The position numbers and the translations under genes were made by a program. The notes beneath the pieces were generated by a model, which saw only the letters and a program-made list of their open reading frames with translations, was not told the origin of the DNA and did no database searches. This document shows, in pieces, positions 1 through 64,000 of a DNA stretch of 64,000 bases (its first letter is position 1; each line of letters opens with the position of its first letter). Source of the DNA: Paralichthys olivaceus (Eukaryota; Chordata; Actinopteri; Pleuronectiformes; Paralichthyidae). The stretch is from positions 1,860,001 to 1,924,000 of the forward strand of contig NC_091093.1 in NCBI RefSeq assembly GCF_024713975.1. Direction: 5' to 3'.

Positions 1-95
1 TTCATACCTTGTTAAAGCTCTATGAGAGAAATTGTAATTTGTGAATATGGGCTATATAAATACAATTTGGATTGATTGATTGATTGACTGATTAA
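1..95 (+). repeat. 3' tail of a short dispersed repeat
   Basis: The stretch reads as a truncated copy of a short repeat that recurs about ten times in this window. It has the recurring order: end of a 'gttaa-gctctatgagag' block, then 'gtgaatatgggctatataaa', then a run of ttgattgattga. The tail looks like the 3' end of a LINE or a LINE-mobilised SINE. Family name not known to me. Confidence 0.6.
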
Positions 96-1167
96 AAGAT
101 GTGAAAATCAGCCTACATACGTATTACTTATTATGTTTTTTATGTCTAGTTTTTATTTGCTCTCAAGTGTGCTTGACCCTGCCTGCTGCAGCTGACAGAA
201 TGACAATGAGAATATGCTGCACACTGCTGCTTTTTTAGGAGATATATATTGGGACATTTTTGTTGGGTTCAGTGATGCCAGGTAAGGAAACTATGAACTG
301 AACTGAGAGTAAACCTGCAAGTGCCATTAAGAAGAGCTGAAGCTAAGACATTCATTTGTACTCATAGTATGTCCAGTCAGCATGGGAGGAGCATTTGGAT
401 TGGAGACATTTATTTAATATACAAGACGTGTTGCTCTGTGAGAGTGGAGTGCAGGAAACAACAGGAGGAACATGTCACCTGTCTGAGAATAATTTACAGG
501 GCTCATTTAGCAGAAACAGTCAAGCATGTTCTACTTCACCCGTAAAGAAAATACAGAAATAAGAGAAGTCACATTTTTCAGTCACCAAGGGAAGAAAACA
601 CTTTCATTTTTTGGTGTCCTGGGGAAAAACTGTGTTTTCTTTTGCTGCACAATGATCCAGACTAAGATTCCTTTAGTCAATGGTGGTCATGCACCTGCAA
701 ACCGGTTTACCAGCCTCCAAGAAGCCCTGAATAAATTCTAACACAGATCCACTCACAGATTTAAAACAGATTTAAAAACCACTACCAAAAAAATTGGTAG
801 TGTTTTTTTAGAAATATTCAACAGAATAGAACAATCTGAAAATGGATGAAATATTCAACATTTTGTCTGATTAACTAAACCACCTGAGTGTGTTCTGTTT
901 GTTATGTATTTTATTCGCTTAAAATTGAATTTAAAAGGACAACTGAAGACTTATGTTGACCAGTTATAATCCTTTATAACACAGACAGAGGAGGAAACAA
1001 TATTGCAGTGCTGCGGAACAGATTATCTCTAAATGCGACACTACCCGGACGACTGAGAAGCGCACAAGTGCCGCACAATAACATCCGGCGGATCTGCAGA
1101 GTGGACGGGAGTGAAGGTGCAGAGACAGCGGGGGTATGTCGGTGCTGATGGTGTTGACTCGTGAATC
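96..1167. other. Upstream region of rwdd3, no gene recognised
   Basis: I see no convincing coding exon here; the short open frames lack recognisable protein features. A small hairpin with a 9-base stem (cactaccaa / ttggtagtg) lies at about 780-802. The last ~200 bases before the rwdd3 start are richer in CG dinucleotides and are the likely promoter and 5' leader, but no TATA box or other defined promoter element could be fixed. Confidence 0.4.
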
Positions 1168-4100
1168 ATGAGTGAAGCTGCCCTGGAGGAGGTTTCGGTC
1201 TTGTCGTCCATTTACTGCGGAGAAGGAGAGTTCCAGCTCTTGCAGCAGTCTGGTCAGTGAGCACAGGCTACACACCAGGCTTAGTCACGCAGACTGCCTC
1301 TGCACATCTTTGGACTGATGTGGATCACAACTGTTACACACACACTCTCTACTGTTAAAGTTGTCACTTCATTTGCAATGAATGTCCCATAGTTTTAGTT
1401 TTGTACTGTATTATATTAGACTTTTTTATAGTAAGCTCTGTCTACGTTGCTTTTATTTAAATGTAACTATTGCACTGCAGAGATAGGGTTCTTCTTGTCC
1501 AACACCTTTCATTGCACTGTTGAGCCTGTGTTAACTTGCATATGACATATTAAACCTGAAACGTGACACTTGACTGTGAAGCAAAACAACACATTAAACT
1601 CAACTGTGTGTGTATGTGCTGTCCCACTGCTACAACATGACTCTGTTTCCCTGTAGCTCAGGATGGACTCCTTGTCCAAATTAACAGCACTGCCCTGGGA
1701 TCGGGCAGAGACACGAGTCTGTTGTTCCATCTGCACTCGTCTTACCCCTCCTGTCCCCCCGACATCTCTGTCTCCTCCACCGCTCTCTCCAGGACCCAGT
1801 GTCACAACATCAGACAGAAGCTACTGGACCAAGCTGCAGCTTTACCACCAGAGCCAATGGTTCACCAGCTCGTAGAATGGTTCCAGGTATCCAGCTCAAC
1901 TTATTCTGCGGTCAATTCAGTCTCCAGTCATTTAGCGGTGCGCATTTTCTCCAAACATTACGTTACGAGCGTGTCATCAAGAGTGATTTTAAATGAAAAG
2001 TGAGATTACTGTAAATGCGAAGTCACATTTGTACAGTCCTTGAACTCAAGAAGGAAATAAGGAGTTATTAATTAACTAACTAATTTATGGAAATACAGAA
2101 AATGAATTGAACAACATGAAGTAATTAATACAATCCATAAAACTATTACTATGAGAAAATTGAGACTTTCCATAATGGAATTTTCATTTGCATATTTTTT
2201 TCACACACGGCCGTTTTTATTATATTCTTACAATCTTTCTATTACTGTATAAACAAAGGTAGGAGGGGGAAATATCAATGCGATATATGTGTGACCTGAG
2301 TAATACCTATCACTAGAAATCAAACATATGATACAAAATTCTTAACATTAAACATATTAAAAAGGTTAAATAAATTAAACAAATGAGTAAGAATTCATAA
2401 AACACAAGTAATAAGACAAGTAATAGGCAATAGTGTACACATAAGTGTACATTTTTAAATCTGAATTGTAAAATTGGCAGCAGTGAAAATATGGTATTTC
2501 CGAGGGCATGGTCATGATCGGTCATCGTGAAGTGTACTTAGTTTATGGAATCAAGTACTTTTTCAACAGTCTGTTGTTCTGTTGCTTAAACTTCAGATTT
2601 TTCTTCATAATAAAGTTTGACTAATCATTCACATAATTTCCAAGTCTCAATTATGTCTGGAATAGTGTCATGCTGCTCCCCCATTACCTTGTTTCGAGTT
2701 GGATTTGAAGTCGGGGGCTTACAGACCTCTGGGTGACATCACAGGAGCAGTATAGAGGCATTTTATTCATTCTTCAGTTGTGTTTTTACATTGGAAGAAT
2801 TGATTTTGTTTCAGTTGGCTGCAATATTGTTTACCCCTGAGACTCCTAAAGTGTTTTGTGCACTCAAACACTTCACCCACCCTCCATCGGTATAGTGGCG
2901 AGTAGATAATGAGTGGATTTTTGGGGTGAACTATCCCTTTAACATGCCCGTATCATAATATTTAAAGAAAGAAATTGAGGGGTGGTGCTCTCTGAAGGCA
3001 GAGTCTTTGGATGAGCTTTGGGACTCGATGACAACATGTATTGAAGAACATTTTCACTTCAATATTCTACCAAAAAATAACACTGACTTGAATAAAAAGA
3101 TAAAAACAAAGCAGGCCTTACAGTCGTGAAAAATAATGTTCCCTATATGTGCTTTGTTACAATAGCAGTGTGTGGAGGTGAAAGAGGAGCAGAGTAGAGG
3201 TGAAGAGGAGGGGACAGAGAGATGGACTGCAGTGCTGTCATTGGACCACATCCGATCGAGAAATCGTTACATCGGGCTCCTGGAGCGCTGGAGCCAGCAG
3301 CTGCAGCTGACTGTGATTTTATTACTAGGGCGACATATACTGGTTATTCTGCAGGGAACCAGACCTGGCATCAAGGTACAAACCCACATTTAACACCGCA
3401 TTGCACAAAGTCTAAGATTTCTATTACTGTATAGCTTTCTTAACAGTTTAAAGATGAATTATGTACTGGAGAACATACAGTAAGCATCAGTGAGAGGAAA
3501 AGTCAAATAGATATCCTCACTGGTGAAATAATATGTATATTTCTGAGAGCGATTGTATTGTGCACCATTCAAAATGATGACATGCAGCTGTATGTGTAGT
3601 CACTGACCAGATTTGACAGGGGCCAAGAAGATACAAAGGAGTCCAGCATGGTCCTTGTGTACGTTCACACTGGCTCTTCATTCATTTTTGTGCCTTCCAA
3701 TTGACATAATTGTGTGTTGTCACTGTCTTCTGAATAAAATAGTTTCTCTTTTTCTTACACATTACTCCATCAATTAATCAAATGTTATAGGTATAGTCCA
3801 AAATCACAGAGTACAACTTCTCATAGGGCTCAACAAGGTGCGACATCCTCTGCCCTTAACCCTCAGCAAGAGAAGAAGAATGAGCAAGAAACCCAATTTA
3901 CAGAGAAAAGAATGTAGAAACCTCAGAGAGAGCCACATGTGAGGGATCCCTCTCCCAGGAGGGACACAAGTGCAATAGATGCTGCACGTGACTGAGCAGT
4001 TAATGATGTATGTGACTGCATTAGGGATTAGGCTAATCTTGGCTAGTGATTTTACTTTTAATACTCAAAGTATAATTAAAAGCAAGTACTTACTTTTACT

Positions 4101-4758
4101 CAAAAAGTTTATGTGTTAGTTTTACTTTTACTTGGGTACATTTTTGTCTATTTTTTCTTTTGAGAACTTCCTCCAATACTCAACCTTACTATATAAAGTG
4201 ACTTGAGATAATGTCTGTTGTTACTTTAGACTTTAGTTCCTACTTGACTAAATATCCCAAATGTAATACCTATCTACTGTTAGACTGAATGTTAGAACTT
4301 TTCAATGTTTTGTGGTCAGAGTGACTCCCTCCGCTCTGTTCACTGACTGTTATGACCAGTCATTTGTCTCCTCAGGAGTTTTGTCACCTGTTGAAGACAG
4401 TAAAGGTGGATGTGGATTCTTCAGGCAAGAAATGCAAGGAGAGGATGATGAAGGTTCTCATTGAAACCCCTTTGTCTTGCTCCTATGAACACAGGTACGG
4501 ACGGTTGACATGACACTGATGCAGCAGAGAAATGGAAGAAGAGCAGAAATTATAACTCGTGTTGGATCATCACATAGTGATGTTACTACAGCACTTAAGA
4601 TCTCTGTCTCTCCATGTGTTTCTTCCAGTCTCCAGAGATTTGAGGTGAAGGATTACAAGATGTTACCAGAGCTGAATGCAGCCTTCCAGGAACTCCACAT
4701 GACAGATCTTTATGAGCAGATACTGCCGTCGTTGGGTGACTCGACAGCACACAGGTGA
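1168..4758 (+). CDS. rwdd3: RWD domain-containing protein 3 (RSUME), complete, 5 exons
   Basis: Exons: 1168-1252, 1657-1886, 3166-3375, 4376-4494, 4629-4758, all GT-AG and in phase, giving 257 aa (human about 267). RWDD3 binds the SUMO E2 enzyme UBC9 and raises SUMO conjugation; in mammals it stabilises HIF-1alpha and damps NF-kB. The N-terminal RWD domain covers about residues 5-115 and includes the characteristic YPSC turn (near residue 60) and the helix [12 protein letters not shown]. The second half carries [19 protein letters not shown] and [14 protein letters not shown], both close to the mammalian protein, and the C-terminus ends [17 protein letters not shown]. The start is the ATG opening [17 protein letters not shown], which aligns with the human start. 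Exon 3 has a tandem acceptor (tagcag), so inclusion of the first Gln is uncertain. Intron 4 is only 134 bases. The gene converges on pcsk6. Confidence 0.95.
2660..2945 (+). repeat. Dispersed MITE-like repeat in rwdd3 intron 2
   Basis: About 280 bases whose core (a 'gcagtatggaggca' block and 'tgtttacccctgagac') recurs at 22330-22530. The right end is gggtgaactatccctttaa, a terminal motif I recognise from abundant non-autonomous DNA elements of fish with TTAA-type ends. No coding capacity. Boundaries are approximate. Confidence 0.5.
3783..4003 (-). repeat. Short dispersed repeat, nearly full copy
   Basis: Reverse-oriented copy of the family also seen at 1-95 and 29463-29670. In plus orientation it reads 'ctcatagggctcaacaagg', 'ctctgcccttaaccctcag', 'gtagaaacctcagagaga' and 'gagggatccctctcccagg'. 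It sits in rwdd3 intron 3 and has no open reading frame. Confidence 0.65.
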
Positions 4759-5245
4759 CCACAGTGAAAAATCCAGAATGGACAAGCAAAGCCAGGAAGC
4801 CACAAAACGGGCATCATGTATCATTGAATTCATTTTTATTTTTGTACTTAAGTACATTTCAGAGCCTGTACTTTCTTTCTTGAGTAAAGGAGTTGAATCA
4901 GTGCTTCTACTTTTTACCAGAGTCTTTTTTTAAACAAGTATCTGTACTTTTACTTAAGTAAAGAATGTGAGTACTTTTGCCACCTCTGGCGATGACTGTC
5001 ATGACTCACTGTGGAGACCCATCGGTCAGCAGGAGAACTTAGTATTCATGAGGTGCTTTTCATTGACAATTTATAGTTGAATGTGAGTGTGTAGAGGGCA
5101 GGATATGAGGCAGCTCCACCTACGAACATTTCCAGGTGCACTGTGATTTATAAAGTCAACGTTGCGTTCAGGTGTGCGTGCGCACGGTTTTAAAAATCAG
5201 ATTTTGTTCTTGCATAAGACATTTTTGGCTTTTATGCGCACGTAC

Positions 5246-5410
5246 ACAATTTGTCTCATAGGGCTAAGCTGTGACATCGTCTGCCCCTAACTCCTTAACA
5301 AGAGTAAGGAAAAACTACCAAAAAACCCTTTTAACAGGGAGAAAAAGAACGTAGAAACCTCATCCCTCTCCCAGGATGGACAGAAGTGCAATAGATGCCA
5401 CGTGTAATCC
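5246..5410 (-). repeat. Short dispersed repeat, partial copy
   Basis: Same blocks as 3783-4003 (ctcatagggctaagctgtga, aacaagagtaaggaaaaact, ctctcccaggatgga), shorter and more diverged. It lies between rwdd3 and pcsk6. Confidence 0.6.
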
Positions 5411-6454
5411 CACACACTGTTTTATAAATGAGACCCAGGACTCCAAAAACTGGAGAAACTCAAGCCAACATTCACTCTGCGATTAACAACCTACCACAAA
5501 ATGGTTCCAATGATCTGAATATATTCTATACTAAAAAAAAGGCATTTCCATAGATTATGATGAAACACAACTTTTTGTCTGCCATTTTTTTCTAGTGTTT
5601 ATAATATTTGAATACTGTATCATATTTTTATATTTATTTTATTTATACTTGCAGAAACACCTCAGCAAATTCCTTGTATATGGCAATAAACCCAGATTCT
5701 GATTGTGACTTACAAGTCAGGGGAATGTTATAAACTATAAACTATAAAAATGAATGGTTAAACTGCAAAACACCCCTGAGCTGCAGCACAGCTAGACTTA
5801 CAAAGTGTGCCTGCAGAGGGCAGTACCAACATATGGTCCCAGAAAGTGGAATACGTTATTGTTGCACAAATAAAAAAATATATGACAGCAACAACAATTA
5901 AACCATGGCTTACAGGTAAAGGTGTGATTTTTTTACATGTTGTTCTACATTTGATTTTTGTTTTACTACATTTGACTGCCTGATGTAATTTCAGTAAAGA
6001 TAATTGATGGAATGAACTACAATCCTTGAACTTACTGTGGCTTAATTAAACAATTGAACCTCAGAAATAACATCCTCATAAAGTTATTGTCTCGTTCACA
6101 CTGTCAGAAATCTAGGTCATAAAAACTCAAAGCATTATTTGTCCTGTGATCGGTTGGTCCAGTCTGTTGCTCTTGCAAATAAAGAAAGGATTGTGTACAC
6201 ATATGGAGCAAATATTTAACATAAAGATACTACAACTAAATATTTAAGAGCAACTGAAGTAACTCTATCCAACATTGAGCCAAAGCACAGTACACTGACA
6301 GGCCAAAGTACATCTTTAATCTTTAGTTAATGTTTACTTACTGAATGGACTGCCCTGAACGAAAGTTTCAAAACTAACTGGTGTCCTGCCATCAGCTAAG
6401 CATCTGACACAGACAGGACGGTCTGAAATAAAACCTAACAAACCAGTTCAACCA
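5411..6454. other. Intergenic DNA between rwdd3 and pcsk6
   Basis: No gene is seen. Around 5640-5705 the sequence 'ccttgtatatggcaataaac' followed by 'cagattctgattgtgac' resembles the 3' end of a fish non-LTR retrotransposon. The rest is AT-rich with no recognisable feature. Confidence 0.35.
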
Positions 6455-6950
6455 AAAGACTCTCTTTGTCACATCCAGACTCGATTATTGTAATTCCCTA
6501 TTATCAGGCTCGAGCAGTAAGTCGTTAAAAACCCTGCAGCTTGTCCTAAATGCTGCAGCACTATCTTGACAAGAACCAGGAAAAGATTCACATTTTTCCT
6601 GTATCAGCTTCACTACACTGGCTCTCAGTTAAATCAACAATAGAATTTCAAATTCTCCTCCTCACCTACAAGGCCCTTAATAATATGGCACCATCTTACC
6701 TTAAAGAGCTCATAGTACCAGATCACCCCACTAGAGCACTGCGCTCCCAGAATTCAGGTTTACTTGTTGTCTCTAAAGTCTCTAAAAGTAGAGTAGGAGC
6801 GAGAGCTTTCAGCTATCAAGCTCCTCTCCTGTGGAATCATCTCCCAGTTTGAGTTTGGGAGGCAGACACCCGCTCTATGTTTAAGAGTAGGTTTAAAAAC
6901 TTCCTTTATGATCAAGCATGTAGTTAGAGCTGGTTCAGGGGAATCAGATA
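6455..6950 (+). mobile_element. L2-like LINE fragment, end of reverse transcriptase ORF
   Basis: Conceptual translation gives RLDYCNSLL, then LQLVLNAAA, HWLSVKSTIEFQILLLTYKA, LNNMAPSYLKELI and LLWNHLP, the usual C-terminal part of L2/Maui-type fish LINE reverse transcriptases. After it comes the phrase 'cgctctatgtttaagagtagg' in a slightly shortened form (S-F-K-x-x-L-K-T). The fragment has a frame change and no 5' part, so it is dead. Orientation is the same as rwdd3, 1.7 kb beyond its stop. Confidence 0.75.
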
Positions 6951-7265
6951 TCGTGATGGCAGATCGTAGATTGTGATTGTGTTGGCGGATTGTGGATCAT
7001 GTTGGTAGCTGATGTAGGTGTGTAAATATTTCATCACTTTCTGAACCACACATTCAATGCAGGGAATAGCACTTTACTTGTTTGTATAGTGTCGAATTGT
7101 TTCCATCCTTTTAGAATTGTGAGTTACTTTCACTTGACTAAAGATTTTCAGTACTCAACTGCGACACAGACTTATCATACAGTATGTGGCAACCACATAG
7201 GCTATGAAATGATTTATTATACACGATGAAAGGAAATATGAGAGCAGATATGTCAGCATTCATTC

Positions 7266-7271
7266 TTTATT
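7266..7271 (-). terminator. Candidate poly(A) signal of pcsk6
   Basis: AATAAA on the minus strand (tttatt on plus), about 170 bases downstream of the pcsk6 stop codon. It is the first canonical hexamer noticed after the stop; use in vivo is inferred. Confidence 0.4.
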
Positions 7272-7439
7272 TAAGAAAAAAAAGTTTGGTGCAGACAAGG
7301 AGAGCTGTTGATGGGGGGGGGCTGTCAGATCACCCATTCATTTACTTCCATGTAACTAATTAAGTTTAAAGCAAATCACAACACTTTAGTTGTTATCTAT
7401 ATTTTAACAATGATTTAGAGTAAGCATGAAGGAGGCTCC

Positions 7440-10400
7440 TCATCCATTCAACAGACAGGTATGGCAGCAGAACTGACGGTAAAGCTTCTTCTCACAGAGA
7501 CGGTTGGACTTGACCATGTCACAGAATACCTCATCAGCTAGCAGAGTAGAGGAGAGGCAGTCAGTTTCACAAGCAATGGCTAAAAAGAATTTTACTGTCT
7601 GCTCCCTGTCAAAGTGTCACACTGTATATATTGTTAATGTCTTGGGAATTTTGCATACCTGCTACTAACAAGCATTTTCATCCTTCCTGCTCTGTGTTTG
7701 CATCCCCATACTAAAAGGATGTATGTAAAATGAGTGTAAAAAGAATTTCCCCTTGTGGGATCAATAAAGGAAGTTTAAATCATGCTTCGTAGTACAGGCC
7801 TCAGCTCTCGCACACACTGGCTCAATCAATCTATCAAATTTCATTTGTACAGCCCTCAAAAATCACAATTTGTGTCATTGTGCGTATAAGGGGGGGCACC
7901 CTCTGTCCTTAACCCTCACAACAGTAAGAAAAAACTAGAACGAAGAGCTGCCATTGACAGATCAAGTGAGAGCTTCATTTACTATAGTCATTTGAAACTC
8001 ACCATTACTACATGATGCATTCACAATACAAGTCCTGCTGACCAGACTGTAACCCTCTTTACATTTGGTGCAGGTTGTTCCTGGGCCACTGCAGCTCAGA
8101 CAGTTTTCCTCACACCTGGAGACAGAGTGAAATAAAACCCAATTCCATACACATATTTTTTCTATTTACCTTTTGTAAACGGATGTTGTTCGGGGGGAAA
8201 ATCATTACATTTATTTTTCAATGAAAATACAGCTTACACCAAAATGTGTCAGTGTATTATTTAAATGTAACAATGTAAAGAGCAAACAAACCATTACACC
8301 CTGACTGACTGATATGAGTGTTTAGCTGGCTACAGGATTATAGGAAGACATTTAAAAGGGATGTAGGGATGAATCCATGATGTTTGTGAGCTCACCTGTG
8401 ACAAATCTTATGGGGGACTCCTGCTGCCTCTGCAGAGTAGTAGCCAGGAGAACAGGTCTCCACACACCTCCACTCCTGCTGCAGGTAGCCCTCAGTACAC
8501 TGGATACACTCCTCCTTACCTCGTCCTGCGAAATACAGATACTACAGGAAATCTACAAGTATAACATCCCATTAAGTTTCTTGTATTTTTGCGCTTCCTG
8601 TTTTATTGTGTACACTACTAATACTAATCCTTTCAACATGCTTTCTCATGTTTTTCCTATAGTGTTGTGTTGCCCTGTGAGCATTTCCTGGTTTTGTTTT
8701 TTTGTCCTCTGTTTTTGATTGCCTGTTCTTCTCTGGTATTCTGTGCACGATCTTCTGTACTGTTTTTTACGTACAGAAGTCACACAGTGACTGGAGGTGC
8801 CTCAGGAGCACACAGTGCTTTGGACAGAGGTTAAAATGTATTCAAACCTATACTTGCATCTTTCCAAATGTATCTGCTAGACCACAGATCTGGCAAACCT
8901 CAGGTTTTTGAAGCAGCATTAAAAGGTTTTATTTTGGCTGCTATGATTTTTTGTGTGTGAAGGTACTGTAGAAAGAGCACTGACCTGTACAGGTCTGACA
9001 AGAGGAATGGCATGGGCTGCACGTCATCTCTTCAAGATGGAAAAATGTTCCATTGGTGCATTCAGGAACACATGTCATACCTGCCAGACTGGAAACAAAA
9101 AAATCGACACTACAACACTTTTAAAACCAAAGTTCAAATATGACTAATAGTCTGCGTCCTCACATACCTGTAACCTTCACTGCAGGCACTGCATCTATCT
9201 GCATAGCTCAGGCATTTCATACAGGTGTTATGACACTTCAGACACTGTCTCTGATCTGGTATGAACAGCATCACAAGCATCAGATGTGCAGTCGACAATA
9301 ATTCTGCTGGGTTTCCTTAACATGTGATATGTAAAAAATATCCTCTGTCTCATGACCTGTATTCCAGGATCTCACAGTCCACAGGTTTAATCATTAAAAT
9401 TCCCTTCCAGTGATGATCCTTTAAAGTAGCATAGGAGCTTTACTTCCTCCCATGTTAAACATATGCAAACTCTGCACAGAACACAATATACTTTATTAGG
9501 CACACCTGTTCAATTGCTTGTTAACACAAATAGCTAATCAGCCAATCACATGGCAGCAACTCAATGCATTTAGTCATCTAGACGTGGTGAAGACGACCTG
9601 CTGAAGTTCAAAGCGAGCATCAGAATGGGGAAGAAAGGGGATTTAAGTGACTTTGAACGTGGCATGGTTGTTGGTGCCAGACAGGCTGGTCTGAGTATTC
9701 CAAAAACTGCTGATCCCATAATTACATTGTAATATGTATATGTATATATGACATATATGACAATGAAGGCATTCTTATTCTTATCTACTGGGATTTTCAT
9801 GCATAACCATCTCTAGTGTAGCAGCCATTAGAATGGACTGCTCCTTTCCTCTTCCTCACAGCAATCTCTGCTGTGAGGGAGAGGAGGGGCTGTGGAAAAG
9901 GGGGTGTGTTAAAATCCATATGATTGGGGGACACACACACACATACATACACACACACTCCCAGTCACCCTACATTTCTGGACATTTACAAATGGACACT
10001 ATTTAAATGAATGAAAGCAAAAGAAGGACATTTACTTTGAATTAATTGTTTTATGTTGTTGCTGATATGTTTTCATGTGACTCAGGACAAATTCTGAAAT
10101 TAACTGAAGTGTTTTTATTTTGTTAAAGGGATTTATTTTGTCCTGAATTTCTGTTAAAGCATTAATAATTCTTGAAATTTAATTTTGGAGTGGACATTAT
10201 GTGATTTTGATTTAAACCTATTCTTATGACATTTTGTGGTGTGTGACCTTATTGAGACCAAAAACCCTGAGGTATCTGTGATAAATTTGATATAATTATA
10301 ATTATAATTTATATATTTATATCTGGCGCCCTAATTGACATACTTTCAGGTCTTACGTTACGCTACACTAGGAAAATGGTCTGAAAAACAGAAAATATCC

Positions 10401-13400
10401 AGTGAGCGGCAGTTGTGTGGACGAAAATGCCTTGTTGATGTCAGAGGTCAGAGGAGAATGGGCAGAGTGGTTCGAGATGATAGAAAGGCAACAGTAACTC
10501 AAATAACCACTCGTTACAACCAAGGTATGCAGAATACCATCTCTGAAAGCACAACACGTTGAACCTTGAAGCAGATGGGCTACAGTAGCAGAAGACCAAA
10601 CCGGGTGCCACTCCTGTCAGCTAAGAACAGGAAACTGAGGCTACAATTCACACAGGCTCACCAAAATTGGACAATAGAAGATTGGAAAAACATTGCCTGG
10701 TCTGATGAGTCTTGATTTCAGCTGCAACATTCAGAGGGTAGGTCACAGGATAATGCCCCATGTCACAAAGCTCACATCATCTCAAACTGGTTTCTTGTTA
10801 CATGACAATGAGTTCACTGTACTCCAATGGCCTCCACAGTCACCAGATCTCAATCCAATAGATCACCTTTGGGATGTGGTGGAACCGAAGATTCGCATCA
10901 TGGATGTGCAGCTGACAAATCTGCAGCAACTGCGTGACGCTATCATGTCAACATGGACCAAAATCTCGGAGGAATTTGTTGAACCTGTTGAATCTATGCT
11001 ACGAAGAATGAAAGCATGTCTGAAGGCAAAAGGGGGTCCAACTAGCAAGGTGTACCTAATAAAGTGACCGGTGACTATATATGAGGATGATGAAAATTTG
11101 CAAACCACAGATTGGTACATAATCTCATATTTGACAAAAGGTCAACAGAGTTGAGTCGATATTATGGATGTATTGACTTACTCTCATCAGCAAAGTAACC
11201 TGTAGGGCAGGAATCAATGCAGCTAGAGTTGAGTGTGTTGAGGTAAAGACCTCTTCGACAGGAGAGACAGTGTCCAGCTGATTTGCCAACACATCTCTCA
11301 CATCCTTTATAGCAGCGTCTACAACGATGAGCCCCTGTGTCCTCATAGTGTCCCAGTGGACAGTGGCTCACACAGGTTCTAAACATGCACACAGGAAGGG
11401 ATAAAAAGAGTTATCTTACAGCAAAACATGGTTTCCATTGGTACTCTTTTGGCTTAGCAAAATAACTAAATGGTTCTAACTTGACACCAGTAGGTGCTTA
11501 GAGGTCTTTTTGGGAAGTTTTCAAAACAGCAAATGAAGGGATTGTGGGTCAAAAATTGAGAAAAAATGCAGATTGCTGATAATTCCCTATGGGTTCTTCA
11601 CAACACATTTCACATTTCACACATTCAACTGAATAATTGAAACATTCAAATAATATTTATTAATGTAGTTATTTATACCTGCTTCAGTTTCTTTCATTCA
11701 GCTCTTACCTGCCACTTTTCAAGCTGCCTAAGCTGAAGTGGACACAGTTAAGGCAGTGATCATCATCTGGTCCATCACAGCCCTGGTCTCTACACTCATG
11801 GTGACATGGTCCTTGATGAAAACCACATTGATTTGGATCTGCATTCTCATCATCATACCTATAACATACATTTGTTGCTCTACCATATGGGTTGAAAAAT
11901 GTTATGGAACTGTCTTTGTCTTTCTGTTACATGGAAATTTTAATATTTTTTTCTTATCTCATAGTCCCCTCCAGAGCTATTGGCACAGTGTGTTGTAAAT
12001 CGAAAAAATTTGGGCTTAAGATCAAACATTGAATATGAGGCAAGAGTTCATAATTTCCTCTTTTATTTCCTAGTATTTACATCTGCATATGTTAAACAAC
12101 CTAAACATGTCACCCTTCTATTTTGACAAACTCTTCTGTGACGACTTTATCTTTGTTATAAAAGATAAACCAACATGAAGACCAGAGAGCTGTTTAACTG
12201 ATGTTTAACTTAAGAAAAGAGGGGAAAATCTAGCAGAGCCATTATTTAGACATTGGGCAGAGCAGGCATAACAATTTGAATTGTCTCAAAAAGAAAGAAA
12301 CTACTGGTAAATTAAGCAAAACACATCAAACTGGTTGAGCAAAGATAACAGCAGCAGGCAACACATGGTGAGAATAGGGGAACAAAAACCCGAACACAAC
12401 AGCCAAAGCATTAACTTTCCCTGGACAGGGTTGAAGCTGTCACAATCCACCATTCAATGTAGGCTGGGAGAGCAGAAATATAGAGACCAAAATAGTAGAG
12501 GCAGGCCATTAATCAGGACTAAGAATCAGAGGACCAGACTGGAATTTGCCACAAAATGCAGACGGGAAAAGGACAGTTTTAAGGACAAACAAGACATACA
12601 TTAACCTCTACAAAAGTGATGAAAAGGCCAGAGGGATTTGCTGATCCAGGGTTAGGGTGCATTTCTCTCACCTCTCTCTCCACCATTTCTTTCCTCTCAC
12701 CCAAACAAGTCGAGGCTGATGGCTCGTTAACAAGGAAAAACTTCAAACTACTTGTACTAGTGTACTTTGCAACAAGAACAAACATTGTCAACAGAACAAA
12801 GGACTTCAATTTAGGAGAATTGTATGATTTTTGAATGCAGCAGTTTTGTCAGGCTTGATACCATTATTGCAAATAATGGCAATGCAAATTTTTAAAGTTA
12901 TTTATTTTTAGTACCTCTGATACAAATAGGGCCATGTTCATCTACATATACAGTAAAGGAAATAATTGCCGAAGTTTCCCCACTAAGAAATTAACTGTCC
13001 ATAATTGGAACATTGAGAGACAGAATATTAAAAAAATGTAGAAAATCACATCATATAAAAGTTAGAAATGTATTTGCATTTGATTGTATGAAATAAGTAT
13101 TTGATCCCTTAGCAAAACATGACTTAGTACTTGGTGGAGAAGCACAGAGGTCAGACGTTTCTTGTAGTTGGTCACCAGGTTTGTGCACATTTCAGGAGGT
13201 CCGCTCCTCTTTGCAGATCCTCTCCAAATCCTTAAGGTTTTGAGGCTGTCGCTTGGCAACTCGAAGCTTCAGCTTCTTCCACATATTTTCTATGGGATTA
13301 AGGTCTGGGGACTGGCTAGACCTATCCGTGACCTTAATGTGCTTCTTTTTGAACAACTCCTTTGTTGACTTGGACATATGTTTTGGGTCATTGTCATGCT

Positions 13401-16400
13401 GGAAGACCCATCCCCATCTAAAAATTGGTATTTTTAGTGTCCTGGCTGAGGAAAGGAGGTTGTCGCCAAAGATTTCACAGTACATGGCCCTGTCCATCCT
13501 CCCCTCGATGTGCTTAAGTAGTCATGTGCCCTTAGCAGAGAAAAAACCCCAAAGCATAATGTTTCCATCTCCATGCTTGAAGGTGGGGATTTTTTTTTTT
13601 GAAATCCTGTCTCTGACTGTTACAATAAACCTACCATTTCAATTATAGACCGTTTATTTCTTTCTCAGTGGGCAAACCCACAAAATCGGAAAGGGATCTA
13701 AACTTGTTCCAATAGTTCTGGAGGGGTCAGTGTTTTTGATTTTTTTTCGACATTTCTGTCAAGCAAACTTTAATTTTATTTGATTGGTAATTGCAATGTA
13801 TTTCAGTGATGTGAAGGTTAGGAAATATTTTTACCATTATACTCCTCCTCCTCCTCCTCCTCCTGGAACTCTGGCTCTTCCAGGACCCCATCTGGTGCTG
13901 TGATCTCTGATGTTCTTGAATGGGAGGGCTGAGCTTTGTGGGGCTGGGAAGGGTTCTGAGATGTTCCATAAAGGACCAGTGTCCATTCCTTTAGGTTGCC
14001 TGTATCAAGTAAGCATCATAATGATGATTACATTTCTGTAGGTTTCTCTACATAATGACATTATCTTCAAATGTATGTGTGTCTGAGTATTAGACAATGT
14101 TGAAGGGTTCCCACAGCTCCTTAAAAAGTCTTAAATATAAATCAATGGAATTAAGGTCTTGAATTGTCTTAGATTGACCATGAACTTGATGCAAAGTGTT
14201 ACATTTACCGGTGGTACATAATGTGTGTATGTGTATGTTTATTCTAATGTCGTCAGTCTTCATCAATCTGTCAGGGAGTGTTACAATGTTTTTATTTTTG
14301 ATGTTATTAAGCTTATTAATGAGTTTAAATAAATGATCTTCTCTATCAAAGAAATTGTTTCGACATTTTTTGGATCTTCAATTACATTTATTGAGGTCTT
14401 AAAAATGTCTTCAAAAACATTAAATTTGACTTGAAAAGTTGTGCAAGAACCCTGTGTGGACATTTTCCCACCAGGTGATAAACTCATGAAAACAATAGTG
14501 TTAATTATTACAATGGAAATTTTAGAGGGAAAAGCTCTGACTTGTCACTGTGGGCAGCCTCACTTGTGTGGTATATTTACATGTCCTTGAGGTGTTGCTC
14601 ATATATTACCTATGCTGTGGGAGCAGCATAACACCTGCCCTCTGAACAACCTGTGACACCAGTTACATGAACAACATCCCTAGAGTGTGCATGAATTGTT
14701 GGATCTTACCTAGCACCTCAGGGTTGCGTGTTTTTAATGGTGTGTCAATAATCTCCAGTGTCCATGTGCCTTCTGCCCTTTCGCCCCAAAAATGAACCGT
14801 CATGAACTCCCAGTTTCTGAAGCCCTCGTTGGAACTGTCGAACAGCCTTGTAAACACAGGAAGAAAATGAGAATCTGTTGAGGTAATGTTATGTAGATAG
14901 AAGCTCTATGTTGCTTAGTTATGAAAGTTTGAACTTGATAAGTAACTGCAGCTACAGACACAATAACTAGAAAATGAGTAGCTGCTGATGGTTAAGTCTC
15001 TGAAGTTTGTATACCAGTGCTGCGAGTTGTAGATATAAACTAGTTGCTACAGTACATTTTATCATTGCCTTTAATTTAATATTAATACAGATTAGACCCT
15101 CATCAGGCTACGGGGAAGGTAACCAGTTGAACTGCTTTTTAAACCCAGATTAATATGCTTCTTGCAATTACCAACATTTGTGGAATTAGCATCACTCCCC
15201 ATTAAAACTCTGGTCACTGATATATCACCGCTATCTTCTTAAATGTTGTCAGATACTGATTTATATTGGCACACTCCTTCAGTTTGGGGACTGCTGTCTG
15301 CCCCTAGCCCTCCCAAGGTAATGATGAGAACATCAATACATATGTAACTGATCTCAGAGTGTTAGCCAGCACATGCAACTTTGGAGAAATAAAAGACTCA
15401 CTTAAATGAGAAAGGATAGTATGTGGCAACAACAACTCTCAACTCAAGGACTGAGAGAGAGATTACTCAGAGAGGAAAAGCTGACATTGGTGTCTACAGT
15501 GTTGTCATGGGAAACTTAGCAAATGCAAGGTGAAGGTGAGAAATCTGAGAAACCAGAAACTATACCAGCTGGAGTTTGTGGTGGTGAATAATGACTGTAG
15601 ACTGCCACTGCTTGGAAGGAGGGCAAGTGAAGCAATGACGCTTATCAAAGTACAAGAGGAAACATCTATATGTGAATTAACCATAGAACTGAACCATAGA
15701 TGGCTGCCTGGACGGAGAGTACAGGATTGAGATCGGTGGAGGGTGGAGCCAGTTAAACTCCCCAAATGTCCGAGTTGCAATGTTTACACCGCTAAAGGAT
15801 GAAGTGAAGGATATTCAAAGGAGAGAGATCATCACACCAGTGGAGAAATGCGAAATGAGAAATTTCCCCCTTCTGACTATTGATGACATCTTTCCAGACC
15901 TCGCTAGAGCAAAAGTGTTCATAGTCTGCGATTTTGGAGGAGGAGTTGAGGTCTTTAACTACATTCTCTACACTGTTTGGCAGATTTTGGTGGCTCAGGA
16001 TCCCTATGGGAATCAGCCCAGCTCCTGAGATTTTCCAGCAGGAGTTGACACAAGCACTAGAGGGGCTGCGAGGCATATACATCATAGCCAATGATGTACT
16101 GATCACAGAAGAGGGTGATAGACAAGCGATGGCCGACAAAGACCACGATGAGAAAGTGAGACAGTTCCTAAACAGGTGCAGGAAAAAGAACATTGAACTG
16201 AATGTCGATGCAGATGCCATCTCCCTCACCCTGCCCTCTCCCACCTTGACCAAAGGGACACATATGTGAGAATGCTGTTCACTGATGCCTACAGAGAGAA
16301 GGTCAGAGCCCTGACATCATGGTGCCAGGAGCAAAACACCCCCCTCTCCATCAACAGGACAGTGGAGAGAGTCAGAAACTTCAGGTTCCTCTGGGTTCAC

Positions 16401-19400
16401 ATCAGTGACGACCTGGCCTGGACTCACCACACAGACTCACCACACAGAGGAGTAATACTGTGTCTTGGTGTGTGAGACAACTTCCGACAACAGTGGACAG
16501 TGAGGCTGGATCTTTTATAGAGCCGCTCCAGTTGACGCCCACAGGCCTTCATGGCATTAAGTTCAGCTGTGAACCAAGGGGCTGGGCAGGTGTAGGAGAC
16601 AGTTCGAGTTTTGAGGGGGGTGAGAGTCAAGACTGAGGGATAGAGCAGTGTTGTAGTGGGCGACCAGGCCATCAGCCATGGTGCTTGGGGGATCCGAGGC
16701 CTGATATGAAGCCAGTAGGTTTGCCAGGGATAGTGAAGTCACTGTCTTCCTAAAGGTGATTGTGCGTTTTGCGTGCTTTCTGGGCAGCGGGATAGGAACT
16801 ATAAAGAGGACCGAGTGATGGTCAGAGACCGCTAAGTCAAGGCACTACAGCTGGGAGAGGGTTGTGCCAGTGGAGCATACCAAATCCAGTGTGTGACCTT
16901 TGGCATGGGTGGGACTGTGAACATGTTATGTGATGTTGAGGTAGCGGTTGTGATTGGTTTTTCGTTGTTATTGATTTAGAGGTAAGAATAAAAGAGGCAG
17001 AAAAGCAACACCTTTGTCCATGGCTGTGTGCGGGAGAGTCCCGTGGCATCTTCTTTTGCCACAATTACACTGTTCTGGTTTTATTGATAGGTATAACTGG
17101 GCGCCATCTGCATAGCATGAAGATTATGTGTTAAGCATGACCTTAAGTGAAAAAGACATGTATCAGACACAGAACTTGAGTGGGCTGTGATCCCATCCAT
17201 ATATGAGGTAAGGGTGGGCGGTGGAAGGAAAAGCCAATTTATGTACCTTTGTTGTTTTTTTTTTCTATTTTTTTTACAGAAAATCATACAACCATCCCTT
17301 CTACCATAATTCTACCATCTACCATCCCTCCATCCTTTCATCAACCTCACCCAATGAATGGTTAAACTGCTGAAGCTCTATTGGTTGAGTCTTTTTCACC
17401 CTGGTTCTAGCTGGCCCCTCTTCCAATTTTGCCAGCTACCAGGTGCGGCTGAGATTTAGTGTGATCAGTCCGCCTCACTGCCTCTCGTCATTATATGTTA
17501 ACTTGACTGTGTGGTTGCAAATGGGTGCTCTCTCTGAAATTCTATTAATGTTAACTAGTGAGGCACTCATTCAGTGATCCAAAGAGTCCTTGTTGGGCAA
17601 AAGTTTAGTTTTGTTATTTTCCTGTCAGTCAGGGGAGTCGGGATTGGGTATAGCAAGAGATTTTTCTTTTGACCTATTCTATGATTTGGCACCCACTGCC
17701 CCTAACCCTTGTTCCTCACCCCGTTCAATGCTGGGTAGTATTGCTTATCTGGATCTTTTTTTGCACTACTACAATAAAACGCTTTGCCAGTTAACATCAA
17801 CTTCATCTTAGATTCCCAGATCTCTGAGCAACCTGATGGTGGAAATTGCAATAAAAACACAGGGTGTTGGACCAGAGTATCTATGTCAATCATGTCTAAC
17901 ATATAACTGCTAACTCCTGCTCTGGATGTTGATGTATTGTAGGCTATGCTGAAAAGCATGTTGCAAGTGTTCCTGCACGACACCAGTGTTACATTGTGCA
18001 ATACTAAGTATGTCAGGAGTACTGTGGCAATTTCTTTTAATGTCATTATCGTAAGGTTAAAACTACATTGGTTTGCTTTAAATAGCACTTTAAATGAATG
18101 CATGGTTTTGGACTTTCAGTCATCATTCTCCACTAATCTAACAATCTTAATAAAATGTATTAAACAAGGGTAGAAAATAGTAAAAAAAAGTGTAGACCTC
18201 TATAAATGAAACCAAATTTACAAGCATCTGCATGGATAGATACCAATAGAATTTGCAGTAGAAATGAGCCTTAAACAGCCTTTAAATATTGATGCACCTC
18301 TTGATTTATGTAAGATACTCTAACACGTATTTTCTCATCAATGTAAATATAATTTTGTTGATCTGCTCTGCTACAAGCTGCATCAATTGCATTTCTGTTC
18401 ATCCTGGGATAGGGTCGACTATGTATTTTCCCCTGTTAATAGCATTATTTCTTATTCTTGCTGGGGATGTTGCACCTTGCTAAGCCATTTGAGGAAAATA
18501 ATGATTAGGGAATATGGGCTGTACAAATAACATTTTATTTGATTGATTGACTGAATGCTAACTTCATAAATGACCTGCAACATGTGTTTTTGTGCTCAGT
18601 GGAGCTCTCACCTCTTGGCCAGTAGCTGTGATCTTGTACCAGATGGAGAGATGAGGTTAATCTCCAGGTCTCCTCGTCGCGGGTGGACAATCAGAACCCT
18701 GACCACCACATGCTCCAGGTAATCCACGAGCTGCTCAGGTTCTTCTGAACACCCCGAGGTGGTAATGCTGCTGTTGAGATTTTGACCAGCATGGATGTAC
18801 CTGGAGCAGCCATAAACATAGGCATTATATTATTACACAATAACTGTTAGAATAAATTGCATAGATGCAATAAAGTACATGAGCGGTTGGCACATGTTTC
18901 CATGATGACTGAATCGTGTACAGTTTATTTATGTAAAAATAATTACAGTTAATGTCAAGGCCAATCAGTCATCCCATGAGTTAATGTACCGAAAAAATAT
19001 TTTCCATGTTGCCTTGCATAACTAATCTTTAACATCTTGCATATAAATAATTTGATTATCTATCAAGGACCGAAACCGTAAATGGAGCGACACCTGTAAG
19101 CTAGTTCAGGCAGCCAACTCGAGGCTGCGCTGCTCCAATCATGTGATATACCTCACTCTCCACAATCATCTATAATATACACCCAAATTATTAGGCATTT
19201 TATTTAAGCTGAGAAAACTTCCCATGACTCCCTTGCTTGCCTTGCTGCTGCGTCAGTATTGCTGCCAGTTGCTTCAGCCCCTCCATCACCCCAGCATCCA
19301 CCTGTAGGCTCTGATGGGGGTTATAAGTATTTGCTCATCACTCCCATCATATCTATGTACTGTCTTTATTGCAAGGTTTTTAGGTACTTTCTACATTGAC

Positions 19401-22400
19401 AAGGTGTCAGTGCATGTTACTGACATACATTAATTGTAGGATATGTTTCAAGGATTGTTCAAATAAATAAATAATAAAGTCAGAGAAGCAGTTTGTGCCT
19501 CATTGGGCTACTTTCATTATTGAATGTATTTCCTCCATCCACACAGTCTCATTTATTAGTTTCTATATACCTAAATAAATAATCGTTCTGCATTTAAATT
19601 ACTGAATGCTCTACAGGTCTGCCAAACTCACTAGTCTACCCACTGGCTGTATAGGCTTAGAAATGGAGTCATGGTACTTACAGTTTCCTGCCAATTTACA
19701 TGTTTGAGGAAAATGTTGATATTCCCAATGGTCTGTTTCCTCAGTTATATAATGCATAAGACATAGCTGCAACACTTTAATAGCATCAATGTTGCTGTGG
19801 TCTAGCAATTTGGTTAAACTATTTATTTACTCGTATGCCAGGTATACAATGTAGACCAAGCAGTACGTTTACCTCACCTGGTGGCTCGCACAAGTCTGTG
19901 ACTGCAGGTGTGCTGAGGAGGTACAGTCCTCCACTTTGTAGCCTCCAGAACCATGGCTTCTGCATCCACCAGACCAAAGCCATACAAGTGACTGACTGTC
20001 AGAAAAGACCCAAAACCATATTGGTTTAAAAAGCAAAGTGTAAAATGCGGAAAGATTAATAACGGCTATTTAATTCATCATATTCACATGGTAGCCATTT
20101 TCTTCTGAAATCATGATTAGTGTGGAAAGCTTATATGCTGTCATCAAAAGATCATACTGATGCGATAACTTCACAGCATCGCATTTTACTTGATTTTAAT
20201 TGGTATAATATAGTATAAATGAAAAATGTAATACTTCAAGTATAAATCAGTCAAGTACTATGTTTGAATTAAAAGTAGAATGAAGTGTGCCTCTGTGTCC
20301 AGCAGCATTGGTCTTCCAATCATCAGCTTTCAGGTGCACAGGTCTAGATGTCTTTACCAGAAGATGTTGCACATCCCTCCATGTCAGCAAAAGACTGCCG
20401 AAAAAAAAGACATGACTCAGAAGCCTGACAGACTGATTTATGGCGCTTATCTTTGTTAAGGGAGCTGCACACTAGTGGAGAATTGGTGTTCCTGAGTCCA
20501 GTCAATGTCCATTATCTGCCCAAATAATCCTGAAGAGTGAGGGGTTAACAAAATAATCATGATGCTACAAATTGAGTCGGAGCCTCCCTGATTCGAATCC
20601 TAACCCCATATAAATCAAATATTTATGATAATCTGCTCTGATAGAAACCCGCAATAGGCAATGGGGGCGAGCTGACCGGGAAGCATTACCAGCCGGGTGT
20701 TGCGTAGTCGTACAGCTGCAACCAAAAACAACAATGTATTTCCAACTTCACGCTACAAAATGTATAAGCCAATCCTGCTTTCTCAGCCAAGACCACATCC
20801 TCAGTTTTTTTTCTCTTTTTTTGTTTTTCGCTGCAAACAGACACAAGATTGATCCTTTTCCATGCTTGTTTTTCTACTGAAGTCACATTTAATCATGCTA
20901 AGTTTTCCACACTACAGTTCAGAAGGTAGCAGTAAAGCGGCTAAAGGATGTTTACCAACCGCCATAAAAAAAAACTGAAGAAGAAACCTGAGTTTCTGTG
21001 AGAGAAGTCTCTTAATAGCTACTGTGAAATCCTTTCTTACAAAGGGCAAATGTGTGGTCTTACATTCTGGCCGAATCATCTAATGTGTGCCATCTGAAGA
21101 TTATTAAATTAAATATCGGTTAAATCTGTCATTATGTCTGTGGTCTCCCACATTTTTAAAATCAGTTGAAAATCCTAGTGTGAATCAGCCTTTCAACACT
21201 GTTTTCGATTTCATTGTTACATGTTTCCCACTTTCTGTGGCATTTTTCATCAATCCCAAGGCCTATTGCAATAAAATCTCCTATTTGATCATCATCATTT
21301 CAAATCTGAAGTCTACTTTTGGGTTCACCTGTTAAAAGAGCTCATAAAAAAACCTAAAATGATTCAACATGCCCTCTCCTCCCAAGGTTCCTAGATAGGT
21401 TATCCACATTGACAATTACTTCTTTTCAACAACTCATACTATTTCAAGTAACATAATCAACATCAGGTGAATTTACAGGGGTCTTATTGAACAGATTAGG
21501 GATGACAACAAACCGGATTCCTTATTTTCACCGGCAACTCTGTGCTTATCTATTATGGTTCATACTTCTTTTAGGAACACATCCTTTACATCCATCGAAT
21601 GCAGCAAGACTCCTTGGTAGCAAGTTATTCAATAAAGCAGAGAGGTGTGAATTTCTTCCTGGAATACATAATTGAGAGCAGCCATATGAAAATGGACTCA
21701 GGTGAGGCCAATGCAAGAGTAACTGAAACCAGTCTCTTTAAAACAGCTGCAGTGGTTTCTTGGCTTTGCCAATTTTGTTGCCACTTCATAATTGAAAGCG
21801 TTTTGCATCCAGTCTTACCTAGCACACACATTTGCTTGAAGGGGCAGACCACCCATTAGTTTTGTGGACCAATCATCAACTTACATTTAAACAGCCTTAG
21901 AGTATAAATTATGACCAGGCTTGCTGACCAATGGAACTTCCTCCCATCCCAGTCGTCCTGTGTGGGGGCAGCTTTTACCTTGGATATTGATTCAGGCCAC
22001 ACCCTGAGTCCAACACCAGAGCACATTTATCTGCCTGTAAATCAAGTTAAATGGAGGAGCTTTGGGTATGTGAAGAAAGATGTGCCAAAAGTTGCAGTTA
22101 TTCCACTTTTGTGACATGTCCCAATGGAATGAGCAGCGGCATGAATGTAAATGATAGCATTCAAAATAGAAGTCATATCATTTTCCTGGAGTCTCGACCT
22201 TACCTTACATTCATATTCTACTTAAAACATGGTCATTTATACCATGTTTTAAGCCTAAATGTCCGCTGATATCTTCTATCACTTCTAGAGGACTTTTAGG
22301 TTACAAATATGGTGTAAATTACGCGATTTCAAGTTGAATATAAATGTCGCGGCTTGCGGACACTTGGATGACACCACATGAGCAGTATGGAGGCATGTTA

Positions 22401-23657
22401 TGTTTTTTATCTTGTTTTATTACGCATGAAGCTGTGGTCACTAATTTCTTCAATTGTATTGGATTCTGCTGCAACACTGTTTACCCCTGAGACTTCTAAA
22501 GTGTGTTGTGGACTCGAATATGTATCACATTCAATGTAAATTGCTTTCAAATGATGAAAGGAACTTGACACTACACAACTTGGCACCTACAGGTGGTATG
22601 ACATAAACAGACAGATGGTGACGGAGAAAACAGTGTAATGACTAGACATAGAAAACTTGACTGACTTGGCCTCGAGGGCGAGGGCAATAATTCCAGCCGC
22701 AATGGGAGCTGAGACAGACGTGCCAGTATGAGCATCAGTGCAGCGGTGCCGGAGGTCAGTGGTCATCTGTAAGGGAGCACAAACACAGTTTACTTCAAAT
22801 TTGATGACATAATTTATACAGAAGGGCAAATTATATGGCTCCTGGCCCCATCCCTGGAATCAGCCCTGGATTATGGTGTACAATAAGTGACAATGAACAA
22901 TGCAAAATATTATTTTCTCAATCATTTTAAATGTGACTCAATTAAATGGATAAATCTCCCAACAAATAACCTGTTACGTTATTTCTTTTTTTAAACTGTC
23001 ATGATCAGAATGAAGAAGACATTCAAAACATGGAACAATCAAGCTGACTTGAGTGTTTGGCTGACCTCCACATAACACTACTCTGAAACTAGACTGGCAA
23101 TTGGAAATTTGGGGTGGGCACCTTTTCACATAGTGAAACATCGACTTGTTGAGTGTTGAGTTTTTTAAAAAAAACTTTATTTATACTGAGTGAGAGTTGA
23201 TAAAAATTGTCAAACTGTCAAATGCTTAATACTGTAGGTAGCTGTGCTTGCTAGCTATTTATTTAGTAAAATAAAACAACTACCAGCAACATTACCTGAA
23301 CACAACAATCTAACAAACAAATCAATAATTTTAACAAAAACTACCTTTAATTAGGAGAATAATACTAATAAGAATATGAAAAGGCTTTATACTGTCACAT
23401 ATGTTTAATCTACAAATGCTCAATTTTGAAACCAATTCATACAACTTATATAATGATCATATAGCATTATAATAATAACCCTTACAAGAGCAATTCACTT
23501 TTAATTCTTAAGAATATACAGTTGGACATTTGAATTAGAATTCAAAATTAAAAAGATATTTGAAATAAATAAAACATAAATGAAATAAACCACGCACCCC
23601 CAACCAAAAGCACCTGAAGGCAGCACTAAAAACAACACTTATTTTCCCTCTGGGGAC

Positions 23658-23696
<39 letters not shown>

Positions 23697-26600
23697 AGTG
23701 TGTGTATGTGTGTGTGAGAGTGTGTGTGTGTGTTTGTGTGTGCATGCCTCCTTGCTTCAGGAGAGGAGATCTTGTGTAAACAATGGGGTCGCATGGGAAA
23801 AGGTTCATATTAAATGATCGATTCGTCTTTTTTATGAATCGATATCAGATCATTCAAATGAAGATCAATTTTAATCAGAGAATTGTTCATACCCAGCCCC
23901 ATGTCCAATCAGCAATTAAGACATCAGGAAATTCTGACCGGGTGAATGAAATAAACATGATTGGCAGATTCAAATGGCAAAGAATAAAGTTGACCAATTG
24001 GGTGGTTCCACATTCCCACTGTTGGTTGTTAAATGTTAGTTGTAACAGAACTAATACCCTTATAAGTGGAGGCCTGTTGTGAAAAGCATTCATTGTTATA
24101 TGGCATTTTTAATCGGTAATTTCTCTTTTATTTTCTATCATCTCTCGAAATCACATTCTAGACAAACACAACCTTTGCTGTCTTAGTACACACACACACA
24201 CATAAAGATTTTAACAACAACCTTTGTATGTCTTGGCTTCATGGAACTCGCCATGTAGTATTCACACATCATTCATACACTGCCAGCACAGCCATCAGAG
24301 GGCGATTTGGGGTTCGGTATCTTGCCAAAGGACACATGGGGGACAGGGATCAAACTGCCAACAGGGATCAAGCCTCCATTTCTGGTGTGAGGACGACCTG
24401 CTCTACCTCCTGAACCACCCCTTTCTAAATGAAGTGAGATCCTCATTGAAACAGACAGAAATGTGTTGAATGTAACATGTTCCCGTCAACTGGTTGAATC
24501 TACTTTTGGGTGGTGGAGGAAACGGTTTTACTAATCCACTGCTACACTGTGTGATTTTGCATCAAAACACTGATTTAGTTGTTCATCTATCGTGGTCATC
24601 CATTAATGTTTTTCTTTAAAGTTGTATTTGACAAAATTAACAGAACGTTGAGCTGAGTGGAGTTTCAGGTACTTCTAAAAAGTGCTTCATTTTTTGCTGT
24701 GCCTTAACTGAAAAAAGGAAATCTTAGATAGTAACTAAATGTTAGTGCCTGGTACAGTTGGAGGTCTCAATGGACATAAAATCTTTTAGAATAAAATACA
24801 AAGTATTATTGTGGCGTAACACATGGTGAGACTTAGTGAAAATTGGCCGATCATCATAAAGCTTGGTTTATTTCTTCATGTCATGATTGGGAAAAGTTCT
24901 ATCCCATGCAAATTAGTGAGCATGCACAATAATATAGGTGCAGGTATAAACCAAACACTGAAGTTGAATTGAATTGAAGTAACTGGGACATCCTGAGCTA
25001 TCTCCTGAACATACATAAAAGGCGCAATTCAAAAAATAATCAGATTTATTTACTGAATAACCAATGGGGCCCCTCTAATTCAAGTATATGTTAAAATGTG
25101 TATTTTTAAATAATATCTGAGCTTTAGTTAATGAAATGGCCATATCTCCAATACTTACAATCTTCCTTTCATTAAACTCTCCACTGCTGTAGGTCGTGGC
25201 TATGATGGAGCTGCAGACCTCCAGGTACCATGGCTTGTGACCATTCTCTGTGGCGCTGGAGATGGAGATAGTGTAGATACTGCTGGTGTAACCATCACAT
25301 GAACAGTGATCACCCTGCCGACCTCCGTTACCTGACGCCCAAACAAAAATGCACCCCAAGCCCTTGCGACCCTGTGTGAAATACATAGATCTGTTGTGCT
25401 ACGATATTATACAAACAATCATCCATACATATGAAGGTCAAAAAAATGCTTCCTTGTGACTCATCAGACCTTCTTAATGCCTTGCTCAAAAGCCTGCTTT
25501 GTTAAAGGTCCTGGGCCATCAACTGTCTTGCCATCGTCTTTTGGCCCCCAGCTGGCACTGTATATGTCAATGTAGTCAGGTCGGATTCCCAGGGACTTGG
25601 CTTCTACTATATCAGTCACATCACCATCCAGCATCCGAATCCCTGTGGCCATGGAACATCAGTCTAAATACATCAAAGTCATTTTAAAATGGCACCTAGT
25701 CCTTGACTCTTCATATCAGTATATGACACAGAGAGAATGGGTACATACAGTAATGACACAAAGCAGCATCTACACTCAATAACAATGCAATTTTTTAAGA
25801 TTAGGGCACGAAAATCAGTCAGAAAAGTTAGGGTACAGAAAAGTACCCTAACCCTAACCCTCTGACAAGTGCGGTTATAGTTGTAGATACCTAATTTTAC
25901 ACACAACGCAGAGGTTGAAATTAAAGTGTTCTAAACAATTTGTGTTTTACTGCTGCCTTTTGCTTTATGTCTAAAAGTGTTCTAAAATGGTGATCCAGAT
26001 CTGAGGCATTAAACACTTTTTGCTGCACATTTTACATTACATTATTTTTGAATAAATATATTAGAATAGTTGAGCTGAAAGAGATTCAGAATCAGTTTTT
26101 TAATAAAAAAAAATTTTACTTTACCAAAACCTCACCATCACTAACATCTGATTTCTTACCAACCCAGGTACAAAGTGGCTCCAACAGCTGTAGCTGGAAA
26201 ATCGTCAACTCGTTAAACTGAGAAAATGCTAAAGGAAAGCAAATCTCAATTAAATGTTTATCAGTAAAACGGGTCAGTGCTTGATTTAAACAAACATTTT
26301 AAGTCTGCTCAACTTGTTCTTGTGTTCAGTTAACTCACCTAAGCTTTACTGGGGTTTTTTTGTAAAAAAAAATTCAAAGCATTAAGCAACAACAGTTAGC
26401 TCATATTTGTTGAAACAGCATGTAAAAACAAACACTTCATTCTTCAGTGAATCTTGCAAATGTTGAGAAAAGGAAAGAACTCTACCTCCAATGTGAGCAT
26501 TGTAGGCAATCCCAACGATGCAGTGGGAGTTATTGGCCACTGCTGCAACTTCACCTGCACATCGTGTTCCATGTCTGCATGTAAACACAGGTTACACAGA

Positions 26601-29600
26601 AGTTACAACCTCACATGCAGCTAGATCTGTTTCAATGCCAATGTGTAAGTGGAGATTAGTATGAACATTTTTAGGATAAAATAACCTGACAGTGGTGTAA
26701 TACCATTATTTTATGAAAGGGGCTGTATTTATATAGTGCAATTAAGTCTTGATGACCACTCAAAACACTTTACAGTACAGTTTTTTTTCGCAAATTACAA
26801 TTTGTCTCATAGGCCTTAACAAGGAGTGAAACCCTCTGCCCTTAACCCTCAACAAGAGTAAGGAAAAGCCTAAAAAAAAACCCATTAACTAAGGAAAAAC
26901 ATCAGTCAACAGTTTGTCGAGCTCAGATCATGAAAGTAACGTCCTCCATACCTTAACTCTAAAATCTCAATCTTCTGATGATCTGATGAATGAAGTTTTC
27001 CCCCAATTGAGAGTTCCACATTAAATCAGATTAACATGTCTTTCTTAACCGGCTACGTACTACAAGCTTTTAAGGTAGCTGTTATTAACTTAACTTAAAC
27101 TTCCTTTATTGATCCCACAAGGGGAAATTCTTTTTACACTCATGTTTTCATTTTATACATGCATTAACCCACAATCCCACACACACACAGAGGGCTCAAA
27201 GACATGCACATTTTGGAGAGAGATGGTAGAGTGATGGGCAGCTTCAGGAAAAGCGCCCTATGAGCAATTGGGGGGTACGGTGCCTTGCTCAAGGGCACCT
27301 CAGCAGTGCCCACCTCAGCAGTGCCCAGGAGGTGAACTGACACCTCTCCAGCTACCAGTCCACCTTCCATGCTTATGGTCCATGCTGGACTTGAACTGGC
27401 CACCCTCCGGTTCCCAAGCTAAATCTTTATGGACTGAGCTACTGCTGCCCCCCTCTTAAACCTCTGCTTAAAAAGCCCACTCTTGATCGGGAGGTTTTAG
27501 CTAATTATAGACCCATATCAAACCTGCCCTTCATTTCCAAAATCTGAGAAAAAGCTGTTCCTAACCAGCTGTGTGATTACTAATGCTTTGTTGAGCTGAT
27601 AACACCGTATTATCCAAATAGATCATTTCGTTCCTAAAACACAGGCTCTCTTGTGGTTCCAAGAGTCTGTAAGAGTAGAACTCAGGGTTCAGGAGGCAGA
27701 GACCATCTCTACATTTAAAGTTAAACTTAAAATGTTCCTCTTTGATAAAGCATAAAGTTAGTTCTGGATCAGGTGAGTCCTGAACCATCCCTTAGTTATG
27801 CTGCTATAGGTCTAGACTGCTGGGGGAACTCCCATCATGCACTGAGCACTTCTCCACTTCTCTCTGTCCCCTCTCCTCTCCTCCCCTTTTTCTTTGCCCC
27901 CCCCAACCGGTCGAGGCAGATGATCGTCCACATTGAGTAATTATTCATTATTATGGCTATGGACATGGGCTACACCAAGTGTTTAGATAAGAGAGGGGGG
28001 AGTTGGTAGATAGGTCTATGTTAAGGCTGCTTTTTATCCCAAGTTGGAAAACAGTGTGGTGGGGTGGTGGGTCAGAAGGAGGGGATTGGGATTGAACCCT
28101 AATAATAATTCTAAAATCTAATAATTCATCAAGTGATTGAGTCAAAGCTTTACAAGGAAGATTTCTTGCTCAGACAGAAAGATATCCTGTAAATAACAAG
28201 AGGATAATTGAGAGGGTTGCACTTGTTTGTTCATATGAAATGTGTTTTAAACTTATAGAAACTATTTCGTTGAAAAGAAAGAAAGTTGATACATCTGTCT
28301 CCCCTTCACACAGCTAACTGTGACAGCTCAGAAAGTTACAAAAAGGTGTTTGTTGCACACTGAAGCCCTTGAGTCTACAATCCAGCAGGTGATCTGCAGA
28401 GTCTGATAAAGTTAAAGTTAAAAGAAGAGAGGAGACATTGGTGGAATTCTTTCTTACACGTTTTCATTGCGAGAGTCATAGCGTGGTGAAGGGTCATGGT
28501 CATTCCCATTGACATCATAACTTGCGAGGTGGTCCTACAGAAATGATTCAAGAACACAGAGGAAATAGCGACAAATAGGTGAGACAGACAAAATCACTCA
28601 CCAGTATATCGTCCTGAACGTATCCATCGAAGCTTGGAGATTTTTTTGATAGATAACATACATAGTTTGGAGCCAGATCAGGGTGGTTTCTCTCAATGCC
28701 ATCATCCAGTATGGTGACCACCACGTTTTTGCCGGTGTAGCCTCTCTGCCAGGCAGATACAATGTTCATCTCTGACCGACAGTAGCTGCTCTTATCATTG
28801 CAGTGCTGAAAAAAGTCACAGACGACAAGCAACAATTGCCTTACCTTGATTCATTCTAATGGAAATGTTAGCATGAAAGATTCAGTGTACTATACTTACG
28901 ATGTACCACATGTTGGACCATTTAGGGTCATTGAAATGAATGAGGTTAGGGTCACTATGGGCATGCCTCTTAACTCTTGGTTTTACTACCTGCTGCTGGG
29001 CCCAATCCACCTATTGAAATGGGAAGAAGTTACAAGTGTAAAAAAGTCAGACTTTGTATAACTTTCTGGTCTGTGAACCTCCTTTTGTGCTGTGGTATGT
29101 TCGCTCTGGAACCTCTCTCTCTGTCTGCATTCGGGGCCGAAGGAGACAGGTAGGTTTATGAAGTGTCATGCATGTAGTCTGAGAAGAGGATGTGAACTGA
29201 TGCAGTGTCTGTCACATGTTTTATCATTCCAGATTCATTCAGTAAAAGAGATCCAAAGAAAGCTGTGGCATCAGAGTGATTTTGTGTTGTGTCCCAGACT
29301 TGCTACATGGGTTTCATCTTTGTAGGGATACTGGAATGATACTGTGTGCATCCAATACTGAAAAATCTTTATAAACAAACTGTCTGTTTGTTACTCTGTT
29401 TTTAAAAAGTGATATATGAATAAACCTTTTTATTATTATTTTTATTATGCTGATGTTCTCAGTCACGTCCTGGGAGAGGGATCCCTCACATGTGGCTCTC
29501 TCTGAGGTTTCTATGTTCTTGTTCCCCTGTTAAAAGGCTTTTTTCCCTTACTCTTGTTGAGGGTTAAGGGCAGAGGATGTCACAGCTTGTTAAGCCCCAT

Positions 29601-30606
29601 GAGAGAAATTAAGATTTGTGAATATGGACTATAAAAATACAATTTGATCGATTGATTGATTGATCTGAGACTCACCTTGGGATCCATATGGACGAAGCTG
29701 TGGGGGCCCTTCAAAGAGTATGCAGCTCTGCGAAAAACTCTCCTGTGGTGGAAATGGTAATGATCCTCCAGACTTCCTATCTGTTCAAACATAAGACTAG
29801 AACATCAGGAATATTAAAATGATAATGTAAAATATTTAACATATAGCTGAGCCACTCTTTTACAAGCTGTTTTTCGTCCTAAGAAGCAGCTAATAACGTT
29901 AGGAGTAGCCTATCTTTAAAAATGACTTTGGATTCCACACTTTCTAATGAGCCACCAAGTCCAGAGATGTGGAAGTTAATAGATTGTTAACAGGTGGAGT
30001 TTGTGAATTCAGGTCCATCAGTGATAAAAAAAAAAATCTACAAGAATGTATCACTTGTCATGCTTAATGCAAAAAAACATGCAAGAGGGATCTTTTCTAT
30101 TATTACTGGTAGCTTATATGTCTTTTATATCAAGCTTGAATAATATTATACAATTATAAACGATCAAAAAGACCTAGTGTAACAAAAACTAAATGGCTTG
30201 TAGCAAGAATAAGAAAGAAAATGTTGACGGCATTTTGAATTTTGAAGTGAATCATTTTTTCAAACGGGATAAAGAATATTAACTTGACTGTTTTTTGCAG
30301 CATGTCATAAAGTCAATTGGAAAGCTTCTGTAAAAACTGTGTCTCAGTGGTGAGATCAGGGGACAAACAGTGACCGTTCCTTCATAGTACTTCATACATG
30401 TCAACAGCCACCTCATCAGTGCAAGTGAACCGTGTGGTTACCTTTCCCACGTTGATAAATCCATACTTTGCTGCCACTCGATCAGCCTGCTCGGGGCCGC
30501 TTAAGATCCGCACCGCCCAGTGGTTTGTGTAAACACGCCTCTGTCCTGTGGCCGCTGACGGACTGGTCCCAGCAGAGAACAGAACCAAAAGCAACCAAAG
30601 AGTCAT
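7440..30606 (-). CDS. pcsk6: Proprotein convertase subtilisin/kexin type 6 (PACE4), complete, 21 exons
   Basis: Secreted, calcium-dependent serine protease cutting precursors after R-X-X-R. Exons 1-21: 30442-30606, 29676-29780, 28900-29010, 28662-28805, 28458-28534, 26486-26574, 25470-25642, 25159-25371, 22666-22766, 20291-20394, 19878-19995, 18612-18800, 14710-14846, 13835-13999, 11709-11811, 11182-11378, 9168-9255, 8985-9088, 8396-8525, 8003-8115, 7440-7537. They join in phase to 907 aa (human 969). Order: signal peptide ([10 protein letters not shown]), prodomain ending RVKR (res 102-105), catalytic domain with D161, H202, oxyanion N303 and S376, P domain (res ~430-590), a linker with a Glu run (~625), Cys-rich furin-like repeats (~632-875) and a C-terminal PLAC module ([23 protein letters not shown]). 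The PLAC ending and [10 protein letters not shown] point to PCSK6, not PCSK5 or furin. Oddities: exon 10 donor reads GC; V201 and K265 are unusual. An in-frame ATG 22 codons upstream leaves the start uncertain. Confidence 0.95.
7735..7790 (+). repeat. Retrotransposon 3' end motif in pcsk6 intron 20
   Basis: The sequence 'atttccccttgtgggatcaa' followed by 'taaaggaagtttaaa' is a frequent 3' end of fish non-LTR elements. A reverse copy occurs at about 27097-27135. Only the tail is present. Confidence 0.45.
7822..7940 (-). repeat. Short dispersed repeat, partial copy in pcsk6 intron 20
   Basis: Reverse copy beginning with the caatcaatc tail, then 'aatcacaatttgtgtcat' and 'ctctgtccttaaccctcac'. 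Same family as 3783-4003. Confidence 0.6.
9490..11065 (+). mobile_element. Tc1/mariner-type transposon, decayed, with nested insertions
   Basis: The ends form a 17-base inverted repeat (actttattaggcacacc at 9490-9506; ggtgtacctaataaagt at 11049-11065) with one mismatch. Inside, translation gives pieces of a Tc1-family transposase: [19 protein letters not shown] near 9627, [16 protein letters not shown] near 10500, and the C-terminal [19 protein letters not shown] near 10830. A stretch of about 300 bases is missing between 10735 and 10745 compared with fuller fish copies I remember. Foreign DNA interrupts the frame at about 9716-9783 and 9827-10365. The element lies in pcsk6 intron 16, opposite to the gene, and cannot encode active transposase. 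Confidence 0.85.
9827..10365. mobile_element. Insertion nested in the Tc1 copy
   Basis: The Tc1 sequence stops after 'accatctctagtgtag' and resumes with 'ctacactaggaaaatggtct'. The ~530 bases between have no transposase similarity and include a (CA)n tract at about 9939-9958. The repeated 'ctacacta/tagtgtag' at the borders suggests a target duplication or element ends. Family unknown. Confidence 0.5.
12950..13712 (-). mobile_element. Second Tc1-like transposon, internally deleted
   Basis: On the minus strand the translation has the Tc1 transposase C-terminal part: [36 protein letters not shown] and [10 protein letters not shown] (about 13192-13497). The outer sequence 'gaaataagtatttgatccc' (13090 region) and the opposite end 'ctcagtgggcaaacccacaa' (13667 region) are the subterminal parts of a common fish Tc1 family. 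The N-terminal half of the transposase is missing. It sits in pcsk6 intron 14. Boundaries are approximate. Confidence 0.8.
15520..16215 (+). mobile_element. Ty3/gypsy LTR retrotransposon fossil, internal fragment
   Basis: Fossil of a gypsy-type pol region: protease-like part followed by the start of the reverse transcriptase, recognised from motifs such as [10 protein letters not shown] and [13 protein letters not shown]. No LTRs, gag or integrase were found next to it. It is broken, with several breaks, and is clearly old. It lies in pcsk6 intron 12. Confidence 0.75.
16216..16470 (+). mobile_element. Non-LTR retrotransposon fragment
   Basis: Translation shows [27 protein letters not shown] and [20 protein letters not shown], typical of the reverse transcriptase ORF of fish non-LTR elements (the usual text is FKFLGVHISDDLTWT). 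It abuts the gypsy fossil directly, so one may have inserted in the other or the two were joined by deletion. Confidence 0.7.
16465..17060 (-). mobile_element. L2-like LINE fragment, endonuclease to RT linker
   Basis: Minus-strand translation contains [15 protein letters not shown]-like text and, more clearly, [19 protein letters not shown] followed by [16 protein letters not shown]. This is the conserved segment (APWxTxELxxxKxxxRxLER) between the endonuclease and reverse transcriptase of fish L2-type LINEs. Frames are interrupted. It lies in pcsk6 intron 12, in the same orientation as the gene. Confidence 0.65.
18490..18560 (+). repeat. Short dispersed repeat tail
   Basis: Contains 'gggaatatgggctgtacaaa' and 'tgattgattgactgaatg', the 3' tail of the family seen at 1-95. 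Confidence 0.55.
22330..22530 (+). repeat. Diverged partner of the 2660-2945 repeat
   Basis: Shares the order 'ggatgacaccacatgagcag', 'tatggaggcat' and 'ctgtttacccctgagacttc' with 2700-2870, with many substitutions. It lies in pcsk6 intron 9. Confidence 0.5.
23660..23745 (+). repeat. (TG)n microsatellite
   Basis: An interrupted TG run of about 85 bases in pcsk6 intron 8. On the minus strand it translates as alternating His-Thr, which is an artefact. Confidence 0.95.
24245..24440 (+). repeat. Fish dispersed repeat with tRNA-like box
   Basis: Contains 'ttcatacactgccagcacag', 'cttgccaaaggacacatggg' and 'cctgctctacctcctgaacc'. This order recurs loosely at 27240-27460 and 56100-56242. The end resembles a tRNA-derived or LINE-tail module common in teleosts. 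No coding potential. Confidence 0.5.
26738..26890 (-). repeat. Short dispersed repeat, partial copy
   Basis: Reverse copy with 'acaatttgtctcataggcct', 'ctctgcccttaaccctcaac' and 'aagagtaaggaaaa', preceded by 'actcaaaacactttacagta'. It lies in pcsk6 intron 5. Confidence 0.65.
27085..27460. repeat. Composite of two retroelement tails
   Basis: Begins with the reverse of the 'gggatcaataaag' tail ('ttccttt attgatcccacaa'), then runs into 'ggtgccttgctcaagggcac' and 'gagctactgctgcccccc', the module also seen at 56100-56242. Noncoding, in pcsk6 intron 5. Confidence 0.5.
27450..27850 (+). mobile_element. L2-like LINE fragment with internal deletion
   Basis: Translation shows [20 protein letters not shown] then LPFISKI, the RT entry motif ([10 protein letters not shown]) of fish L2 elements. 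The downstream half has [16 protein letters not shown], which is the C-terminal end of the same ORF. Most of the reverse transcriptase between them is missing. It lies in pcsk6 intron 5, in reverse orientation to the gene. Confidence 0.7.
29463..29670 (+). repeat. Short dispersed repeat, near full length
   Basis: The best plus-strand copy of the family: 'cctgggagagggatccctca', 'gctctctctgaggtttct', 'gttgagggttaagggcagag', 'gtgaatatggactataaaaa', then the ttgattgattgat tail. It ends only about 6 bases from the pcsk6 exon 2 donor. Confidence 0.7.
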
Positions 30607-31894
30607 CCTGCCTGAAAACCACAGTGACAGAGGTGTCCAGTGAGCAGCGCCGCTGACAGTCCAGCCCGTCATGATGCCTGCTGTCACTGCAGTCAAGTCT
30701 CCTCCACACAGCAGAGGGCGCTGCTGTGCAACAACACTTCACTACCGTAGCTGCGGCCAGTGGCGCAGCGACCGAAGTCCGCAAACCGGAGGAGCAGATC
30801 AGCCAGGCACGTGCACAGACAATTTGGGGGGCAGGTGCTCGATATATTTAACTTATATATTTATTTTTGTTAACACAATCAACACAGTCTGATCAAATAG
30901 AGTAACTCACATGATCAAACTGAATAAATAAATGAATAACAGGCAACAAATAATCATAAAAATATTCTAACTTAAAACTTACTGCTCTGAATAAATGAAA
31001 TAAAAATAAAGCATCCAATCTATTCTATAAAATACAACTATTTACAAAGGAGGTGAAGGGAGCAGGATCGTTCAGCTACTTCACGGGAGCATCCTCCTTG
31101 GTGCCATCTCTTGGAAGATTGTATGACCTCACTCTGGTTTATTTGTATGTCTTGCTCAATGGCAGGAGGAGAAGGTCAGAGAGTCTTTCTTCCCCACAGA
31201 GACTCCTAATTTGTAAAACAGTAAAACTGTGTTTAAATTCTCTGTCTGTCTGTCTGCTGCAGCTGTCTGTATCTCTCTCCCCCTCTCTCTTCATTAAACA
31301 TGACAAACTTCAGTAAACAGCTGGACAAGGCTTTGAAATCACGGATTTCATGAGTACAAAACGTGTAGGCTATGCGTTATGCATAGATGCTCTTTGTATG
31401 AAAAGGCAAGCCCCCATAAAGTGGAGACAACAGTATGTTTTTAAGCCAGATCACAGCACCTGACCTGCAGCATTATATAAACCAGGCTGCCTTATCACTG
31501 TCTGTTTTTTGTTTGTTCCTCTCTTTTCAGGTCACTCTGTACTGCATGTACTTGTAAATATTCTCTGGCAGAACATTTCAACATTCCTCAGTCCACGTAG
31601 CCACCTTCCTGAAAGCAGGTAAGCCAAACACATTTGACACCATTGTCAAAGCCTTGGCTCATTGATACTACTTTTCCTGTCTGTGTTAAAACCCCTGTTC
31701 AACCATGTGATGCAATACTGTATGGGCTGCCACTGCCAGCTCTGAATTCCACACTCCAACAAACAAGAGGGCAAATATGATTTGAAACCTTCAGAGTCAA
31801 AAATAATGTCCTAATATGGGTAGACTTTTTCTGTCAGGACGGGGGAAAATAATTAAAGCTCTACTAAGCTGAGAATTATGTCAGTTGACATAGG
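30607..31894. other. pcsk6 promoter side and spacer before the array
   Basis: About 200 bases above the pcsk6 start are GC- and CG-rich and probably hold its promoter and 5' UTR. No gene is recognised between here and the array. A pyrimidine/TCTG-rich patch lies near 31240-31280. Confidence 0.4.
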
Positions 31895-32150
31895 TTTGGG
31901 TATTCAATACCAATATCTCACTTTCTTTCAGGTATAATATCAAGCTGTGTTGTCGAGAGTTGATGGCTGAATGGTGGTGGTGCACAGGTGAGGTGGTGGG
32001 AAGCAGGTTCATTGAGAGCCACACATAGAAGGACACACTCTGACAGGGCCAGGGACAATCAGGACCACTTCAGGGTAATTCACTGGGTTGAGATCCAGTG
32101 ACAGTGAAGGTCATAACATGTTTGACATTTCGTATCCAGTTAATAAGTGC

Positions 32151-32156
32151 TTTATT
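32151..32156 (-). terminator. Candidate poly(A) signal, plekhf1 copy A
   Basis: AATAAA on the minus strand (tttatt on plus, inside 'gtgctttattgct'), about 320 bases after the stop codon. The same motif is kept in units B, C and D. Confidence 0.4.
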
Positions 32157-32477
32157 GCTCATAGAAATACTGAAACATATACATTTAAATAAAATCAAGC
32201 ATAATAAACCACAAGGCAGACTGAGGCCTACCTCTGACAGGGAACATCATCAGAGAAAATAATAACAGTAAAGCATGATGTGAAAACAGCAGTATGAACA
32301 AAAGCAATAATAATAATAATAATATAAGAAATCAATTGTTATTACCATTCCTGAGCCAGAATGCATAGCATCTGCTACATCCCAGTATCAGCATTGTTTT
32401 TACATCTCCTGGTATAGAGATCATGTCAAAAAAAGGTCCATAGCCCATTATTAGGCTACTCCTGAGTGCCTAATGTT

Positions 32478-33777
32478 TTACGGCCTCACATGCTCTGGTT
32501 TGAGGAAGACATAGGTTGCCCGAGGGTCCATCTGGGAGTCAGTCCACTTGTTTGGGCCATGGCCTTCCACTTGCTCCTCTGCCTCCTCTTCTTCACTGGG
32601 CTCTCCCACCCCATCTTCACCCAAGCCTGTCTCCCCAATGCTCAGACGACTCATCCCCTGGGCCTCTGCCTCCGTCCTCAGGGGACTCAAGTCACAAATG
32701 CAGCAGACCCTCAACAGCTTAGTTGGGTGAATATGTCTAACTACTGCTCGTTTCTTGGAGCATGAGCCGCAGACCACAAAGCCACATTTTCTGCAGTGGT
32801 GTCTGCGTTGGGTCAAGTCGAACTTGTTGGAACAGCGCATGCAGATGGAAGTGGCTTGGTCGGGGATCCAGGGGACAGCGAAAGTAGAACCAGGTCTGTG
32901 GTTCCCACTCTGCTGCTGTCTGAACTGACAGTCCTCTATATGCTCTATCCAGGTTCGCTTCTCCTCATATGAGGCAGCTGCCACGAAGAATGACTTGCGT
33001 GGTGTACGGATCAACCATTGGTTCTTCATGTTCACATCATCTTCCAAGTCTTCCAGCTGAATTTCCTCTGAAATTATGAAAACAAATTCAGGTTAATATA
33101 AGGTACCAAAGATATGGACCATATTATGGGGTAAACAAGCACACAGGCATGACTTCTTTAAAACAGCTTGTTGTGGAAAGACGACATCCATTTTTTATTT
33201 CAGCCTGTCTCATTAGAAGCACATACATCCACCATGAGGTGACAGTCTGTTCTTGTAAGACTTATAATACTTCCTTCTATTAGGGTTCGAGTTGTGCGAG
33301 AAGACTTTTTCAAGTCATCTCAACAATGTAGCTGTCACCAACTGTAACAAGTGTAAACTGCAGACAGCTTTGTCCTTGTTTAAAATATTCTTTTTGCCTT
33401 TTTCTAGTGCAGCGAGTTTCACTTTGAACTTTGAAAGCATTTCAAGCCCTGACACCATTACTGACTAATCTCACTCTGTGTTTGTCTTGTTCAATATAGA
33501 GTTGTGATGAGCAAATGAGGATGAGGTGCTCACCTAGAAGGATGATCTGCTGGTTTTTGTTCCAGTGGCCCTTCAGGATGATGCTGCCATACACAAGCAC
33601 ATCATTGAAAAGGAAGAAGACTTTAGGCTGGGGCCCCCGACGGCTCTGCTTCATCAACTGGCCCTGTCCAATCAGAACCCGACCTGGCTGGGAGAGCCGT
33701 TTCCCTGATGGTCCAAATGAAATTTCAACAGCATGGATCCGCTCCTGGTTTTCCTGATCAAATGTTACATACACCAT
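32478..33777 (-). CDS. plekhf1: Phafin-family PH-FYVE protein, tandem copy A
   Basis: Coding exons 33534-33777 and 32478-33067 join in phase (phase 1) to 277 aa; human PLEKHF1 is 279. Phafins bind PI3P on endosomes and lysosomes and act in endosome fusion, autophagy and lysosome-linked cell death. The start MVYVTFDQENQ matches the mammalian MVDHLANTEIN position and has a strong Kozak context (AACATGG). PH domain about residues 35-130 (FFLFNDVLVYGSIIL; KNQWLIRTPRKSFFVAAAS). FYVE domain about 147-210: WIPD entry, zinc ligands C157, C160, C173, C176, C181, C184, C203/C204, C206 and the PI3P motif RRHHCRKCG. An acidic tail (SEEEEAEEQ) follows. This copy has DLTQ in the FYVE loop (165-168), unlike B-D. 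A 5' noncoding exon is likely but not placed. Confidence 0.9.
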
Positions 33778-36146
33778 GTTGTTGTCCTTGTCTTGTCTCA
33801 AGTGAGTCTTTCCAACTCCCCGTCTGTGGGTGTGAGATGTTGTCATGTGCTCGTCTCGTCCCTCTAAAGAAACAAGCAGCCTGGCAAAAGCATTTATAGT
33901 TGTTGATGACGCAAACAGGCTTTCCAAAGTAAGTTCAGTGTCAAGAAAAACACTGAGCTATTTTTAAATAAGAGAAGTGATGCAAGTAAATCTGAAGAAG
34001 GAAATGTCTTTACTATCAAAATAATGTTTTTTGGGAATTTAAATTTCTTTGCTGTCTTGCAGCTAAAATTCAATTTTTATGTGCTGAAGTTATGACTGTT
34101 GATTGAGGCTCTCAGTGATTTGAGTGGGACTTCAGGACAATACATCCTGACTGACTGCAGTCATTTCAAAAGGTGCATGTTGCTCCCACTACTTCAGCTC
34201 ATGAATGTTTATTCATTTATTATTCAAGAATTATTGGGGTGACATAGGGTTTTGTAAGGAGCTGGGACATTGTATATTAATGTCAACACAAATAAGAGCA
34301 ACAGTCCTTATGAAAACACACTGGGTTGATTCATGTTAAGATCCACCTGACCTGTGGAACTTTTCTCATTTATGTCCCTAACTAAACCTTCTGCAAGTCA
34401 ACACTATGTTTTACAAACACTGCCAGCTGTTAGAAGCTGTCCTATGGGTAAGCAGGTAGCTACAGATGGAGGCTTCCTGGATGCGAGAAATGATTTTATC
34501 TGGTAATTTAGTAATTTATTTGTTTTCTAATACAAACATCTGTGTTTGTGGACCCTGAAACAGACGCATGTTTTTCCTATTGTTAATGTTGAAACGTCAA
34601 AGTGATGTTCAAATGAAATAGCATCATCTCTTCTCCTTCACGTCTCCACTCTTCTTCCCATCACTCAACAGCACATTTCTCAATAGAGTGCCAGTTCCCT
34701 CGTAGATGATTCAAAATACAGAGGAGCCTTGCATAAGGCCTTCCTGCAACACATCTAAATGTGAATAAGCTAATAATTCATAGCCAAAGCTTAAACTGCT
34801 CAGTCACCATATTGACTTAGACGTGCATTTAAATGAAAATCTTTGATCTTTAATCAGCCATGTGTCCTTGTTAATTAAAGGACTGTGCAGTACGAGCACA
34901 CAACATACATATATTTAGTACTTGTATACAGAGTGATGCAGCAGAAAGTAGTAAGTATTAAACCAGGTTCCCAGATTGTTTCTGGACACAATTGTGTGCA
35001 GTCAAACCAGACGCTTCCTGCTAAACGGTGGCATTAAGAGGTCGGACAACTTCTGTCAACAAATGAATTATGTGAGGCACTACAGACAGCAGGACAGGCA
35101 TCGTCAGCTTAAGTGTTGTTTATTAACAGTGATGCATTTTCTCTTAAAAAGGAAGTTGTGCATGTTTCCCAACAGAGAAAAACAAAGGGTGCAGTCAGGC
35201 AGTTGTCAGGATACAAAAAATGTTGCCTTGTCATCTGCTGCACAAGAAACATTGCAGAACAAAAACATATTCTTTCACTTTGCTATGAGCAAACTTCTAA
35301 AAAATACCACTGAGCACCTATGACTACAACTGGTTCACTGGTATTTTGTATTCAAGGAACAGTTGTATCAGGACTCAAAACAATCACTGAACTGAAGGGC
35401 TGTGTATGGTGAGAAAACATAAGCTGAAACAGGAATGTTTCAATATTGATATCAACACTATATTTTGAATATTTTCCTTGAAATGCTTTGTATAAACATG
35501 GTATAATGGTACTTCTAATTAAATTAAATAATACTAACTCCTCAAATCTATTGGTGTTGGACTGAGCAGTTTGAAAAAGTACTTCAAAGGTTCAGTGTGT
35601 AAGATTTAGGTGAAAGGGATTTTTGGCAGACATTGAATATAAAATAATCCTAGTGATGTTTTCACTGGTGTGTTTTGTCTAAATTGCATGAATTGTTGTT
35701 GAGGTTTAAGGGCAGAGGATGTCACAGTTTGTTAAGCCCTATAAAACAAATTGTGACTGTGAATATGGGCTATACAAAAACAATTTGATTGATTGATTCT
35801 CACAGAAACTACAGACCTAGATCTGATTCTGTGTTGAGATAGCAGCCATCAGGTAATTCCCATACTTAGATAAGAACCTGACAAACAACACAAACCTGTC
35901 TCAATGTTTTTCCATTACCTACATAACTTCCTGTGGTCAGACATAAAGGCTTGCAAAACATTACTTTTCATTATGATTGAAACAGTAGAGGCAGAGCTAT
36001 CCTGACGTGTAGTCTTCAAAAAAATGGATCCCACTTTTCCCATAATGCAAACTGACAATCTTTTTGGAATTTAATCCCATGAAATTTAAACTCAGTACAT
36101 CCCCATTTTAGAATTCCTCTTTAAACAGTGGGATAGTTAATATTGC
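33778..36146. other. Upstream spacer of plekhf1 copy A
   Basis: The reading frame stays open upstream of the ATG for about 50 codons, including an in-frame ATG at 33846, then the sequence becomes noncoding. A truncated MITE left half (35579-35700) is fused directly to a short dispersed repeat (35701-35798). Short plus-strand ORFs near 34976-35323 recur in each unit but show no protein features. Confidence 0.5.
35701..35798 (+). repeat. Short dispersed repeat inside unit A
   Basis: 'gaggtttaagggcagaggat', 'gttaagccctataaaacaaa', 'gaatatgggctatacaaaaa' and the ttgattgattgatt tail. Orthologous copies lie at about 40234-40333, 44763-44862 and, fuller on its left side, 49665-49752. Confidence 0.7.
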
Positions 36147-39100
36147 TTTGGGTATTCAATACCAATATCTCACTTTCTTTCACATATAATATCAAGCTGC
36201 GTTGTACTGAACTGTCCTTAGCTTAACACACAGTGCACTTAAAGGAAAGGGGTCTTCAGTATAACTGCAGAAATCTCTCTCTTAGTTGGAAAGCACTGAA
36301 ATACTGAAAGAACCCATGAAACTGTCACCTTTGTCAGTGCTGTCTGATGAAGTCTGAGACAACAGTGATCTGAAGCAGCAAACAAGACTCAGACAGAGAG
36401 TGAAGCACTGAAGGTGACTGAATGATTGATATGGTTGAGTGAGCCAGGTATACAGAACGAGAGTTGATGGCTGAATGGTGGTGGTGCACAGGTGAGGTGG
36501 TGGGAAGCAGGTTCATTGAGAGCCACACATAGAAGGACACACTCTGACAGGGCCAGGGACAATCAGGACCACTTCAGGGTAAATCACTGGGTTGAGATCC
36601 AGTGACAGTGAAGGTCATAACATGTTTGACATTTCGTATCCAGTTAATAAGTGCTTTATTGCTTATATAAATACTGAAACATATACATTTAAATAAAATT
36701 AAGCATAAATAAACCGCAAGGCAGACTGAGGCCTACCTCTGACAGGGAACATCATCAGAGAAAATAATAACAGTAAAGCATGATGTGAAAACAGCAGTAT
36801 GAACAAAAGCAATAATAATAATAATAATAAGATAAGAAATCCATTGTTATTACCATTCCTGAGCCAGAATGCATAGCATCTGCTACATCCCAGTATCAGC
36901 ATTGTTTTTACATCTCCTGGTATAGAGATCATGTCAAAAAAAGGTCCACAGCCCATTGTTAGGCTACTCCTGAGTGCCTAATGTTTTACGGCCTCACATG
37001 CTCTGGTTTGAGGAAGACATAGATTGCCCGAGGGTCCATCTGGGAGTCAGTCCACTTGCTTGGGCCATGGCCTTCCACTTGCTCCTCTGCCTCCTCTTCT
37101 TCACTGGGCTCTCCCACCCCATCTTCACCCAAGCCTGTCTCCCCAATGCTCAGACGACTCATCCCCTGGGCCTCTGCCTCCGTCCTCACGGGACTCAAGT
37201 CACAAATGCAGCAGACCCTCAACAGCTTAGTTGGGTGAATATGTCTAACTACTGCTCGTTTCTTGGAGCATGAGCCGCAGACCACAAAGCCACATTTTCT
37301 GCAGTGGTGTCTGCGTTGGGTCATGGTGAACTTGTTGGAACAGCGCATGCAGATGGAAGTGGCTTGGTCGGGGATCCAGGGGACAGCGAAAGTAGAACCA
37401 GGTCTGTGGTTCCCACTCTGCTGCTGTCTGAACTGACAGTCCTCTATATGCTCTATCCAGGTTCGCTTCTCCTCATATGAGGCAGCTGCCACGAAGAATG
37501 ACTTGCGTGGTGTACGGATCAACCATTGGTTCTTCATGCTCACACCATCGTCCAAGTCTTCCAGCTGAATGTCCTCTGAAATTATGAAAACAAATTCAGG
37601 TTAATATAAGGTACCAAAGATATGGACCATATTATGGGGTAAACAAGCACACAGGCATGACTTCTTTAAAACAGCTTGTTGTGGAAAGACGACATCCATT
37701 TTTTATTTCAGCCTGTCTCATTAGAAGCACATACATCCACCATGAGGTGACAGTCTGTTCTTGTAAGACTTATAATACTTCCTTCTATTAGGGTTCGAGT
37801 TGTGCGAGAAGACTTTTTCAAGTCATCTCAACAATGTAGCTGTCACTGCCTGTAGCTGTGCACTAACAAAACAACTGTATCAAGTGTAAACTGCAGACAG
37901 CTTTGTCCTTGTTTAAAATATTCTTTTTGCCTTTTTCTAGTGCAGCGAGTTTCACTTTTAACTTTGAAAGCATTTCAAGCCCTGACACCATTACTGACTA
38001 ATCTCACTCTGTGTTTGTCTTGTTCAATATAGAGTTGTGATGAGCAAATGAGGATGAGGTGCTCACCTAGAAGGATGATCTGCTGGTTTTTGTTCCAGTG
38101 GCCCTTCAGGATGATGCTGCCATACACAAGCACATCATTGAAAAGGAAGAAGACTTTAGGCTGGGGCCCCCGACGGCTCTGCTTCATCAACTGGCCCTGT
38201 CCAATCAGAACCCGACCTGGCTGGGAGAGCCGTTTCCCTGATGGTCCAAATGAAATTTCAACAGCATGGATCCGCTCCTGGTTTTCCTGATCAAATGTTA
38301 CATACACCATGTTGTTGTCCTTGTCTTGTCTCAAGTGAGTCTTTCCAACTCCCCGTCTGTGGGTGTGAGATGTTGTCATGTGCTCGTCTCGTCCCTCTAA
38401 TGAAACAAGCAGCCTGGCAAAAGCATTTATAGTTGTTGATGACGCAAACAGGCTTTCCAAAGTAAGTTCAGTGTCAAGAAAAACACTGAGCTATTTTGAA
38501 ATAAGAGAAGTGATGCAAGTAAATCTGAAGAAGGAAATTTCTTTACTATCAAAATAATATTTTTTGGGAATTTAAATTTCTTTGCTGTCTTGCAGCTAAA
38601 ATTCAATTTTTATGTGCTGAAGTTAAGACTGTTGATTGAGGCTCTCAGTGATTTGAGTGGGACTTCAGGACAATACATCCTGACTGACTGCAGTCATTTC
38701 AAAAGGTGCATGTTGCTCCCACTACTTCAGCTCATGAATGTTTATTCATTTATTATTCAAGAATTATTGGGGTTACATAGGGTTTTGTAAGGAGCTGGGA
38801 CATTGTATATTAATGTCAACACAAATAAGAGCAACAGTCCTTATGAAAACACACTGGGTTGATTCATGTTAAGATCCACCTGACTTGTGGAACTTTTCTC
38901 ATTTATGTCCCTAACTAAACCTCCTGCAAGTCAACACTATGTTTTACAAACACTGCCAGCTGTTAGAAGCTGTCCTATGGGTAAGCAGGTAGCTACAGAT
39001 GGAGGCTTCCTGGATGCGAGAAATGATTTTATCTGGTCATTTAATAATTTATTTGTTTTCTAATACAAACATCTGTGTTTGTGGACCCTGAAACAGAAGC

Positions 39101-40680
39101 ATGTTTTTCCTATTGTTTCATGTTGAAACGTCAAAGTGATGTTCAAATGAAATAGCATCATCTCTTCTCCTTCACGTCTACACTCTTCTTCCGAACACTC
39201 AACAGCACATTTCTCAATAGAGTGCCAGTTCCCTCGTACATGATTCAAAATACAGAGGAGCCTTGCATAAGGCCTTCCTGCAACACATCTAAATGGGAAT
39301 AAGCTAATAATTCATAGCCAAAGCTTAAACTGCTCAGTCACCATATTGACTTAGACGTGCATTTAAATGAAAATCTTTGATCTTTAATCAGCCATGTGTC
39401 CTTGTTAATTAAAGGACTGTGCAGTACGAGCACACAACATACATATATTTAGTACTTGTATACAGAGTGATGCAGCAGAAAGGAGTAAGTATTAAACCAG
39501 GTTCCCAGATTTTTTCTGGACACAATTGTGTGCAGTCAAACCAGACGCTTCCTGCTAAACGGTGGCATTAAGAGGTCGGACAACTTCTGTCAACAAATGA
39601 ATTATGTGAGGCACACCAGACAGCAGGAGAGGCATCGTCAGCTTAAGTGTTGTTTATTAACAGTGATGCATTTTCTCTTAAAAAGGAAGTTGTGCATGTT
39701 TCCCAACAGAGAAAAACACAGGGTGCAGTCAGGCAGTTGTCAGGATACAAAAAATGTTGCCTTGTCATCTGCTGCACAAGACACATTGCAGAACAAAAAC
39801 ATATTCTTTCACTTTGCTATGAGCAAACTTCTAAAAAATACCACTGAGCACCTATGACTACAACTGGTTCACTGGTATTTTGTATTCAAGGAACAGTTGT
39901 ATCAGGACTCAAAACAATCACTGAACTGAAGGGCTGTGTATGGTGAGAAAACATAAGCTGAAACAGGAATGTTTCAATACTGATATCAACACTATATTTT
40001 GAATATTTTCCTTGAAATGCTTTGTATAAACATGGTATAATGGTACTTCTAATTAAATTAAATAATACAAACTCCTCAAATCTATTGGTGTTGGACTGAG
40101 CAGTTTGAAAAAGTACTTCAAAGGTTCAGTGTGTAAGATTTAGGTGGAAGGGATTTTTGGCAGACATTGAATATAAAATAATCCTAGTGATGTTTTCACT
40201 GGTGTGTTTTGTCTAAATTGCATGAATTGTTGTTGAGGTTTAAGGGCAGAGGATGTCACAGTTTGTTAAGCCCTATAAAACAAATTGTGACTGTGAATAT
40301 GGGCTATACAAAAACAATTTGATTGATTGATTCTCACAGAAACTACAGACCTAGATCTGATTTCGTGTTGAGATAGCAGCCATCAGATAATTCCCATACT
40401 TAGATAAGAACCTGACAAACAACACAAACCTGTCTCAATGTTTTTCCATTACCTACATAACTTCCTGTGGTCAGACATAAAGGCTTGCAAAACATTACTT
40501 TTCATTATGATTGAAACAGTAGAGGCAGAGTTATCCTGACGTGTAGTCTTCAAAAAAATGGATCCCACTTTTCCCATAATGCAAACTGACAATCTTTTTG
40601 GAAGTTAATCCCATGAAATTTAAACTCAGTACATCCCCATTTTAGAATTCCTCTTTAAAGAGTGGGATAGTTAATATTGC
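36147..40680 (-). repeat. Tandem plekhf1 unit B (4534 bp)
   Basis: Second unit, only a few percent different from C and D by eye across exons, intron and spacer. It carries the fused truncated MITE/short-repeat junction near 40234. Confidence 0.92.
36986..38310 (-). CDS. plekhf1: Phafin-family PH-FYVE protein, tandem copy B
   Basis: Coding exons 38067-38310 and 36986-37575, 277 aa, same architecture as copy A. Distinguishing residues: Asp at 83 (EDIQ, shared with C and D; A has EEIQ), DDGVSMK at 90-96, TMTQ in the FYVE loop (165-168), LSPVRTEAEA after the FYVE domain, and RAIYVF near the C-terminus. The PH region FRQQQ is shared with A, and N75 (HWNKNQQ) with A. All zinc ligands and RRHHCRKCG are intact and there is no stop or frameshift, so it looks functional. 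Confidence 0.9.
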
Positions 40681-43600
40681 TTTGGGTATTCAATTCCAAT
40701 ATCTCACTTTCTTTCACATATAATATCAAGCTGCGTTGTACTGAACTGTCCTTAGCTTAACACACAGTGCACTTAAAGGAAAGGGGTCTTCAGTATAACT
40801 GCAGAAATCTCTCTTTTAGTTGGAAAGCACTGAAATACTGAAAGAACCCATGAAACTGTCACCTTTGTCAGTGCTGTCTGATGAAGTCTGAGACAACAGT
40901 GATCTGAAGCAGCAAACAAGACTCAGACAGAGAGTGAAGCACTGAAGGTGACTGAATGATTGATATGGTTGAGTGAGCCAGGTATACAGAACGAGAGTTG
41001 ATGGCTGAATGGTGGTGGTGCACAGGAGAGGTGGTGGGAAGCAGGTTCATTGAGAGCCACACATAGAAGGACACACTCTGACAGGGCCAGGGACAATCAG
41101 GACCACTTCAGGGTAATTCACTGGGTTGAGATCCAGTGACAGTGAAGGTCATAACATGTTTGACATTTCGTATCCAGTTAATAAGTGCTTTATTGCTTAT
41201 ATAAATACTGAAACATATACATTTAAATAAAATCAAGCATAAATAAACCGCAAGGCAGACTGAGGCCTACCTCTGACAGGGAACATCATCAGAGAAAATA
41301 ATAACAGTAAAGCATGATGTGAAAACAGCAGTATGAACAAAAGCAATAATAATAATAATATAATAAATCCATTGTTATTACCATTCCTGAGCCAAAATGC
41401 ATAGCATCTGCTACATCGCTGTATCAGCATTGTTTTTACATCTCCTGGTATAGAGATCATGTCAAAAAAAGGTCCACAGCCCATTATTAGGCTACTCCTG
41501 AGTGCCTAATGTTTTAGGGCCTCACATGCTCTGGTTTGAGGAAGACATAGGTTGCCTGAGGGTCCATCTGGGAGTCAGTCCACTTGCTTGGGCCATGGCC
41601 TTCCACTTGCTCCTCTGCCTCCTCTTCTTCACTGGGCTCTCCCACCCCATCTTCACCCAAGCCTGTCTCCCCAATGCTCAGACGACTCATCCCCTGGGCC
41701 TCTGCCTCCATCCTCAGGGGACTCAAGTCACAAATGCAGCAGACCCTCAACAGCTTAGTTGGGTGAATATGTCTAACTACTGCTCGTTTCTTGGAGCATG
41801 AGCCGCAGACCACAAAGCCACATTTTCTGCAGTGGTGTCTGCGTTGGGTCACGGTGAACTTGTTGGAACAGCGCATGCAGATGGAAGTGGCTTGGTCGGG
41901 GATCCAGGAGACAGCGAAAGTAGAACCAGGTCTGTGGTTCCCACTCTGCAGCTGTCTGAACCGACAGTTCTCTATATGCTCTATCCAGGTTCGCTTCTCC
42001 TCATATGAGGCAGCTGCCACGAAGAATGACTTGCGTGGTGTACGGATCAACCATTGGTTCTTCATGTTCACACCATCTTCCAAGTCTTCCAGCTGAATGT
42101 CCTCTGAAATTATGAAAACAAATTCAGGTTAATATAAGGTACCAAAGATATGGACCATATTATGGGGTAAACAAGCACACAGGCATGACTTCTTTAAAAC
42201 AGCTTGTTGTGGAAAGACGACATCCATTTTTTATTTCAGCATGTCTCATTAGAAGCGCATACATCCACCATGAGGTGACAGTCTGTTCTTGTAAGACTTA
42301 TAATACTTCCTTCTATTAGGGTTCGAGTTGTGCGAGAAGACTTTTTCAAGTCATCTCAACAATGTAGCTGTCACTGCCTGTAGCTGTGCACTAACAAAAC
42401 AACTGTAACAAGTGTAAACTGCAGACAGCTTTGTCCTTGTTTAAAATATTCTTTTTGCCTTTTTCTAGTGCAGCGAGTTTCACTTTGAACTTTGAAAGCA
42501 TTTCAAGCCCTGACACCATTACTGACTAATCTCACTCTGTGTTTGTCTTGTTCAATATAGAGTTGTGATGAGCAAATGAGGATGAGGTGCTCACCTAGAA
42601 GGATGATCTGCTGTTTTTTGTTCCAGTGGCCCTTCAGGATGATGCTGCCATACACAAGCACATCATTGAAAAGGAAGAAGACTTTAGGCTGGGGCCCCCG
42701 ACGGCTCTGCTTCATCAACTGGCCCTGTCCAATCAGAACCCGACCTGGCTGGGAGAGCCGTTTCCCTGATGGTCCAAATGAAATTTCAACAGCATGGATC
42801 CGCTCCTGGTTTTCCTGATCAAATGTTACATACACCATGTTGTTGTCCTTGTCTTGTCTCAAGTGAGTCTTTCCAACTCCCCGTCTGTGGGTGTGAGATG
42901 TTGTCATGTGCTCGTCTCGTCCCTCTAAAGAAACAAGCAGCCTGGCAAAAGCATTTATAGTTGTTGATGACGCAAACAGGCTTTCCAAAGTAAGTTCAGT
43001 GTCAAGAAAAACACTGAGCTATTTTGAAATAAGAGAAGTGATGCAAGTAAATCTGAAGAAGGAAATGTCTTTACTATCAAAATAATATGTTTTGGGAATT
43101 TAAATTTCTTTGCTGTCTTGCAGCTAAAATTCAATTTTTATGTGCTGAAGTTAAGACTGTTGATTGAGGCTCTCAGTGATTTGAGTGGGACTTCAGGACA
43201 ATACATCCTGACTGACTGCAGTCGTTTCAAAAGGTGCATGTTGCTCCCACTACTTCAGCTCATGAATGTTTATTCATTTATTATTCAAGAATTATTGGGG
43301 TTACATAGGGTTTTGTAAGGAGCTGGGACATTGTATATTAATGTCAACACAAATAAGAGCAACAGTCCTTATGAAAACACACTGGGTTGATTCATGTTAA
43401 GATCCACCTGACTTGTGGAACTTTTCTCATTTATGTCCCTAACTTAACCTCCTGCAAGTCAACACTATGTTTTACAAACACTGCCAGCTGTTAGAAGCTG
43501 TCCTATGGGTAAGCAGGTAGCTACAGATGGAGGCTTCCTGGATGCGAGAAATGATTTTATCTGGTAATTTAGTCATTTATTTGTTTTCTAATACAAACAT

Positions 43601-45208
43601 CTGTGTTTGTGGACCCTGAAACAGAAGCATGTTTTTCCTATTGTTTCATGTTGAAACGTCAAAGTGATGTTCAAATGAAATAGCATCATCTCTTCTCCTT
43701 CACGTCTACACTCTTCTTCCCATCACTCAACAGCACATTTCTCAATAGAGTGCCAGTTCCCTCGTACATGATTCAAAATACAGAGGAGCCTTGCATAAGG
43801 CCTTCCTGCAACACATCTAAATGTGAATAAGCTAATAATTCATAGCCAAAGCTTAAACTGCTCAGTCACCATATTGACTTAGACGTGCATTTAAATGAAA
43901 ATCTTTGATCTTTAATCAGCCATGTGTCCTTGTTAATTAAAGGACTGTGCAGTACGAGCACACAACATACATATATTTAGTACTTGTATACAGAGTGATG
44001 CAGCAGAAAGGAGTAAGTATTAAACCAGGTTCCCAGATTTTTTCTGGACACAATTGTGTGCAGTCAAACCAGACGCTTCCTGCTAAACGGTGGCATTAAG
44101 AGGTCGGACAACTTCTGTCAACAAATGAATTATGTGAGGCACACCAGACAGCAGGAGAGGCATCGTCAGCTTAAGTGTTGTTTATTAACAGTGATGCATT
44201 TTCTCTTAAAAAGGAAGTTGTGCATGTTTCCCAACAGAGAAAAACACAGGGTGCAGTCAGGCAGTTGTCAGGATACAAAAAATGTTGCCTTGTCATCTGC
44301 TGCACAAGACACATTGCAGAACAAAAACATATTCTTTCACTTTGCTATGAGCAAACTTCTAAAAAATACCACTGAGCACCTATGACTACAACTGGTTCAC
44401 TGGTATTTTGTATTCAAGGAACAGTTGTATCAGGACTCAAAACAATCACTGAACTGAAGGGCTGTGTATGGTGAGAAAACATAAGCTGAAACAGGAATGT
44501 TTCAGTACTGATATCAAAATGATATTTTGAATATTTTCCTTGAAATGTTTTGTATAAACATGGTATAATGGTACTTCTAATTAAATAAAATAATACAAAC
44601 TCCTCAAATCTATTGGTGTTGGACTGAGCAGTTTGAAAAAGTACTTCAAGGGTTCAGTGTGTAAGATTTAGGTGAAAGGGATTTTTGGCAGACATTGAAT
44701 ATAAAATAATCCTAGTGATGTTTTCACTGGTGTGTTTTGTCTAAATTGCATGAATTGTTGTTGAGGTTTAAGGGCAGAGGATGTCACAGTTTGTTAAGCC
44801 CTATAAAACAAATTGTGACTGTGAATATGGGCTATACAAAAACAATTTGATTGATTGATTCTCACAGAAACTACAGACCTAGATCTGATTTCGTGTTGAG
44901 ATAGCAGCCATCAGATAATTCCCATACTTAGATAAGAACCTGACAAACAACACAAACCTGTCTCAATGTTTTTCCATTACCTACATAACTTCCTGTGGTC
45001 AGACATAAAGGTTTGCAAAACATTACTTTTCATTATGATTGAAACAGTAGAGGCAGAGCTATCCTGACGTGTAGTCTTCAAAAAAATGGATCCCACTTTT
45101 CCCATAATGCAAACTGACAATCTTTTTTGAAGTTAATCCCATGAAATTTAAACTCAGTACATCCCCATTTTAGAATTCCTCTTTAAACAGTGGGATAGTT
45201 AATATTGC
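40681..45208 (-). repeat. Tandem plekhf1 unit C (4528 bp)
   Basis: Third unit, same boundaries and the same truncated MITE/short-repeat fusion (near 44763). A short AAT microsatellite at 41347-41360 differs in length between units (longer in B and D). Confidence 0.92.
41514..42838 (-). CDS. plekhf1: Phafin-family PH-FYVE protein, tandem copy C
   Basis: Coding exons 42595-42838 and 41514-42103, 277 aa. Distinguishing residues: K75 (HWNKKQQ, shared with D), IENCRFRQLQ in the PH C-terminal helix (others have IEDC), FAVSWIPD at the FYVE entry where A, B and D have FAVPWIPD, TVTQ in the FYVE loop, LRMEAEA and DPQATYVF. The frame is intact and the zinc ligands are complete. The P147S change lies next to the conserved WxxD motif that helps hold PI3P, so a mild change in lipid binding is conceivable. 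Confidence 0.9.
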
Positions 45209-46047
45209 TTTGGGTATTCAATACCAATATCTCACTTTCTTTCACATATAATATCAAGCTGCGTTGTACTGAACTGTCCTTAGTTTAACACACAGTGCAC
45301 TTAAAGGAAAGGGGTCTTCAGTATAACTGCAGAAATCTCTCTTTTAGTTGGAAAGCACTGAAATACTGAAAGAACCCATGAAACTGTCACCTTTGTCAGT
45401 GCTGTCTGATGAAGTCTGAGACAACAGTGATCTGAAGCAGCAAACAAGACTCAGACAGAGAGTGAAGCACTGAAGGTGACTGTATGATTGATATGGTTGA
45501 GTGAGCCAGGTATACAGAACGAGAGTTGATGGCTGAATGGTGGTGGTGCACAGGTGAGGTGGTGGGAAGCAGGTTCATTGAGAGCCACACATAGAAGGAC
45601 ACACTCTGACAGGGCCAGGGACAATCAGGACCACTTCAGGGTAAATCACTGGGTTGAGATCCAGTGACAGTGAAGGTCATAACATGTTTGACATTTCGTA
45701 TCCAGTTAATAAGTGCTTTATTGCTCATATAAATACTGAAACATATACATTTAAATAAAATCAAGCATAAATAAACCGCAAGGCAGACTGAGGCCTACCT
45801 CTGACAGGGAACATCATCAGAGAAAATAATAACAGTAAAGCATGATGTGAAAACAGCAGTATGAACAAAAGCAATAATAATAATAATAATAATATAAGAA
45901 ATCCATTGTTATTACCATTCCTGAGCCAGAATGCATAGCATCTGCTACATCCCAGTATCAGCATTGTTTTTACATCTCCTGGTATAGAGATCATGTCAAA
46001 AAAAGGTCCACAGCCCATTATTAGGCTACTCCTGAGTGCCTAATGTT

Positions 46048-47372
46048 TTACGGCCTCACATGCTCTGGTTTGAGGAAGACATAGATTGCCCGAGGGTCCA
46101 TCTGGGAGTCAGTCCACTTGCTTGGGCCATGGCCTTCCACTTGCTCCTCTGCCTCCTCTTCTTCACTGGGCTCTCCCACCCCATCTTCACCCAAGCCTGT
46201 CTCCCCAATGCTCAGACGACTGATCCCCTGGGCCTCTGCCTCCGTCCTCAGGGGACTCAAGTCACAAATGCAGCAGACCCTCAACAGCTTAGTTGGGTGA
46301 ATATGTCTAACTACTGCTCGTTTCTTGGAGCATGAGCCGCAGACCACAAAGCCACATTTTCTGCAGTGGTGTCTGCGTTGGGTCACGGTGAACTTGTTGG
46401 AACAGCGCATGCAGATGGAAGTGGCTTGGTCGGGGATCCAGGGGACAGCGAAAGTAGAACCAGGTCTGTGGTTCCCACTCTGCAGCTGTCTGAACCGACA
46501 GTCCTCTATATGCTCTATCCAGGTTCGCTTCTCCTCATATGAGGCAGCTGCCACGAAGAATGACTTGCGTGGTGTACGGATCAACCATTGGTTCTTCATG
46601 TTCACATCATCTTCCAAGTCTTCCAGCTGAATGTCCTCTGAAATTATGAAAACAAATTCAGGTTAATATAAGGTACCAAAGATATGGACCATATTATGGG
46701 GTAAACAAGCACACAGGCATGACTTCTTTAAAACAGCTTTTTGTGGAAAGACGACATCCATTTTTTATTTCAGCATGTCTCATTAGAAGCACATACATCC
46801 ACCATGAGGTGACAGTCTGTTCTTGTAAGACTTATAATACTTCCTTCTATTAGGGTTCGAGTTGTGCGAGAAGACTTTTTCAAGTCAACTCAACAATGTA
46901 GCTGTCACTGCCTGTAGCTGTGCACTAACAAAACAACTGTAACAAGTGTAAACTGCAGACAGCTTTGTCCTTGTTTAAAATATTCTTTTTGCCTTTTTGT
47001 AGTGCAGCGAGTTTCACTTTGAACTTTGAAAGCATTTCAAGCCCTGACACCATTACTGACTAATCTCACTCTGTGTTTGTCTTGTTCAATATAGAGTTGT
47101 GATGAGCAAATGAGGATGAGGTGCTCACCTAGAAGGATGATCTGCTGTTTTTTGTTCCAGTGGCCCTTCAGGATGATGCTGCCATACACAAGCACATCAT
47201 TGAAAAGGAAGAAGACTTTAGGCTGGGGCCCCCGACGGCTCTGCTTCATCAACTGGCCCTGTCCAATCAGAACCCGACCTGGCTGGGAGAGCCGTTTCCC
47301 TGATGGTCCAAATGAAATTTCAACAGCATGGATCCGCTCCTGGTTTTCCTGATCAAATGTTACATACACCAT
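46048..47372 (-). CDS. plekhf1: Phafin-family PH-FYVE protein, tandem copy D
   Basis: Coding exons 47129-47372 and 46048-46637, 277 aa. Distinguishing residues: K75 (with C), EDDVNMK (with A), IEDCRFRQLQ, TVTQ in the FYVE loop (with C), EAQGISRLS where the others have EAQGMSRLS, and RAIYVF (with B). The frame is open and the zinc ligands are intact. As the unit beside pop4 with the fullest upstream DNA, it is my best guess for the copy closest to the ancestral locus. Its 5' flank differs from those of A-C, so its expression could differ as well. Confidence 0.9.
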
Positions 47373-49182
47373 GTTGTTGTCCTTGTCTTGTCTCAAGTGA
47401 GTCTTTCCAACTCCCCGTCTGTGGGTGTGAGATGTTGTCATGTGCTCATCTCGTCCCTCTAAAGAAACAAGCAGCCTGGCAAAAGCATTTATAGTTGTTG
47501 ATGACGCAAACAGGCTTTCCAAAGTAAGTTCAGTGTCAAGAAAAACACTGAGCTATTTTTAAATAAGAGAAGTGATGCAAGTAAATCTGAAGAAGGAAAT
47601 GTCTTTACTATCAAAATAATATTTTTTGGGAATTTAAATTTCTTTGCTGTCTTGCAGCTAAAATTCAATTTTTATGTGCTGAAGTTAAGACTGTTGATTG
47701 AGGCTCTCAGTGATTTGAGTGGGACTTCAGGACAATACATCCTGACTGACTGCAGTCGTTTCAAAAGGTGCATGTTGCTCCCACTACTTCAGCTCATGAA
47801 TGTTTATTCATTTATTATTCAAGAATTATTGGGGTGACATAGGGTTTTGTAAGGAGCTGGGACATTGTATATTAATGTCAACACAAATAAGAGCAACAGT
47901 CCTTATGAAAACACACTGGGTTGATTCATGTTAAGATCCACCTGACCTGTGGAACTTTTCTCATTTATGTCTCTAACTAAACCTCCTGCAAGTCAACACT
48001 ATGTTTTACAAACACTGCCAGCTGTTAGAAGCTGTCCTATGGGTAAGCAGGTAGCTACAGATGGAGGCTTCCTGGATGCGAGAAATGATTTTGTCTGGTC
48101 ATTTAGTAATTTATTTGTTTTCTAATACAAACATCTGTGTTTGTGGACCCTGAAACAGAAGCATGTTTTTCCTATTGTTTCATGTTGAAACGTCAAAGTG
48201 ATGTTCAAATGAAATAGCATCATCTCTTCTCCTTCACATCTACACTCTTGTTCCCATCACTCAACAGCACATTTCTCAATAGAGTGCCAGTTCCCTCGTA
48301 GATGATTCAAAATACAGAGGAGCCTTGCATAAGGCCTTCCTGCAACACATCTAAATGTGAATAAGCTAATAATTCATAGCCAAAGCTTAAACTGCTCAGT
48401 CACCATATTGACTTAGACATGCATTTAAATGAAAATCTTTGATCTTTAATCAGCCATCTGTCCTTGTTAATTAAAGGACTGTGCAGTACGAGCACACAAC
48501 ATACATATATTTAGTACTTGTATACAGAGTGATGCAGCAGAAAGGAGTAAGTATTAAACCAGGTTCCCAGATTTTTTCTGGACACAATTGTGTGCAGTCC
48601 AACCAGACGCTTCCTGCTAAACGGTGGCATTAAGAGGTCGGACAACTTCTGTCAACAAATGAATTATGTGAGGCACACCAGACAGCAGGACAGGCATCGT
48701 CAGCTTAAGTGTTGTTTATTAACAGTGATGCATTTTCTCTTAAAAAGGAAGTTGTGCATGTTTCCCAACAGAGAAAAACAAAGGGTGCAGTCAGGCAGTT
48801 GTCAGGATACAAAAAATGTTGCCTTGTCATCTGCTGCACAAGAAACATTGCAGAACAAAAACATATTCTTTCACTTTGCTATGAGCAAACTTCTAAAAAA
48901 TACCACTGAGCACCTATGACTAACACTGGTTCACTGGTATTTTGTATTCAAGGAACAGTTGTATCAGGACTCAAAACAATCACTGAACTGAAGGGCTGTG
49001 TATGGTGAGAAAACATAAGCTGAAACAGGAATGTTTCAATACTGATATCAAAATGATATTTTGAATATTTTCCTTGAAATGTTTTGTATAAACATGGTAT
49101 AATGGTACTTCTAATTAAATAAAATAATACTAACTCCTCAAATCTATTGGTGTTGGACTGAGCAGTTTGAAAAAGTACTTCA

Positions 49183-49549
49183 AAGTTTCAGTGTGTAAGA
49201 TTTAGGTGAAAGGGATTTTTGGCAGACATTGAATATAAAATAATCCTAGTGATGTTTTCACTGGTGTGTTTTGTCTAAATTGCATGAATTGTTGTTTTCT
49301 TTACCATAGAACGGACCTTTATATATAAATATATTTACATGGAGGGGGGTCGTCTCTGTGGAGGCCACCATGTTATTTACTGTCATCCAAACTAGACAAA
49401 CTAAAACCTTTTGAGTTTTCATGACAACTGAAGTTCACCACAGGTTCTATTTCATGTTGGGAAGAGGAGGGTGAGGTGAGGAGCATTCAGCTGCAACATG
49501 ACACTTCACCTCTAGATGTCACTAAATTCTACACACCGAACCTTTAAAT
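49183..49549. mobile_element. Full-length MITE with terminal inverted repeats
   Basis: The left end (aaagtttcagtgtgtaagat then tta) and right end (taaattctacacaccgaacc then ttt) are inverted copies over about 25 bases with a few mismatches. The ~365-base body has no coding potential. Only the left ~120 bases survive in units A, B and C (for example 35579-35700). Superfamily is not assigned. Confidence 0.75.
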
Positions 49550-50197
49550 CCAGAAACATTTGATCAAACATTTGGCGAGTAACTGAAAATAGGCACAGGA
49601 ACACAGTCAGTGTGATACGCTTTCAAAAGTAGGAATGGAAAAAAGAAGACAAGCATTCCTTGTTGAGGTTTAAGGGCAGAGGATGTCAGCTTGTTAAGCC
49701 CTATAAGACAAATTGTGATTGTGAATATGGGCTATACAAAAACAAGATTGATTTTCACAGAAACTACAGACCTAGATCTGATTTCATGTTGAGATAGCAG
49801 CCATCAGATAATTCCCATACTTAGATAAGAACCTGACAAACAACACAAACCTGTCTCAGTGTTTTTCCATTACCTACATAACTTCCTGTGGTCAGACATA
49901 AAGGCTTGAAAAACATTACTTTCCAAATGATTAAGATTGAAACAGTAGAGGCAGAGCTATCCTCACATGTAGTCTTCAAAAAAAATGGATCCCACTTTTC
50001 CCATAATTCAAATTGACAATCTTTGTGGAAGTTAATCCCATGAAATTTAAACTCAGTACATCCCCATTTCAGAATTCCTCTTTAAACAGGGGGATAGTTA
50101 TGATTGCTGCAGTTCCTTCTGATGGTCATTAAAGCAGTCCAGTGCAGTCCAAGTGAGAGTTGTCTCTGCAGCACAGTGTGTCCTGCTCTCAGTGCCA

Positions 50198-53075
50198 TCA
50201 CAAGTCCAGAGTTCCTCTCACTTTAAACTTCTTGGCGGAGCGCTCACTGGCTCGCTGCTCAAACTTACTCCCATAGATGTGTGAGACGAAGCCGTTGATC
50301 TCCACAGCAAAAACACTGTTCCTCTTAGGGATCACTGGCACAAGTGGAGGGAGAGAAACAAAAGAACAGATGTGTTAGCCTGCTGAGATAAAAGTGTTTC
50401 TATAATGTACGAATGTGCCATCAGACAGATTTGATCATCCTTATGTGTTATGACTAAAGTCTTACATGCTGGTTCACACACATGTTTAAAGGAATAAGCT
50501 GAACCAAACTGGTTTCACCTTTTACCGTGATGTGCAGTTTAACAGCAAGTGAAAAAATAAACATCTTGTTATAGAAAGTATAATGTTGTATAGTATAAGG
50601 CGTGGTGAGGGGATTTTAAATAAAGTTGCATAAAGAAAAATGACAACATGGTCAGAATCATTCAAATGAGCAGCAGAATGTGAAATGAACTGGTTGTTGT
50701 TGGAAGCCAGCTAAAGGTGGGGTTCACTGAGTGAGATGGAGCTGTCAAACCTTTCAGTCTGTTCTCCTTAGTGATCATTTTGAAGACATGTTTGAACTCT
50801 TGGACTAAAATCCCTGTTGTCCCCACATACGATGGACATTTAGACCGGACCACTGTGAAAGTGAAAAGAAAAGATGGGGTTATAGCTGCATCCATGCTCA
50901 CAGAGGTACCTCCAGATAAGGGTCTATAAACAGTTGGGAGCAGCGACACTCAACTCTCTCGCAAATGTTACAGTGCAGTGATCATCAGGGGTGTATGTGT
51001 ACACCAACTGCACTTGTCATTGGCTGTGAGCGTGTCAGTGGGTCACAGTAAAAACTGGCTGTTCTCTTCTTCACAGACATCAACATCCTCTCTACAGCTG
51101 ATTGGTCAACATGTGTTTGATTGGTTGTTCTGGAAAAGTGGTTCTGCTGCTGCAGGTAAAACAGCTGCACACTATTGTAAAGAACAAAAATCCCTGGATA
51201 CGTTGGTTGAATATTGATTGTTTCATTTAGACCTGAGCCATTTCTAGCAACATGTTTTTTCCAGTACAGTAAATTCGCTCCATCATTAAACTTCATAACT
51301 CAGTGACTCATTTCTTGTGATTTGGCACTATACAAATAAAAGTCATTGAATCAAATGCACTGTGATGTGAACTTTAGAGAAAAGTAAAACTCCACCTGTG
51401 ATGATGGCACCATGGAAGTCAGCCTTCAGAAGCTTCTGCTGCACCAACTGAGGACTGCTGTGAAATTACAGAGGTTTCAGAGACTCAAGAAAAACCTTCA
51501 GAGGAGATGTTTCAAAGTAATGTTAGGGTACAGAACTGATTTACCTTGTTGGTTTCAATCCACTGCACAGGTCAATAATGTAGTGTCTCCAGAGCTCATG
51601 CAGAGGCAGGAAGAGCTCGTATCTGATGATGGTGATATAAATGGTGAAGATGGGGGAAGAGGAGGAGGGAGAGAACTGGGTAGATGAGCACAGTGCACAT
51701 CATCCAACACTTTTCCACATATGAGACACAACAGGTTTCAAATGCTTCAGGTACTTCACCAACCTCTGGTTCTGAGGCTTGATCTGGAAGATCTTCATCG
51801 CCCTTTTCTGACGAGCATTCAATCCTTTGGCTTTTTTACTACTCCTCTTTGACTGGTCCTTCTTGGGCCTGGAGTAGCCCAAGACCACAGCCTTGTGGCT
51901 CAACATGTCTTTCAAATCATGCCGTGCATCATGCTGAATGCTTTTATTTAGGAACGACTGAGTGAAGGCCTCCGCTTTGGAGCTGGTCTGAGACTGGAAA
52001 TGAGACAATGACAGCAAGTACATTTACAGAGCTTACATGAACTGACATCTCACCTGGAAAACATACAGAACAATGTCCAGGCTGCAACGTTTGTTTTAAA
52101 CTTTTGATAGAAAATTCTATCAATAGATCCTGCTTGATAGATTAATTCTCATAATTGACAATTATCATAAATTTTAGCTGTGAATCTGATGTCACTCTTT
52201 TGTCTGAGGTTCATCTGCACAAGAAGTCTGGATTCCACAGGATGTCACACTGTGTCGAACGAGAGGAATCTGTGCACCTCAACAGCAAGTAGCTTCACCA
52301 GGTCTTTAGGAATCCGGGTTCGAACCAGCGCTTCTGTTAAGACACAAATAAAACGTGAAATACACAAAACCTGATCAACTCACTGACACTGAAAAAGTGG
52401 CAGCTGGCCATAAAGACTTTTTAATTAAAAAAAAAGTTCTTCAGCTCTAGCTTTGTCGACTTTTATGTCAATTAACTATTAGTGCATCGGCTTCAATTAC
52501 CACATTCACATAGTAATTCTCGTTAGCATTCATTTCTCCAGTCCTACAAAATTAGACTGATCAATTCCATTCACATTACTTTTACACTTAATTTTTACAT
52601 TAGGATGATTTCTATTTTTATTTGACATGTACATTGAACATTTCTATATAAAATGTACTTATATTCATACAAGAAGTTATTTCATTTTTTGTGGTATTAC
52701 AAACCCATTCTGGGAAAATGTATTAAATCGTTCTGTATGAATTTCTCTGTAACTGTTTGAGACACACAGTAGTGACGTGATCACCAGTGGCCACAGGAGA
52801 GAAGCGGAGCTCGTGACGCACTGATGTGTTTTTCTTCACACCAGAGAAACCACTCTTCTCTGGCAGAAACAGTTTGACCCGCACATCGCCCTCTTCGTAG
52901 TTTCATCTTCATTTGAGTTCAATCATTTCTAGTGGTTCTAAAACGTCTCGTTCGAAAGTTGGGCGTGAACGTGGTTTACAGTCCACCTCATCGAACGTCA
53001 CTGCACCGAATCCTCTCCTTATCAGCGTGTCCTTTAAATATTAACTTCACGTCCGCGTTTAAACTTACCCTCCAT
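50198..53075 (-). CDS. pop4: Ribonuclease P/MRP protein subunit p29, complete, 7 exons
   Basis: Exons: 53069-53075, 52278-52333, 51764-51993, 51545-51622, 51396-51457, 50751-50852, 50198-50334, joining to 223 aa (human POP4 220). The protein is a core subunit of nuclear RNase P and RNase MRP, acting in tRNA 5' processing and rRNA maturation. Recognisable blocks: SSKAEAFTQSFL, KKAKGLNARQKRAMKIFQI, YELFLPLHELWRHYIIDLCS, then the Sm-like Rpp29 barrel with KADFHGAIIT, RSKCPSYVGTTGILVQEFKH and VFKMITKENRLK, ending YGSKFEQRASERSAKKFK and GTLDL. Exon 1 carries only seven coding bases (ATGGAGG). The first bases of exon 5 form a tandem acceptor (cagcag), so one Ser is optional. It lies beside the plekhf1 array in the same orientation, matching the human neighbourhood as I recall it. 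Confidence 0.95.
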
Positions 53076-53284
53076 TTGCACGTCTATGTCGAGTTCCCAC
53101 GGAGAGTTTAGGCAAATGCAGGTAAATAACTGTCAAGCTCTGCATGCACGTTCTCACTTCCGCTTCCTCTTCTTCTACCGTTGTGACGAGATGATGTTGC
53201 CCCCTGCAGTCAACAACACGCACTTCAAGAAAAAAGAAGAACGCTGTCCCAGAGACTTGTTTTATATGTGGGTCAAATGATGAA

Positions 53285-53870
53285 TGACTCTCTGAGATGT
53301 TTAGGGCCGATTACAACAACCTCAGTTGTGTCTGAATTTAGAATTAAGAACTTTTGGGTCATCCAGGTCTTGATGTTCTTGAGATATTCCTGAAGTTGAA
53401 CTAAGTGATTAGATTCATCAGGCTTCAGAGAAATGTACAGCTGGGTGTCGTCTGCGTAACAATGGTAGTGTATGTGGTGCTTTCTGATGAGTTGCCTAAG
53501 GGGAGCATATATAAGATGAAGAGTATCGGTCCAAGGACAGAACCCTGTGGGTCTCCATGACTAACTTGCATGTGCATGGAGGAATCTATCTGATAATTAT
53601 GATTTAAACCAGTATAGTGCTGTTCCTCTGATCCCTATATGTTGTTCTAGTCTCTGTAACAGAATCTTATGATCTATGGTGTCAAATGCTGCACTAAGAT
53701 CAAACAGGACGAGGACAGAGACAAGTCCATCATCTGAAGCCATGAAAAGGTCATTAGTGACTTTTAATAGTGCTGTTTCTGTGCTGTGATGGATTCTAAA
53801 TCCTGAACAACGTTTTTTCCACAATGCCATCTGGACAAAGGTAGAGGTTGACAAGGTGTAACAGGGCTGC
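53285..53870 (-). mobile_element. L2-like LINE reverse transcriptase fragment
   Basis: Minus-strand translation gives [40 protein letters not shown], then SHGDPQGSVLGPILFILYML and the catalytic box YADDTQLYISLKPDE. These are palm-domain motifs of fish L2-type LINEs, in order. Frame changes and missing ends make it a dead fragment. It starts only ~210 bases upstream of the pop4 start codon. Confidence 0.85.
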
Positions 53871-55954
53871 TAACCCCGCTCTAACTAACTGAATCCTGTA
53901 TTTAAAAAACTTTTCTTATCACATAATAATATTATCTTATGTAAGTAACATTCAAACCTTGCAGCATAATTTCCCCCTTTTTATACTGCATTAATTAATA
54001 TTGTAGAAATAGTATGTGAATAATATGTGAAAGATGATGAATACAATTACATTATAATGAACTCATATCTTTGTTGTCATTGGAATTTTTATATTCATAG
54101 TTTGTCTTTTTAATGTGATATTGTGTGGACTTCAGTCATTTGTTAATTAATTAAAAAACAGCCGTTTCAAAGGCTTCTGCTCTATATGACCTTTGACCTC
54201 CCTATTGTTTTTCATGTTATACACACCTCTATATGCAGCACACATTTAACAGCACACAAGTAAAATAAATACTAAAATAGTAAAATATTTATTTTAAATT
54301 GTGGAACCTTTTTTCACAAACAGTTGATAAAATGCAGAATAAAGTACAATCCACAAGTCACATATCAGAATATATTTTCCCAGTGTTCTACATTCAAAAT
54401 ACAAAGTACAAAAATATTTTCCCATAATAAAATGCATCAGAAGTATATAAATAGCAATATATATATATCCCTTTTTATACTGAGAGACTGGCCGATCACA
54501 TTAGCAGTTGCATTGATGAACAAAAGGCTCCATGTTTTTAGACATGAAATACTAATAATGTAAAATACATATTCTGTATGCAAAAACATTTGAGGATGAA
54601 ACTTACTTACTTAAATTTACTTCCATCCTGAGCTTTGGTTTTTATCAGTTCAATTTGTTGCATTTTCAGTAGGTGTGTGTGTGTGTGCGTGTGTACGTGT
54701 GTGTTTGTGTTTGTGCATCACAGTGAGACAAAAACATAAAGAGCATATTTTAGATTTCATTATGATTGCATTCACATAAACCGAAAAAAAAATAAAAATC
54801 TGGAACATGTATATGATTATGGTATTTCATTATGTGCTGTGGTGACCCTCTGAAGGGCAGTGGTTAAAAACACAAAGTGGCCATTCCCCCTGAGTGCAGG
54901 AAATGCCTCTTGAAGTAACAATGTACTCTACAGTCAAAGATTCTTCCTGGTTCCTCAGATTATTGCATTCCATACAGATACCAATTAAAAAAGCTAAAAG
55001 AAAATCCAAGATAATGATCCAGCACAACAGCATAAACTATAGCAAGTGAGCAAAGTGGGGATGGATTTAATACCACACAAGCTAATATGACATTGTTCGT
55101 TAACATGGTTTAATGAGAGTGAACAGCCGGTGGGTTTCGTGAAGCAGTCAACCTCCAATCCAAATTGTTTGCGCATTTCTGTATGTGTGTCATTGTTGTT
55201 CTCAAGGAGTGCAAAGTAACAAACACCCCAGACAAGCTGGGATGATCCATCATGTTGAAAAAAAATCTAAATTTCCTTGTTCCACAATGGAGGGAAATTG
55301 TAGGTTGTAGGTATGAAAGGGGCTCAAGTCTCTGGATCAAGATTTGATTGGATAAATAGCTGGTGAAGCTTCGTAACTCCTGACTTAAGATAAAATCCCT
55401 TTTGTGTTTGTAAACAAGCCCCCTATAAGCTATTGTGTTCTAAAGAAGCCATTCTCAAGATATTCTTTGCTAACACATTCACCAGACTTTGATGAGACAA
55501 TATATCTGGATTTTTGTGCCTGGACAACTGCGAAGCAAAACCCCAAATATCAAGCAATATCCCCTGAATTTTAATGGTTCAACTGCTCAGTGATAAAAAG
55601 CTGCTCTGGAGTCTCTTTCTACCACTTCACACTGATCTAGGTTCAGTTTTGTCACTTCGCTGTGTTGCAGACAGTGGTGTCAGAGATTGGCAAACAGACA
55701 TATACAGAAGGTGTCATTTTGATTTGTTCTCTCACACAGGTATACACAAAGAGATACTCTGTTGCCATTCAGGTAGTTGGCACATAACTTGTGGTACTTG
55801 ATCCAAACAAGAGTGACCAATGACAAATAATATGAGAGTAGTGATACACACAAGGAGCATGGTTTCCACACACCGATTCCTGCTTCTCTGACTCTACACA
55901 ATGGCTGACCCCTGCAAAACTGAAACTGCAGCTCACAGAGGTTTTAGAAGAAGA
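53871..55954. other. Spacer between pop4 and the two-pore channel gene
   Basis: AT-rich DNA with no recognised exon. It contains an interrupted (TG)n tract at 54672-54714. Short ORFs here lack domain features. Confidence 0.45.
54672..54714 (+). repeat. (TG)n microsatellite, interrupted
   Basis: TG dinucleotide run with a few cg/ac/tt interruptions. Confidence 0.9.
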
Positions 55955-56242
55955 AGAAGAAGATTTACTTTTATTGTGAAATTGTTCTCTGCATTTAACC
56001 CATCCAGTTGGCACCTGTCGAAACACGCACATGCATAGAAACACACACATTGACAGATGCCATGTACACACATATACTGGAGCGGTGGCCTGCTTTTGCC
56101 AACGCCTGGGGAGCAGATGTTGGGGGGAGGGGGGTGGTGCCTTGCTCAAGGGCACCTCGGTCGTGGCGAGCGGGAGCTGAGATCGAACCGCCAACCTTCT
56201 GGTTACTGGACGGCCTGCTCTACCGCTGAGCAACGGCCGCCA
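55955..56242 (+). repeat. Fish dispersed repeat (LINE tail or tRNA-like SINE)
   Basis: Starts with 'tttacttttattgtgaaatt', continues 'tctctgcatttaacccatcc', 'ggtgccttgctcaagggcac' and ends 'gagcaacggccgcc'. The right part contains a 'gatcgaacc' box typical of tRNA-derived modules. Similar ends occur at 24245-24440 and 27240-27460. Confidence 0.6.
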
Positions 56243-56403
56243 TTACTCATTACTCATAAAAATATGAAAACATACTGGTTTCAGTAGTAGAAGTAACATA
56301 TTACTATAATAAACATTCCAATAAACTCATAGAATAGAACATTGACCTCTCAGTGATCTTTACTGCAGATTGGTGCAGGTGCTGTGTGTGTGTGCATGTC
56401 TCA

Positions 56404-61150
<4,747 letters not shown>

Positions 61151-61515
61151 CTGACAGATCAAACAACACAACTATGAACCATGTCTGTGTGATGTACAAC
61201 TTACATGCAATTATTTCATATACAAGGCACAATATTGCTTTTGCTGTGAACGAATACAATCTATTAATCAGTGTTGTATGTTGCACAATGTATTCATTTT
61301 ACATTTAAAAAATGAATCTGTGCCATTGTATAATATATTGTTATCTAATTACATTGCATTTATGATAAAAGGATTTAATAAGAAGGAAACAACATTTGAG
61401 TATTTAGATGATATTGCTGAAATATTCTTGGTGCTCAGTCGGCTTGAACAGACTTTATTAAGGTGTGTCACTTTAGGTTTATTTCTGGAGGTGGGTGTAG
61501 GCAAGTTAAGCCTCT

Positions 61516-61638
61516 GTGTGCACAACGTGTGTATGTTGTGTGCACAATGTGTGTATCTTGTGTGCACAATGTATTTGTCTTGTGTGCACAATGTATTTGT
61601 CTTGTGTGCACAATGTATCTATCTTGTGTGCACAAGAT
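61516..61638 (+). repeat. 22-base minisatellite
   Basis: About 5.5 tandem units of 22 bases, each opening with the palindrome-bearing gtgtgcacaa (core tgtgcaca) and ending in a variable 'tgtatttgtctt'-like half. Units at 61516, 61538, 61560, 61582, 61604 and a partial at 61626. It lies in the large intron or upstream part of the two-pore channel gene. It translates as Cys-rich repeats, an artefact. Confidence 0.9.
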
Positions 61639-61640
61639 TT

Positions 61641-64000
61641 CCACAAGATAAAAAAAATATATATTTTGGGACTTCAGGGGCTCAGAGGTTCTAAATGAAA
61701 CTAGTGCACCTACAATCAGATGGTGAGAAAGTTAGAACCTCATAAAATCTGGTTAGAGTTGCATGGTGTGAATCTATATTTATAAATTAGGGGCTAATGT
61801 TAGCTGCTAACAGTGTTGGTCAGTTCGCATTTAACAATGAACAGCTATCAACTTAAGTGATGCACCTAAGTATTTTAGTTGAAGTTATATCACGTCTTGA
61901 TATGACTATAATTTTTTTTTTAAACCTACAGAAATGTCTGTTTTTCATTAGATGGATATCCAAATATTTATTTCAAGAAAACAGCCAGGTTCACCAGGTG
62001 AGAGAGTGAGGTCAAATGATGTTACCTGACTGCATTGAGCACAGCAACCCATTATCTAAATAGAACGCAGAAGATTGACATAGATTTGCATCAACTTCTT
62101 ATCTCATTTCATGTTTTAAATAATTTGAATGGTATGTTTGCCATCTGGCTGACAGCACAAAGAGGGAGAGAGGACGATAGAGAGACAGAGTAGGAGAATG
62201 AGCAGATAACGAGAGCATGAACCAGATAAGAACGTGGACAGGTAGTCAAGACCACACTGTCCACAGTTGTCGAAGTACCCACACGATCGGTTTGGTACTC
62301 AGAAAAGAGCCTTCCAAAAAAACTGGTTCCAGAGCTTTAAATGGCTGGAATTCTCCTCTGCGAAAAATGTGTTTTTCTGCTTTGCTTGCTGGGTATTTGG
62401 TGAAAATCTTAGAAAAGAGGTAATTGTGAATATTGGGGTTAAGACTTGGAGAAAGGCACTGAGCATGTTTCAGGAGTTAATTTTTTTGTGGATTCATGAA
62501 TTTATTGTCAGCACATTTGTCAACTTGTTTGCAGCAGTATGGCATGGAAGTAGCTACTCGGTTTGGGAATGTGTGTTTGGCTGTTTGGGACTTTAAATGA
62601 TTTTTTGTGTTTGAACCAGTGAGGTAACACTCATGTGAGCAGTCCACGACTAGCAGATGTTTCATAATGTAAAGTGTAGCTAACATTGTTTATTTGTTTG
62701 TGCTATATGTTAGCCCAGGCATTTTACTCCTTATTCCGCTCATGATATGTCTTGTATGGTATCAAAACAACATAGGAAGATATTAACAAGGTTAAAAACT
62801 CGATTGCATATAACATTACAGCCATCTGAAGGTTGGCCGCTATTATTGTCCCAATCTTTATTTGTTCGTGCCACTCCTAGAATTTCCTTTGGAAAGAGAG
62901 AGAGAGAGCTGTCAGAGGGAGAGGCTGTGCAGAGCTGGCACAGCAGGAGCAGTGGAAGCTGCACAGTTGCACTGAGTTGTCTAATAACACTCTCCTATAA
63001 ATGCAGTAGTGGCTAACCCTAACCCCTGGAAGAGAGGGAGGAAGAGACATCGACATCCTATCTGCACAGAGCTGGAGATCGAAGACGATCTCAGCTATAA
63101 GACAAGAGGCACGCAGCGTGAAGTCATCCAGGCTGGAAGGTGCAAGAGAGCGCAGACAGAATGGAGCAAATTGAATAGTGTGCAAGAACAGAGTTAGGTC
63201 TCAAGCTGAAGACTCTGTGTCTAGTGTGTGTCATGTTGAGAGAACCCACCTCTGTTACAATATTGTAACACAAATATTCAGATCTATTTCTTCATTCATA
63301 GGCAGCACTGAGATCAGTAGGTTAAATGTGATTAAGTCTGTCACCTGCTGTGACAGGATCACATGAATGTCTTTTAGAAGAGGGAAGAGGTAAATCTCCT
63401 GACGTTTGGTCTGATTGGACAGTTTACCTTGTCTGATTGTATAATGATTGGACATAGTGATGGTAGGCTCTTTAGCTCAGGTGTAAATACAGGGTCAAAA
63501 TTCTTGGTAGTAACATAGCGGTTTGCACTTTTTCGGCTTGTAACTTCAGTGTGACGTGCACCCAAATGTGTGTCAGACTCTAAGACTTTTAGACTCAGGT
63601 TATATAATTTGTATGAATGTCAGTTTTTTCAGGAAAGCCCAACCAGGTCTAGATCTAGTTTTAACAATAGAGTAAAGATGTCTCGAATCGGACACTGAAA
63701 ATAACTGGAATCATGTCCATTTTTGTAATCAACATTGTTGAGGAATGTTTGTATATCCTCACACATTACTGTATGTGCCACTATATACTGTATTATGTAT
63801 GTATAGTGTATAATACATTATATCTGTACACCATTAAGAGAAGAGTGCCTGGCTAACTTAATGATACTCCTTACTCTCTGAGCAGTACACAAAGGTCAGG
63901 TTATAGATAAAGGACCAACCAACAGTGCATTGTAGTGTCTACACCCAGTGACTTTCATATCTAACTCAGATGCCCCAGACAGAGAGGCACCAACTTCTTC
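61641..64000. other. Presumed intron of the two-pore channel gene
   Basis: I searched both strands for domain I helices and found none. A GA-rich patch is at about 62160-62215. The stretch appears to be intronic or flanking DNA; exons for the N-terminal half should lie further right. Confidence 0.45.

What the first reader, a model, noticed from the sequence alone, without database searches (positions are those of the whole stretch)
31895..50108. Four-copy tandem array of an intact plekhf1-type gene
Four head-to-tail units of about 4.5 kb each carry a complete 277-codon PH-FYVE gene with all zinc ligands and splice sites preserved. Mammals have one PLEKHF1 beside POP4. Exon, intron and spacer similarity of the units is high along their whole length by eye, so the amplification is recent, and all copies staying open suggests either recency or selection for dosage or diversification.
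Basis: partly seen in the sequence, partly recalled or inferred. Interest (0 to 1): 0.75.

Follow-up and report, generated by a model that had tools for sequence, protein, structure and literature searches.

The report
Four tandem, protein-diverging plekhf1 genes
An animal chromosome (probably a fish's) carries four intact back-to-back copies of a gene for a probable endosome/lysosome-binding protein; the DNA of the copies looks kept alike by exchange, while nearly every coding difference changes the protein, so the copies may be specialising or may simply be drifting.

Summary
Four head-to-tail ~4.5-kb units (31896-50108; core divergence 1.2-1.5%) each carry an intact 277-codon PH-FYVE gene: two coding exons, GT-AG intron, all eight zinc cysteines. 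Genome searches showed no fifth copy; a diverged plekhf1-like gene with the same intron lies on C5, a plekhf2-like gene with one coding exon on C13. The array ends ~90 bp past the pop4 stop codon.

'Recent' needs correcting. The array's outer edges are three to four times as diverged as the core, and sites support incompatible groupings of the units. This fits an older two-copy duplication, later expanded and homogenised by exchange.

The notable result: 19 of 20 minimal coding substitutions are replacements (omega ~8; p 0.003-0.05 against 1, below 1e-6 against the 0.24 seen versus the C5 gene). They sit in the PH domain, FYVE membrane loop (unit 1 has Asp where relatives have Ser/Thr) and tail. 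Yet replacement rates do not clearly exceed the noncoding rate (whole CDS p 0.40, exon 2 p 0.058), so positive selection is suggested, not proven; relaxed constraint stays open. Reads, relatives and expression were not available. Known kind of system; moderate interest.

The parts
31896..36147 (-). Unit 1 (lacks ~252 bp of junction sequence near its left edge and 25 bp of the intron)
36148..40681 (-). Unit 2
40682..45209 (-). Unit 3
45210..50108 (-). Unit 4 (keeps a full-length MITE-like element; its tail 49660-50108 is only ~92% alike to units 1-3)
33534..33777 (-). Unit 1 plekhf1 coding exon 1 (244 bp)
32478..33067 (-). Unit 1 plekhf1 coding exon 2 with stop (590 bp); FYVE loop Asp165-Leu166
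38067..38310 (-). Unit 2 coding exon 1
36986..37575 (-). Unit 2 coding exon 2; FYVE loop Thr165-Met166
42595..42838 (-). Unit 3 coding exon 1
41514..42103 (-). Unit 3 coding exon 2; FYVE loop Thr165-Val166
47129..47372 (-). Unit 4 coding exon 1
46048..46637 (-). Unit 4 coding exon 2; FYVE loop Thr165-Val166
36206..36457 (.). ~252-bp junction segment present on the left side of units 2-4, absent from unit 1 (lost there or gained by the others, not decided); no match listed elsewhere in the genome
49177..49547 (.). Full-length MITE-like element in unit 4 (limits approximate); units 1-3 share a 368-bp deletion (5-bp TTGTT repeat at its ends) removing its right part and ~110 bp beyond
49660..50108 (.). 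Right edge of array, 4.5-5.0% substitutions from units 1-3, against 1.2-1.5% in the core
50198..50335 (-). Last coding exon of pop4 by eye (from VIPKRN to the stop codon at 50198-50200), right neighbour of the array; the exon's own 5' limit was not fixed
   Evidence: upstream pop4 exon at 50752-50859 by Pfam

Best explanation
This is a real four-gene tandem array of plekhf1 at its pop4-linked locus, probably in a teleost (organism inferred, not named by any search). Step 1 (inferred): a ~4.5-kb segment running from just past the pop4 stop codon to the intergenic DNA before a proprotein-convertase gene was duplicated once, with about 1 bp of overlap at the joint. Step 2 (inferred from edge divergence and shared indels): unequal crossing over between the two copies raised the number to four, and exchange kept the core alike, so the left edge of unit 1 and the right edge of unit 4 preserve the age of the first duplication. 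Step 3 (shown as a pattern, cause inferred): the four proteins differ almost only by replacements, in the second half of the PH domain, the FYVE membrane-insertion loop and the C-terminal part, while zinc cysteines, frames and splice sites stay intact. My preferred cause is that the copies remain functional and their endosome/lysosome-binding surfaces are being diversified; release from constraint among redundant copies is nearly as likely.
For: Array and intact genes. Edge effect: unit 4 tail 20-22/443 per pair against 44-56/3739-3772 per pair in the core, Fisher p 1.4e-6 (U1-U4); unit 1 left edge 3/58, p 0.04. Right ends group units 1-3 by a shared 368-bp deletion inside a MITE-like element that is full length in unit 4; full-length matches occur at 4 of the 5 genomic loci examined (L014, L015, L017, and a second copy in L018; the fetched place in L018 and L016 match only the left ~165 bp), so the deletion is taken as derived. 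Units 2-4 share ~252 bp and 25 bp that unit 1 lacks. Both are what growth from two copies predicts. Incompatible two-against-two site patterns: 10, 10 and 3 of 114 variable sites. Replacements 19, silent 1. Omega 8.0, p 0.005 against 1; over all variants 0.0035-0.046 (other topologies, exon 2 only, kappa fixed at 1, codons 165-166 dropped). p 2e-8 to 6e-7 against 0.24, the value against the C5 paralogue (0.237).
Against: The silent count rests on one substitution. Replacement rate in the whole CDS is not above the noncoding rate (19/651 sites against 69/2905, p 0.40), in exon 2 only marginally (18/461, p 0.058); silent rate is not significantly below it (1/180, p 0.19; exon 2 p 0.37). Binomial p is 0.013-0.041 for 20 changes, 0.052 for exon 2 alone, 0.029-0.076 with clustered changes collapsed. 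Omega 2 is not rejected (p 0.093). Replacements do not clearly avoid positions conserved between the two paralogues (3 of 14 against 93 of 240, p 0.14). Two-against-two patterns are not clustered into tracts (permutation p 0.26). No expression, read or population data.
Confidence: 0.48

Rival explanations
1. The array is real (same growth and exchange) but the extra copies are redundant: constraint on the protein is relaxed and replacements accumulate by drift; the shortage of silent changes is chance, and the frames are open only because the copies are young.
For: Replacement rate is not significantly above the noncoding rate (whole CDS p 0.40, exon 2 p 0.058) and silent rate not significantly below it (p 0.19); binomial p 0.029-0.076 after collapsing clusters; 3 of 14 alignable variable codons hit paralogue-conserved sites; with 20 substitutions and a ~4.5% stop fraction, four open frames are not surprising.
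Against: Omega above 1 at p 0.0035-0.046 in the codon-model variants tried; exon 1 is nearly invariant (1/244 against 69/2905, p 0.04); FYVE cysteines, splice sites and an AATAAA past the stop kept in 4 of 4.
Confidence: 0.36
2. Selection for dosage: several copies give more of one protein.
For: Four intact genes with conserved splice sites and polyadenylation signal; homogenised core.
Against: Selection for more of the same protein predicts silent changes over replacements; the reverse is seen (19 to 1).
Confidence: 0.1
3. Assembly artefact: one unit, or two haplotypes, written several times.
For: Cannot be excluded without reads; core noncoding differences are transversion-rich (23:46, against 104:76 for MITE comparisons, p 0.0007), which is odd for ordinary divergence.
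Against: Each unit has private substitutions, units differ by 368-bp, ~252-bp, 25-bp and smaller indels, 23 variable sites are shared by exactly two units, the window has no N, and edges and core differ in divergence.
Confidence: 0.06

Closest known systems
PLEKHF1 / Phafin1 / LAPF (single gene in mammals; recalled) and PLEKHF2 / Phafin2
   Same: PH followed by FYVE domain, RRHHCR motif and FYVE cysteines, acidic stretch followed by a C-terminal tail; pop4 neighbour.
   Different: Four tandem copies; a coding intron in the PH domain (also in the C5 gene, absent from this genome's plekhf2-like gene); acidic stretch is Glu-rich; copy-specific residues in the FYVE loop and tail.
Tandem gene arrays under concerted evolution (unequal crossing over and conversion, sharper divergence at array edges; recalled as a kind)
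   Same: Homogenised core, older edges, incompatible site groupings, shared indels sorting by array position.
   Different: Almost all coding differences are replacements; conversion tracts are not resolved.
Teleost gene clusters such as ApoD (PMC6325677; title and start of abstract seen in a search listing only)
   Same: Clustered expansion of one gene family in teleosts.
   Different: Different gene family; not compared further.

Membership tests
PLEKHF1 (Phafin1) | N-terminal PH domain followed by one FYVE domain in a ~280-aa protein | tested here: met
   Pfam PH 38-127 (40.7 bits) and FYVE 148-206 (62.6 bits), both over cut-off, unit 4 protein only; 277 aa in 4 of 4
PLEKHF1 (Phafin1) | C-terminal tail after the acidic stretch, lacking in Phafin2 | tested here: met
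   All four copies have an acidic stretch followed by ~30 residues; this genome's plekhf2-like protein ends in an acidic stretch; tail described in passages of PMC9324892 and PMC11211877. Sequence similarity to the mammalian tail was not tested
PLEKHF1 (Phafin1) | Synteny with pop4 | tested here: met
   Only RNase_P-MRP_p29 match listed in the genome lies at window 50752-50859; pop4 stop at 50198-50200, ~90 bp from the array. That mammals share the adjacency is recalled
PLEKHF1 (Phafin1) | Phylogenetic grouping with PLEKHF1 of other vertebrates | not tested
   No other vertebrate sequences were used; unit 1 identity to the C5 gene 53% and to the C13 gene 40%
PLEKHF1 (Phafin1) | PtdIns(3)P binding and lysosomal targeting | not testable with these tools
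   Sequence only; RRHHCR motif present in 4 of 4
Concerted-evolution tandem array | Edges more diverged than core | tested here: met
   Right edge p 1.4e-6, left edge p 0.04 on 58 bp
Concerted-evolution tandem array | Evidence of exchange between units | tested here: inconclusive
   Incompatible site patterns 10/10/3, but no significant clustering into tracts (p 0.26)
Positively selected gene family | dN/dS above 1 among copies | tested here: inconclusive
   Omega ~5-8.5, p 0.0035-0.046 by codon model; binomial p 0.013-0.076; replacement rate against noncoding rate p 0.40 (whole CDS) and 0.058 (exon 2); rests on one silent change

The most novel reading that the evidence does not exclude
The array is a small diversifying set of phosphoinositide readers. 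Despite exchange that erases differences elsewhere, selection keeps installing amino-acid differences in the second exon: unit 1 has an acidic residue in the FYVE membrane-insertion loop, units 2-4 have Met or Val next to it, and PH and tail residues differ too. The four proteins would then sit on different endosomal or lysosomal membranes or respond differently to infection; zebrafish PLEKHF2 has been reported as antibacterial and PLEKHF1 as involved in bacterial removal in macrophages (passages of PMC10178739 and PMC9324892).
Probability: 0.3. Interest if true: 0.62.

Novelty: new member of a known kind. Interest (0 to 1): 0.4.

Why it matters
PLEKHF1 is a PH-FYVE adaptor linked to lysosomal apoptosis, autophagy and macrophage activation (review PMC11211877, passages read). 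A four-copy set with mostly replacement differences gives natural variants of the FYVE membrane loop, PH surface and lysosome-targeting tail in one genome. It also makes a clean small test of how selection and homogenisation compete in a tandem array, because both edges seem to keep a record of the founding duplication.

Tried and rejected
Structure prediction of the unit 4 protein from a single sequence failed (mean pLDDT 32.8) and was not used; residue placement rests on Pfam limits and PDB sequence alignments.

A 7-bp microhomology at the founding joint, suspected from the alignment, did not hold: the flanks share about 1 bp there by eye.

Testing for continued constraint by asking whether replacements avoid paralogue-conserved sites gave no significant result. 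Testing for conversion tracts by clustering of site patterns gave none.

The 122-aa plus-strand frame at 34955-35323, open in all four units, has no Pfam match (unit 1 copy); taken as chance.

Pfam gave no match for the 51703-52023 minus frame, which I had taken for a pop4 exon by recall; pop4 rests. Pfam also gave none for 57067-57492.

The protein search of the genome did not complete, so the paralogue count rests on the FYVE family search (38 matches, 68 of 68 candidates scored) and the spacer DNA search (43 matches, 40 of 3867 candidates scored). Rfam (gathering threshold) and tRNA scans of the window found nothing.

Paper searches: plekhf1 + tandem duplication + fish 0 papers; plekhf1 + teleost 2; phafin1 45, 20 listed; a loose 3-of-6-term search 12,020, 30 listed, none of the listed holding plekhf1; LAPF/PLEKHF1/macrophage/lysosom 52, 20 listed; plekhf1 + fish 15; plekhf1 + tandem 20, 15 listed; zebrafish + plekhf1 + intron 5. 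No listed title or abstract start describes a plekhf1 array. Only open-licence PMC papers are covered.

On re-checking I added the rate comparisons that do not favour selection (p 0.40, 0.19, 0.37) and lowered the best explanation from 0.6 to 0.48, the relaxed-constraint rival from 0.38 to 0.36 and the dosage rival from 0.12 to 0.10 so that the odds sum to 1.
Full report
What is there. The window is G000:C1:1860001-1924000 of a 588-Mb, 25-contig genome. Self-comparison confirms four head-to-tail units between 31896 and 50108, spaced 4504-4534 bp. A spacer query of 2370 bp gives 43 matches: five rows are the four array units, and the other 38 are hits of about 65-131 bp to a dispersed MITE-like element (40 of 3867 candidates scored, so a lower bound). 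Each unit carries, on the minus strand, a gene with two coding exons of 244 and 590 bp, an intron of 466 bp (unit 1) or 491 bp (units 2-4) with GTGAGC donor and CAG acceptor, and a 277-codon frame. An AATAAA lies 320-326 bp past each stop, 4 of 4. No indel falls in the coding exons (0 of 10 gap entries).

Which gene. The unit 4 protein matches Pfam PH (38-127) and FYVE (148-206) above cut-off. The FYVE search of the genome gives 38 matches; among the best eight are the four array copies, a gene with one coding exon on C13 and a gene on C5. The C13 protein lacks the tail and I take it for plekhf2. The C5 gene has the same intron position and phase, 277 codons, 53% identity to unit 1. The only RNase_P-MRP_p29 (pop4) match listed in the genome lies at window 50752-50859; the pop4 stop codon, by eye, is at 50198-50200. 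That mammals have PLEKHF1 next to POP4 is recalled. On the left the nearest gene that I recognised is a minus-strand proprotein convertase (subtilase, P-domain and furin-like exons).

Age and growth of the array. Pairwise divergence in the core (31954-35695) is 1.17-1.50%. The last 450 bp of unit 4 differ from units 1-3 by 4.5-5.0%, whereas units 1-3 differ there from each other by 0.9-1.3% (Fisher for U1-U4 tail against core 1.4e-6). On the other side, the 58 bp at the left edge of unit 1 differ from the junction at 3 positions (p 0.04, a small count). Right ends group units 1-3 by a shared 368-bp deletion with TTGTT at its ends; unit 4 retains the whole MITE-like element. Full-length matches occur at 4 of the 5 genomic loci examined (L018 by a second copy; L016 and the fetched place in L018 match only the left part), so the deletion is taken as derived. 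On the left, units 2-4 carry ~252 bp that unit 1 lacks, direction undecided. That sorting, and similar divergence at both edges, is what follows if two copies arose first and unequal crossing over produced the rest. Site patterns support all three groupings of the four units (10, 10 and 3 of 114 variable sites), as expected under exchange, though they do not cluster into tracts (p 0.26). So the high similarity is at least partly homogenisation; 'recent amplification' describes the core, not the founding event.

Protein differences. Of 18 variable codons 17 change the amino acid; minimal counts are 19 replacements and 1 silent change. With mutation probabilities taken from the noncoding core, P(one or no silent change of 20) is 0.039, and 0.052 for exon 2 alone; with a transition bias as in the genome's MITE comparisons 0.015; with clustered changes collapsed to 17, 0.029-0.076. 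A codon model on the four sequences gives omega 8.0; p against 1 is 0.005, 0.0066 for exon 2, 0.018 with kappa fixed at 1, and 0.016 (0.046 with kappa 1) with codons 165-166 left out; omega 1.5 is rejected at 0.034, omega 2 is not (0.093). Other topologies give p 0.0035. Against the long-term value 0.24 (array against C5 gene) p is 2e-8, and 6e-7 without codons 165-166. The robust statement is that the constraint seen over the long term is not visible within the array; that selection actively favours change is suggested. Results against it: replacement rate against noncoding rate p 0.40 for the whole CDS and 0.058 for exon 2; silent rate against noncoding p 0.19 (exon 2 0.37). There is also no significant avoidance of paralogue-conserved positions (3 of 14 against 93 of 240, p 0.14). 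Exon 1 has 1 change in 244 bp against 69 in 2905 noncoding (p 0.04).

Where they fall. Eight codons lie in or just after the PH domain (75, 83, 90, 92, 94, 127, 129, 133), one at the edge of FYVE (147), two in the FYVE loop before the RRHHCR motif (165, 166), three after FYVE (211, 213, 220) and three in the tail (254, 264, 266). In the four FYVE alignments displayed (ZFYVE16, FGD5, LM5-1, WDFY3; 16 PDB sequences matched, five alignments shown, one without FYVE) and in both paralogues the residue at 165 is Ser or Thr; unit 1 alone has Asp. That this loop inserts into membranes is recalled from FYVE structural work. Review passages that I read state that the Phafin1 tail targets lysosomes and its PH domain binds phosphorylated p53 (PMC11211877), that zebrafish Phafin2 is antibacterial (PMC10178739), and that Phafin1 is linked to bacterial removal in macrophages (PMC9324892). 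A functional divergence of the copies in immunity is therefore a hypothesis, not a result.

Oddity. Noncoding core differences are transversion-rich (23:46) compared with six alignments of unit 4's MITE to genomic copies (104:76, p 0.0007; these share one query, so they are not independent) and with the tail (15:11, p 0.037). Exon 2 is not (10:7, one three-state site). By my count from the list, the 18 noncoding sites shared by two units are 5:13, so random base errors do not explain it. Error-prone repair synthesis during exchange is one idea; it is untested.

Verdict. A real-looking plekhf1 array of a known kind (tandem duplication with homogenisation), with an unusual replacement excess that deserves population data. 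Whether it is specific to one lineage is untested; species, reads, relatives and expression were not available.

Noticed in passing
window 31954-35695 (noncoding core of the units): Differences among units are transversion-rich (23 ts : 46 tv) against 104:76 for MITE comparisons in the same genome, with several tight clusters; no explanation found.
   Followed up: partly
window 35581-35700, 40115-40235, 44643-44762, 49177-49547 (approximate): Dispersed MITE-like element inside every unit; truncated in units 1-3, full length in unit 4; 38 further matches listed in the genome (a lower bound).
   Followed up: yes
window 11162-30738, minus strand: Exons of a proprotein convertase with subtilase, P-domain and furin-like Cys-rich parts (PCSK5/6 type by recall); its likely first exon (30382-30738, by eye) faces the array's left edge.
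   Followed up: partly
window 57064-60992, minus strand: Exons of an ion-transport protein (Pfam Ion_trans at 59784-60038; the rest by eye), two-pore-channel-like by recall, beyond pop4.
   Followed up: partly
L006 (G000:C5:19332711-19335899): Second, diverged plekhf1-like gene with the same PH-domain intron; the plekhf2-like gene on C13 has no coding intron.
   Followed up: yes
window 10678-11067 (+), 13192-13521 (-), 53273-53869 (-): Frames that look by eye like fragments of Tc1-type transposases and of a LINE reverse transcriptase.
   Followed up: no
window 61515-61635: Tandem repeat of a 22-bp unit, 5.5 copies.
   Followed up: no
window 3758-3960 and 29468-29667: Inverted pair of ~200-bp repeats at 78% identity, one on either side of most of the convertase exons.
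   Followed up: no
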